This document shows, piece after piece, positions 1-33,199 of a stretch of 33,199 nucleotides of DNA. This DNA comes from a virus, in IMG/VR virus record IMGVR_UViG_3300037862_000061, positions 1 to 33,199 of that record, one strand, 5' to 3'. Position numbers and translations under genes: made by a program. Every line of letters starts with the position of its first letter. Within the stretch, counting starts at the first letter, position 1. Under the pieces are notes generated by a model. That model saw nothing but the letters and a program-made list of their open reading frames with translations, was not told where the DNA came from and ran no database searches.

Positions 1-407
1 TAGCTTTCAATTTCATACCTGCCATGTGCTTTATTTTTTATCGGTCGGAATAGTATAGCCATTAGATTATGTAAATCATTTTGGCTTGTTTGGTATTTAT
101 CCAGGTCTGCAAACTCTCCTAAACTTATTTCTTCAAAGTCATTTATAAATCCAAACTCTAAACCATCTAATTTAAATGTAGCTTGAAATTGTGCATCAGT
201 ATTTAAAGCAATATCTACTTGTTTGCTTATACGCTCAAAGTCGATAGCTTTCAAGTTAACTAAATCCTTGTGAGGTATGTTTGTAAAGATTGATACTTTA
301 CGCTTGTTAAAAGTCATTATATCCAAGTCGCGCTCTAGCAACTCCATATACTTCTGGAACTGCCCTAACGTAACTTCACTAATATTTTCTGGTATGTTTA
401 TTTTCAT
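1..407 (-). CDS. Tail-assembly chaperone-like protein (partial, 3' end outside window)
   Basis: This is the second copy of the gene at 32583-33122. It starts at the ATG at 407, in the AATTATG context used across this genome, and runs off the left edge after about 135 codons. The product begins MKINIPENISEVTLGQFQKY, as in the complete copy, and differs from it at a few residues, for example Val for Gly in the 'HKDLxNLK' stretch. It begins 2 nt after the large terminase stop. It most likely represents the same gene on a circular map, seen in a strain variant, not a paralogue. Confidence 0.8.
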   Translation of the reverse strand, partial: MKINIPENISEVTLGQFQKYMELLERDLDIMTFNKRKVSIFTNIPHKDLVNLKAIDFERISKQVDIALNTDAQFQATFKLDGLEFGFINDFEEISLGEFADLDKYQTSQNDLHNLMAILFRPIKNKAHGRYEIES

Positions 408-484
408 AATTATCTTATATCAAATTTTCCTCTATGTGGGTTACTTAAATGAAAAAATACATTGTATCTTATTGCGTCGATTGC
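1..484. repeat. Left copy of the near-identical terminal repeat
   Basis: Bases 1-484 align without gaps to 32716-33199. I count about 21 substitutions, all within the first 360 bases; the last ~125 bases are identical. The copy covers the 5' part of the tail-chaperone gene and the 3' end of the large terminase gene. The simplest reading is a circular or terminally redundant phage map of about 32.7 kb, with the two contig ends taken from two strains of the same phage. Confidence 0.9.
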
Positions 485-1621
485 GTGATTCCAATTATCC
501 ACAAACAAACTACTTGCTTTGTCGCTGTAAACGTAGTTGTTCAATTCCTTAGCTACGTTAACGCTTTCTTTGTCTATTATTAACTGATAGTCCCGCATTA
601 GCTCAATACCAGCCTTAATACTTCCAGCACCTTTTTCGGTGGCTTGTATGTTAAATCCGTATCGTTGTATTTCTTCTATTAATCTAGGCTCTGCACTATC
701 CGCAATGATTAACTCTTTGCCAGATACATTTTGCTTGTATATTATAGCCAACTCGCTTGTTGTTAACTTTGGCTTGTATAACAATTCTTTAACGTATATT
801 ATTTTCAACTTTCTGTCTATTGCTACTTTAACTAATGTACTAGGGTCAATACTAAATCCAAAATCCGCACCAAATGAATAAGGTAGAGTATTATCGAACT
901 CTCCAAACTTCCAATTTGTAAACACAACACCCTCCGCTTTGTCTAGCCAACCGCCTAGTATTTGATGTTCATACTTCTTAGGGTTGTTTTCTTTGATTAA
1001 CTCTATTTCGTTAATAAAATCTATGTTAAGATTATCTAAGTTGTTTAGATAGGTTGTATGTATGTAGGTTGTGTTGCCTTTCACTCCGTTAAATCCTTCC
1101 GTTACTCCAGCCTCTTCAAAGAACTTTCTATAAATCCAATGCTCTTTTGTCGCTGGGTTTAATATAAGTATGATTCTATTCTGTTTATTCTTAATTCTAA
1201 TAGATAAATTTATCTTATCAAACGTGCTTTCATCTGTTAACTCCTCTGCTTCATCTAGTACCCATGTAGTAACGCCCGTAATTGATTTAAGGTTTGCTGT
1301 CTGGTCTCCCGAACTTGTTTTAATACCTCTAAAGATTATCTCGCTGTTTGTTTGCTTATTCTTTATTTCGGTCTTATTAACATCAAACGCGTTGTTCATT
1401 TCAAGCAAGTCTATTTTCTCTTGAAACTCTGGTATAACTGACAAGTGTGCAGAAGTCATTGTTTGTCTAGTGTATAAAATCTTATGCCCTAATTCAAAAG
1501 ATAGTAGACTTGTAAACCTACCTACTTCAAAAGACTTGCCCGAACCACGACCACCAGTAATAACAAAGTATCTAGTATCGTTACTTAAACTATTCCAAAT
1601 CGGTTTTTGTTTGGCTATCAT
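410..1621 (-). CDS. terL: Terminase large subunit
   Basis: This is the DNA-packaging motor: an ATPase that pumps DNA into the prohead and a nuclease that cuts concatemers. The 403-residue product has a Walker A motif GGRGSGKS (about residues 23-30), Walker B with catalytic Glu WVLDEAEE (120-127) and a LILNP coupling segment near 152. An RNase H-like nuclease domain has acidic residues at D253 (GADFGFSIDP), D308 (IADSAEP) and D382 (NHAIDAIRY). Length and motif order fit a Terminase_6/PBSX-type large subunit. It overlaps terS by 32 nt and is followed 2 nt later by the tail-chaperone gene. The identical 3' end occurs again at 33125-33199. Confidence 0.95.
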   Translation of the reverse strand: MIAKQKPIWNSLSNDTRYFVITGGRGSGKSFEVGRFTSLLSFELGHKILYTRQTMTSAHLSVIPEFQEKIDLLEMNNAFDVNKTEIKNKQTNSEIIFRGIKTSSGDQTANLKSITGVTTWVLDEAEELTDESTFDKINLSIRIKNKQNRIILILNPATKEHWIYRKFFEEAGVTEGFNGVKGNTTYIHTTYLNNLDNLNIDFINEIELIKENNPKKYEHQILGGWLDKAEGVVFTNWKFGEFDNTLPYSFGADFGFSIDPSTLVKVAIDRKLKIIYVKELLYKPKLTTSELAIIYKQNVSGKELIIADSAEPRLIEEIQRYGFNIQATEKGAGSIKAGIELMRDYQLIIDKESVNVAKELNNYVYSDKASSLFVDNWNHAIDAIRYNVFFHLSNPHRGKFDIR

Positions 1622-1862
1622 ATAAATCTTTTATACTAAAATCATTAACCTCGTGCGTGTTGTGTTGGTCAATTACTTGCTTAGGCATACCAAAGTTATA
1701 CTGAAAGAATAATTTAACCGCCCAGTCTTTACCATCTTCTAGCGCTGATTTTAGTGCAGAAAAAGCCAGAGGTTCAAGTGGTGTTAATTTTTCAATTAAA
1801 CTTTGTTCTTCTGCTTTGCTCTTTCGACCTGCGTTTTCTCTTGCTCCTCCAGCCTTACCCAT
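1590..1862 (-). CDS. terS: Terminase small subunit (putative)
   Basis: The 90-residue product lies directly upstream of, and overlaps, terL, which is the usual place for the DNA-recognition subunit of the packaging terminase. It starts with a basic, Gly-rich segment (GKAGGARENAGRKSK) like those of many small terminase proteins, followed by helical sequence. It is short for the family, and no clear helix-turn-helix can be defined by eye. The call rests mainly on position and on the basic N-terminus. It is read from the same late transcript as the tRNA-Trp gene just upstream. Confidence 0.7.
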   Translation of the reverse strand: MGKAGGARENAGRKSKAEEQSLIEKLTPLEPLAFSALKSALEDGKDWAVKLFFQYNFGMPKQVIDQHNTHEVNDFSIKDLYDSQTKTDLE

Positions 1863-1907
1863 TTTGATATAATTTGATTATTCAATTAATTGATATTTGT
1901 TTTTTTA

Positions 1908-1980
1908 CATACGGTGTAGGAATCGAACCTACCCACTCGGTGTTGGAGACCAAGTCGCCTACCTTTGAACATTACCGCAT
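1908..1980 (-). tRNA. tRNA-Trp (anticodon CCA), divergent
   Basis: The 73-nt sequence folds as a cloverleaf. The acceptor stem is ATGCGGT/ACCGTAT (one G-U), the T arm is GTAGG-TTCGATT-CCTAC, and the anticodon arm is TTGGT-CTCCAAC-ACCGA with anticodon CCA at 1944-1946. The discriminator is G and no 3' CCA is encoded. The D stem is weak, built mostly of G-U pairs. The gene stands between a late-promoter motif and terS, so it is probably transcribed at the 5' end of the terminase mRNA. A host-derived tRNA or a drifting phage tRNA are both possible. Confidence 0.85.
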
Positions 1981-2008
1981 TTCTAATTCATGCAAAAACT
2001 ACACATTA

Positions 2009-2036
2009 ATAACGACGAATATTTAATATTGTAACT
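2009..2036 (-). promoter_or_regulatory. Late-promoter motif, copy 1 (tRNA/terminase unit)
   Basis: On the minus strand this reads GTTACA, 15 nt, CGTT(A). It matches the motif at three other operon starts (31956-31981, 23658-23683, 20886-20911) with exactly the same spacing. The last T of the CGTTT half is replaced by A, so this is the weakest copy. It lies 30 nt upstream of the tRNA-Trp gene, unlike the other copies, which lie 7 nt from an ATG. Confidence 0.55.
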
Positions 2037-2083
2037 TATTGGTAGAAAGTATTGCCTAAACACGCTCTTATGTATTCTTAGTT

Positions 2084-2500
2084 TCAAGGCTTTTTATTTG
2101 CTTTTATCTTTGCTTTCTTCTCTATTCTACTAACTGTCATAAAATTTATCTTATAGCGCCTTTCTATTTCCCTTAACGAGTTGTCGTATCTAAGTATTAA
2201 TATCTTACGCTCTTTCCAAGTTAAGCAATCGGGAACTTTATAAATAGTATCTTGTTCTTCTTCTTCGGTCGCTAGGTTTGCGCTTAGTTCGCAGTGCATA
2301 CGTTTGTTTTCTGCCTTTAACCAATCAAGCCAAACAGACTTTAAAGTGAAGTAAATATAAAAATCGTTTAGTTCTTTGTCGTAGTCTTTTAGCTTAAGAT
2401 ACATTTCGCTTACTATGTCGTCTGCTAAAAATTGGTCTTTGCAAATACCTCTAGCCATCTTTACCCACAAATCGTGTTTTAAACAAAGAATTTCTAACAT
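2084..2500 (-). CDS. RNA polymerase sigma-70-like factor
   Basis: The 138-residue product resembles small sigma-70 family proteins. A region-2-like helical segment (LADDIVSEMYLKL, near residues 25-37) is followed by an aromatic-rich stretch (IYFTLKSVWLDWL). A C-terminal region-4-like helix-turn-helix (LTWKERKILILRYDN...REIERRYKINFMTVSRIEKKA) ends the protein. It is shorter than ECF sigma factors (about 170-190 residues), so it may act as a partial sigma or an activator. It lies just upstream of the late terminase unit and is a natural candidate for recognising the repeated late motif. That link is inference only. Confidence 0.65.
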   Translation of the reverse strand: MLEILCLKHDLWVKMARGICKDQFLADDIVSEMYLKLKDYDKELNDFYIYFTLKSVWLDWLKAENKRMHCELSANLATEEEEQDTIYKVPDCLTWKERKILILRYDNSLREIERRYKINFMTVSRIEKKAKIKANKKP

Positions 2501-2520
2501 AGTAATAAAATTAAGTTATA

Positions 2521-2528
2521 CAAATATA
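2521..2528 (-). promoter_or_regulatory. Candidate -7 box upstream of the sigma-like gene
   Basis: The minus strand reads TATATTTG, a match to the Bacteroidetes TAnnTTTG box, 20 nt before the ATG at 2500 and downstream of the gene that starts at 2798. The extended TATTGTTTAA -33 element seen at other early promoters is absent, so this promoter would belong to a different class or be weak. Confidence 0.45.
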
Positions 2529-2561
2529 AGTTAAAAATATTACTATGTTAAAAATATGATT

Positions 2562-2798
2562 TTACAGTTTACTTATTTCTTCTGAAACTTCAATATAGTA
2601 AACCCTTTTATTATAATCTTCTTGTGTGTTATTAATATTAGGTATTTGTTCTAAAATTTCTTTTACCGCTAGTAAGGCGCATTGCTTTGCGCTTTCCATT
2701 TCTTTGATTATTTTACACGAGCCAACTTCTCTTTCATCTTTATAAGCAAGCGGTCTAAATTTATAAAACAAATCCTTTGCCTTTTCTTTTGCTGTCAT
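2562..2798 (-). CDS. Small conserved phage protein, function unknown
   Basis: The 78-residue product starts MTAKEKAKDLFYKF and contains AKQCALLAVKEILEQIP, a pattern I associate with short proteins found repeatedly in Bacteroidetes phages. No enzymatic motif is visible. It is predicted to be largely helical. The gene overlaps the upstream gene by 4 nt (ATGA type), which suggests translational coupling within the early operon that begins near 3800. Confidence 0.65.
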   Translation of the reverse strand: MTAKEKAKDLFYKFRPLAYKDEREVGSCKIIKEMESAKQCALLAVKEILEQIPNINNTQEDYNKRVYYIEVSEEISKL

Positions 2799-3310
2799 AG
2801 TTTGATTATTTCAAATTCATATCCAATAATATCTTCTACTTGTTGTTGCGTTAGTTTTATTTTTCTATTATCAAACCTTACCGCACTTTTATATTCTAAG
2901 TAACTTTGACAAGAAAATGACCAATCTTCATTTTCAAACTCGCTACCTTTTAGTAATTCTTTTACCGTTTGCTTTAATGGTTCTTTGTAAGATAATATTT
3001 CTGCAAAATTACATTCATCTGCAATTTTTATATTATTTACTGAAACTTCCGCATCTATCCAATACCCGCCTGGCCATTCGTGTATATCTCTAATTATTTT
3101 AATCTTAGTTAGGTCGTAAATTCTATTGCTAGATAAACATTTAACTTCTTTAGCATTCTTAAAATGTTCTTTGACTTGTTCTAAAGTTGTTGTTTTGTTT
3201 TTTAATAATGTAGAAAGGTGTTCGTTGTAAATATCTAAACAACAACTTCCAATGTGTTTAGAGTTGTTAATGTGTTTTTTAACCTCTTCTAATGTTGTTT
3301 GTGCTTTCAT
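2795..3310 (-). CDS. Hypothetical protein with internal N-terminal duplication
   Basis: The 171-residue product is not recognised. Its first 80 residues carry two related units: TTLEEVKKHINNSK near residue 5 and TTLEQVKEHFKNAK near residue 41. Each is followed by a cysteine-containing stretch, so the N-terminus looks like a tandem duplication of about 36 residues. The C-terminal half is mixed alpha/beta without catalytic motifs. The start ATG overlaps the TGA of the 25-codon gene upstream, and the end overlaps the next start, giving a tightly coupled string of genes. Confidence 0.65.
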   Translation of the reverse strand: MKAQTTLEEVKKHINNSKHIGSCCLDIYNEHLSTLLKNKTTTLEQVKEHFKNAKEVKCLSSNRIYDLTKIKIIRDIHEWPGGYWIDAEVSVNNIKIADECNFAEILSYKEPLKQTVKELLKGSEFENEDWSFSCQSYLEYKSAVRFDNRKIKLTQQQVEDIIGYEFEIIKL

Positions 3311-3384
3311 AATTTTATTTTTAAGTTTAATTTTTCAATCCAGTTTGCGTAATCGTTTCTAAATTTTAATATAGATTTTATCAT
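3307..3384 (-). CDS. Micro-protein, 25 aa, coupled at both ends
   Basis: This 25-codon reading frame (MIKSILKFRNDYANWIEKLN...) is linked to both neighbours by four-base ATGA overlaps: its ATG overlaps the TGA of the gene at 3381-3638, and its own TGA overlaps the ATG at 3310. It fills the gap between the two genes exactly, which is the main argument that it is translated. The product is basic and helical with one Trp. Function is unknown. Confidence 0.5.
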   Translation of the reverse strand: MIKSILKFRNDYANWIEKLNLKIKL

Positions 3385-3638
3385 AATTGTTCAAGAGTTA
3401 AAAAGTTTAGTTTGCTTTGTAGTATTGTTGTTTGCCTTGTTACATAAACAATATGATGACTTGTAACAAAAGGATTATTTTTATAAAGTCTTATTTCGTT
3501 TACTTGGTTATCATTATACATTCTACCTAGCTTAAACTGCTTCTCTACGTGTTCTAGGTTTAGATATTTAACTCTTGACCTTACGGTTTCATAACCTATA
3601 TTTAAGAAGTCTGCTATTTGTTTTTTGTTGCGTAGCAT
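3381..3638 (-). CDS. Small helix-turn-helix protein
   Basis: The 85-residue product begins MLRNKKQIADFLNIGYETVRSRVKYLNLE. This reads as a helix-turn-helix: 'KQIADFLNI' as first helix, 'GYETVRSRV' as recognition helix. It is a plausible DNA-binding regulator encoded early in the operon driven by the promoter at 3809-3844. Its start overlaps the TAA of the upstream gene (TAATG). The remainder (about residues 40-85) has no visible motif. A regulatory role is inference. Confidence 0.6.
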   Translation of the reverse strand: MLRNKKQIADFLNIGYETVRSRVKYLNLEHVEKQFKLGRMYNDNQVNEIRLYKNNPFVTSHHIVYVTRQTTILQSKLNFLTLEQL

Positions 3639-3790
3639 TATAAATGTTTTTTTTCGTAATCTTTGCAGATAACATTCAAAGCCTCAATACATTCTCTAAA
3701 CATTTCTAAAGGTACTTTCTTTTGTAGGTTTTTCTGTGCGTAATTTTTACTTGGTCTTCCCGCTCCTTTTGGATTTTTTTCTGTTTTCAT
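3638..3790 (-). CDS. Short basic protein with GAGRPSK motif
   Basis: The product has 50 residues (MKTEKNPKGAGRPSKNYAQK...VPLEMFRECIEALN...) and a classic AAATTATG start. The basic N-terminus holds a GRP core like an AT-hook, and the second half looks like an amphipathic helix. The combination resembles small ribbon-helix-helix or AT-hook DNA-binding proteins of phages. It is the first gene after the early promoter at 3809-3844 (18 nt), and its stop overlaps the next start (TAATG). Confidence 0.6.
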   Translation of the reverse strand: MKTEKNPKGAGRPSKNYAQKNLQKKVPLEMFRECIEALNVICKDYEKKHL

Positions 3791-3808
3791 AATTTATATT
3801 TGTTTTTA

Positions 3809-3844
3809 CAAAGATACAAAACTTTTACTATTAAACAATACTTT
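3809..3844 (-). promoter_or_regulatory. Early promoter (extended Bacteroidetes type)
   Basis: The minus strand reads AGTATTGTTTAA, 14 nt, TATCTTTG. The -7 box matches the Bacteroidetes TAnnTTTG consensus, and the extended -33 element is shared with the promoters near 8256, 11661, 14392, 32332 and 23705 (plus strand). Transcription would begin about 10-15 nt before the ATG at 3790. The -33 element overlaps the stop codon of the weak GTG-start gene upstream. Confidence 0.8.
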
Positions 3845-3989
3845 TATTAAAATTAATTTGATACGCTCTATAAATATAATCTTTAGACTTTGGTAACTCT
3901 TTAAACTTCGCGATGGTCATTAACTTTTTTATAGTTGGTTTTGTTTTGTGAAATGCGTGTACTTCTATTTCTGTTTTGTCTGCTAACAC
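3831..3989 (-). CDS. Possible 52-aa gene with GTG start downstream of ninG
   Basis: This frame opens at a GTG that overlaps the end of ninG and encodes about 52 residues (LADKTEIEVHAFHKTKPTIKK...). It ends at a TAA that lies inside the early promoter's -33 element. The codon content looks coding and it fills an otherwise empty stretch, but the start is non-standard here. An internal ATG would leave only 29 residues. I regard it as plausible but unproven. Confidence 0.4.
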   Translation of the reverse strand: MLADKTEIEVHAFHKTKPTIKKLMTIAKFKELPKSKDYIYRAYQINFNKSIV

Positions 3990-4528
3990 TTTAAGTCTTC
4001 TTTATATTTCAAATCGTATTGTATTTTTTTAGCTATTAAATCGGCTTTAGTGTATTTGTGTTGTCGTGTTTCGTTTGCTAGTTGTTCAATCTTATCTGCG
4101 TAGCTTAAAGAATATCTATTTATCAAACCAAGTCTATAATTTAATTCGTTGCCGTTTTGAAATCTATTACACTTTCTGCATTGGCTGTGGCAATTCATTT
4201 CGTTAAATATAACGCCGCTGTATATCTCTGCTTTCTTGAAGTGTCCGCCATCCATTTCATCTGTAAGTTTACCGCAACTAATGCAAGGTTTGTCTTTATC
4301 TCTTAACCTTATCCACTTTTGAAACGATTTCTTTGCTTCTGCTTCGTATTGACCTAGAGTTTTTAATTTCTCTTTTAAGACTTTTTTTTCTGCATTCCAC
4401 TCTCTAGTGTCTTTTAACCTTTTTAACTCCTTAGCGTGGATTATAGCGCACTTGTACCCGCAGCAAATTTGAGCAAATTGTCTAGGCTCGAAACTTTCTT
4501 TGCAAACTTTACATTTTTTTAGTTTCAT
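3983..4528 (-). CDS. ninG: NinG/Rap-type recombination protein
   Basis: The 181-residue product matches the lambda NinG (Rap) family, structure-specific nucleases that help RecA-independent or Red-type recombination. An N-terminal zinc-binding segment (C6-x2-C9, C22/C23, C27) is followed by a charged helical linker. The C-terminal HNH-like core has CISCG, DGGHFKKAEIYSG, then H and CRKCN with N/R residues (about 100-145). It lies beside a DUF1367-like gene, a common pairing in the nin regions of lambdoid phages. Together with the Erf protein at 11034-11639 it points to phage-encoded recombination. Confidence 0.9.
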   Translation of the reverse strand: MKLKKCKVCKESFEPRQFAQICCGYKCAIIHAKELKRLKDTREWNAEKKVLKEKLKTLGQYEAEAKKSFQKWIRLRDKDKPCISCGKLTDEMDGGHFKKAEIYSGVIFNEMNCHSQCRKCNRFQNGNELNYRLGLINRYSLSYADKIEQLANETRQHKYTKADLIAKKIQYDLKYKEDLKC

Positions 4529-4530
4529 AA

Positions 4531-4944
4531 TTAAAAATATTGTAAAATTTGTTCTTCTATTGTTTCGTTATCTATTCCTAGCCACTTACTTATTATTCCT
4601 TTAGTATCTTCATAAAGTTTAGTAAACTCGTTTTGGTCCATACTTCCAAAGCTTATAGAATTTGCTATTTTGTAAACCTCTCCCGTTATTTTGTTTACTA
4701 TTTCATCGTATCTACCGGATGTTATTATTAAATCTCGTCGCATATCTTCTAACAGCCTATAATCGCTTTGATTTTCAAAACATAGTTTAAGCAAAGCAAA
4801 GTATTTTTTATGAAAAGATAGGTTTCTGCGCTTAGTGTAGGTTATTTCTATCTGTTCTCCTATTGGTATTTTAGCAAAATTTTCGTAATCGGAATCATAG
4901 CAAGGCTTTAAACTACCGTTTATCTTTATTACTAGTATTTTCAT
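4531..4944 (-). CDS. DUF1367-like phage protein
   Basis: The 137-residue product carries the pattern KRRNLSFHKKYFALLKLCFENQ (about residues 38-59) and ISFGSMDQNEFTKLYE near residue 97, both features I recognise from the DUF1367 family of lambdoid and Bacteroidetes phages. Its biochemical function is not established. The gene ends 2 nt before ninG, and this close arrangement supports a shared role in recombination or replication, though that is inference. The start has the usual A/T-rich context but no Shine-Dalgarno. Confidence 0.8.
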   Translation of the reverse strand: MKILVIKINGSLKPCYDSDYENFAKIPIGEQIEITYTKRRNLSFHKKYFALLKLCFENQSDYRLLEDMRRDLIITSGRYDEIVNKITGEVYKIANSISFGSMDQNEFTKLYEDTKGIISKWLGIDNETIEEQILQYF

Positions 4945-4966
4945 AGTTCTTTTAAATTATAATTTT

Positions 4967-5800
4967 TTAAAAACTACATACACAAGAAGTATCATCTTCT
5001 GTATGTAGATTCATTTTTATAGTTCTAGGTAATTTCGCCATTTTTACCAAGTCTTTAATTGATTTATGTCCTCTAAAAGAAGTGGATTCATATTTATTTT
5101 CTTGTTCTTCTTGCCAGTCTATAAATCTTGTTCCGTATATTATATTTTCAATCAAAGTTTCTTCTGATTTTTTATAGCAAATTTCGCAATTGCCTAATTT
5201 CCCATGAATACCCAGTCTAAAAAGTTGTTTTTTCCACCATTTATTTAAGTCTAATTGTGATATAGGAGTATAAAAATCAGTCAATAAAGGAAATATCTTT
5301 TGTTTTTGTTCTTTGATTTCAGCAAACGTAATGCGTTTTGGCATATCTTCTTTTCTAAATCCAATAGCTATTTTGTAATTATTAACGCCAAAAATATCAT
5401 CACATAATTTTTTAGCGGGTAACGTCTTTAAATTTTCTGAACAATAAGGTGCGTTTTGGTTTGGTAGTCCTTTAAAAATTCCTTTATTTTTATGTTCAAT
5501 CATTTTAGAAAAAGTTTTTGCTTTCATATCTAAATTTTCCCAATCAACAATTTTATATTTAACTCCAGTTCCTAAATCATTTGAGTAAACACCTTGAATT
5601 TTTACAATTGGCATATTCCAATGTTTTTCAATATTTTTTAAAAACTCAATTGTTTCTGGTCTCTCCATTCCTGTATTGCAAAAAACAAAAACCTTTTCAT
5701 ATTTAACATACTTTTCGTGAGTTTGAATATGTCTTGCCATCATTGCGGAACTTCTGCCTCCAGATACAGTAATCATAATAGATTTAATTTCTGTATTCAT
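4967..5800 (-). CDS. PAPS-reductase-like ATP pyrophosphatase
   Basis: The 277-residue product has the N-type PP-loop SGGRSSAMM (residues 13-21), which binds and hydrolyses ATP to AMP and PPi in sulfur-transfer and adenylation enzymes. Cysteines at 120, 133, 205 and 208 (C-x2-C in GNCEICYKK) could bind an iron-sulfur cluster, and the C-terminus ends SCVCSF. The family covers PAPS reductases, DndC-type DNA phosphorothioation proteins and tRNA thiolases. Many phages carry a lone member of unknown substrate. No dnd or queuosine-pathway partner genes occur here, so the substrate is open. Confidence 0.8.
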   Translation of the reverse strand: MNTEIKSIMITVSGGRSSAMMARHIQTHEKYVKYEKVFVFCNTGMERPETIEFLKNIEKHWNMPIVKIQGVYSNDLGTGVKYKIVDWENLDMKAKTFSKMIEHKNKGIFKGLPNQNAPYCSENLKTLPAKKLCDDIFGVNNYKIAIGFRKEDMPKRITFAEIKEQKQKIFPLLTDFYTPISQLDLNKWWKKQLFRLGIHGKLGNCEICYKKSEETLIENIIYGTRFIDWQEEQENKYESTSFRGHKSIKDLVKMAKLPRTIKMNLHTEDDTSCVCSF

Positions 5801-5913
5801 AATTTGTTTTCTTTTAAAAGTTTTCTATAAATAACGTTTGTTTTCTCGCAGTTTTGCCCGCGCAAATATTGCTTTTGAATTAATTTTTTGATTGTTTCTA
5901 GTGTGTGTATCAT
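5797..5913 (-). CDS. Small coupled protein, 38 aa
   Basis: This frame (MIHTLETIKKLIQKQYLRGQ..., 38 residues) begins with AAATTATG and ends in a TGA that overlaps the ATG of the PAPS-reductase-like gene. It begins 3 nt before the stop of the gene at 5917-6264. The product is basic and helical and is not recognised. The position and the four-base overlap are the main support for translation. Confidence 0.55.
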   Translation of the reverse strand: MIHTLETIKKLIQKQYLRGQNCEKTNVIYRKLLKENKL

Positions 5914-5916
5914 AAT

Positions 5917-6264
5917 TTATTTAGTTTTAATAATGGTTTTGTAATTAAAAGGCGTTCCCATCCACATAGAATGAATTATATTTCTATAAAGTATTTTTGA
6001 ATCCATTTGGTATTTGTTTTGTGAATTAAAACTAATTGGGTTTAGGTGTTGAGTAGGTGTTGAATAACATCTTACTGTAAAATCGTACTTCCCGCCTTTA
6101 TCTTCTACGCAATTTTTTAAATAATAATCGAAACTTGGTAATTCCAATTTACTAAAACCTAGCCATCTTTTTGGATCGTTTGCTATAATGTCGAATCTGT
6201 AACGCAAATACTTTTTATAATACTCAATTCTTTTATAAATATAATTTATTTCGTTTGCTTTCAT
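5917..6264 (-). CDS. Hypothetical protein, 115 aa
   Basis: The product is rich in Tyr and Asn (NEINYIYKRIEYYKKYLRYRF...) with the stretch DPKRWLGFSKLELPSFDYYL. I do not recognise a family and see no catalytic motif, signal peptide or membrane segment. The gene starts with ATG one codon after the stop of the RecA-fold ATPase and is followed by the 38-aa gene, so it is part of the replication/recombination operon. Confidence 0.6.
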   Translation of the reverse strand: MKANEINYIYKRIEYYKKYLRYRFDIIANDPKRWLGFSKLELPSFDYYLKNCVEDKGGKYDFTVRCYSTPTQHLNPISFNSQNKYQMDSKILYRNIIHSMWMGTPFNYKTIIKTK

Positions 6265-6266
6265 AA

Positions 6267-7100
6267 CTATTCTACTAAGTAAGGTAATGCATTTTTGTTT
6301 ACGTCAAATGAAAACTCATCAAATTGGTATCCACGGCTATAAGGATTAGTTACTTTAATTTGCCCTAGTTCGTCTTTTTCCAAATCTATAACAGTTTCTG
6401 CTTTCTTTAATACAAAAGTACCTAAATGCCCTAAGGGTTTGTTTGTGCCGCTTGCTTTATGAATTACCGTGCAAATGTGAATATTGTATTGCGAAGTCCA
6501 TCTTAACAAATAATCTGCGACTTCTTTACTCATTACTAAATCGTTAGTGTTTTCTACTAAATCCGCAACACCATCTATAAACAATAGTTTTACTTTTTCT
6601 TTACAAAATTTACTTTGGTTTATTAAAAGTTCATCTGTAAACTTTAGCCTTTCACTTGTTTTCAAGTGCCTTGTTGCAAAGCTATGGTAATTTTGATAAT
6701 TACCGCCAACCATTTCAATAGGTCGCCTAAACGTTCTTTGCGCATAATAGTTACCTTGTTCTGTATCTATATCAATAATGCCGTAATCATTTGTTCTATG
6801 ACCTTTAATATTCGGGAATAGGTTGTTTGTGTTGCCACCGATATACGATGCGCAAAGAGCCGATTTTAAAAAACTCTTTTTACTTTTTGATTGCCCTACT
6901 ATTGCGGAAAACTCTCCAGCGGTACATACGGCTGTATCATAATTATTTCCTTTATACTCGTGCGTTCCGATAGAAATTAATATTTCTGGTTTAGGTATTT
7001 CGATTGACAAATCGACAAAGCAACTGTTAAATGTTTTATCAAAATCAAAAGTTTGTTCTTCTTGTAATGTTTTTTCTAAATCTTCAAAATTTAAGTTCAT
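6267..7100 (-). CDS. RecA-fold ATPase (AAA_25/RepA helicase-like) with unusual P-loop
   Basis: The 277-residue product has a nucleotide-binding core: P-loop VGQSKSKKSF (about residues 68-77), IIDIDTEQG near 108, Walker B VKLLFIDG (170-177), and a sensor-like HICTVIHKASG near 208. The layout resembles the RepA/DnaB-related AAA_25 ATPases of phages and plasmids, which act as replicative helicases or loaders. The P-loop lacks the second glycine (K in its place), a variation I have seen in Bacteroidetes members. No separate DnaB or polymerase is encoded, so this is the best helicase candidate. Confidence 0.75.
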   Translation of the reverse strand: MNLNFEDLEKTLQEEQTFDFDKTFNSCFVDLSIEIPKPEILISIGTHEYKGNNYDTAVCTAGEFSAIVGQSKSKKSFLKSALCASYIGGNTNNLFPNIKGHRTNDYGIIDIDTEQGNYYAQRTFRRPIEMVGGNYQNYHSFATRHLKTSERLKFTDELLINQSKFCKEKVKLLFIDGVADLVENTNDLVMSKEVADYLLRWTSQYNIHICTVIHKASGTNKPLGHLGTFVLKKAETVIDLEKDELGQIKVTNPYSRGYQFDEFSFDVNKNALPYLVE

Positions 7101-7158
7101 AATTTATTTTTTTATCGCAATTGGTTTAATTTTTAATTGTTTGGTTATTAGTGTTTTA

Positions 7159-7166
7159 CAAACGTA
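7159..7166 (-). promoter_or_regulatory. Weak candidate -7 box upstream of the ATPase gene
   Basis: The minus strand reads TACGTTTG, a TAnnTTTG match in the 96-nt gap between 7100 and 7197. There is no -33 TTG at the expected distance, so support is low. The surrounding gap is AT-rich and holds nothing else that I can identify. Confidence 0.3.
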
Positions 7167-7196
7167 GGTTCGTATATATACAAGTTAAATGCAAGT

Positions 7197-7649
7197 TTAA
7201 AGCAACCGCACCCAACCGAACGAAATTAAATCTAAAATTGAATATTCCATAAAAGGAATTGCGTATCCTTTTGAGCGTAAATAGTCAATTGCTTTTGCGT
7301 TTGAATTAAAAAGTACGTTTTCTTCACAATCTGCTGAATTATCAAACATACAATTGCATAAAAATTTACCAAAAAATAAATGGTCTTCTTTAATTCCGAA
7401 TATTTCGGCAATTTTAATAGAATCTTCATTTGAAATTTCTTTAAGTTGTTTTAAAACCAAGCAACAATTATCAATGTCTGAAAAATTAATTACTGTTCTG
7501 GGTTCATATCGAACTTCTTTAACACCAATGGTTTCTAAATTTTCCAAATGCGCTACTACTTTTTGTTCCCAATATTGAGCAAAAAATCTGCATTTAACAT
7601 CGGTTTTGTTCAATGCCTCGTTTTCGGTATTATCAAATTCTGTTTTCAT
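7197..7649 (-). CDS. Hypothetical protein, 150 aa
   Basis: The product contains KCRFFAQYWEQKVV near residue 19 and a C-terminal SNAKAIDYLRSKGYAIPFME...ISFGWVRL. This two-part pattern I associate with hypothetical proteins of Bacteroidetes phages and prophages. The function is unknown and no catalytic residues stand out. It starts with ATG in the AATTATG context. A short hairpin at 7690-7709 lies in its upstream gap, so it may be reached only by read-through or by its own unseen promoter. Confidence 0.65.
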   Translation of the reverse strand: MKTEFDNTENEALNKTDVKCRFFAQYWEQKVVAHLENLETIGVKEVRYEPRTVINFSDIDNCCLVLKQLKEISNEDSIKIAEIFGIKEDHLFFGKFLCNCMFDNSADCEENVLFNSNAKAIDYLRSKGYAIPFMEYSILDLISFGWVRLL

Positions 7650-7684
7650 AATTACATTTATTTTAAGTTGAAAGTTTAGTTTTC

Positions 7685-7709
7685 AAAAGTCGGCACTAAA
7701 CAAAGCCGA
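7685..7709 (-). terminator. Weak hairpin, possible terminator
   Basis: On the minus strand TCGGC and GCCGA form a 5-bp GC-rich stem with a 10-nt loop, followed by CTTTTG. The stem is short and the U-tract is interrupted, so termination would be partial at best. It sits between the stop at 7723 and the start at 7649. Confidence 0.35.
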
Positions 7710-7722
7710 GAACCGTTACCGC

Positions 7723-7926
7723 TTATTTTAAAGAACCACCTCGTTCTAATTCAACTTTTATAATTAAGAACTTAGCATCTTCAAATTGCAATTCCTTTTT
7801 TTGAGAGAAAATATAACTCAATCCTTTCTCTTGTTTTTCATCAAATCCAATGATTTTGCAAAGGATAGGCAAAGAACCGAACAATCTATACTGCTCGGTT
7901 TCTTTAGTTTTTAGAATTAATGGCAT
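7723..7926 (-). CDS. Hypothetical protein, 67 aa
   Basis: The product (MPLILKTKETEQYRLFGSLPILCKIIGFDE...) is not recognised. It has mixed hydrophobic and charged character, no clear membrane helix and no motif. It follows the gene at 7928-8212 after one base, so the two form one transcription unit from the promoter at 8256-8291. Confidence 0.55.
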   Translation of the reverse strand: MPLILKTKETEQYRLFGSLPILCKIIGFDEKQEKGLSYIFSQKKELQFEDAKFLIIKVELERGGSLK

Positions 7927-7927
7927 A

Positions 7928-8212
7928 TTATTTTTGATTTTCCATCCATGTTAAAATAACTTCTGCATCTTCTTCTTGAAAATCATAATCTTCACTAAAC
8001 AAAGAAAATAAAGTGCTTTGAGATATAGCTTCTGAACACAAATGGTTATCTAGTTTTGTTTGAATGTGAGCAGTTACTGAATTATCTTTTGCCCAAGTTC
8101 TTAAAATTAAAAAACCCTCGCTTGTGTTACACATATCGATAGCGTTTTCGATAATTTCTAATTTTTCGCTTCTTTCTAATTTGTTCCAGTTTTTTACTAA
8201 TTGATTTTCCAT
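7928..8212 (-). CDS. Hypothetical early protein, 94 aa
   Basis: This is the first gene after the early promoter at 8256-8291 and its 5' leader hairpin. The product is acidic and mainly helical (KNWNKLERSEKLEIIENAIDMCNTSEG..., ending AEVILTWMENQK). No family is recognised. Small acidic proteins made first from strong early promoters are often host-takeover or regulatory proteins; here that is only a suggestion from position. The start codon is preceded by a run of A residues, with no Shine-Dalgarno. Confidence 0.6.
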   Translation of the reverse strand: MENQLVKNWNKLERSEKLEIIENAIDMCNTSEGFLILRTWAKDNSVTAHIQTKLDNHLCSEAISQSTLFSLFSEDYDFQEEDAEVILTWMENQK

Positions 8213-8228
8213 TTTTTTTTAGTTTTAC

Positions 8229-8248
8229 AAATAACGTTGTTGTTATTT
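8229..8248 (-). promoter_or_regulatory. 5' leader hairpin / dyad, copy 1
   Basis: AAATAAC and GTTATTT form a perfect 7-bp stem with a 6-nt loop. It lies just downstream of the -7 box at 8256, at the expected 5' end of the mRNA. The same dyad with the same loop length occurs at 14366-14385 downstream of another early promoter. It may be an mRNA 5' stem-loop or a repressor operator. Confidence 0.65.
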
Positions 8249-8255
8249 TCTTTAG

Positions 8256-8291
8256 CAAATATATAACTTATTTTATAATAAACAATACTTT
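8256..8291 (-). promoter_or_regulatory. Early promoter
   Basis: The minus strand reads AGTATTGTTTAT, 14 nt, TATATTTG. It matches the early family in both boxes and in spacing, and lies 43 nt upstream of the ATG at 8212. The upstream gap (8213-8318) holds only this promoter and its leader dyad. Confidence 0.8.
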
Positions 8292-8318
8292 TTTTAATTT
8301 ATTTTTAAAATTTAACAT

Positions 8319-8816
8319 TTACTTGTAATTTTCTATATCTTTTATAATTTGGTTCACAGACTTATAGAAACTTTTTTCAACATCTTCAACACTCCAACTT
8401 TTTAAAACTTTCTTACTAATTTCTTGCTGGTTATCGCTAATTATTTGTTTATTTTTTTCCCACTCCTCTAAAGTGTTGTATTTTTCAATTCCAATGCTTT
8501 TAAAATAATTTTCTAACTCGTAATTGTTTAAATCCAAAGTTAACAAGTTTATATTAAATTCTACTGTATTTCTCAAATCTCTTTGAACTGCTTTTATAGC
8601 CAGTCCAATATCTTTAAAATAGATTATATTTTGCCGTAATTGTACAGAAAGTAACTTTGCAAAGAGTATATTATCATTAACTAGCGTTTTTTCGCATTCT
8701 AATAGGGCTTCATTGATTAGTTTTAGCGCTTCTATATCTTCTTTATAGATATTATTTTTATTGCGCTTAAACGCGTTAAAAATGCGATTTACAGAATTTT
8801 GTATAATCCAACTCAT
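8319..8816 (-). CDS. Hypothetical helical protein, 165 aa
   Basis: The product is lysine- and asparagine-rich and almost wholly helical, with long heptad-like stretches (for example ALKLINEALLECEKTLVND and ILFAKLLSVQLRQNI). I recognise no family. Its ATG overlaps the TGA of the gene at 8813-9109 (ATGA), indicating coupled translation with the replication genes upstream. It is the last gene of that unit, ending 28 nt before the promoter at 8256-8291. Confidence 0.6.
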   Translation of the reverse strand: MSWIIQNSVNRIFNAFKRNKNNIYKEDIEALKLINEALLECEKTLVNDNILFAKLLSVQLRQNIIYFKDIGLAIKAVQRDLRNTVEFNINLLTLDLNNYELENYFKSIGIEKYNTLEEWEKNKQIISDNQQEISKKVLKSWSVEDVEKSFYKSVNQIIKDIENYK

Positions 8817-9109
8817 AACTTTAGTCTTTTAGATTCTTTTTCTTTAAGGTAACTGTAAATCCAGAAACATACTTCTTGAGTAGAAAGTTTATAGCTTCTA
8901 CCGTACTTTCCTAAAGCCCCGTTTTTCATTGCTTTTAAAATTTCATTTTCTTGAACGTAACCAAAGTTTGATTTAACTTCTGCTATAATTTTAGTAAAAT
9001 CGAATACTTCTACGTTTAACCTATCAAATGCAATTAGCATTGATGCGGATAGTTTACAATCTACTATCTGAATTTCGGAGTTGTTCGGCAATCTTTGTAA
9101 GTGTGTCAT
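8813..9109 (-). CDS. Hypothetical protein of the replication cluster, 98 aa
   Basis: The product contains FDFTKIIAEVKSNFGYVQENEILKAMKNGALGKYGRSYKLSTQEVCFWIYSYL split over residues 35-90. This arrangement recurs, in my recollection, in short proteins next to phage replication-initiation genes of Bacteroidetes. No activity is known. It overlaps the replication-initiation gene by 56 nt in another frame and is coupled to the gene downstream by an ATGA overlap. Confidence 0.6.
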   Translation of the reverse strand: MTHLQRLPNNSEIQIVDCKLSASMLIAFDRLNVEVFDFTKIIAEVKSNFGYVQENEILKAMKNGALGKYGRSYKLSTQEVCFWIYSYLKEKESKRLKL

Positions 9110-9854
9110 TTTCTTGTGTTTTAAAATTAGTTGTTATTTCGTCTTTGTAGCGCTCTTGGCTTAAGTAAGTGGTCGCGTGTGGGTAATTATATTCTTTAAA
9201 AGGTTTGTTAGCTATAAACAACGGTAAATGATATTCTACTAAATCTTTTTGTTCTTTAGTTAGTTTGTTAAATTTAACCTCGGCTAGTTTCTTATTTGTT
9301 TTATTTGGATAAACCTCCCAAAAGTCCGTAAAAGAATATTCAATGATTTCTGTTTCAAAAATTTCTAAATCTAAAACATCAAAAATTTCAATTTCATCTT
9401 TATCTTTAGCTTCATCTTTAGGTTCAACTTTAGCTTCATCTTTCCGAACCATTCCGAACCCTTTGCAAAGGGTTTCAAAGCCTTCGTCTGTTTTTTCTAA
9501 AGTATTGATTCCTAATATTTTAATATCGTCAGGTAGAGAGTTGTAAACATCTACTGCTGATTTTTTCATATTTGGGTTAAATTTTTGATGTTTTATGTAA
9601 TTAACCAAAATTATATGATTATTAACATATCTAACTTTACAAAGAAGTTCAAATTTTTTTAAAGAACTATTTATTATTTCTGAATTTAAACCAGTATCAA
9701 AAGAAATTTTCTTAATAGATACCTCGTAAATTCCTAACATATTTGTTTTATCGTTAGTTATAAAATAGAGAAACAATAATTTTTCATTTGCTGACAAATC
9801 CTCAATAAAAGGATCGCTCCAAAATGCGGTGGATACGCTTCTAAGTTTAGACAT
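9054..9854 (-). CDS. Replication-initiation / helicase-loader-like protein
   Basis: With the ATG at 9854 the product has about 266 residues. The N-terminal ~110 residues look like a winged-helix domain (STAFWSDPFIEDLSANEKLLFLYFITND...). A central acidic KDEAK-repeat linker follows. The C-terminal part carries FTDFWEVYPNKTNKKLAEVKF, a motif typical of phage replisome organisers and O-like proteins. It would bind the origin and bring in the helicase, perhaps the ATPase at 6267-7100. An upstream GTG at 9866 is possible but the ATG overlaps the previous gene's end neatly. Repeats inside its coding sequence may mark the origin. Confidence 0.75.
   Translation of the reverse strand: MSKLRSVSTAFWSDPFIEDLSANEKLLFLYFITNDKTNMLGIYEVSIKKISFDTGLNSEIINSSLKKFELLCKVRYVNNHIILVNYIKHQKFNPNMKKSAVDVYNSLPDDIKILGINTLEKTDEGFETLCKGFGMVRKDEAKVEPKDEAKDKDEIEIFDVLDLEIFETEIIEYSFTDFWEVYPNKTNKKLAEVKFNKLTKEQKDLVEYHLPLFIANKPFKEYNYPHATTYLSQERYKDEITTNFKTQENDTLTKIAEQLRNSDSRL
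9404..9460. repeat. Direct repeats inside the replication gene (possible origin)
   Basis: CTTTAGCTTCATCTTT occurs twice (9404-9419, 9428-9443), 24 bp apart, followed by two copies of TTCCGAACC at 10-bp spacing (9442-9460). They encode the KDEAK linker and adjoining residues. Iterons within the initiator gene mark the origin in lambda-like phages, so this is a candidate origin. The first repeat pair could simply reflect repeated amino acids. Confidence 0.35.
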
Positions 9855-10053
9855 TTTTGTCCTCACTTTCTGTAATCTTGTTTATTTCTGTTCGAAGTGT
9901 TTTTGCGAATTTAATCGCAGTAGATTTATCTAATGTTATATCTCTAAAAAAAACACCTTCTTTTAAAGTTATAATAATTTCATTTTTAAGTTTTTCAACT
10001 TTAATAAAATCTTTAAAATAAGAATCAAAAAATTTTAATTCAAAATTCGCCAT
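9847..10053 (-). CDS. Hypothetical protein, 68 aa, first gene after the kissing-loop leader
   Basis: I take the ATG at 10053 (TTATTATG context); an upstream TTG at 10077 would add eight residues. The product (MANFELKFFDSYFKDFIKVEK...SEDKNV) is short, with beta-like N-terminus and a helical, acidic C-terminus. No family is recognised. It is the first gene downstream of the structured leader at 10095-10180 and overlaps the replication-initiation gene by 8 nt, so the leader would control both. Confidence 0.6.
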   Translation of the reverse strand: MANFELKFFDSYFKDFIKVEKLKNEIIITLKEGVFFRDITLDKSTAIKFAKTLRTEINKITESEDKNV

Positions 10054-10094
10054 AATAATAAAGGTTTTAAGTTCCAATAAACTATTAAATAAAA

Positions 10095-10180
10095 AATCCT
10101 CTCTTATACTTTCAGAACTGGTACTTCTGATTTCTAAAAAAGGATTGCTTTTATATGTCTTTTAACGAGTACCAGTCGTT
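10095..10180 (-). ncRNA. Structured leader RNA with complementary hairpin loops and terminator-like stem
   Basis: On the minus strand, hairpin 1 (10180-10164) is AACGA-CTGGTAC-TCGTT and hairpin 2 (10129-10113) is CAGAA-GTACCAG-TTCTG. The two 7-nt loops are exact reverse complements, so they can form a kissing complex. An outer stem pairs 10146-10136 with 10105-10095 (11 bp, two G-U), encloses hairpin 2 and is followed by a T-rich run, as in an intrinsic terminator. It begins about 5 nt after the predicted start site. It may be an attenuator, a short regulatory RNA, or a pair of DNA dyads bound by protein. I know of no described class that fits. Confidence 0.6.
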
Positions 10181-10189
10181 TTGATTTAA

Positions 10190-10197
10190 CAAAGATA
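10190..10197 (-). promoter_or_regulatory. Candidate promoter -7 box for the structured leader
   Basis: The minus strand reads TATCTTTG, a full TAnnTTTG match, directly after the terminator of the SSB unit and just before the kissing-loop leader. The extended TATTGTTTAA -33 element of the early family is absent; the upstream sequence is AT-rich (TTTAACAT). Confidence 0.55.
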
Positions 10198-10245
10198 AAC
10201 TAATATTCCATTATAAATGTTAAATTATGTTAAAAGATATAAAAA

Positions 10246-10271
10246 AATCCTATAAAATTAATTATAGAATT
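10246..10271 (-). terminator. Terminator downstream of the SSB-like gene
   Basis: AATTCTATAA pairs with TTATAGGATT (10 bp, one G-U) around a 6-nt loop, followed on the minus strand by a run of seven T. It lies 20 nt after the stop of the SSB-like gene and separates that unit from the promoter at 10190. The flanking A/T runs could allow some function on the plus strand too. Confidence 0.75.
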
Positions 10272-10290
10272 TTTTAAAATTATTTTTAAT

Positions 10291-10629
10291 TTAAAAAGGC
10301 AAGTCATCTTCTACAACTTGTTTAGGCGCAGTTACGGTTTGTTTCTCTGTTTTTGTAATTTTCCAACTCTGTAACGTTGTGTAATAATTTCCTTTGTTTT
10401 CGTTTGTATTTACGTTAAACTCAACGTTTACATTGTCACCTACTTTGTTGTATTTGTTTAAGTTATCTACTTTATCTTCTCCAAATACTTCAAAACAAAA
10501 AATATTGTTATACTGAGCTTCTATTTCTAATAAAAAGCCTTGTTTTTTCCATTGTCCAGAACCGTCTTTTTTCTCTCCAGTCTGAACTTCTAAAAACTTT
10601 TTGATTTTTCCGTTTACTTCTAATCCCAT
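10291..10629 (-). CDS. ssb: DUF3127-like OB-fold single-stranded DNA-binding protein
   Basis: The 112-residue product begins MGLEVNGKIKKFLEVQTGEKKDG...WKKQGFLLEIEAQYNN, the pattern of the Bacteroidetes DUF3127 family of small OB-fold proteins. It ends in EDDLPF, the acidic tip by which SSB proteins recruit partner enzymes. It would coat single-stranded DNA during replication and recombination. The Erf-type annealing protein lies two genes upstream in the same operon, a common pairing. A terminator follows at 10246-10271. Confidence 0.85.
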   Translation of the reverse strand: MGLEVNGKIKKFLEVQTGEKKDGSGQWKKQGFLLEIEAQYNNIFCFEVFGEDKVDNLNKYNKVGDNVNVEFNVNTNENKGNYYTTLQSWKITKTEKQTVTAPKQVVEDDLPF

Positions 10630-10633
10630 AATT

Positions 10634-10888
10634 TTACTTGTTTAAATTGTTTTTAATATTCTCTCTTTTTTTCTCTCTTAAATCGTATGCTCTTTGTTCT
10701 AAATTTTGTTTGACTTTTTTACTTGCGTAATACAAAACGCTGTAATGTTCATCTTGCATCAACTCGCTCCAATCGTTTAACTCTGGCGTTACCATTTTGC
10801 TGCTTAGGTAACTTTGGCGAATATCTGGTGGTATTCTGTAAAACTCCTCTTCGCTCATTCTAATCATTAATTCGCTATTTGCTCCCAT
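10634..10888 (-). CDS. Hypothetical protein, 84 aa
   Basis: The product contains MIRMSEEEFYRIPPDIRQSYLSSKMVTPE...DWSELMQDEHYSVLYYASKKVKQNLEQRAYDLREKK, read in parts across residues 8-75. It resembles short proteins next to ssb or recT/erf genes in Bacteroidetes phages, but no function is known. The C-terminal half is a charged helix. It lies between the 46-aa gene and the SSB gene with small gaps and a typical AATTATG start. Confidence 0.65.
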   Translation of the reverse strand: MGANSELMIRMSEEEFYRIPPDIRQSYLSSKMVTPELNDWSELMQDEHYSVLYYASKKVKQNLEQRAYDLREKKRENIKNNLNK

Positions 10889-10890
10889 AA

Positions 10891-11031
10891 TTAAATATTT
10901 TCAATTAATAAATCAGATTCTAAATTTTCCAACATTTCTATAACTTCCTGATAAGTGTAAACCATAAAATTTTCAGCCTCTATACTAGAAATGTATTTTA
11001 AAAATATTTCTTTAATTTTTTCATCTTTCAT
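10891..11031 (-). CDS. Small acidic protein, 46 aa
   Basis: This frame (MKDEKIKEIFLKYISSIEAE...) begins with AATTATG 2 nt after the erf stop and ends 2 nt before the next start. It exactly fills the gap in the operon. The product is acidic and helical with no recognised family. It is supported by its start context, coding-like composition and tight fit. Confidence 0.6.
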   Translation of the reverse strand: MKDEKIKEIFLKYISSIEAENFMVYTYQEVIEMLENLESDLLIENI

Positions 11032-11033
11032 AA

Positions 11034-11639
11034 TTAGTAATTTTTTTCTTGTTCTGGCGTTACTGAATATTTAACTTTCACATCTTCAATAGTGTAATTG
11101 CCTAGTTTGGCGTTCTTTAGATTTTCTTCCGTTGCGGGTTGTTTAACCGCTTGAACTGATTGCTGCGGTTTAGTTGGAACTACTATTTTTGCTTCTTCTG
11201 GCTTTCTCTTGTCATTGTCTACGTCATCTTCGTCAGTAGCGATATGAAAATACTTTAATAAAAAATATCTTTCAGCATACGTCAATGCAGAACCTAAACC
11301 TTTCTCCCAATCATTTTGACCGTTAGCGCCAAATAAATTAACGTCGGTTTCTCCGCTTTCTGAATCAATCCAAGTAAAACGCATCATTACCTTAGAAAGT
11401 ATTTCGCTTTTAGTCTTTTCGTAACTTGTACCTATGCCAGTTTTATAATCCATACGCTCGTTGTCGATACTTAAAATCTCTTGTTTAAGTATTAAACCTA
11501 ACTCATTCATTAAAGGCTTTACGAATCCCAAAAGTTTGTCGCCCGTAACATATCTGTAATTGTTACTTGCTTTGTCTTTTGCTAATCCGTTTACGCTTTT
11601 TTGAATTGTTAGCAACTTTTTGTAAATGCTTTTTTCCAT
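11034..11639 (-). CDS. erf: Erf-family single-strand annealing protein
   Basis: The 201-residue product matches the ERF recombinase family, which anneals complementary single strands in phage recombination. Diagnostic parts are the N-terminal YKKLLTIQKSVNGLAKDK, NYRYVTGDKLL, and the core GSALTYAERYFLLKYFHIAT followed by DEDDVDND (about residues 115-145). A Pro/Gln-rich linker and a short C-terminal tail follow. It is the first gene of an early unit with its own promoter (11661-11693). With ssb and ninG it makes a phage recombination set. Confidence 0.9.
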   Translation of the reverse strand: MEKSIYKKLLTIQKSVNGLAKDKASNNYRYVTGDKLLGFVKPLMNELGLILKQEILSIDNERMDYKTGIGTSYEKTKSEILSKVMMRFTWIDSESGETDVNLFGANGQNDWEKGLGSALTYAERYFLLKYFHIATDEDDVDNDKRKPEEAKIVVPTKPQQSVQAVKQPATEENLKNAKLGNYTIEDVKVKYSVTPEQEKNY

Positions 11640-11660
11640 AATTTTTGTTTTTTAGTTTCT

Positions 11661-11693
11661 CAAAGATAACTATTTATAATTAATTAAACAATA
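11661..11693 (-). promoter_or_regulatory. Early promoter for erf-ssb unit
   Basis: The minus strand reads ATTGTTTAA, 15 nt, TATCTTTG. Both boxes match the early family, with one extra base in the spacer. It lies 21 nt upstream of the erf ATG, in the gap after the gene ending at 11700. Confidence 0.75.
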
Positions 11694-11699
11694 TTTATT

Positions 11700-12095
11700 T
11701 TAATTATTTTCTAATTCTATGGCTCTATTTATGCTTTCGATTGCTTCTGTGTAATCTTGTACTTTGGTTTTAACGCCTCTTTCGCCCCCTTTTAAAAGTT
11801 TCTTTATTGCGTGTTGGATTGCAGGATTTTGCACGTTAAAAGCGTTTAAAACATCGTACACGTCAATTGTTATTTCCTTGCAATTAACTTGGTATTTGTT
11901 TTTTACAGTTAATTCTGATTTAAACTCTTTAGTATAATGCCAATTATACCAAAACAATCCTTCCTCTTTAGTTTTTCCCCAATCAAAAGCTTCTTTTAAA
12001 CTATCTGTATTTTTTAAAAAACCAGCAGCTAATTCTATTTTTTGATATTCTAAAGCTAAATTTTTAATGTCTAATGGTAATTGAGATATTTTCAT
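11700..12095 (-). CDS. Conserved phage protein of unknown function, 131 aa
   Basis: I take the ATG at 12095 in the AAATTATG context; an upstream start would overlap the previous gene further. The C-terminal half has IDVYDVLNAFNVQNPAIQHAIKKLLKGGERG...QDYTEAIESINRAIELE (residues about 75-130), a pattern I recall from many tailed-phage early regions, always uncharacterised. No catalytic residues are evident. The start overlaps the end of the metallophosphoesterase gene upstream. Confidence 0.65.
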   Translation of the reverse strand: MKISQLPLDIKNLALEYQKIELAAGFLKNTDSLKEAFDWGKTKEEGLFWYNWHYTKEFKSELTVKNKYQVNCKEITIDVYDVLNAFNVQNPAIQHAIKKLLKGGERGVKTKVQDYTEAIESINRAIELENN

Positions 12096-12106
12096 AATTT
12101 TATTTT

Positions 12107-13387
12107 TTATGCAAACCAATAAGGAATTGCTATTTTTATATTTTTTGTTTTGCTAATGTTGTAAAAGTTAAATCCAGATTTTGAATTTTTAAAGTTTGTT
12201 TTTACCCAGTTTGATGGCGGAGAAAACGCTGGGTAATTATAATAACTAAAATCGTTGCTAGTTGTATCATCGTATATTGCTTGGTGGCTATCACCTTTAC
12301 TAAACTCTATAAAATTACCGTTATAAAGTTTATATTGTTTGCAAAATTGGTCTATTTTTTCGGCTTGTATTGCGTCTAGTTTAGGCTTAAATCCAAATTT
12401 TTGCTCTCCTATATCTTTACCGTGCGAAATTACAAAAGTGTGGTTAAACATAGTATAATGGTCTATGAACTTTTTAATAGTATTTACTTTTATCCTTCCA
12501 GAATACCTTGCGTTTATTATTTTTTCAAATGCACTGCTTACAAAATAGCTAAACAATCCGCTGTGGTTGTCGTTTGTTATATTATTGCAAATTATTTCGT
12601 CGTAGTGCAAAGCCAAAGTATCTAACAAGGTAAGTTTAAATTCTAAGGCTAATTCAAACGCTTCTTTGTCATTCATATTTTGTGGCAAGTCGTGACCTTT
12701 ACGCGTTGTTTGACCGTTCAAGCCATCTAAGAAGTCGCCCAAGTCATCTATAACTAAAATTTTTGATTTTTGAAATTCTAAAACGTGGGAAATCATTAAA
12801 TTTAACCGCCTTAAAACTTCTACTTTGTCCCAAACTCCAGCGTATAAACTATCTCCGTCTTTACCGTTTACATCCATTGCAATGTGAACATCTGTATAAA
12901 CCAACCTATCAAAATAATCTAAATTATTTATTTTATTTGGTTTTATATCTAAAAATATTGGCTTTATAAATTTACCTATTATAGATTCTAAATTATCGTT
13001 TACATTTATAACAGCTTCTTCTTCTTCTGTAAAGAACGCGATATTATAAACCATATGTGACGCGTTATGACTTACAAGTTTAGAACTTTTAACCTTTGAT
13101 TTTTCAAGTCCGTAAACATCGCAGTATTCGTCAATAGTATAAAATCTGTTTTTATCTATGCTCCAGGCACTAGGTAAACTAACTTCATTTTGCTTGTATT
13201 GGATTGTCTCTGTTTTGGTTTCAATTTCAAAATCTGAATCAATATTTTTAGCTATACACAAAGCTATTAAACGTCTTAAGTTATCATTAAAAATTAAACC
13301 GTTCAATTCGCAATACTTTTTTGCGGTTTTTGTTTTGTTACCATTTTTTTGATAAATAGCTAGTATTTCTGGTATGTTATATTTCAT
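12107..13387 (-). CDS. Metallophosphoesterase with N-terminal helical domain
   Basis: From the ATG at 13387 the product has 426 residues. The C-terminal ~270 carry the calcineurin-like metal-site motifs in order: D166-V-H168 (YTDVH), LGD218 FLD221, N272-D-N-H275, SH322GK, and GDSH (365-368). The fold includes SbcD/Mre11-type nucleases and many phosphatases. The N-terminal ~50 residues (KTKTAKKYCELNG) look like a helix-turn-helix. Acting on DNA during replication or recombination is plausible. A TTG at 13411 is an alternative start. It overlaps the upstream gene by 11 nt. Confidence 0.8.
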   Translation of the reverse strand: MKYNIPEILAIYQKNGNKTKTAKKYCELNGLIFNDNLRRLIALCIAKNIDSDFEIETKTETIQYKQNEVSLPSAWSIDKNRFYTIDEYCDVYGLEKSKVKSSKLVSHNASHMVYNIAFFTEEEEAVINVNDNLESIIGKFIKPIFLDIKPNKINNLDYFDRLVYTDVHIAMDVNGKDGDSLYAGVWDKVEVLRRLNLMISHVLEFQKSKILVIDDLGDFLDGLNGQTTRKGHDLPQNMNDKEAFELALEFKLTLLDTLALHYDEIICNNITNDNHSGLFSYFVSSAFEKIINARYSGRIKVNTIKKFIDHYTMFNHTFVISHGKDIGEQKFGFKPKLDAIQAEKIDQFCKQYKLYNGNFIEFSKGDSHQAIYDDTTSNDFSYYNYPAFSPPSNWVKTNFKNSKSGFNFYNISKTKNIKIAIPYWFA

Positions 13388-13628
13388 TTTTAAGCAAATT
13401 AAATTCTTCAAAAGTTACAACTTCTTTTTTTTCGTCTTTTGTCATTCTAATATAATAGTCATTATCGGATCGGAATTTAGTAAAGAAACAACTTTCTCCC
13501 TCTTTGCGTTCAAGTGCAGCATTATGTTTCCAGATATGCAAGCCTTTGCAAAGTTTGTAAATTTTCTCTACTGTAAAGTTAGTGACGTCTACTTGTGTGT
13601 TCTGAATTGTTTTTTGAATTGTTCTCAT
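13377..13628 (-). CDS. Hypothetical protein, 83 aa
   Basis: The product (MRTIQKTIQNTQVDVTNFTVEKIYKL...) has the stretch LHIWKHNAALERKEGESCFFTKFRSDNDYYIRMT in two parts. It is not recognised. It is compact and mixed alpha/beta, with one Cys. It sits between the coiled-coil 43-aa gene and the metallophosphoesterase, overlapping the latter. The start follows the previous stop by 1 nt. Confidence 0.6.
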   Translation of the reverse strand: MRTIQKTIQNTQVDVTNFTVEKIYKLCKGLHIWKHNAALERKEGESCFFTKFRSDNDYYIRMTKDEKKEVVTFEEFNLLKNEI

Positions 13629-13629
13629 T

Positions 13630-13761
13630 TTAATTGTTTTTCAAGTCTGTTAGTATTTCCGATAATATTTCTTTTGCGTCTGAAAGTTGGCTGTCTAGTT
13701 CCTTTATCCTTTGCTCTAAAGCTAAAATTCTTTGCGCTTGGTACTCAATTACATTTTCCAT
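13630..13761 (-). CDS. Short coiled-coil protein, 43 aa
   Basis: This frame (MENVIEYQAQRILALEQRIK...) is a single heptad-repeat helix with hydrophobic residues at regular a/d spacing (I, L, L, I, L, L). It lies in a run of small genes, starting 1 nt after one stop and ending 1 nt before the next start. Such short coiled coils are common in phage early regions. Function is unknown. Confidence 0.55.
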   Translation of the reverse strand: MENVIEYQAQRILALEQRIKELDSQLSDAKEILSEILTDLKNN

Positions 13762-13762
13762 T

Positions 13763-13882
13763 TTACTTGGTTTTGTTGGTTAAAATTTCTATTATTATTT
13801 GCTTTAATTTTGGCGAAACATCTTTAATATTTCTAAAGCTATCTTTATTGATAAATTTTAAAATTTGTTTGTCTGTTATCAT
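13763..13882 (-). CDS. Small protein, 39 aa
   Basis: This frame (MITDKQILKFINKDSFRNIK...) starts in a TAATG overlap with the stop of the gene at 13882-14166 and ends 1 nt before the 43-aa gene. It is basic and helical with no recognised family. The start-stop overlap and the packed layout support translation. Confidence 0.5.
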   Translation of the reverse strand: MITDKQILKFINKDSFRNIKDVSPKLKQIIIEILTNKTK

Positions 13883-14166
13883 TACGCTAGGTTTTTATTT
13901 ATTAGGTTTTTTATATTTGTTCTTTCAATTGAATTTTCGTTAAGCATAGAAATTATAAATAAGCTATGTAAATCTACTCTAAAATTATCTATTTTTGAAT
14001 TTTCTTTGCTAGCTACAAAATTAAATTCAATTAGGTTTTCGCCTATCCAAAGTTCTTGACCGTATTTTACAATCGATTCTCTAAACTCTAAATCTCTAAA
14101 TTCGTCGTTGTAATCATTTTGTACTTTTTCTTTTAAAAGGTTGCAGATGTTTTTAATTGCTTTCAT
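13882..14166 (-). CDS. Hypothetical early protein, 94 aa
   Basis: The product (MKAIKNICNLLKEKVQNDYNDEFRDLEFRESIVKY...) has a predicted helical N-terminus and a beta-rich middle (ENLIEFNFVASKEN, RVDLHSLFIISML). I do not recognise a family. It starts in the AAATTATG context and follows the 57-aa gene in the unit driven by the promoter at 14392-14427. Confidence 0.6.
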   Translation of the reverse strand: MKAIKNICNLLKEKVQNDYNDEFRDLEFRESIVKYGQELWIGENLIEFNFVASKENSKIDNFRVDLHSLFIISMLNENSIERTNIKNLINKNLA

Positions 14167-14175
14167 AATTTTATT

Positions 14176-14349
14176 TTAAGATATTATTTCTTCCACTATA
14201 AAATCACTTTCATCATATCCATTGCCATTTTTGTTTTCGTTTGGAGAGTTAAACCAAACTATTTCTGATTGAATGTGTTGGTTTGCTGATTGTAAATTTT
14301 CAAATACTTGAACATCTCCGTTGATTGTGTTGGTTACTTTAGTTTTCAT
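14176..14349 (-). CDS. Small early protein, 57 aa
   Basis: This frame (MKTKVTNTINGDVQVFENLQ..., ending SDFIVEEIIS) has an AAATTATG start and is the first gene after the early promoter and leader dyad at 14366-14427. The product is acidic, with an Asn/Gly-rich middle segment. No family is recognised. Its position parallels the 94-aa gene at 7928-8212, which lies behind a nearly identical promoter and leader. Confidence 0.6.
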   Translation of the reverse strand: MKTKVTNTINGDVQVFENLQSANQHIQSEIVWFNSPNENKNGNGYDESDFIVEEIIS

Positions 14350-14365
14350 AATTTTTAGTTTTAAT

Positions 14366-14385
14366 AAATAACTTCGTTGTTATTT
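14366..14385 (-). promoter_or_regulatory. 5' leader hairpin / dyad, copy 2
   Basis: AAATAAC and GTTATTT form a perfect 7-bp stem around a 6-nt loop, identical in stem and loop length to 8229-8248. Flanking bases up to the -7 box are also conserved (TTTAGCAAATATA on the plus strand). It lies at the predicted 5' end of the transcript. Confidence 0.65.
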
Positions 14386-14391
14386 CTTTAG

Positions 14392-14427
14392 CAAATATAA
14401 GGTGGTTTTTTAATTAAACAATACTTT
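14392..14427 (-). promoter_or_regulatory. Early promoter
   Basis: The minus strand reads AGTATTGTTTAA, 14 nt, TATATTTG, a full match to the early family. It directs the run of small genes from 14349 down to the metallophosphoesterase, and lies just downstream of the terminator of late unit 4. Confidence 0.8.
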
Positions 14428-14459
14428 ATTTATTTAATTAACATTTATTTAACAAACGC

Positions 14460-14489
14460 AAAAAAACCCGCTAAACTAATAACGGGTTT
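14460..14489 (-). terminator. Terminator of the lysis/late unit 4
   Basis: AAACCCG and CGGGTTT pair around a 12-nt loop, and on the minus strand the stem runs into seven T. It lies 60 nt after the stop of the u-spanin gene. The region 14428-14459 is AT-rich without other features. Confidence 0.85.
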
Positions 14490-14548
14490 CTCAGTGTTAA
14501 CCAAAACAAAAAAAAATTATGAAAAAACAAATATAAAAAAATAAACTA

Positions 14549-15013
14549 TTAAAAGCTAAAAAATCTACTATAATATTTTCTTACTAAGAATGCTAAAATT
14601 ATAATTACAAATATAAGTAAAAAATATTTAAAATAACTTTCTTTTCTGTCTACTTTTTTTTCTTGCAAAACCTCTTTAGTTTTATTAATTTCTTGCTTGT
14701 TAGAAACGGCTATTTTAACCTCTTTAATTTTACTTGTATCTACTAATATAACTTTTGCTTTTTTCTTTGTTAAACGCGTGTTTTTGTAGGTCAAACCGTC
14801 TACAACTATTTCTTTATCATTGTCGATTGGTTCGTAAATTACAATATCGTTTTCTTCGGTCTGAATTACGTTTTTATTTATAACTAAAACCGCACTATCT
14901 TTTTTACTTTCTTTAACCTCTATAAACGTTTCTTTATTTGCTTTTTTGACTTCTACTTTTCGAGATCCGCAAGAAAATAGTAAAAGCGATAAAATGATTA
15001 TTAAATTTTTCAT
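14549..15013 (-). CDS. Putative u-spanin (lipoprotein with C-terminal membrane anchor)
   Basis: The 154-residue product has a lipoprotein signal (MKNLIIILSLLLFSCGS, lipobox LFSC with the Cys at 15). A charged Lys/Glu/Val-rich periplasmic stretch follows, and a C-terminal membrane helix (about residues 130-145, FLLIFVIIILAFLV) ends in a basic tail. One protein anchored in both outer and inner membranes is the definition of a unimolecular spanin, as in phage T1 gp11, which disrupts the outer membrane in the last lysis step. The endolysin and holin genes lie immediately upstream, in lysis order. No sequence family match is claimed. Confidence 0.75.
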   Translation of the reverse strand: MKNLIIILSLLLFSCGSRKVEVKKANKETFIEVKESKKDSAVLVINKNVIQTEENDIVIYEPIDNDKEIVVDGLTYKNTRLTKKKAKVILVDTSKIKEVKIAVSNKQEINKTKEVLQEKKVDRKESYFKYFLLIFVIIILAFLVRKYYSRFFSF

Positions 15014-15471
15014 TTTGTGAAGTAATTTGCTGATTCTTTCATACGTCGGTTTGTCAATCCTTTAATTTCTGTCAAAACATTGTTTACACGTGCCTTATTC
15101 CATCGTAAAAACTGCTTAGCTATGTTTGCATCGTTTGGGTTGTTTATTACTAATTTTAATAAAGTAGATGCTTTGAAATTGCCACCTCCAATATTATAAA
15201 CTAAAGACACTAAACTATTAAATTGGTTTTGCGTTAAATCTCTTTTTACATATTTATTTACAATATCTTCAAAAAACTTAACCGTATCCTTTAATAATTC
15301 AAAAGCATAATCTTTAGTAATTTCTTTATCTTTTAAAGTTACCCTTTTGCCATCTGGGTAAAAAGTTGCTCCAAAACCAATAGTAGGCACTCCAGCACTG
15401 CATAGATAAGGCTTTAACCTCAAGCCCTCAAAACTTGCAATTAAATCTAATCCTTTTTTATCTAATTTCAT
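15010..15471 (-). CDS. Endolysin, T4-type lysozyme (GH24)
   Basis: The 153-residue product is a muramidase that cuts the peptidoglycan glycan chain. The catalytic triad E15 (SFEGLRLKPY), C24 (YLCSAGVP) and T30 (TIGFG) has the 9- and 6-residue spacing of T4 lysozyme E11-D20-T26, with Cys replacing Asp as in several phage members. Further family features are NQFNSLVSLVYNIGGG and FLRWNKA near the C-terminus. No signal peptide is seen, so release depends on the holin. It overlaps both the holin gene (14 nt) and the spanin gene (4 nt). Confidence 0.93.
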   Translation of the reverse strand: MKLDKKGLDLIASFEGLRLKPYLCSAGVPTIGFGATFYPDGKRVTLKDKEITKDYAFELLKDTVKFFEDIVNKYVKRDLTQNQFNSLVSLVYNIGGGNFKASTLLKLVINNPNDANIAKQFLRWNKARVNNVLTEIKGLTNRRMKESANYFTK

Positions 15472-15673
15472 CCTCTTGTTTTTTGTTTATAATTTTGTCA
15501 ACTACCGTTATACTTAAACTACCTAAAGATAAAACTAAAACCGCATTTACCAAAGTATCAGTTTGATAAATTAACATAGAGACTATTAAACTTATAGAGC
15601 CTAAAACGCCTACTAATCTTTTGCTGCTTTCTGGAGTATCGCTTTTTAGTATGTTTGTTAAAAATTTTATCAT
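15458..15673 (-). CDS. Holin (putative)
   Basis: The 71-residue product has two hydrophobic segments, about residues 20-36 (LVGVLGSISLIVSMLIY) and 42-58 (VNAVLVLSLGSLSITVV), joined by a short polar turn, with a charged C-terminal tail (NKKQEDEIR). Size, topology and position just before the endolysin fit a class II holin, which opens the inner membrane for the endolysin. No conserved residue proves the call. Confidence 0.7.
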   Translation of the reverse strand: MIKFLTNILKSDTPESSKRLVGVLGSISLIVSMLIYQTDTLVNAVLVLSLGSLSITVVDKIINKKQEDEIR

Positions 15674-15999
15674 TTTAAAAATATTTCTTTAATTAATAAT
15701 AGGACGCCCGCAAAAAATAAACCGATTGCAGACTTTCCCCAAAATTGTGTGTTATCAATGCTTTTCTGTATGCTCGAAAAATCCTTTTCTAATCTTTCAA
15801 CTTTCAGCTCAATTTTATCTAGCAAGAAAACCATTCCTTTGTTTCCGTTTAAATTAGAGCCACCAATTAAATGCACTAAATCAGTTGTACTATTTACAAT
15901 TGCATCAATGTCTTTTTTTAATTCTTTTCTGTGGCTTTGCTCGCTATCTAATTTTTCGTAAACTATTTTTAATTCTCTTGCTAGTTGTTCGTTAGTCAT
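15670..15999 (-). CDS. Coiled-coil protein with C-terminal membrane segment
   Basis: The 109-residue product has a long helical, charged coiled coil (about residues 5-80) and a single hydrophobic segment near the end (AIGLFFAGVLLLIKEIFLK). This layout resembles XhlA-type lysis accessory proteins of Gram-positive phages and some holin partners. It lies directly upstream of the holin, with a 4-nt overlap. A role in lysis timing or holin function is likely from context but not shown. Confidence 0.6.
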   Translation of the reverse strand: MTNEQLARELKIVYEKLDSEQSHRKELKKDIDAIVNSTTDLVHLIGGSNLNGNKGMVFLLDKIELKVERLEKDFSSIQKSIDNTQFWGKSAIGLFFAGVLLLIKEIFLK

Positions 16000-16005
16000 T
16001 CCGTT

Positions 16006-16130
16006 TTATTTATTAAAAGTGTATATCATTCCCAAACCGTTCGATAACTTCCAATTGTTACCGCCATAATTATAATTTAAATCGGTTCTCCAACTTAAAT
16101 TTGTTGTTAATAGTATTCCGAAGTTATCGT
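16006..16130 (-). other. Possible -1 frameshift extension of the 95-aa protein
   Basis: After the A AAA AAA heptamer that precedes the stop of the upstream gene, the -1 frame stays open for 42 codons to 16006 (INDNFGILLTTNLSWRTDLN...GMIYTFNK). The segment has alternating polar and hydrophobic residues, like an outer-membrane beta-strand end. It lacks its own good start codon in a normal context. It may be a programmed frameshift product, or the remains of a longer gene broken by a homopolymer change. Confidence 0.45.
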
Positions 16131-16418
16131 TTATTTTTTTAATTCTGCGATTTCTGATTTTAAAGTTTGAATTTCTAAAAGCAAAGTTTCGCGCTCTAAG
16201 ACGCAATCTACTTGGAATTGTGTTAGTATATCAGCTAAAGGAAAACCTTCTTGCAATCCCATTGCTACGCTCTCTACATTGGTTTCTGTTTGGCTAAGTA
16301 CTACACCATCTTTCAATACTGTATCTAACCAACCAACGTGTGCGCCTTGAATTAACCCCTCGTTATTCCATCTTACCAAAAACTCGTTTGGTGTTCTTTC
16401 TTCTGTAAATACTGCCAT
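16131..16418 (-). CDS. Small fibre-linked protein with coiled-coil C-terminus, 95 aa
   Basis: The product (MAVFTEERTPNEFLVRWNNEGLIQGAHVGW...) lies just downstream of the tail-fibre gene. The final ~30 residues form a heptad-type coiled coil (LERETLLLEIQTLKSEIAELKK). N-terminal sequence suggests a compact beta domain. It may be a fibre partner or chaperone, by position only. The last codons are TTA AAA AAA TAA, containing a slippery heptamer, so a longer -1 product reaching 16006 is possible. Confidence 0.6.
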   Translation of the reverse strand: MAVFTEERTPNEFLVRWNNEGLIQGAHVGWLDTVLKDGVVLSQTETNVESVAMGLQEGFPLADILTQFQVDCVLERETLLLEIQTLKSEIAELKK

Positions 16419-16443
16419 TTTGTTATTATTTATTTATTAATTA

Positions 16444-17757
16444 TTATGAACTTGTTACCGTTTCGTATGCCGTTGCGCCACCAATTCGCATTTTATTTAA
16501 AGTCGTATTGAAAAAAGATGCTCCTTTAACATAAGCGGGTTCGGTTGCAGTTGTGAATTGACCTAGTTTTAATAAGTTGGATAGTTTAATACTGCCGTTT
16601 ACGTCTAATGCTTCTGTTGGTGTTGTTGTACCTATTCCTACTCTGCCTTCAATAGCTTGAAGTATTAAATCTGTTCCAGAAGCGGTTATGTAAGAAAATG
16701 TAAATCCATTACCTATTCTAAATCCGCCATTTGCATTTAATCCATACCCAGCACCAAAACTATCTATGTGATTTTGTGCAAATTGCAACCTAGTGCTATT
16801 GTCGTACTTAGAAGAAATATCGCCAAACCTAGTAAAAAGAAAATGACCTAAAGAAGGATTCCCTATAATTAAGTTTGTACCACTCTCGCTTATCAAACTA
16901 TCTACAAATCCACTCGCTCCTTTTTTAGGTAAAAAGTTTGTGGTTGGGTTTGGTATTGCGTCTACGTAGGATTCTAAAGCAATTGTTCCGCTTTGGTTTG
17001 GTAGTATGTATTTTCTAGTTGCTGTTAAAAGTAGAGTAGATAATCTTGCGAAAATTGTGTTTGTTTTACCAAATACTGTTTGACCGTTTTCGTCTGCCGT
17101 TACGTTTTGACCAAAAAGGTTAACGTTATTAAAAGTGTTATTCTGCGCTGAACCGTTACCTATTGCATTTACATAACTACCTGAGTTATTAAATGCTGAA
17201 CCGTTACCCATTGCATTTACATTAGGTGCTGTGTTATTCTGCGCTGAACTATTGCCTAAAGCATTTACAAAACTACCTGAATTATTAAATGCTGAATTAA
17301 TACCAAAAGCATTTACATTATTTCCAGAATTTACATTTCCAGCATCAGTACCTTGAAAATTATTTCCGCCAACTAAATCGTGGTTGTTCTCTAAAACTTC
17401 TTGAAGTGTAGGTATTGTGTTTGCTATCTCAATATTCCCACCGTTTAATAAATTTTGGCTGTTAATACTAGCTATATTAATGCCGTTTACTAAAGTATCT
17501 TGTTTATCGGACAACAAATCATCAACCGAACCTTTTAAATACACAATTGGATCTGCATTGTTTATATTTGTCTTAACAGTTCCACTAACTGTAACTTGTG
17601 CTTTAACCGCACCACCAATAGTTGACTTTTTAGCCTTATAGCTAGAGCCTTGAGGACTTTGCGAAACATCGTTAGGATCTACAACGTGTATAAACGCGTT
17701 ATCAGGTACACTTAAAATCTCTGTTAGTTCGGTTAATTTTTTATCTACTAAAGCCAT
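16444..17757 (-). CDS. Tail fibre / receptor-binding protein with YadA-like repeats
   Basis: The 437-residue product starts with a virion-attachment-like segment (MALVDKKLTELTEI...VHVVD region). Residues 147-218 then form about 4.5 repeats of 16 residues of the form xVNAxGNxSAxNN, similar to the left-handed beta-roll of YadA-type adhesin heads. A C-terminal part follows with GRVGIGTTTPTEALDVNGSI (about residue 385), a motif common near the end of Bacteroidetes tail fibres. It most likely forms a trimeric fibre that binds the host surface. It is read from late unit 4, next to the lysis genes. Confidence 0.75.
   Translation of the reverse strand: MALVDKKLTELTEILSVPDNAFIHVVDPNDVSQSPQGSSYKAKKSTIGGAVKAQVTVSGTVKTNINNADPIVYLKGSVDDLLSDKQDTLVNGINIASINSQNLLNGGNIEIANTIPTLQEVLENNHDLVGGNNFQGTDAGNVNSGNNVNAFGINSAFNNSGSFVNALGNSSAQNNTAPNVNAMGNGSAFNNSGSYVNAIGNGSAQNNTFNNVNLFGQNVTADENGQTVFGKTNTIFARLSTLLLTATRKYILPNQSGTIALESYVDAIPNPTTNFLPKKGASGFVDSLISESGTNLIIGNPSLGHFLFTRFGDISSKYDNSTRLQFAQNHIDSFGAGYGLNANGGFRIGNGFTFSYITASGTDLILQAIEGRVGIGTTTPTEALDVNGSIKLSNLLKLGQFTTATEPAYVKGASFFNTTLNKMRIGGATAYETVTSS
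17104..17319 (-). repeat. 48-bp coding repeats in the fibre gene
   Basis: About 4.5 tandem 48-bp units encode the 16-residue beta-roll repeats. Units 1 and 3 end SAFNNSGS, while units 2 and 4 carry SAQNNT, so the array has a 96-bp higher-order period. This suggests growth by duplication of a two-unit block. Such arrays can change length by recombination, altering fibre length. Confidence 0.8.
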
Positions 17758-18312
17758 CTATTGGAATATATAATTGTTATCGTTTTGAAAAATATAGTTT
17801 GTACTATCGTTAAAAATATAGTTAAATCCGTCAAAAATTATCAAACTAGTGTTTATTAAATTATTACAAAAAGGCGCAATATTTTCTTCTTGCCCACTAA
17901 ATGAAATGTTATAAGTTTGGTTTGTGCTTATTGTTAAAGTTTCACTTTCCGCTCCGTTTCTAAAGCCCATTAAAAAAAAGTTGTCGTTGTAATCTTCAAC
18001 TACTATAAAATAATCTTTTTTAAGTAGCTTGCTAAAATTAACATTATCAAACGCACTTATTTTGCTAAAATTCAAAGATAAACTTTGATTGTAAGATTTA
18101 CCACCGTCTGTAATTTGTTGCGATTGCGAGAAAGTACTTGCCCCAAGCATTTCAAACTTATAAATAAAAGTTTGAGGAAAACCAGTTAACTCTACACCGT
18201 TGTAAGTTATATTTGAACGCGTTACTTTTTTGTATGGAGCTAAATAAACAGACTTAACACCGCCAACTGCATTTTTGCATTGCTTATTTCTACCGTTAGT
18301 AATTTCTTTCAT
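17758..18312 (-). CDS. Structural protein, paralogue of 20969-21487
   Basis: The 184-residue product starts KEITNGRNKQCKNAVGGVKSVYL, matching CDITNGRKKQCKNAIAGTSKVYL at 20969-21487. The later parts also align (QSLSLNFSKIS..., FIVVEDYNDNFFLMGFRNG versus TLTLVLPKT..., AVVQDKAGNYHLVGLKEG). Both are beta-rich and probably virion proteins. The C-terminus of this copy ends in short Asn/Tyr repeats (NYIF). It lies in the portal-fibre unit, so it might be a tail-tube or fibre-base component. The exact role is not known. Confidence 0.6.
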   Translation of the reverse strand: MKEITNGRNKQCKNAVGGVKSVYLAPYKKVTRSNITYNGVELTGFPQTFIYKFEMLGASTFSQSQQITDGGKSYNQSLSLNFSKISAFDNVNFSKLLKKDYFIVVEDYNDNFFLMGFRNGAESETLTISTNQTYNISFSGQEENIAPFCNNLINTSLIIFDGFNYIFNDSTNYIFQNDNNYIFQ

Positions 18313-18859
18313 CGTAAAATCTTCTGTCTAGTCTGTCGCGTCTTATATCTTGTGTTCTTGTGCCACTCATTAGCCAACCTCCCGTTAGTCTAATTTTATC
18401 TACCTTATTATCCAAGTCAATATATTGCAAATACTCTGGTATATTCTTATAAATAAGAAACTTTTGCGCTCTTGCTAGATACATTTGCGCCTTAGTTCTT
18501 TGCGTTTGTGCTAAATATTGTACCTCGCTTTTATCTACTATCTGACTATCACTTGGTTGATGCTTAAATATGCCCCCGTTATCAACGCTATAACTTGCGA
18601 TTTCAACGTATTCAGCAAATATTTGATGTCTAAGTATAGGTTTGAGATAATCTTCGTATAAAACAAGGTAATCATTCGCTAAATTGTTGTTTGTAAAGTC
18701 TGTTAATAGTCTATTGTACAAAGGCGTTCCTAGTAAAGGCTCAATTACAGAAATTTGCACATCTAAAATTACGGGTTTTATCTTATCAACGTCAATATTA
18801 CCGCCTAAAGGAGTAAATTCTGTTATTTCTGAAGGTCTAATTAATAGTGTTATAGGCAT
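18296..18859 (-). CDS. Head-tail connector (adaptor-like) protein
   Basis: The 187-residue product is mostly helical and lies right after the portal, the usual place for the gp6-like adaptor that joins the portal to the tail. It begins MPITLLIRPSEITEFTPLGGNID and contains VQISVIEPLLGTPLYNRLL..., a pattern I recall from connector-type proteins of Bacteroidetes phages. The C-terminus is very basic and Arg-rich (TRTQDIRRDRLDRRFYDERNY), perhaps contacting DNA in the channel. It overlaps the next gene by 17 nt. Confidence 0.6.
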   Translation of the reverse strand: MPITLLIRPSEITEFTPLGGNIDVDKIKPVILDVQISVIEPLLGTPLYNRLLTDFTNNNLANDYLVLYEDYLKPILRHQIFAEYVEIASYSVDNGGIFKHQPSDSQIVDKSEVQYLAQTQRTKAQMYLARAQKFLIYKNIPEYLQYIDLDNKVDKIRLTGGWLMSGTRTQDIRRDRLDRRFYDERNY

Positions 18860-18864
18860 AATTT

Positions 18865-20562
18865 CTAGTTAAATCTTTTGTTTGATGGTAAAAATCCATT
18901 GAAAGGCATATCTTTTGGCGCTGTATAAACTAATTTATCATTTGCTGGCAATATTTCGCCCTCTTTTCTTGCTTGTGCTGGCGTTATTTTCTCTGCTAAA
19001 GGACTGTTTACGTCTGATTTTAGCCTATAAGTTTCTCGAATCCAAGAATGATGGCAGCCTCCACCGCCTTTATAAAAAAACAAATCGTAATTATCAACAC
19101 CTTTTGGGCCCCAACCAGGATTTACTGCTAACTTACTCATTCTGTCTATGTCTTGCTTACGATATAACTTGTTTGCGCCTACCATTTTACTGCAAAACTC
19201 TCTACTATTAGCATTCAAACCACTACTATATCTGTAACGGCTCTTAAATAGCTTACCATCTTGCTTTGGGTTTGTAGTTGTATCTTTTGCGTTAGGGTTT
19301 GCCGTTCCAGTGCTTGCAAATTGTATGTTATGACCCGCTATAATCTTGTCTAGTTCGTCTTCGTACTCATACTCAACTTTTCTACTATCTACTAAATCAT
19401 AACCTTGCAAATCACTGTCTAAACTATCTAAAATCTCATCTAGTGTTGACTTTTTTTTTTCTTCGCTTAGTTGCGTTGGCATTAGTGTATCTTGCACCTC
19501 TGAAAGAGGTTTAAAGTAAAAATCAAAAGCCATATTATTAAATGAAATTATCTCATCAATAGCTTCTATAATCGGAAATTGTTTTGGCGCAATAACGCGC
19601 TTTAAAAGTTGTGATTCTGCTTCGTCAAGTTCGTTTGCGTTATTCCCTAACCCAGTATTGTACTTTATACCCGCTAACATTGGAGAAGTTAAAAAATGCC
19701 CCGTCATTATTTGTTGGCGTGCCTCATTGCTTAAAAACTCCCATTGCTTGTGCATCGATTCATTAACAGGAAATGCTGTAATAGTAATTTCAGAGTCTTT
19801 ACTAGCAAAATTTAAAACAAATTTACCAGCGTTAGGCGAACCCGTTAATTTAGCTTTTATTTGACGTTCAAAACTATCTTTTTCTTCTGCCGTTAACGTT
19901 TGACCGTCTGGCACGTTTATAAGATAACCAGCTGATAATCCGTTAAGCAAAAAGTTATTATAAAAGTTACTTATTTCTTCTTCTATATTTGCGTATTGTA
20001 ATGCGGGCAAGTAATCAGGGTCTGTAAAGTAATTTTTACCCGCGGAATATGGTTTTATACAATATATTTCCGATTCATCGTTAGAGGTACCAAACGCACT
20101 AAACTGTTCAGCTAATTTTGGTTTGCTCCAATCCTTATTATAAAAATAGTGTTCTATTTCCCCCTCCTCATTTTCTAAACTAGGAACTACATACTGCTTA
20201 GGTAGATGAAATATACCCGTTACTTTTTTACGGTCTTTTGATTTAATAACTTGTACACTAGCCTCACCGAATAGTTGAAAGTCGCTAACTATTTTACGTA
20301 AATCTTTACTATTTAAAATAGTTTTAAAATTTGCCCATTCAGTTGGCTTGCTACTTGCATTTTTAGCAAACAAGCCTTGTCCGTAAATCAAATGTGTGTA
20401 TGCTGTTATAATAGAATGGTTTGTTACGCTTCCGTTAAACCTATCTATAATGTATTGGTAGAAACTATTGTTAACGCCGTTTAAAACCCAGTTTTTAGAT
20501 TTATTTTCTTGCAATACGGGTTTAACGTAGTTGTTTAATTGAATTAGTTTTATTTCGCTCAT
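18865..20562 (-). CDS. Portal protein with C-terminal MuF-like domain
   Basis: The 565-residue product has the mixed alpha/beta body of SPP1/PBSX-type portals. Features include an N-terminal YQYIIDRFNGSVTNHSII, FQLFGEASVQVI, a central LNGLSAGYLINVPDG, and a helical stem region near SPMLAGIKYNTGLGNNANELDEAESQ. The portal forms the ring through which DNA enters and leaves. The last ~125 residues (from about 440) carry SREFCSKM and GGGGCHHSWIRETYR, resembling the cysteine/histidine end of MuF-type minor head proteins, so the gene looks like a portal-MuF fusion. No separate MuF gene is visible. Confidence 0.85.
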   Translation of the reverse strand: MSEIKLIQLNNYVKPVLQENKSKNWVLNGVNNSFYQYIIDRFNGSVTNHSIITAYTHLIYGQGLFAKNASSKPTEWANFKTILNSKDLRKIVSDFQLFGEASVQVIKSKDRKKVTGIFHLPKQYVVPSLENEEGEIEHYFYNKDWSKPKLAEQFSAFGTSNDESEIYCIKPYSAGKNYFTDPDYLPALQYANIEEEISNFYNNFLLNGLSAGYLINVPDGQTLTAEEKDSFERQIKAKLTGSPNAGKFVLNFASKDSEITITAFPVNESMHKQWEFLSNEARQQIMTGHFLTSPMLAGIKYNTGLGNNANELDEAESQLLKRVIAPKQFPIIEAIDEIISFNNMAFDFYFKPLSEVQDTLMPTQLSEEKKKSTLDEILDSLDSDLQGYDLVDSRKVEYEYEDELDKIIAGHNIQFASTGTANPNAKDTTTNPKQDGKLFKSRYRYSSGLNANSREFCSKMVGANKLYRKQDIDRMSKLAVNPGWGPKGVDNYDLFFYKGGGGCHHSWIRETYRLKSDVNSPLAEKITPAQARKEGEILPANDKLVYTAPKDMPFNGFLPSNKRFN

Positions 20563-20563
20563 A

Positions 20564-20878
20564 TTAAAAAGTAAAAATATCTTTAGTAATTTTGTATTCT
20601 TGCGTTTCGTTTGACTGGTCTGTTACAAATAGTTTACCTCTATAAATTATTTCGTTTGTAGATTCCTCAAATACTGTTATTTGGTAATTTGAGGAATTTA
20701 TAAACGATTGACTAAAAGCAATATACATATAACCGTCAACCGTTAATTGATTTGTGGTATATTCTAAAAACTCGTTATTTTCTTCGTTTTGTAATCTTAA
20801 TAAAATACTGCCGTCAATATACTTTCTAGGTATTATAACTATTTCGTGATTGACCGCTAAAGGCGAAAGTATTTTCAT
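20564..20878 (-). CDS. Small virion-associated protein, 104 aa
   Basis: This first gene of late unit 4 lies 1 nt upstream of the portal gene and 7 nt downstream of the late-promoter motif. The product is beta-rich (HEIVIIPRKYIDGSILLRLQNEE..., YQITVFEESTNEIIYRGKLFV), like small structural or decoration proteins. The family is not recognised. Its ATG would lie at or within a few bases of the transcript 5' end if the motif is a promoter. Confidence 0.6.
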   Translation of the reverse strand: MKILSPLAVNHEIVIIPRKYIDGSILLRLQNEENNEFLEYTTNQLTVDGYMYIAFSQSFINSSNYQITVFEESTNEIIYRGKLFVTDQSNETQEYKITKDIFTF

Positions 20879-20885
20879 ATTTATT

Positions 20886-20911
20886 AAACGATAAAATAGT
20901 GATTTTGTAAC
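20886..20911 (-). promoter_or_regulatory. Late-promoter motif, copy 4 (portal-lysis unit)
   Basis: The minus strand reads GTTACA, 15 nt, CGTTTA, and the CGTTT ends exactly 7 nt before the ATG at 20878. CTTTT precedes GTTACA, as in the copy at 31956-31981. A terminator lies directly upstream (20919-20951), so this unit needs its own start. Confidence 0.75.
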
Positions 20912-20918
20912 AAAAGCA

Positions 20919-20951
20919 AAAAACCCGCTAGTTATAAATTAGCGGGTTTTT
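20919..20951. terminator. Bidirectional terminator between late units 3 and 4
   Basis: AAACCCGCTA and TAGCGGGTTT pair perfectly around a 9-nt loop, with T-runs following on both strands. It ends the protease-capsid unit 18 nt after the stop at 20969. The next late motif begins 7 nt further on. Confidence 0.9.
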
Positions 20952-20968
20952 AACAATAAAAATAAAAA

Positions 20969-21487
20969 TTAAGTAGTAGGATTTACTACCGCTAAAAATG
21001 CTGTAATAGTCGCGCTATCTAGCAAAGGCGCTAATTCTGTTTCAATAGAAGTACCTGTTAAGTTATAACCGTTGAAGTCTGCTTTTGCGCCCCCCGTAGT
21101 TGGTGCAACTAAGAAGTCGATTCCTTCTTTCAAACCTACTAAATGATAGTTTCCAGCTTTGTCTTGAACAACCGCTTTAGGGTATCCATAGGCTAATAAA
21201 TTCAATTGGTGGTTGTCCTCTTTAGTTGTTTTTGGCAAAACTAAAGTTAATGTTTGGGTGTTTGTAGTTGTACCCGCGTTTCTGTCAGATGCTAATGATT
21301 GAGCAAAAATGTTTCCATCGCCTATTAGATCATATTGAAATACGTCTACTAAAAGAGGATTCATTGCCGTAGCCACGCCGTTTAAAACTGTAAAAGGATT
21401 TTCAATGTCGTTAAATAGATACACCTTTGAAGTACCCGCTATGGCATTTTTGCACTGCTTTTTACGACCGTTCGTTATATCGCACAT
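20969..21487 (-). CDS. Structural protein of the capsid unit, 172 aa
   Basis: The product begins MCDITNGRKKQCKNAIAGTSKVYL and is beta-rich, with LTLVLPKTTKEDN and AVVQDKAGNYHLVGLKEG. It has a paralogue at 17758-18312. The gene follows the major capsid gene and stands between two terminators, so it probably shares the high expression of the capsid unit. A major tail-tube or head-decoration protein would fit this level and size. I cannot choose between them from the sequence. Confidence 0.65.
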   Translation of the reverse strand: MCDITNGRKKQCKNAIAGTSKVYLFNDIENPFTVLNGVATAMNPLLVDVFQYDLIGDGNIFAQSLASDRNAGTTTNTQTLTLVLPKTTKEDNHQLNLLAYGYPKAVVQDKAGNYHLVGLKEGIDFLVAPTTGGAKADFNGYNLTGTSIETELAPLLDSATITAFLAVVNPTT

Positions 21488-21502
21488 ATATTATTTTGTG
21501 TT

Positions 21503-21527
21503 AAAAAAGGGAGTTTTTACGCTCCCC
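21503..21527 (-). terminator. Terminator after the major capsid gene
   Basis: GGGAG and CTCCC form a 5-bp stem around an 8-nt loop, followed by six T on the minus strand. It sits in the 49-nt gap after the capsid gene. The short stem suggests partial termination, which would lower, not abolish, expression of the gene at 20969-21487. Confidence 0.65.
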
Positions 21528-21536
21528 TTAGATTAA

Positions 21537-22535
21537 TTATACGTATAAAACATTAAATTTCTGATTTACTACGTGCGCAAAGATTGTAAAGATAACATCA
21601 TAGAAGTAGTCTTTTCTTGGTGCTGGGTATGGAGCAATTTGAATGTCAGAATAGTCGTCTAACAAGTCAGTACACCACATGAAATTCATAGGTACACCAG
21701 CTAACATTACGTTAGGCGCTAAAGGTACAAATACAATTTCTACGTCTAAGTAAAAATATTTGTTAGTAGCTAAATCTACTGTGAAAGTATCTCTAAAATC
21801 TTGCGCTTTGTTAAAATTGTTAATTAATTTTTTAACGCTTCTTGATGCATAAATATAAGGCTTGTCGTTGCCAGATAAAACTTCGTCAGGGATTGCGTTG
21901 TAAATTTTACCAACTTCTGCCCCAATATTTGCAGAATCTAAAACCGTACCGCCTACTTTAATTCTCTTTCCTACTGCACCTTTGTTGTAAATGATTTTAG
22001 TAGTTAATGAATCAAACAATGTAGTTGGCATTGCAGCGACTAACGCTTTTTCATTTGCGGAAACTTGTGTTTGTAAAGCCCCAGCGGTTAGTAAAGCTAC
22101 TGCCGTTTTTGTTGATGCCAAAGCACCATTCCAATACTTGTTTTCTGAATCGTTTGAAATTAAAGGTGCTACACCATTTAAAACCAATCTGTTAAATTCA
22201 TCTGATACATCGTTAATTGCACCAGGTGCCATATCTCTATTGAATCTAGTGCTTCTTAAATCGTCTGGAGTAAATTTGTCGATATACTCAACTTTTACAG
22301 GAAATACTGTTGTATCTTCTAAACCAATACTACCAGCTTCCGATCCCGTTGGGTTAACGCTCCAAGGTTGCATTGTTACCGAATTAATATTTTCAGTAAT
22401 TACGCGACCAGCTTTAATGCCGGTTTCAAACATTACCAAACCATCTTCAACGGTTGCGTTTCTAAATAAAATTTCAGCGATAATGTCCGCTTTAAAATCT
22501 GTTGGGATTACTGCTCCCGTGTATGCTATTGCCAT
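21537..22535 (-). CDS. Major capsid protein
   Basis: The 332-residue product has the size and composition of an HK97-fold capsid subunit and follows the protease/scaffold gene after 11 nt. Typical features are an N-terminal helical part (PTDFKADIIAEILFRNATVEDG), a long extended E-loop-like stretch (VTMQPWSVNPTGSEAGS...), and LRSTRFNRDMAPGAINDVSDEFNRLV. A beta-rich A-domain end (YFYLDVEIVFVPLAPNVMLAGVPMNFMWCTD) completes it. No separate cleavage site can be placed with certainty. It is the centre of late unit 3. Confidence 0.85.
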   Translation of the reverse strand: MAIAYTGAVIPTDFKADIIAEILFRNATVEDGLVMFETGIKAGRVITENINSVTMQPWSVNPTGSEAGSIGLEDTTVFPVKVEYIDKFTPDDLRSTRFNRDMAPGAINDVSDEFNRLVLNGVAPLISNDSENKYWNGALASTKTAVALLTAGALQTQVSANEKALVAAMPTTLFDSLTTKIIYNKGAVGKRIKVGGTVLDSANIGAEVGKIYNAIPDEVLSGNDKPYIYASRSVKKLINNFNKAQDFRDTFTVDLATNKYFYLDVEIVFVPLAPNVMLAGVPMNFMWCTDLLDDYSDIQIAPYPAPRKDYFYDVIFTIFAHVVNQKFNVLYV

Positions 22536-22546
22536 ATTATATAAAT

Positions 22547-23650
22547 TTAGTTAAATTTGTTTTTGTGTTCAATGAATTTCTGGTATGCCGTTTGCGCTCC
22601 TAATTGCGTAGGTACTGCCACCTTTGGTTTTGTTGCTGGTTGTGCGCTTAAAGCAACTATTTCAGCTTTCAAAGTTACGTTTGCATCTGTAACCGCCTTT
22701 AACTTTGCGTTAAATTCTTCTGCGTATTTAATCATAATTGATTTAATCGCATTTTCAACCGCCGTTGCTTGGTCTGTTGCGCTTGGTACATTTGGCTCTG
22801 AAAGTGGCGCATCTACATTTTCTTCTGCTGGTGCTTCCATTGCTTTCATCGAACCAATTTTACCTTCTTCTGTAACTGACAAAATCATACCATCCTCTAA
22901 CTCGTAATCGCCAACTGGCAAAGGAACTTGTGTGCCATCTTCTGCAACAACGAAAACTGCACCGCCTTCCATCATCATATCGCCCTCGTATTCGATAACC
23001 ACCGAACCGTCCGCGCTTTTTACACTACCTAGTTTAATATCTACTTTCGGCTTTAATGCCAAAGCAATACTAGTAGGTAGGTTTTTCAACATCTCAATTA
23101 TTTCTACACTCATATTTATTTCCGATTTTAAATTTACTTCTTCTAGTGATAGCATTGCGTCAATACTAAAACCTTTTACTTTGCCCGTCTTAACAAACTC
23201 ACTCCAAACATTATCGTTGTCAACTTTCATAGTTGCAATCCAACTACCTTTAGGATAGCTTAACCCTAACGCGTTTGATTTATCATTTTTGCTATCTTCT
23301 ACTATCCAACTTTCAACAAAGGTAACACCTTCGATTTTTTGGCTTTCGTCGTGTTCTATTGTGCTATTCTTTTGGTGGTTATTTTTAAAAAAACCGTAAG
23401 ATAATTCTTTAATGGTATTTTCTGAAAATGTTATATTGAACTCCTCACCGTTTTGATTTCGATAAATTGGCTTGTTTGGCTCTAACACTAAACCAACTAA
23501 AATACGTTGCTCGCTATCTATTTCTTTAAGTTGCAAAGACTGCCCTTTTAATGCTATGAAGTCGCCCTCCATCGCTGGATTAAGCACAAGCGAAACCGCA
23601 AAAACTCCTTTATTTTCTTCTGGATTATAAAAAGCCTCGTATGTCTTCAT
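22547..23650 (-). CDS. Prohead protease (XkdF-like) fused to scaffold domain
   Basis: The 367-residue product has an N-terminal serine-protease domain like the XkdF family: YRNQNGEEFNITFSENTIKEL, NSTIEHDE with probable catalytic H100, VESWIVEDSKND, PKGSWIATMKV, and VKGFSIDAML with probable nucleophile S162. The C-terminal part (about 190-367) is Ala/Glu/Lys-rich with low-complexity and coiled-coil stretches, as in scaffolds that are digested during head maturation. It begins 7 nt after a late-promoter motif and precedes the capsid gene. Confidence 0.8.
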   Translation of the reverse strand: MKTYEAFYNPEENKGVFAVSLVLNPAMEGDFIALKGQSLQLKEIDSEQRILVGLVLEPNKPIYRNQNGEEFNITFSENTIKELSYGFFKNNHQKNSTIEHDESQKIEGVTFVESWIVEDSKNDKSNALGLSYPKGSWIATMKVDNDNVWSEFVKTGKVKGFSIDAMLSLEEVNLKSEINMSVEIIEMLKNLPTSIALALKPKVDIKLGSVKSADGSVVIEYEGDMMMEGGAVFVVAEDGTQVPLPVGDYELEDGMILSVTEEGKIGSMKAMEAPAEENVDAPLSEPNVPSATDQATAVENAIKSIMIKYAEEFNAKLKAVTDANVTLKAEIVALSAQPATKPKVAVPTQLGAQTAYQKFIEHKNKFN

Positions 23651-23657
23651 AATTTAT

Positions 23658-23683
23658 AAACGTAATTAATGTTAAATTGTAAC
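23658..23683 (-). promoter_or_regulatory. Late-promoter motif, copy 3 (protease-capsid unit)
   Basis: The minus strand reads GTTACA, 15 nt, CGTTTA, ending exactly 7 nt before the ATG at 23650. It lies back to back with the plus-strand early promoter at 23705-23736, so the two families diverge from this 75-bp gap. Confidence 0.75.
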
Positions 23684-23704
23684 ATAAAAAGATTTACATA
23701 AAAG

Positions 23705-23736
23705 TATTGTTTAATTAAAAAATAGTTATATCTTTG
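23705..23736 (+). promoter_or_regulatory. Plus-strand early promoter for the inserted cassette
   Basis: The plus strand reads TATTGTTTAA (preceded by AG), 14 nt, TATCTTTG, the full early-family signature. It lies 18 nt upstream of the ATG at 23755. It shows that the reversed two-gene cassette carries its own early control. Confidence 0.85.
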
Positions 23737-23754
23737 TAGAAACAAATAGAAATT

Positions 23755-24354
23755 ATGATAAACCAAAAGATAAATAAAATAAAAGATATAATAAAAAAAT
23801 GCACTAGTTGTAATTTAGAATTTCCTAAAACAGATGAATATTTTTTTGCTAAAATAACAAAACAACAAACTAAAAACGGATTAGCAATTTATCATTCTTT
23901 CAGGGCAATTTGTAAAAAATGTAATGGAAAAAAAGGAGAAGAAAATAGGTTAAAAAAAAGATGCAAAGAAATGAATTGCGATGTTTCTCAATATAGAGAA
24001 AATTGGAAAAAACAATATTCAGAAACAAGAACTATTATAAAAGAAATTTCACATTTACCAAAAGGAGTTCAAAGTGTGATTAGAACAAAAATAAAAAACG
24101 GTTATGTTTTTACAACTTACGAAAAATACAGAATTGACTGTAGAAAAAATTTAAGCAAAAGTCATAGAAAATATGATTATGGAGATTTAGATTTTGTACC
24201 AAAAGGAACTCAAACAGGAATTAAGCATTTAACCGATGCTTATATTGCTTTATGTTTAAAAGCAAAAGTAAAAGAAGTTCCTAAAGAAATGCTAGAATTT
24301 AAGCGATTAACAATACAAATAAAAAGAGAATTAGAAAACCAAAAAACAATTTAA
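23755..24354 (+). CDS. Zinc-finger phage protein (HNH-like accessory), plus-strand cassette
   Basis: The 199-residue product has two zinc-ligand pairs, C16-x2-C19 (KKCTSCN) and C53-x2-C56 (AICKKCN), around FPKTDEYFF. A basic helical middle follows, and then a C-terminal LTDAYIALCLKAK...VPKEMLEFKRLTIQIKREL. This architecture recurs in phage proteins often annotated as HNH endonuclease-like, but the HNH catalytic residues are not evident. It is one of only two genes read on the plus strand, between the tape-measure and protease genes, so it looks like an inserted moron. Base composition is even more A-rich than its neighbours. Confidence 0.65.
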   Translation: MINQKINKIKDIIKKCTSCNLEFPKTDEYFFAKITKQQTKNGLAIYHSFRAICKKCNGKKGEENRLKKRCKEMNCDVSQYRENWKKQYSETRTIIKEISHLPKGVQSVIRTKIKNGYVFTTYEKYRIDCRKNLSKSHRKYDYGDLDFVPKGTQTGIKHLTDAYIALCLKAKVKEVPKEMLEFKRLTIQIKRELENQKTI

Positions 24355-24365
24355 AAACAAAAATT

Positions 24366-24590
24366 ATGGAAACTAAAAGAGATTTAAATTTTGAAGTAAA
24401 CAACGCAAAGCAATTAAATGAAATGCTTACTGGCGTATTGATGGATTGCAGACGCGGAATTATTGACCACGAAACAGTAAAAAGTATCACACTTGTTGCT
24501 GATAAAATAAATAAGAATAATGTTAATATTTTGGAGTATAAAAAAATTACCAAAAATAAAAATGATGTTGAGTTTTTCGATGGCATTTAG
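24366..24590 (+). CDS. Small protein of the plus-strand cassette, 74 aa
   Basis: The product has NNAKQLNEMLTGVLMDCRRGIIDHETVKSITLVADKINKNNVNI, a pattern shared with short helical phage proteins (KDLxxLL...L.xGKIDxxxAxxIxxxAxxI) that often neighbour HNH-like genes. No activity is known. It begins 12 nt after the zinc-finger gene with AAATTATG and ends just before the bidirectional terminator, so the two make one complete transcription unit. Confidence 0.7.
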   Translation: METKRDLNFEVNNAKQLNEMLTGVLMDCRRGIIDHETVKSITLVADKINKNNVNILEYKKITKNKNDVEFFDGI

Positions 24591-24606
24591 TAAACGATTT
24601 TAAAAC

Positions 24607-24637
24607 AAAACCCGATAACATTACGCTATCGGGTTTT
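24607..24637. terminator. Bidirectional terminator between cassette and tape-measure unit
   Basis: AAAACCCGATA and TATCGGGTTTT pair perfectly (11 bp) around a 9-nt loop, with T-rich runs on both strands. It ends the plus-strand cassette and, in the other direction, the tail unit right after the tape-measure stop at 24641. Confidence 0.92.
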
Positions 24638-24640
24638 TTA

Positions 24641-26362
24641 TTAAAATTTACTATTTGATATTATATTACGCTCTAACGCTTGAGCGGTGGTAACATTTGA
24701 ACTAACAACATACGCTTGTATTGGTTGGTTTTGACCTCCTAAACTAGACGCTATTTGATTTGCTCCCGTTCCTTGAACTAAATTAAAAGACGGTGCAGAT
24801 GGTGCGGGTGGTGCAGATTGACCTCCTCCAGATTGACCTCCTCCAGAATCTCCTCCTCCTCCGCTTAATAGTTTTTTAGCTCTCGAAATATTACTAATAA
24901 CAGATAGTGCAGTTCCAGTGTAAGAAATAACCCTTGCAACTGTCCCGATTCCCGGCACTAGAGGGAATGCTAATTGAGCGGCTACTCCTTCTGCATTAGC
25001 TAATGTAGAGGCTTTACTTATTGCGACGGCACTATCTATTCCTATTTGAGTTAACGCTATAGATTTAGATATTGCTTGTCCCGCTTTGCTTTTGTTTATC
25101 CCTAAAAGCTCTAAATTATTTATAATTCCAGAAAGGTTTTGTCTTGAAGTCGCTATCGCTGTATCTTTATTTCTTTGAAATTCTAACTCCTCTGCTGCTG
25201 CCTTATCTCTTTTTGCTTTTGCGTCCGCATCCCTTTTTATAGCGTTTTCAGATTCTTTTATAAAATAATCTAGGTCTTCTTTTTCTTTTTCGACTTTTAA
25301 TTTATCTTGAATTTCTTTTTTATTTCTAGCAAATTGCGCTTCTAGTTCTACTGTTGAAACATTATTATCTACTAATATTTTTCTTTCTTGCTCAAACTTT
25401 GCCGTTAGATTTTGTAACGCAGTTCTTGTTTTTTGCAAGTTATCTTCTCTCGCATCGTCCTCAATTTTATTTGCTTTCTCTAAAGCGGATTTTCTTGCGT
25501 CCTCAATTGCTTTTCTTTTTGCTTTTGCTATTGCATCTGCTTTCTCTTGTAATGCCTTTCTTTTTTCATTTATAGATTTATTGTCGGAATCTATTTTATC
25601 TTGAGCGTCTTTGTTATCTTTTACTTTTTTATCGTTTCTCTCTTTGTCTATAGCAATTAAATCTCTGTTTAATCTTTTAGCTAATTCATTTCTTTTTTCG
25701 TCGCTAATTCCTTCCTCTTGCGTTGCTTTTAAATATCTGTTTTTAGCCTCTACTTTTTTCTTACTAAAGTCATCTAATAGGTCGCCTCTAGTTTGCATAT
25801 AATCTTCGTTTTGCTTTAAAGATTTTTTTGCTTGTTCATTAAACCTATCTAATTCTCTTTCAGCTTCCGAAGTTATACCTATAAAATCAGTAACCGCATT
25901 AGATACCGTTCTAAAGAAATCGCCAACTAATTTAAGCCCGGGCAAAAACTTTGTAACAGCATCTGTTATTTTTCCAAAGTTCAAAACTAAAGAAACTAAC
26001 GCTAAAATAATTAAACCTATACCAGTACCAGCTAGAGCAAGTTTAAAAAGTTTCATTGCTCCCGTAGATGTGCCAACAACAAAACTGTAGGCAGATTGTA
26101 AAGCGGTTGCAAGTTTAGATTCTTTAGAAAACAATCCAAGTGCCTCTACTGAATCTAAAGCTACTTGTGCGTAACCACCCGTAACAGCGTTTAGTAAACC
26201 CATTGCACTGCCGTTTTCCAAAACCGATACTGAACTTTCTTTCATTCCTTTTGCAACTCCTGACGTGCTTTTTTTCAAGGTGTTTAAAGAATTATCTAGC
26301 TTGTCAATCTTACGGTTTGCGTCGCCTGTATCTGCTACAACTTTTATTACTTCGGTTATCAT
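24641..26362 (-). CDS. Tape-measure protein
   Basis: The 573-residue product sets tail length and later takes part in DNA ejection. It has a helical N-terminus, a hydrophobic segment near residues 107-128 (KLALAGTGIGLIILALVSLVLNFG) and a very long charged coiled-coil region (about 165-400). A second hydrophobic part lies near 440-490, then a Gly/Ser/Gln/Pro-rich linker (GGGGDSGGGQSGGGQSAPPAPS). The tail QPIQAYVVSSNVTTAQALERN is typical of Bacteroidetes tape measures. At about 1.5 Å per residue it predicts a tail near 85 nm. Confidence 0.9.
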   Translation of the reverse strand: MITEVIKVVADTGDANRKIDKLDNSLNTLKKSTSGVAKGMKESSVSVLENGSAMGLLNAVTGGYAQVALDSVEALGLFSKESKLATALQSAYSFVVGTSTGAMKLFKLALAGTGIGLIILALVSLVLNFGKITDAVTKFLPGLKLVGDFFRTVSNAVTDFIGITSEAERELDRFNEQAKKSLKQNEDYMQTRGDLLDDFSKKKVEAKNRYLKATQEEGISDEKRNELAKRLNRDLIAIDKERNDKKVKDNKDAQDKIDSDNKSINEKRKALQEKADAIAKAKRKAIEDARKSALEKANKIEDDAREDNLQKTRTALQNLTAKFEQERKILVDNNVSTVELEAQFARNKKEIQDKLKVEKEKEDLDYFIKESENAIKRDADAKAKRDKAAAEELEFQRNKDTAIATSRQNLSGIINNLELLGINKSKAGQAISKSIALTQIGIDSAVAISKASTLANAEGVAAQLAFPLVPGIGTVARVISYTGTALSVISNISRAKKLLSGGGGDSGGGQSGGGQSAPPAPSAPSFNLVQGTGANQIASSLGGQNQPIQAYVVSSNVTTAQALERNIISNSKF

Positions 26363-26511
26363 TTGTATATTTCTTTATAACTGCGTTTAATTTGTTCCTT
26401 TGCTTTTTTCCAACTTTTTATTGTTGCAAATTTTCCCTTTGCTATTTCAATACATTCGCCACCGTTATAGTATGGCAACATATTGCACAATTTTATAATT
26501 TCTAGTATCAT
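26359..26511 (-). CDS. Small protein upstream of tape measure, 50 aa
   Basis: This frame (MILEIIKLCNMLPYYNGGECIEIAKGK...) is linked to both neighbours by four-base ATGA overlaps: its ATG with the TGA of 26508-27086 and its TGA with the tape-measure ATG. The product is basic with three Cys or Met-rich turns and an aromatic KSWKKAKEQIKRSYKEIYK tail. The slot just before the tape measure often holds tail chaperones, but the chaperone pair is already recognised at 32371-33122. Its role is unknown. Confidence 0.65.
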   Translation of the reverse strand: MILEIIKLCNMLPYYNGGECIEIAKGKFATIKSWKKAKEQIKRSYKEIYK

Positions 26512-27086
26512 AATGCTTTGTATACTCTTACTATTTGGTAACTTATATTATAAATACTCGTGTTACCCGTTAAACTCAATATTTTTGGTAAACCTCCATT
26601 TGGCACAAAAGTATTTAACGAATACATAGGCGCTACAATTGAAAAAGATTGTTCGGAATTTGCGCCTTTTGCAAATACTTTAGTTTCTTTAAATTGTTGC
26701 GCCAAAGCAACCGAACCTAAATCCATAAAAAAATCAAACACACCGCTTGCGTTACTATTTTTAGCATTAAATCTTATAGTAGTTATGTAATAGTCTCCTA
26801 TATTTTGCGGTGTTATTTTGCTAGTTAAGGAATTATAAAGATTAACAACCCCGATAGGTAGATAGGTATTTAATACCGTACCCGCGTTATTTTGTATAAT
26901 AGACGTTACACCTTGATTAATTACAAAAGGCGACGCTTCGGTATATTGCGTGTCTGTATAAACAGCAAACCCTTGGTCACTGTACAAGTCTGCGAAATTT
27001 TCATTTGTCTTATCAAAACCTACTCTTAAAGAGTCTCCTGTTCCGTCGTTAGGTGTTGCCCCTATTCCTATCGTTTGCTGTGCCAT
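26508..27086 (-). CDS. Virion structural protein with GDG-type N-terminal motif
   Basis: The 192-residue product starts MAQQTIGIGATPNDGTGDSL...GFDKTNENFADLY. I recognise this motif from the N-termini of many phage tail-fibre and baseplate proteins (PNDGTGDxLRxxxxKxNxNFxxLY), where it mediates attachment. The rest is beta-rich (YYITTIRFNAKN, GVFDFFMDLGS, YNISYQIVRVYKAL), like a small jelly-roll domain. A tail-tip or fibre protein is likely. It lies between the large tail protein and the tape measure. Confidence 0.7.
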   Translation of the reverse strand: MAQQTIGIGATPNDGTGDSLRVGFDKTNENFADLYSDQGFAVYTDTQYTEASPFVINQGVTSIIQNNAGTVLNTYLPIGVVNLYNSLTSKITPQNIGDYYITTIRFNAKNSNASGVFDFFMDLGSVALAQQFKETKVFAKGANSEQSFSIVAPMYSLNTFVPNGGLPKILSLTGNTSIYNISYQIVRVYKAL

Positions 27087-27088
27087 AA

Positions 27089-29446
27089 TTATTGCGCGTC
27101 TATTGTTAATATATTGTTATCTGCCGTTACTTCCGTACTATCTGCTGTTACTATTTTGTTATCTTGATTTACGTATAATTGAAACGATTTTCCCGCCCCA
27201 TTATTTACGTTTATAAACGCATCTCGATTTAATGTTAAAGTATTTTCTGTAAATGTAATATCTATAAAATTACCGTTTTTAATAGCTGTTATAAATGTAG
27301 TGCCAAACCCTAAATTTTGAATTGATATATTCATTACGCTTGCATTACTAACATATACGCTAGTTGTTTGCGCTAAATAGTTTACGTAAATTTCTTTACT
27401 TGTTGGCAAAAATGAACCAAAATTAGTTTCGAAATTATTTATTAAATTAAATGTTGCGTCACCCGTTAATAGGTTTACATTATAATCGTTTATTCTATAA
27501 TATTTTTTGTTCAATTCCACTATATCGTTTAACTCTATATTTGTCAATAGATAGTTTGGTAATTTAGCTTTGAATTTAAAGTTTCTTTTTTTTATGTTAA
27601 ATAAATTAACGACGTACTTTTGCCAGTAATTAGAATATAAAGTATTATTTATTAAAGCTCCGTTCCAAGTGCTAAACTCGTTACTCCAAATTAAACTATC
27701 GCTAACGTTATCTAATCCTAGAGTATTACTAGGTGTGTTTAAAGTTGAGTTTAAAGGCGTTTGTAATCTAAGCATTTTAACTTTTGTCGTACCTAATTGA
27801 ACTACATTATTATAAAATAAAATAGGCTTAGGCACTACTTGGTTGCCAGACAAATCTCGACTTAAACCGTACTGAATATTTACTAAATTATTTGTATTTA
27901 CATCTTTTAATCTTTCAAATAATAATGTTTCAAAAGGTAACTCAACACTTATCACATCACCGTCTAATGGCTTTAATTCAGTATCTTTTAAAGTCAATAA
28001 ACTATCGCCGTATGCAACTATATTATTTTGCTTAAATTGTTGGTTTAGGATAGTCGTAGGCGGTTGAAATTTAAAATCTATTTGCCTTGCTAAAGTCCCT
28101 CGTTCTGCATCGTAATTTTTTATATCAAAATGCTTTGTTAAGTTGACTACTTTGCCACTTAAATAATAATCGTTAGCGGTGTTTAAATAGATAGTACCGT
28201 TTCTTTGTGGAATAGCTACCAATTTGAATATCTTAAACAACCCACTTAAAAATTCTATTATCTTTAATTTAGGTAAGTTTGCTGATACGTTTACAAGTGC
28301 CTCGCTACCTTGCGAAATACCTCCGCTTGTTTCTTCTGGCGTTGGTACCCAACTTGAGCCGTTCCAACTTTCAGACCTACACACAACTGTTGCAGAATCA
28401 ATTGGTATATTTATTTGAAACTGATATTTATTGTTTACTAAATCGTTTGTGTTAATTGTAAATTCTCTCTCAAAAGTTGGTGTTTGGTCCTGTATTAAAG
28501 CAACCTGTACTCCATTGTTAAATATAGCAAAATCGATAGGTAAAGTATCATTGTCATTGTTTATAATTGGGTTTAATATTGTTATTTTAAAGTAAAATCT
28601 TTTTTTATCATTTGCGCTATTTACAAAGGTTGTAAAGTTTAGACTGTCGGTTGCTAAATTCATAAACGTACCGCCACCTGTTGTGAAGTTTATAAATGAA
28701 GTTCGTAGTATTTTGTTTACGGTGTTATTACAGGCCCACATATAAGCCTCTTTAAACTCTGTTCTATTTGTAAATTCATTACTAAAAGTCAAACCATACT
28801 TAGTGCTAATCGCTTCTAGTATTTTTGATATTCTAACAGATGGGAACAAATCCAAGTCATCTACGCCCTCGCCAAATGGTTTAGTTGTACCCACATTTGT
28901 CGTTAACAATTGTAAAGGATTGCTATAATTTGGTGTTGAATTATAAAAAAATTGCTTTCTAGTATTCATTAAATTATAAACTATATCTCTATCAAACAAG
29001 CCTTGCTCCAATCCTATCTGAATACTTTGAACACTCGGAGAATGATCCAACGCTTGCAAGTCTAAAGAGGTTAGTTCATCTTCGCCTATTAAGTCTTTTA
29101 TATTAACTAAATCACCAAAAAAATTAATTGTATAATTTGCGGGTTTGCCATCTTTAACGCTAACTTTTTCTAATCTAAATTTACCTATTCTAAAAGGGAA
29201 ACCTGATATTTTAATTTCTCCTTTAACCTTAGTTCGTGCATCAAAAGTATTGTCTATATCCGCATCGTAATAATGTTTGAATAAAAAATTATTTCGATCG
29301 CTTGCTGGTACCGTAAAACTTTTAGTAAAGTCAGTATTGATTTTAGTTATATCGTCGGTGTTTGCAACCGAACTATTAAAATCAATATTTTCGTCTTTAG
29401 ATAAATCAACCTTTGTATTTCCTATAAATATTTCTGTAACCATCAT
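27089..29446 (-). CDS. Large tail / baseplate-like protein, 785 aa
   Basis: This is the largest gene. The product is beta-rich throughout. Its N-terminus (EIFIGNTKVDLSKDENIDFNSS...TKSFTVPASDRNNFLFKHYY) and KVKGEIKISGFPFRIGKFRLEKV match what I recall from long tail-tip proteins of Bacteroidetes phages. A middle part has IIEFLSGLFKIFKLVAIPQRNG. The C-terminal ~90 residues (VNYLAQTTSVYVSNASVMNIS...) look like an Ig-like or BACON-like domain that could contact glycans. A distal-tail or tail-hub role is likely. Its start overlaps the upstream stop (ATGA). Confidence 0.7.
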   Translation of the reverse strand: MMVTEIFIGNTKVDLSKDENIDFNSSVANTDDITKINTDFTKSFTVPASDRNNFLFKHYYDADIDNTFDARTKVKGEIKISGFPFRIGKFRLEKVSVKDGKPANYTINFFGDLVNIKDLIGEDELTSLDLQALDHSPSVQSIQIGLEQGLFDRDIVYNLMNTRKQFFYNSTPNYSNPLQLLTTNVGTTKPFGEGVDDLDLFPSVRISKILEAISTKYGLTFSNEFTNRTEFKEAYMWACNNTVNKILRTSFINFTTGGGTFMNLATDSLNFTTFVNSANDKKRFYFKITILNPIINNDNDTLPIDFAIFNNGVQVALIQDQTPTFEREFTINTNDLVNNKYQFQINIPIDSATVVCRSESWNGSSWVPTPEETSGGISQGSEALVNVSANLPKLKIIEFLSGLFKIFKLVAIPQRNGTIYLNTANDYYLSGKVVNLTKHFDIKNYDAERGTLARQIDFKFQPPTTILNQQFKQNNIVAYGDSLLTLKDTELKPLDGDVISVELPFETLLFERLKDVNTNNLVNIQYGLSRDLSGNQVVPKPILFYNNVVQLGTTKVKMLRLQTPLNSTLNTPSNTLGLDNVSDSLIWSNEFSTWNGALINNTLYSNYWQKYVVNLFNIKKRNFKFKAKLPNYLLTNIELNDIVELNKKYYRINDYNVNLLTGDATFNLINNFETNFGSFLPTSKEIYVNYLAQTTSVYVSNASVMNISIQNLGFGTTFITAIKNGNFIDITFTENTLTLNRDAFINVNNGAGKSFQLYVNQDNKIVTADSTEVTADNNILTIDAQ

Positions 29447-30009
29447 ACATTGTTAATATCGTTAAACGCGTACTCAAATTCCAAACTATAATTTATCAAT
29501 CTGTCATTTTGTCTAGTCTTAAATTCTTGGCTCTTGCTAGATACGCTAATTGGTATAGCTTGTCCACCCTCTAACACCCAAACTTTTTCACTAAGTAATA
29601 ATTGCTTAACTGCTTCATTTTTATCTTCGGTTACAAAGCCGCTATTAATTGTAAATTTGCTCCTAGATTGTACGTTAAACGTGTTAAATTGATGCTTACC
29701 TAAAGGCGCGCCACCCTCGAAACTATCGGCAGTTACCGAAATGGTATCTTTACGAACTTTAAACATAGTGAATATCTGACTTGCGCCCTCTTTATTTTGA
29801 AAAACTATATCAATTGGCGTGTATCTACATTCATCCGTTATTAACAAAGTCTTAACTATTCCGTTATAAGTGATTTCTACGTACTCATCGGTGGTGGTTT
29901 GGCTTAAATCTACCCATAAATATTTAATTAACTCACCGCTAAACGTTGAACTAGGCGTTTGAATAGTGTAATTTATCTCTCCAAGTGGATAACTGCGTAC
30001 TGCGATCAT
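29443..30009 (-). CDS. Tail protein, 188 aa
   Basis: The product is beta-rich (LGEINYTIQTPSSTFSGELIKYLWVDL..., EVEITYNG-like YVEITYNGIVKTLLITDECRYTPIDI) with a C-terminal RLINYSLEFEYAFND segment. I do not recognise a named family. It sits between the 144-aa and 785-aa tail genes and is coupled to the latter by an ATGA overlap. It may be a tail-tip or distal-tail component. Confidence 0.6.
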   Translation of the reverse strand: MIAVRSYPLGEINYTIQTPSSTFSGELIKYLWVDLSQTTTDEYVEITYNGIVKTLLITDECRYTPIDIVFQNKEGASQIFTMFKVRKDTISVTADSFEGGAPLGKHQFNTFNVQSRSKFTINSGFVTEDKNEAVKQLLLSEKVWVLEGGQAIPISVSSKSQEFKTRQNDRLINYSLEFEYAFNDINNV

Positions 30010-30011
30010 AA

Positions 30012-30446
30012 TTAAAAGGGTAAAAGTGCATAGTCGAATGATATATTTTGTACTTCTGAGTCTACTTCTCTTAAGGCCAACTTAAAAGAAGTGCTTGTTT
30101 TTTCTCTGATGCTAAAAATTACGTCATTGTTTGCTCCAAAAACTCCCGAAACGTGAACTAACGAACCTAACACTTCGTATTGGTCAGTTCCCACATTTGG
30201 AAATGTAACGGTTTTAAGTACGTCAGAGCCTCCAACATCACCAATATAATAATTTGCTATTCTTAAGAAAGGACTTGCTGCTGGTGCTGCTTGTATTGCG
30301 TTAATTTGTGTTTGCAAACTAGCGACCTCTTGTGCTATAAAATCCAATATAGCAGTTTCAACTACTCTATGTTCAGTCGCTGTTATATCGCTTTGACTTG
30401 CTAAATTCAAATCTATAATTGCTTGTACTTCTGCTTGTGTTGCCAT
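30012..30446 (-). CDS. Putative tail or fibre protein, 144 aa
   Basis: The first ~55 residues form a helical, Ala/Gln-rich segment with heptad spacing (IAQEVASLQTQINAIQAAPAA), likely a trimeric coiled coil. A compact beta domain follows (KTVTFPNVGTDQYEVLGSLVHVSG..., VIFSIREKTSTSFKLALREVD). A stalk plus a beta tip is typical of small fibre or spike proteins. It follows the 175-aa tail gene after 4 nt. Confidence 0.6.
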   Translation of the reverse strand: MATQAEVQAIIDLNLASQSDITATEHRVVETAILDFIAQEVASLQTQINAIQAAPAASPFLRIANYYIGDVGGSDVLKTVTFPNVGTDQYEVLGSLVHVSGVFGANNDVIFSIREKTSTSFKLALREVDSEVQNISFDYALLPF

Positions 30447-30450
30447 AATA

Positions 30451-30978
30451 TTAAACTATAAAATAATCGATTGTGTAGTCGTCTGCATTGTAATCTGGTA
30501 TAATAGATTGCTCTACTTTGATTGGCAAAATAAATAAGCCGTTTCTGTCTACCTTATATTCGTCTTGTGTTACTAATATTTTGTTAGTTGGTATAGTTGG
30601 ATTTGCACCATCTTGAAAATAACCATAACCTTTTATTGCTAGGTTTGTTTGTTGCAATTGTATTACCTTTGGTTCTACATCGTAGATAACATGGAATCGA
30701 ACCCAAGCTTGGTTGTCGCTATCGTATAAACCCGCAAAAGTTGGTATAGTAATGTCAAAGTCTATAAAGTCATTCACTATTCTTCCAATCTCAACTCTAT
30801 CAATTGCGTTTGAGCCAGTTGGGTTAAACCTTGTTTTTTGATACGAGGACTGACTAGGTACTGCCGTTATGTTACCTTGCCAAATGAATATCTGCACCGT
30901 GTAAGAAGTGCAAACAAGCGAATTGCTAGGACTTGTTAACGGAATATCAATATAGTATGGCGATAGTGTTTTAATCAT
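30451..30978 (-). CDS. Tail protein, 175 aa
   Basis: The product is beta-rich (SYTVQIFIWQGNITAVPSQSSYQKTRF..., WVRFHVIYDVEPKVIQLQQTNLAIKGYGYF). It resembles small Ig-like or tail-tube-type proteins in character, but I cannot name a family. Its start overlaps the end of the HK97-gp10-like gene by 4 nt. It is part of the tail unit that leads to the tape measure. Since no other clear tail-tube gene exists in this unit, it is a candidate. Confidence 0.6.
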   Translation of the reverse strand: MIKTLSPYYIDIPLTSPSNSLVCTSYTVQIFIWQGNITAVPSQSSYQKTRFNPTGSNAIDRVEIGRIVNDFIDFDITIPTFAGLYDSDNQAWVRFHVIYDVEPKVIQLQQTNLAIKGYGYFQDGANPTIPTNKILVTQDEYKVDRNGLFILPIKVEQSIIPDYNADDYTIDYFIV

Positions 30979-31496
30979 TTATTATTTTTTAAACTTGTTT
31001 TTAGTAAATCTCTCATATCTAAACCGTAAGCCTCTATTAATTCTTTAGGTAGTCTTCTCATTTCTTTGTTAAAAGCATCTGTTAAAAATCTAGTAGGCTT
31101 TTTACCTTTGTTATAAATTGACCTTGCAATTAATAAAGCTGTTTGTTTGTAGCTTAAAAACTTGCCACTTTTTTCATTTTTAAATTGAAATCTTTTTCTC
31201 CCAACCCAACCTATTAGCGATTTAGTCAAACCACCATTACCACTTCCAAAAGACTTACCGTATTTAAATGGACTGTAAGGAGCTAAAGCATCGCTCTTGA
31301 ATCCTTTTACTCCTTGGTCTACAAAAGAAGCGTAATCTAATGCCTCTAATGTAAATTCAATACTATTCTTTGATACTTTAATATTGTACTTTAAACTATT
31401 TCCTAAATCTCCCGTGTCGCTTTTTCTTGCTATGTTTGCTTTGGCTCTGTTTATTATTTGAGTGCCAAAATTATCTAAGGCTTTTTTAACTAACAT
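30975..31496 (-). CDS. HK97 gp10-like tail-completion / neck protein
   Basis: I take the ATG at 31496, whose TTATG context overlaps the upstream gene's end; an upstream in-frame start would add 16 residues. The 173-residue product has LDNFGTQIINRAKANIARKSDTGDLGNSLKYN and ALDYASFVDQGVKGF (residues 6-80). This is the HK97 gp10 pattern of 'A...AP.dTGnLrnSi... YA.yve.Gt', a protein that helps join head and tail. The C-terminal half is basic and helical. Confidence 0.75.
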   Translation of the reverse strand: MLVKKALDNFGTQIINRAKANIARKSDTGDLGNSLKYNIKVSKNSIEFTLEALDYASFVDQGVKGFKSDALAPYSPFKYGKSFGSGNGGLTKSLIGWVGRKRFQFKNEKSGKFLSYKQTALLIARSIYNKGKKPTRFLTDAFNKEMRRLPKELIEAYGLDMRDLLKTSLKNNK

Positions 31497-31948
31497 AATG
31501 AAACTAAAACGTTCGGCACGTCGATTGTAAATGTCATCACCCAACCATCTAAAAGGTTTTTTTTACTCTCGTTCATCTGTTCGAGAGTAGGATTTTCGCT
31601 TGCGGTTATATCGTTATCCTCGAAGTCTTTAAGCATCAACAACCATAATCTATTTACAACAGCTAAAGTTTCGTTTAGATTATCTATTTCGTTGTCGTTC
31701 TCGTAAAATTTATCTGTTGTTATCTCTTTGTTAATATCTCTTATATCCATCGCACCAATTTGGCAGTCGAATCTTATGACACTATCGCTAGGAAAAGAAC
31801 AGTTACCAATGCTAACATGTAACAAAGGAAATATATTTTTCTTACTAATATCAACGTCTTCAAAATCTCCCTGTGTTATCGTGTTAATAAAATAATCCTG
31901 CTCGGCTAGAGTCTTGATGTATCGTAAAATTTCGCTATATCCGTTCAT
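31490..31948 (-). CDS. Tail terminator-like protein, 152 aa
   Basis: This first gene of late unit 2 begins 7 nt after the late-promoter motif. The product (SEILRYIKTLAEQDYFINTITQGDFEDVDIS...LLHVSIGNCSFPSDSVIRFDCQIGAMDI) has the alpha/beta pattern and size of tail terminators (gpU type): an N-terminal helix, a beta-strand core and a C-terminal strand. It precedes the HK97-gp10-like gene as in many siphoviruses. The assignment is from order and character, not from a diagnostic motif. Confidence 0.6.
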   Translation of the reverse strand: MNGYSEILRYIKTLAEQDYFINTITQGDFEDVDISKKNIFPLLHVSIGNCSFPSDSVIRFDCQIGAMDIRDINKEITTDKFYENDNEIDNLNETLAVVNRLWLLMLKDFEDNDITASENPTLEQMNESKKNLLDGWVMTFTIDVPNVLVSLC

Positions 31949-31955
31949 ATAAGTA

Positions 31956-31981
31956 AAACGATAAGATTGCTAATATGTAAC
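31956..31981 (-). promoter_or_regulatory. Late-promoter motif, copy 2 (tail unit)
   Basis: The minus strand reads GTTACA, 15 nt, CGTTTT, ending exactly 7 nt before the ATG at 31948. CTTTT precedes GTTACA, as at 20886-20911. The terminator of unit 1 lies directly upstream. Confidence 0.75.
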
Positions 31982-31986
31982 AAAAG

Positions 31987-32012
31987 AAAAAACCCTACTC
32001 GAATGAATAGGG
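31987..32012 (-). terminator. Terminator of the terminase/chaperone unit
   Basis: CCCTATTC and GAGTAGGG pair (8 bp, one G-U) around a 4-nt loop, followed by six T on the minus strand. It lies 33 nt after the stop of the 61-aa gene and abuts the late motif of unit 2. Confidence 0.88.
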
Positions 32013-32044
32013 CAATACTTTATTTAAAAAACTTTTAATTTATT

Positions 32045-32230
32045 TTACAATTCCTTTACTTGTTTTTCGTTTTCGTTTTCAAATATCATTAAAAAATGAT
32101 ACGGAACTATTGCTACTGACATTTTATTTTTACCAAAAATCCAAGCTCTTTCTATTGCCTCAGAACGAATTTCGTCATAAACTACTTCTTTTATAAAAAT
32201 GCTTTCATAATAAATTTTTACTTTTTTCAT
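32045..32230 (-). CDS. Hypothetical protein, 61 aa
   Basis: The product (MKKVKIYYESIFIKEVVYDEIRSEAIERAWIFGKNK...) is short and mixed alpha/beta, not recognised. It ends EKQVKEL, and its last codons and downstream bases resemble those of the 65-aa frame at 32371-32568 (GKQITEL), hinting at shared 3' sequence. It has its own early-type promoter and a hairpin in its 5' leader, so it is probably expressed early despite lying among late genes. It may be a regulator or host-takeover protein. Confidence 0.6.
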   Translation of the reverse strand: MKKVKIYYESIFIKEVVYDEIRSEAIERAWIFGKNKMSVAIVPYHFLMIFENENEKQVKEL

Positions 32231-32254
32231 ATTTTTTTTTATTAATTAATTTTA

Positions 32255-32297
32255 GAAAAAACCGCCCAAGTGTGCATTGTTAAGAGGCAAAGGCGGT
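32255..32297 (-). terminator. Hairpin with T-run in the leader of the 61-aa gene
   Basis: ACCGCC and GGCGGT pair across a 25-nt loop and run into six T on the minus strand. It could end the chaperone transcript or attenuate the early transcript that starts near 32326. The large loop makes the terminator less certain. Confidence 0.5.
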
Positions 32298-32314
32298 GTA
32301 TTAGATAACAATTT

Positions 32315-32331
32315 TAGCGATTTCGCTAGCG
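32315..32331. promoter_or_regulatory. Palindromes at the predicted start site (operator candidate)
   Basis: TAGCGA-TT-TCGCTA (32315-32328) is a perfect dyad, and the 8-bp palindrome CGCTAGCG (32324-32331) overlaps it. They lie immediately downstream of the -7 box at 32332. A repressor-binding site or a 5' hairpin of the transcript would both fit. Confidence 0.5.
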
Positions 32332-32364
32332 TAAAGATACAAATGTTATTTGTATAAACAATAG
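32332..32364 (-). promoter_or_regulatory. Early-type promoter of the 61-aa gene
   Basis: The minus strand reads CTATTGTTTAT, 14 nt, TATCTTTA. The -33 element and the 14-nt spacer match the early family; the final G of the -7 box is A. It starts a short unit inside late unit 1. Confidence 0.65.
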
Positions 32365-32370
32365 TTTATT

Positions 32371-32568
32371 TTACAATTCTGTTATTTGCTTACCGTTAGA
32401 TTTATTTTGCGCGCTTATGATTGCTTTGTTTTCCACGACCTCGCAACTTAAAAATAATAAACATTTATGCAAACTTAGTTGGGTTACTTTATCAATCGCA
32501 AAGATGTCGTCTTTAGCTAGTTTTTTTATGGTAGGATACCATCCCCAATCTTTAAAGTAGTTCGCCAT
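32371..32568 (-). CDS. Tail-assembly chaperone, second frame (GT-like part)
   Basis: The 65-residue frame starts MANYFKDWGWYPTIKKLAKDDIFAIDKVTQLSLHKCLLFLS, a pattern I recall from second-frame tail-chaperone domains of Bacteroidetes phages (GWYxxIxxLAxxDI...). The frame stays open upstream without a stop through the T10 run in the preceding gene. It may therefore be made mainly as a -1 frameshift extension of the 179-aa protein, starting near 32640, like lambda gpGT. The ATG at 32568 may allow separate translation too. Confidence 0.65.
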   Translation of the reverse strand: MANYFKDWGWYPTIKKLAKDDIFAIDKVTQLSLHKCLLFLSCEVVENKAIISAQNKSNGKQITEL

Positions 32569-32582
32569 ATCCTCACCCTCGC

Positions 32583-33122
32583 TTATTCCGCGCTCGAATA
32601 TCTCAGGGTATAATCCTCTAACTCGCTCGCTAAATTCAAAAAAAAAACCAGCGCGCCATTAGCAATATTTAAAGGCATCGATTTCATTCGCTCGGCATAT
32701 TCCGCAGTACCTTTGTAGCTTTCTATTTCATACCTACCGTGTGCTTTATTTTTTATTGGTCGGAATAGTATAGCCATTAGATTATGTAAATCATTTTGGC
32801 TTGTTTGGTATTTCTCCAGGTCTGCAAACTCTCCTAAACTTATTTCTTCAAAGTCATTTATAAAGCCAAACTCTAAACCTTCTAATTTAAAGGTAGCTTG
32901 AAATTGTGCATCTGTATTTAACGCAATATCTACTTGCTTACTGATACGCTCAAAGTCGATAGCTTTTAAGTTACCTAAATCTTTGTGAGGTATGTTTGTA
33001 AAGATTGATACTTTACGTTTATTGAAAGTCATTATATCCAAGTCGCGCTCTAGCAACTCCATATACTTTTGAAACTGCCCTAACGTAACTTCACTAATAT
33101 TTTCTGGTATGTTTATTTTCAT
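32583..33122 (-). CDS. Tail-assembly chaperone-like protein (G-like part)
   Basis: The 179-residue product (MKINIPENISEVTLGQFQKYMEL...) resembles a family common in Bacteroidetes phages, with LEGLEFGFINDFEEISLGEFADLEKY in the middle, ILFRPIKNKAHGRYEIE, and a C-terminal NGALVFFLNLASELEDYTL. Near the end the coding strand has ten T in the codons GTT TTT TTT TTG, with the zero-frame slippery heptamer T TTT TTT. A -1 slip there opens into the frame at 32371-32568. Short and long products in this arrangement are the mark of tail chaperones. The gene starts 2 nt after terL on the circular map. Confidence 0.7.
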   Translation of the reverse strand: MKINIPENISEVTLGQFQKYMELLERDLDIMTFNKRKVSIFTNIPHKDLGNLKAIDFERISKQVDIALNTDAQFQATFKLEGLEFGFINDFEEISLGEFADLEKYQTSQNDLHNLMAILFRPIKNKAHGRYEIESYKGTAEYAERMKSMPLNIANGALVFFLNLASELEDYTLRYSSAE

Positions 33123-33199
33123 AATTATCTTATATCAAATTTTCCTCTATGTGGGTTACTTAAATGAAAAAATACATTGTATCTTATTGCGTCGATTGC
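32716..33199. repeat. Right copy of the near-identical terminal repeat
   Basis: This copy matches 1-484 at about 96% without gaps. Differences are spread over the chaperone gene and are absent in the terminase end. Many fall on third codon positions, as expected for two functional strain variants. It supports a circular or terminally redundant map. Confidence 0.9.
33125..33199 (-). CDS. terL: Large terminase 3' end, second copy (partial)
   Basis: These bases are identical to 410-484 and encode the last residues of the large terminase (ending HRGKFDIR). The rest of the gene is beyond the right edge. On a circular map this is the same gene as 410-1621. Confidence 0.85.
   Translation of the reverse strand, partial: AIDAIRYNVFFHLSNPHRGKFDIR

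Follow-up and report, generated by a model that had tools for sequence, protein, structure and literature searches.

Late-promoter motif in the window

This locus raises the question of what reads a short motif standing at the start of each late unit of a Bacteroidota phage, and of where the late mRNAs begin. The window, meaning the whole stretch of DNA that was analysed (33,199 nt; IMG/VR record IMGVR_UViG_3300037862_000061, positions 1 to 33,199), contains exactly four matches to GTTACA-N15-CGTT[T/A], compared to 0.31 expected (N13-17 spacing), all of them on the minus strand and each at a late-unit start; beyond these four sites, the exact pattern does not occur. The copies at 31956-31981, 23658-23683 and 20886-20911 in a preliminary description of this DNA are all exact matches, and the fourth exists in the form given there, GTTACA-N15-CGTTA, but starts at 2010 and not at 2011.

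31956-31981 (-), late promoter 1 (tail unit): -35 GTTACA at 31976-31981, -10 CGTTT at 31956-31960, ATG at 31948
31992-32013 (-), intrinsic terminator hairpin directly upstream of late promoter 1, with a T-run after the hairpin, to 31987
31490-31948 (-), first gene of the tail unit, predicted leaderless; orthologue of gp41 of Nonlabens phage P12024S MNGYYLLLEYIKEL
23658-23683 (-), late promoter 2 (head protease/capsid unit): GTTACA-N15-CGTTT, ATG at 23650
22547-23650 (-), head maturation protease (Pfam XkdF, PF14550), first gene of the capsid unit, predicted leaderless
20886-20911 (-), late promoter 3 (portal to lysis unit): GTTACA-N15-CGTTT, ATG at 20878
20921-20950 (-), intrinsic terminator directly upstream of late promoter 3: AACCCGCTA...TAGCGGGTT plus T-run
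20564-20878 (-), first gene of the portal unit (104 aa), predicted leaderless
18865-20562 (-), portal protein (phrog_33693), second gene of the portal unit
2010-2035 (-), late promoter 4 (tRNA-terminase unit): GTTACA-N15-CGTTA
1908-1980 (-), tRNA-Trp (CCA), first product of the terminase unit
410-1862 (-), terminase unit: 90-aa protein (1590-1862) and large subunit (410-1621, PF04466)

Each of the four late units opens with a promoter of ECF layout (GTTAC-N16-CGTT). In the three protein-first copies (ORFs 31490-31948, 22547-23650 and 20564-20878), the gap between CGTTT and the ATG was confirmed as exactly 7 nt, and the hairpins ahead of the 31956 and 20886 copies bear out the claim that two copies directly follow a terminator. 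In some members of the phage group, motif copies are nested in terminators, the loop containing the -35 and the U-tract ending in the -10. In the window, a gap of 29 nt separates the fourth copy from the tRNA-Trp, beyond which come the terminase genes; the 90-aa protein had no family match, and is assigned by position as the small terminase subunit. A position weight matrix (PWM) trained only on other clades ranked the four late sites 1, 2, 4 and 6 in the window, with two in-gene matches ranking among them and scoring as high as the weaker real sites; one is at 12236-12268 and the other, which has CGAT in place of CGTT, at 4032-4064. Because gene orientation confounds the PWM strand counts, they were left out of the argument.

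The exact late motif was found at late units only, and early genes in the window bear boxes of the host promoter consensus, TAHHTTTG (PMC6847099), at 18-21 nt from the ATG:

2521-2528 (-), host-type -7 box TATATTTG, putative early promoter of the sigma factor gene described below, 20 nt before the ATG (pattern scan)
11661-11668 (-), host-type box TATCTTTG, contrast class, 21 nt before the ATG of ORF 11034-11639
23729-23736 (+), host-type box TATCTTTG, contrast class, 18 nt before the ATG of ORF 23755-24354

Recurrence among related phages

Relatives were found with the portal protein as the query. Late promoter 1 is conserved in each of the 11 close relatives whose sequence includes the site, late promoter 4 is likewise present in 11 of 11 (in four of which the tRNA was undetected), and relatives' orthologues of 20564-20878 have the motif at the same place. 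Related phages share the arrangement, with its 7-nt gap before the ATG, while the bases drift from phage to phage. In the discovery set, 44 motif-to-ATG distances fell at 7 nt over a background of about 5, and in the held-out set another 44 did so over about 2.5. An unbiased scan of 1.1 million arrangements placed ACA-N16-GTT-N8-ATG first (24 compared to 2.66, P ~2e-15). Chance as the source of the motif is rejected by the window count, both distance peaks and the unbiased scan.

Motif statistics describe a two-block promoter, with an AAC/TAC -35, a CGT/GTT -10 and a dominant N16 spacer; at approximately 10-20% of sites, the distance to the ATG is 6 nt rather than 7. The TA before CGTTT is lost even in relatives that are 97% identical (TTTCGTTT), and other relatives have CGTTA, AGTTT or TGTTT as the -10. 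Each phage nevertheless uses its promoter variant consistently, with agreement of the -10 pentamer within a phage of 0.91, compared to 0.30 when shuffled (P<=0.0002). Nonlabens phages P12024S/P12024L (Inhavirus) are cultured relatives, with a sigma factor, gp33, beside the terminase. Their portal is 40% and their sigma factor 27% identical to those of the window, and they have a different promoter variant: seven AAAACA-N15/16-CGTTA-N6/7-ATG sites, several of them at orthologous late genes. The Markov expectation covers the loose pattern with N6-8-ATG only.

A phage-encoded sigma factor

2084-2500 (-), predicted phage ECF-type sigma factor (138 aa), with region 2 spanning roughly residues 11-66 and region 4 roughly 92-130

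The early block ends with a gene that the preliminary description had overlooked; judged by sequence and modelled fold, it encodes an ECF-type (group 4) sigma factor. Its product matches the NCBIfam model TIGR02937 (sigma70-ECF) with 44.5 bits, above the cut-off of 42.9, and scores just under the Pfam cut-offs for Sigma70_r4 (3e-5) and r2 (0.002). It consists of regions 2 and 4 only (Pfam r2 at 12-66, r4 at 92-130), without regions 1 or 3. TIGR02937 matched 37 of the 38 sigma family members (E<=0.01), some relatives falling under the cut-off, and region 4 is poorly recognised in most members (Pfam r4 in 3 of 38). Since a phmmer search against PDB sequences was uninformative, a fold comparison was needed. 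The AlphaFold model has two helical domains joined by a low-confidence linker (69-84), and its best Foldseek matches in the PDB are ECF sigma factors, with probability ~1 but E-values of 0.003-0.1. In superpositions, sigma-2 fitted 4lup with an rmsd of 2.9 and sigma-4 fitted 8jzt with an rmsd of 1.4, the E-values being modest (0.003-1). A tblastn search of the window sigma factor against cultured phages gave no match although gp33 of P12024S is its syntenic homologue, indicating that searches by sequence only understate the family. The annotation of gp33 is a hypothetical protein with a note of sigma-70 region 2 only.

Hundreds of related viral contigs carry the sigma family, and late genes of sigma-carrying contigs have the same promoter architecture. 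The sigma factor was found in all five relatives over 20 kb in a first set, and in 13 of 18 in a second set that was gathered through the portal only. Of the five second-set contigs without it, four either do not include the terminase region or begin at its edge. The remaining one, G033, is odd: the motif and a terminase are present but no sigma factor is recognisable, and the contig carries two different portals and may be chimeric. In the window the sigma gene adjoins the terminase unit, and it does so in P12024S, G013 and G022 too. Among five genomes with the sigma factor, 25 of 52 candidate sites lie 6-7 nt from an ATG, compared to 3 of 37 in six Bacteroidota phages without it.

Start codon and predicted leaderless mRNAs

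At a distance of 7 nt, only ATG is enriched among start codons (ATG 84, GTG 2, TTG 4). Position -1 is T in 89% of motif sites, compared to 43% in 1696 control starts, and this T(-1)A(+1) preference is, at the level of sequence, an initiator signature. In the open complex of Mycobacterium tuberculosis sigma-H, GTT occupies -11 to -9, leaving 8 nt to +1 (PMC6411747). In the phage late promoters, 8 nt likewise separate GTT from the A of ATG; this register would place +1 on the A of AUG, and late mRNAs are therefore predicted to start at the AUG or a few bases off, and to be leaderless. By the same register, +1 of late promoter 4 is predicted at 2002, giving a tRNA leader of about 21 nt, which would make it the only copy that is not leaderless. 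We found no report of this regulon in the open-access literature, and the leaderless late-promoter layout seems to be undescribed for this phage group.

Alternative explanations and proposed mechanism

The preliminary description had read the box as a host -7 box (TAnnTTTG) with a changed core sequence; on this reading, the mRNAs would have a 2-3 nt leader. Window copies do include TATCGTTT or TTACGTTT, two have TTG ahead of the spacer, and host start sites lie 4-5 nt past the box (PMC6847099). However, neither TA nor TTG is conserved among relatives, the AAC/TAC block at a fixed N16 and ECF spacing to the conserved GTT is foreign to the host promoter, and genuine host boxes coexist at early genes, so that this explanation is very improbable. 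The late copies also lack the TTTG of the Bacteroidota housekeeping promoter (TA and TTTG at -12 to -5), which was rejected as a description of them. Equally improbable is a translation-initiation or other RNA element in mRNAs starting further upstream, as might be proposed from the very tight distance to the ATG and the AT-rich bases ahead of it, which resemble the Kozak-like preference of Flavobacterium johnsoniae. The fourth copy precedes a tRNA, with no ATG at this spacing, and persists where the tRNA is undetected; other copies directly follow terminators or are nested in them. Transcription would also account for the ECF spacing and for the T(-1)A(+1) step. The tRNA copy and the terminator-nested copies led us to reject the translational reading.

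Somewhat less improbable, but still unlikely, is a reader supplied by the host, either an ECF sigma factor or a housekeeping polymerase retuned by another phage protein, with the phage sigma factor serving otherwise. Flavobacteriia have many ECF sigma factors, with several matches in the host genomes reached, and the link between the phage sigma factor and the motif is an indirect one. Uniformity of the promoter variant within a phage and its difference between phages nonetheless fit a reader carried by the phage, as opposed to the host; the near absence of the motif at this spacing from phages lacking the sigma factor, and the position of its gene beside the terminase unit, also argue against a host reader.

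Very probably, then, the motif is the late promoter of the phage-encoded ECF-type sigma factor, and late transcription would start on the A of AUG. The proposed link between the two is based on co-occurrence, layout and within-phage agreement. Early genes would be transcribed by host RNA polymerase with the housekeeping sigma factor from TAHHTTTG promoters, yielding leadered mRNAs. The phage sigma factor, made early, would displace the housekeeping sigma factor on the core enzyme and recognise the -35 (xxAACA/GTTACA) and -10 (CGTT) elements. Because transcripts would begin with the AUG itself, the opening gene of every protein-coding late unit would be translated from a leaderless mRNA; the tRNA-terminase unit would share the promoter but have a short leader ahead of the tRNA. 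The late-promoter and leaderless interpretation of the preliminary description gains strong support from cross-phage conservation, the 7-nt spacing, the enrichment of ATG alone among start codons and the preference for T(-1)A(+1). Its suggestion of an altered RNA polymerase specificity is supported too, although by a different mechanism. More tentatively, it is conceivable that this large, mostly uncultured group of Bacteroidota phages switches both transcription and translation mode, from early leadered mRNAs made with the host sigma factor to late mRNAs that are leaderless as a class and made with the phage sigma factor. Late proteins would then depend on initiation of the 70S type, with the AUG first, and any control or shut-off that acts on host mRNAs with leaders may not reach them, with an element of about 50 nt combining terminator, promoter and start codon in some members.

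For hundreds of Bacteroidota phages, most of them uncultured and without known late-gene control, these results provide a concrete and testable scheme of regulation. The dozens of natural sigma/promoter pairs with drifted specificity are useful for understanding DNA recognition by ECF sigma factors and, in Bacteroidota, as orthogonal promoters. The results also raise the question of leaderless translation in a phylum without Shine-Dalgarno signals, whose own mRNAs are mostly leadered.

Comparison with known systems

T4 gp55 and SPO1 gp28 are phage sigma factors that switch on late genes. In phages 7-11 and phiEco32, early transcription is from host promoters, and the structural genes have promoters of the phage sigma factor (PMC4331800). 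Like these four, the phage described here would use a small, divergent, early sigma factor to redirect host core RNA polymerase to structural-gene promoters. It differs from them in its Bacteroidota hosts, in a promoter that abuts the start codon, and in the predicted ECF-type sigma factor with a two-block AAC...CGT promoter, the phiEco32 consensus TAATGTATA being a single block.

The -10 of Bacillus subtilis sigma-W is CGTA, and the late promoters share the two-block layout and 16-17 nt spacer of sigma-W, Escherichia coli sigma-E and M. tuberculosis sigma-H promoters. Bacterial ECF promoters have two short stringent blocks, an AAC-type -35 and a CGT/GTT-type -10, separated by a fixed 16-17 nt spacer (PMC6411747, PMC6713349). 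As with sigma-H, the start is predicted 8 nt after GTT, but the optimal spacer of sigma-H is 17, compared to mostly 16 in the phage promoters. Unlike bacterial ECF sigma factors, this one is phage-borne, with phage late genes as its putative regulon and a fixed spacing to the AUG, so that no leader would remain.

Leaderless genes of Deinococcus-Thermus and mycobacteria also have a -10 box fixed a few nt before the ATG, and require AUG (PMC12340547); in Sinorhizobium meliloti, every leaderless start is AUG (PMC3616915). F. johnsoniae belongs to the likely host phylum, and 87% of its transcripts have leaders exceeding 10 nt (PMC6847099); leaderlessness would therefore be a trait of the phage late class.

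Probable late promoter motif

The four minus-strand copies of GTTACA-N15-CGTT[T/A] that the preliminary description had listed are present in the window (31956-31981, 23658-23683, 20886-20911 and 2010-2035), with no additional matches; dinucleotide shuffles gave a mean of 0.31 matches at N13-17 spacing, and four or more in 0 of 100. The gap of 7 nt that it had reported between CGTTT and the ATG is present at all three protein-first copies (ORFs 31490-31948, 22547-23650 and 20564-20878), and terminator hairpins directly precede two copies, as had also been noted. The fourth copy lies upstream of the tRNA-Trp and terminase genes.

Features adjoining the fourth motif copy
1908-1980, minus strand: tRNA-Trp (CCA), heading the late terminase unit
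2084-2500, minus strand: predicted ECF-type sigma factor, 138 aa, directly upstream of the motif copy

All 11 close relatives keep the promoter ahead of the tRNA; the tRNA itself was detected in 7 of them. Two minus-strand sites within genes (12236-12268 and 4032-4064) have out-of-clade PWM scores equal to those of weaker real promoters, and may be chance matches or internal promoters. Paralogous proteins are encoded in separate late units of the window, at 17758-18312 (MKEITNGRNKQCKNAVGG...) and 20969-21487 (MCDITNGRKKQCKNAIAG...). The two ends of the window (1-484 and 32716-33199) are 95.7% identical over a 484-bp overlap, suggesting that the phage genome is probably circular or permuted, approximately 32.7 kb in size, and assembled from a mixed population.

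Across 174 loci, distances from nnnACA-N14-16-nGTT[T/A] to an ORF ATG formed a single peak (44 at 7 nt versus approximately 5 elsewhere), which was repeated in a held-out set of 75 portal loci (44 versus approximately 2.5); the loci share ancestry, and some dependence is left in these counts after removal of duplicates by N-terminus and upstream similarity. When every pairing of triplets was tried at every position and spacer without reference to the motif (1.1 million combinations, 3344 non-redundant ATG contexts), ACA-N16-GTT-N8-ATG ranked first (24 versus 2.66 expected, P ~2e-15), and the following ranks included shifted views of this element. In four relatives' loci with approximately 53% portal identity, the promoter is merged with the terminator ahead of it: the hairpin loop holds the -35 element, the U-tract serves as spacer, and after GTTT come 6-7 nt and the ATG.

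Nested terminator-promoters upstream of the first gene of the portal unit (locus, position)
L026, 1351
L027, 1473
L029, 652
L030, 4655

Phage sigma factor as candidate reader of the motif

Sequence and modeled structure indicate that ORF 2084-2500 encodes an ECF-type sigma factor. Its NCBIfam TIGR02937 score of 44.5 bits exceeds the curated cut-off (42.9 bits), and Pfam sigma regions 2 and 4 match slightly under their own cut-offs. The best PDB matches of an AlphaFold model (38-member family alignment, mean pLDDT 75) were ECF sigma factors, with high probability and modest E-values. The lowest E-value belonged to chain C of 9n9q, a December 2025 entry for an RNA-guided transcription complex.

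Relatives, including many viral contigs, were reached through the portal and sigma proteins. Among the first 600 candidate stretches, 411 encoded a sigma relative and 514 a portal relative. Sigma was present in 5/5 searched records >20 kb of the first portal set, and in 13 of 18 viral records of a second set found via the portal only; of the other five, three have no terminase, one starts at that gene, and the last combines two different portals with a different terminase. In this last record, a 30-kb contig (G033; L212/L268), the two portals are unrelated, as is the terminase, which points to a recombinant or chimeric assembly. The cultured Nonlabens phage P12024S encodes a sigma homologue (gp33, 27% identity), and has seven AAAACA-N15/16-CGTTA-N6/7-ATG sites, some of them at genes orthologous to the first genes of the window's late units. 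Candidates at 6-7 nt numbered 25/52 in five sigma-carrying genomes, versus 3/37 in six sigma-less Bacteroidota phages (Riemerella phage RAP44, Olleya phage Harreka_1, Flavobacterium phages 6H and FCL-2, Bacteroides phage B124-14 and Polaribacter phage P12002L).

The variable promoter bases were alike within one phage and unlike between phages. Within-phage pairs agreed in 91% of cases for the -10 pentamer (30% shuffled), and in 67% for the first three -35 bases (18% shuffled; both P<=0.0002).

Promoter variants (-35/-10)
P12024S: AAAACA/CGTTA, 7/7 sites
Window: GTTACA/CGTTT
L034, a relative's locus: GCAACA/AGTTT

This is the pattern expected of one trans-acting factor per phage, and it makes a shared host factor less likely as reader of the late motif, although hosts too differ from phage to phage. 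Together with co-occurrence, gene layout and absence of the motif from sigma-less phages, within-phage agreement suggests that the phage sigma factor is the reader. Our open-access literature search found no report of this phage-sigma/late-promoter regulon, and the word Bacteroidetes is absent from the main text of a phage sigma factor survey (PMC9429907).

Predicted transcription start and comparison with known promoters

The sigma gene has a host-type TATATTTG box 20 nt ahead of its ATG, and comparable boxes lie 18 and 21 nt upstream of other early genes. In F. johnsoniae, transcription starts 4-5 nt after such boxes, and leaders exceed 10 nt in 87% of mRNAs (PMC6847099). Ahead of TAnnTTTG, a TATTGTTTA block is common to the early host-type promoters (3809-3816, 8256-8263, 11661-11668, 14392-14399 and 23729-23736(+)); it seems to be stronger than the weak -33 motif described in F. 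johnsoniae.

Start codons at the motif distance were ATG in 84 cases, GTG in 2 and TTG in 4, with enrichment for ATG only. The base before the motif-spaced ATG was T in 89% and never G, compared to T 43%, A 41% and G 11% at 1696 control starts from these loci. Start sites usually prefer a pyrimidine at -1 and a purine at +1.

The late mRNAs are thus predicted to be leaderless, based on ATG-only enrichment, the preceding T, and the register of sigma-H. Under the preliminary description's reading of the motif as an altered host box, the start would fall 4-5 nt past it and leave a leader of 2-3 nt, still nearly leaderless; the sigma-H register would instead put the A of the ATG at +1. The -10 GTT lies at -11 to -9 in the open complex of sigma-H, leaving 8 nt between GTT and +1 (PMC6411747). 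The phage late promoters resemble sigma-H promoters in this respect, with 8 nt after GTT, followed here by the A of the ATG.
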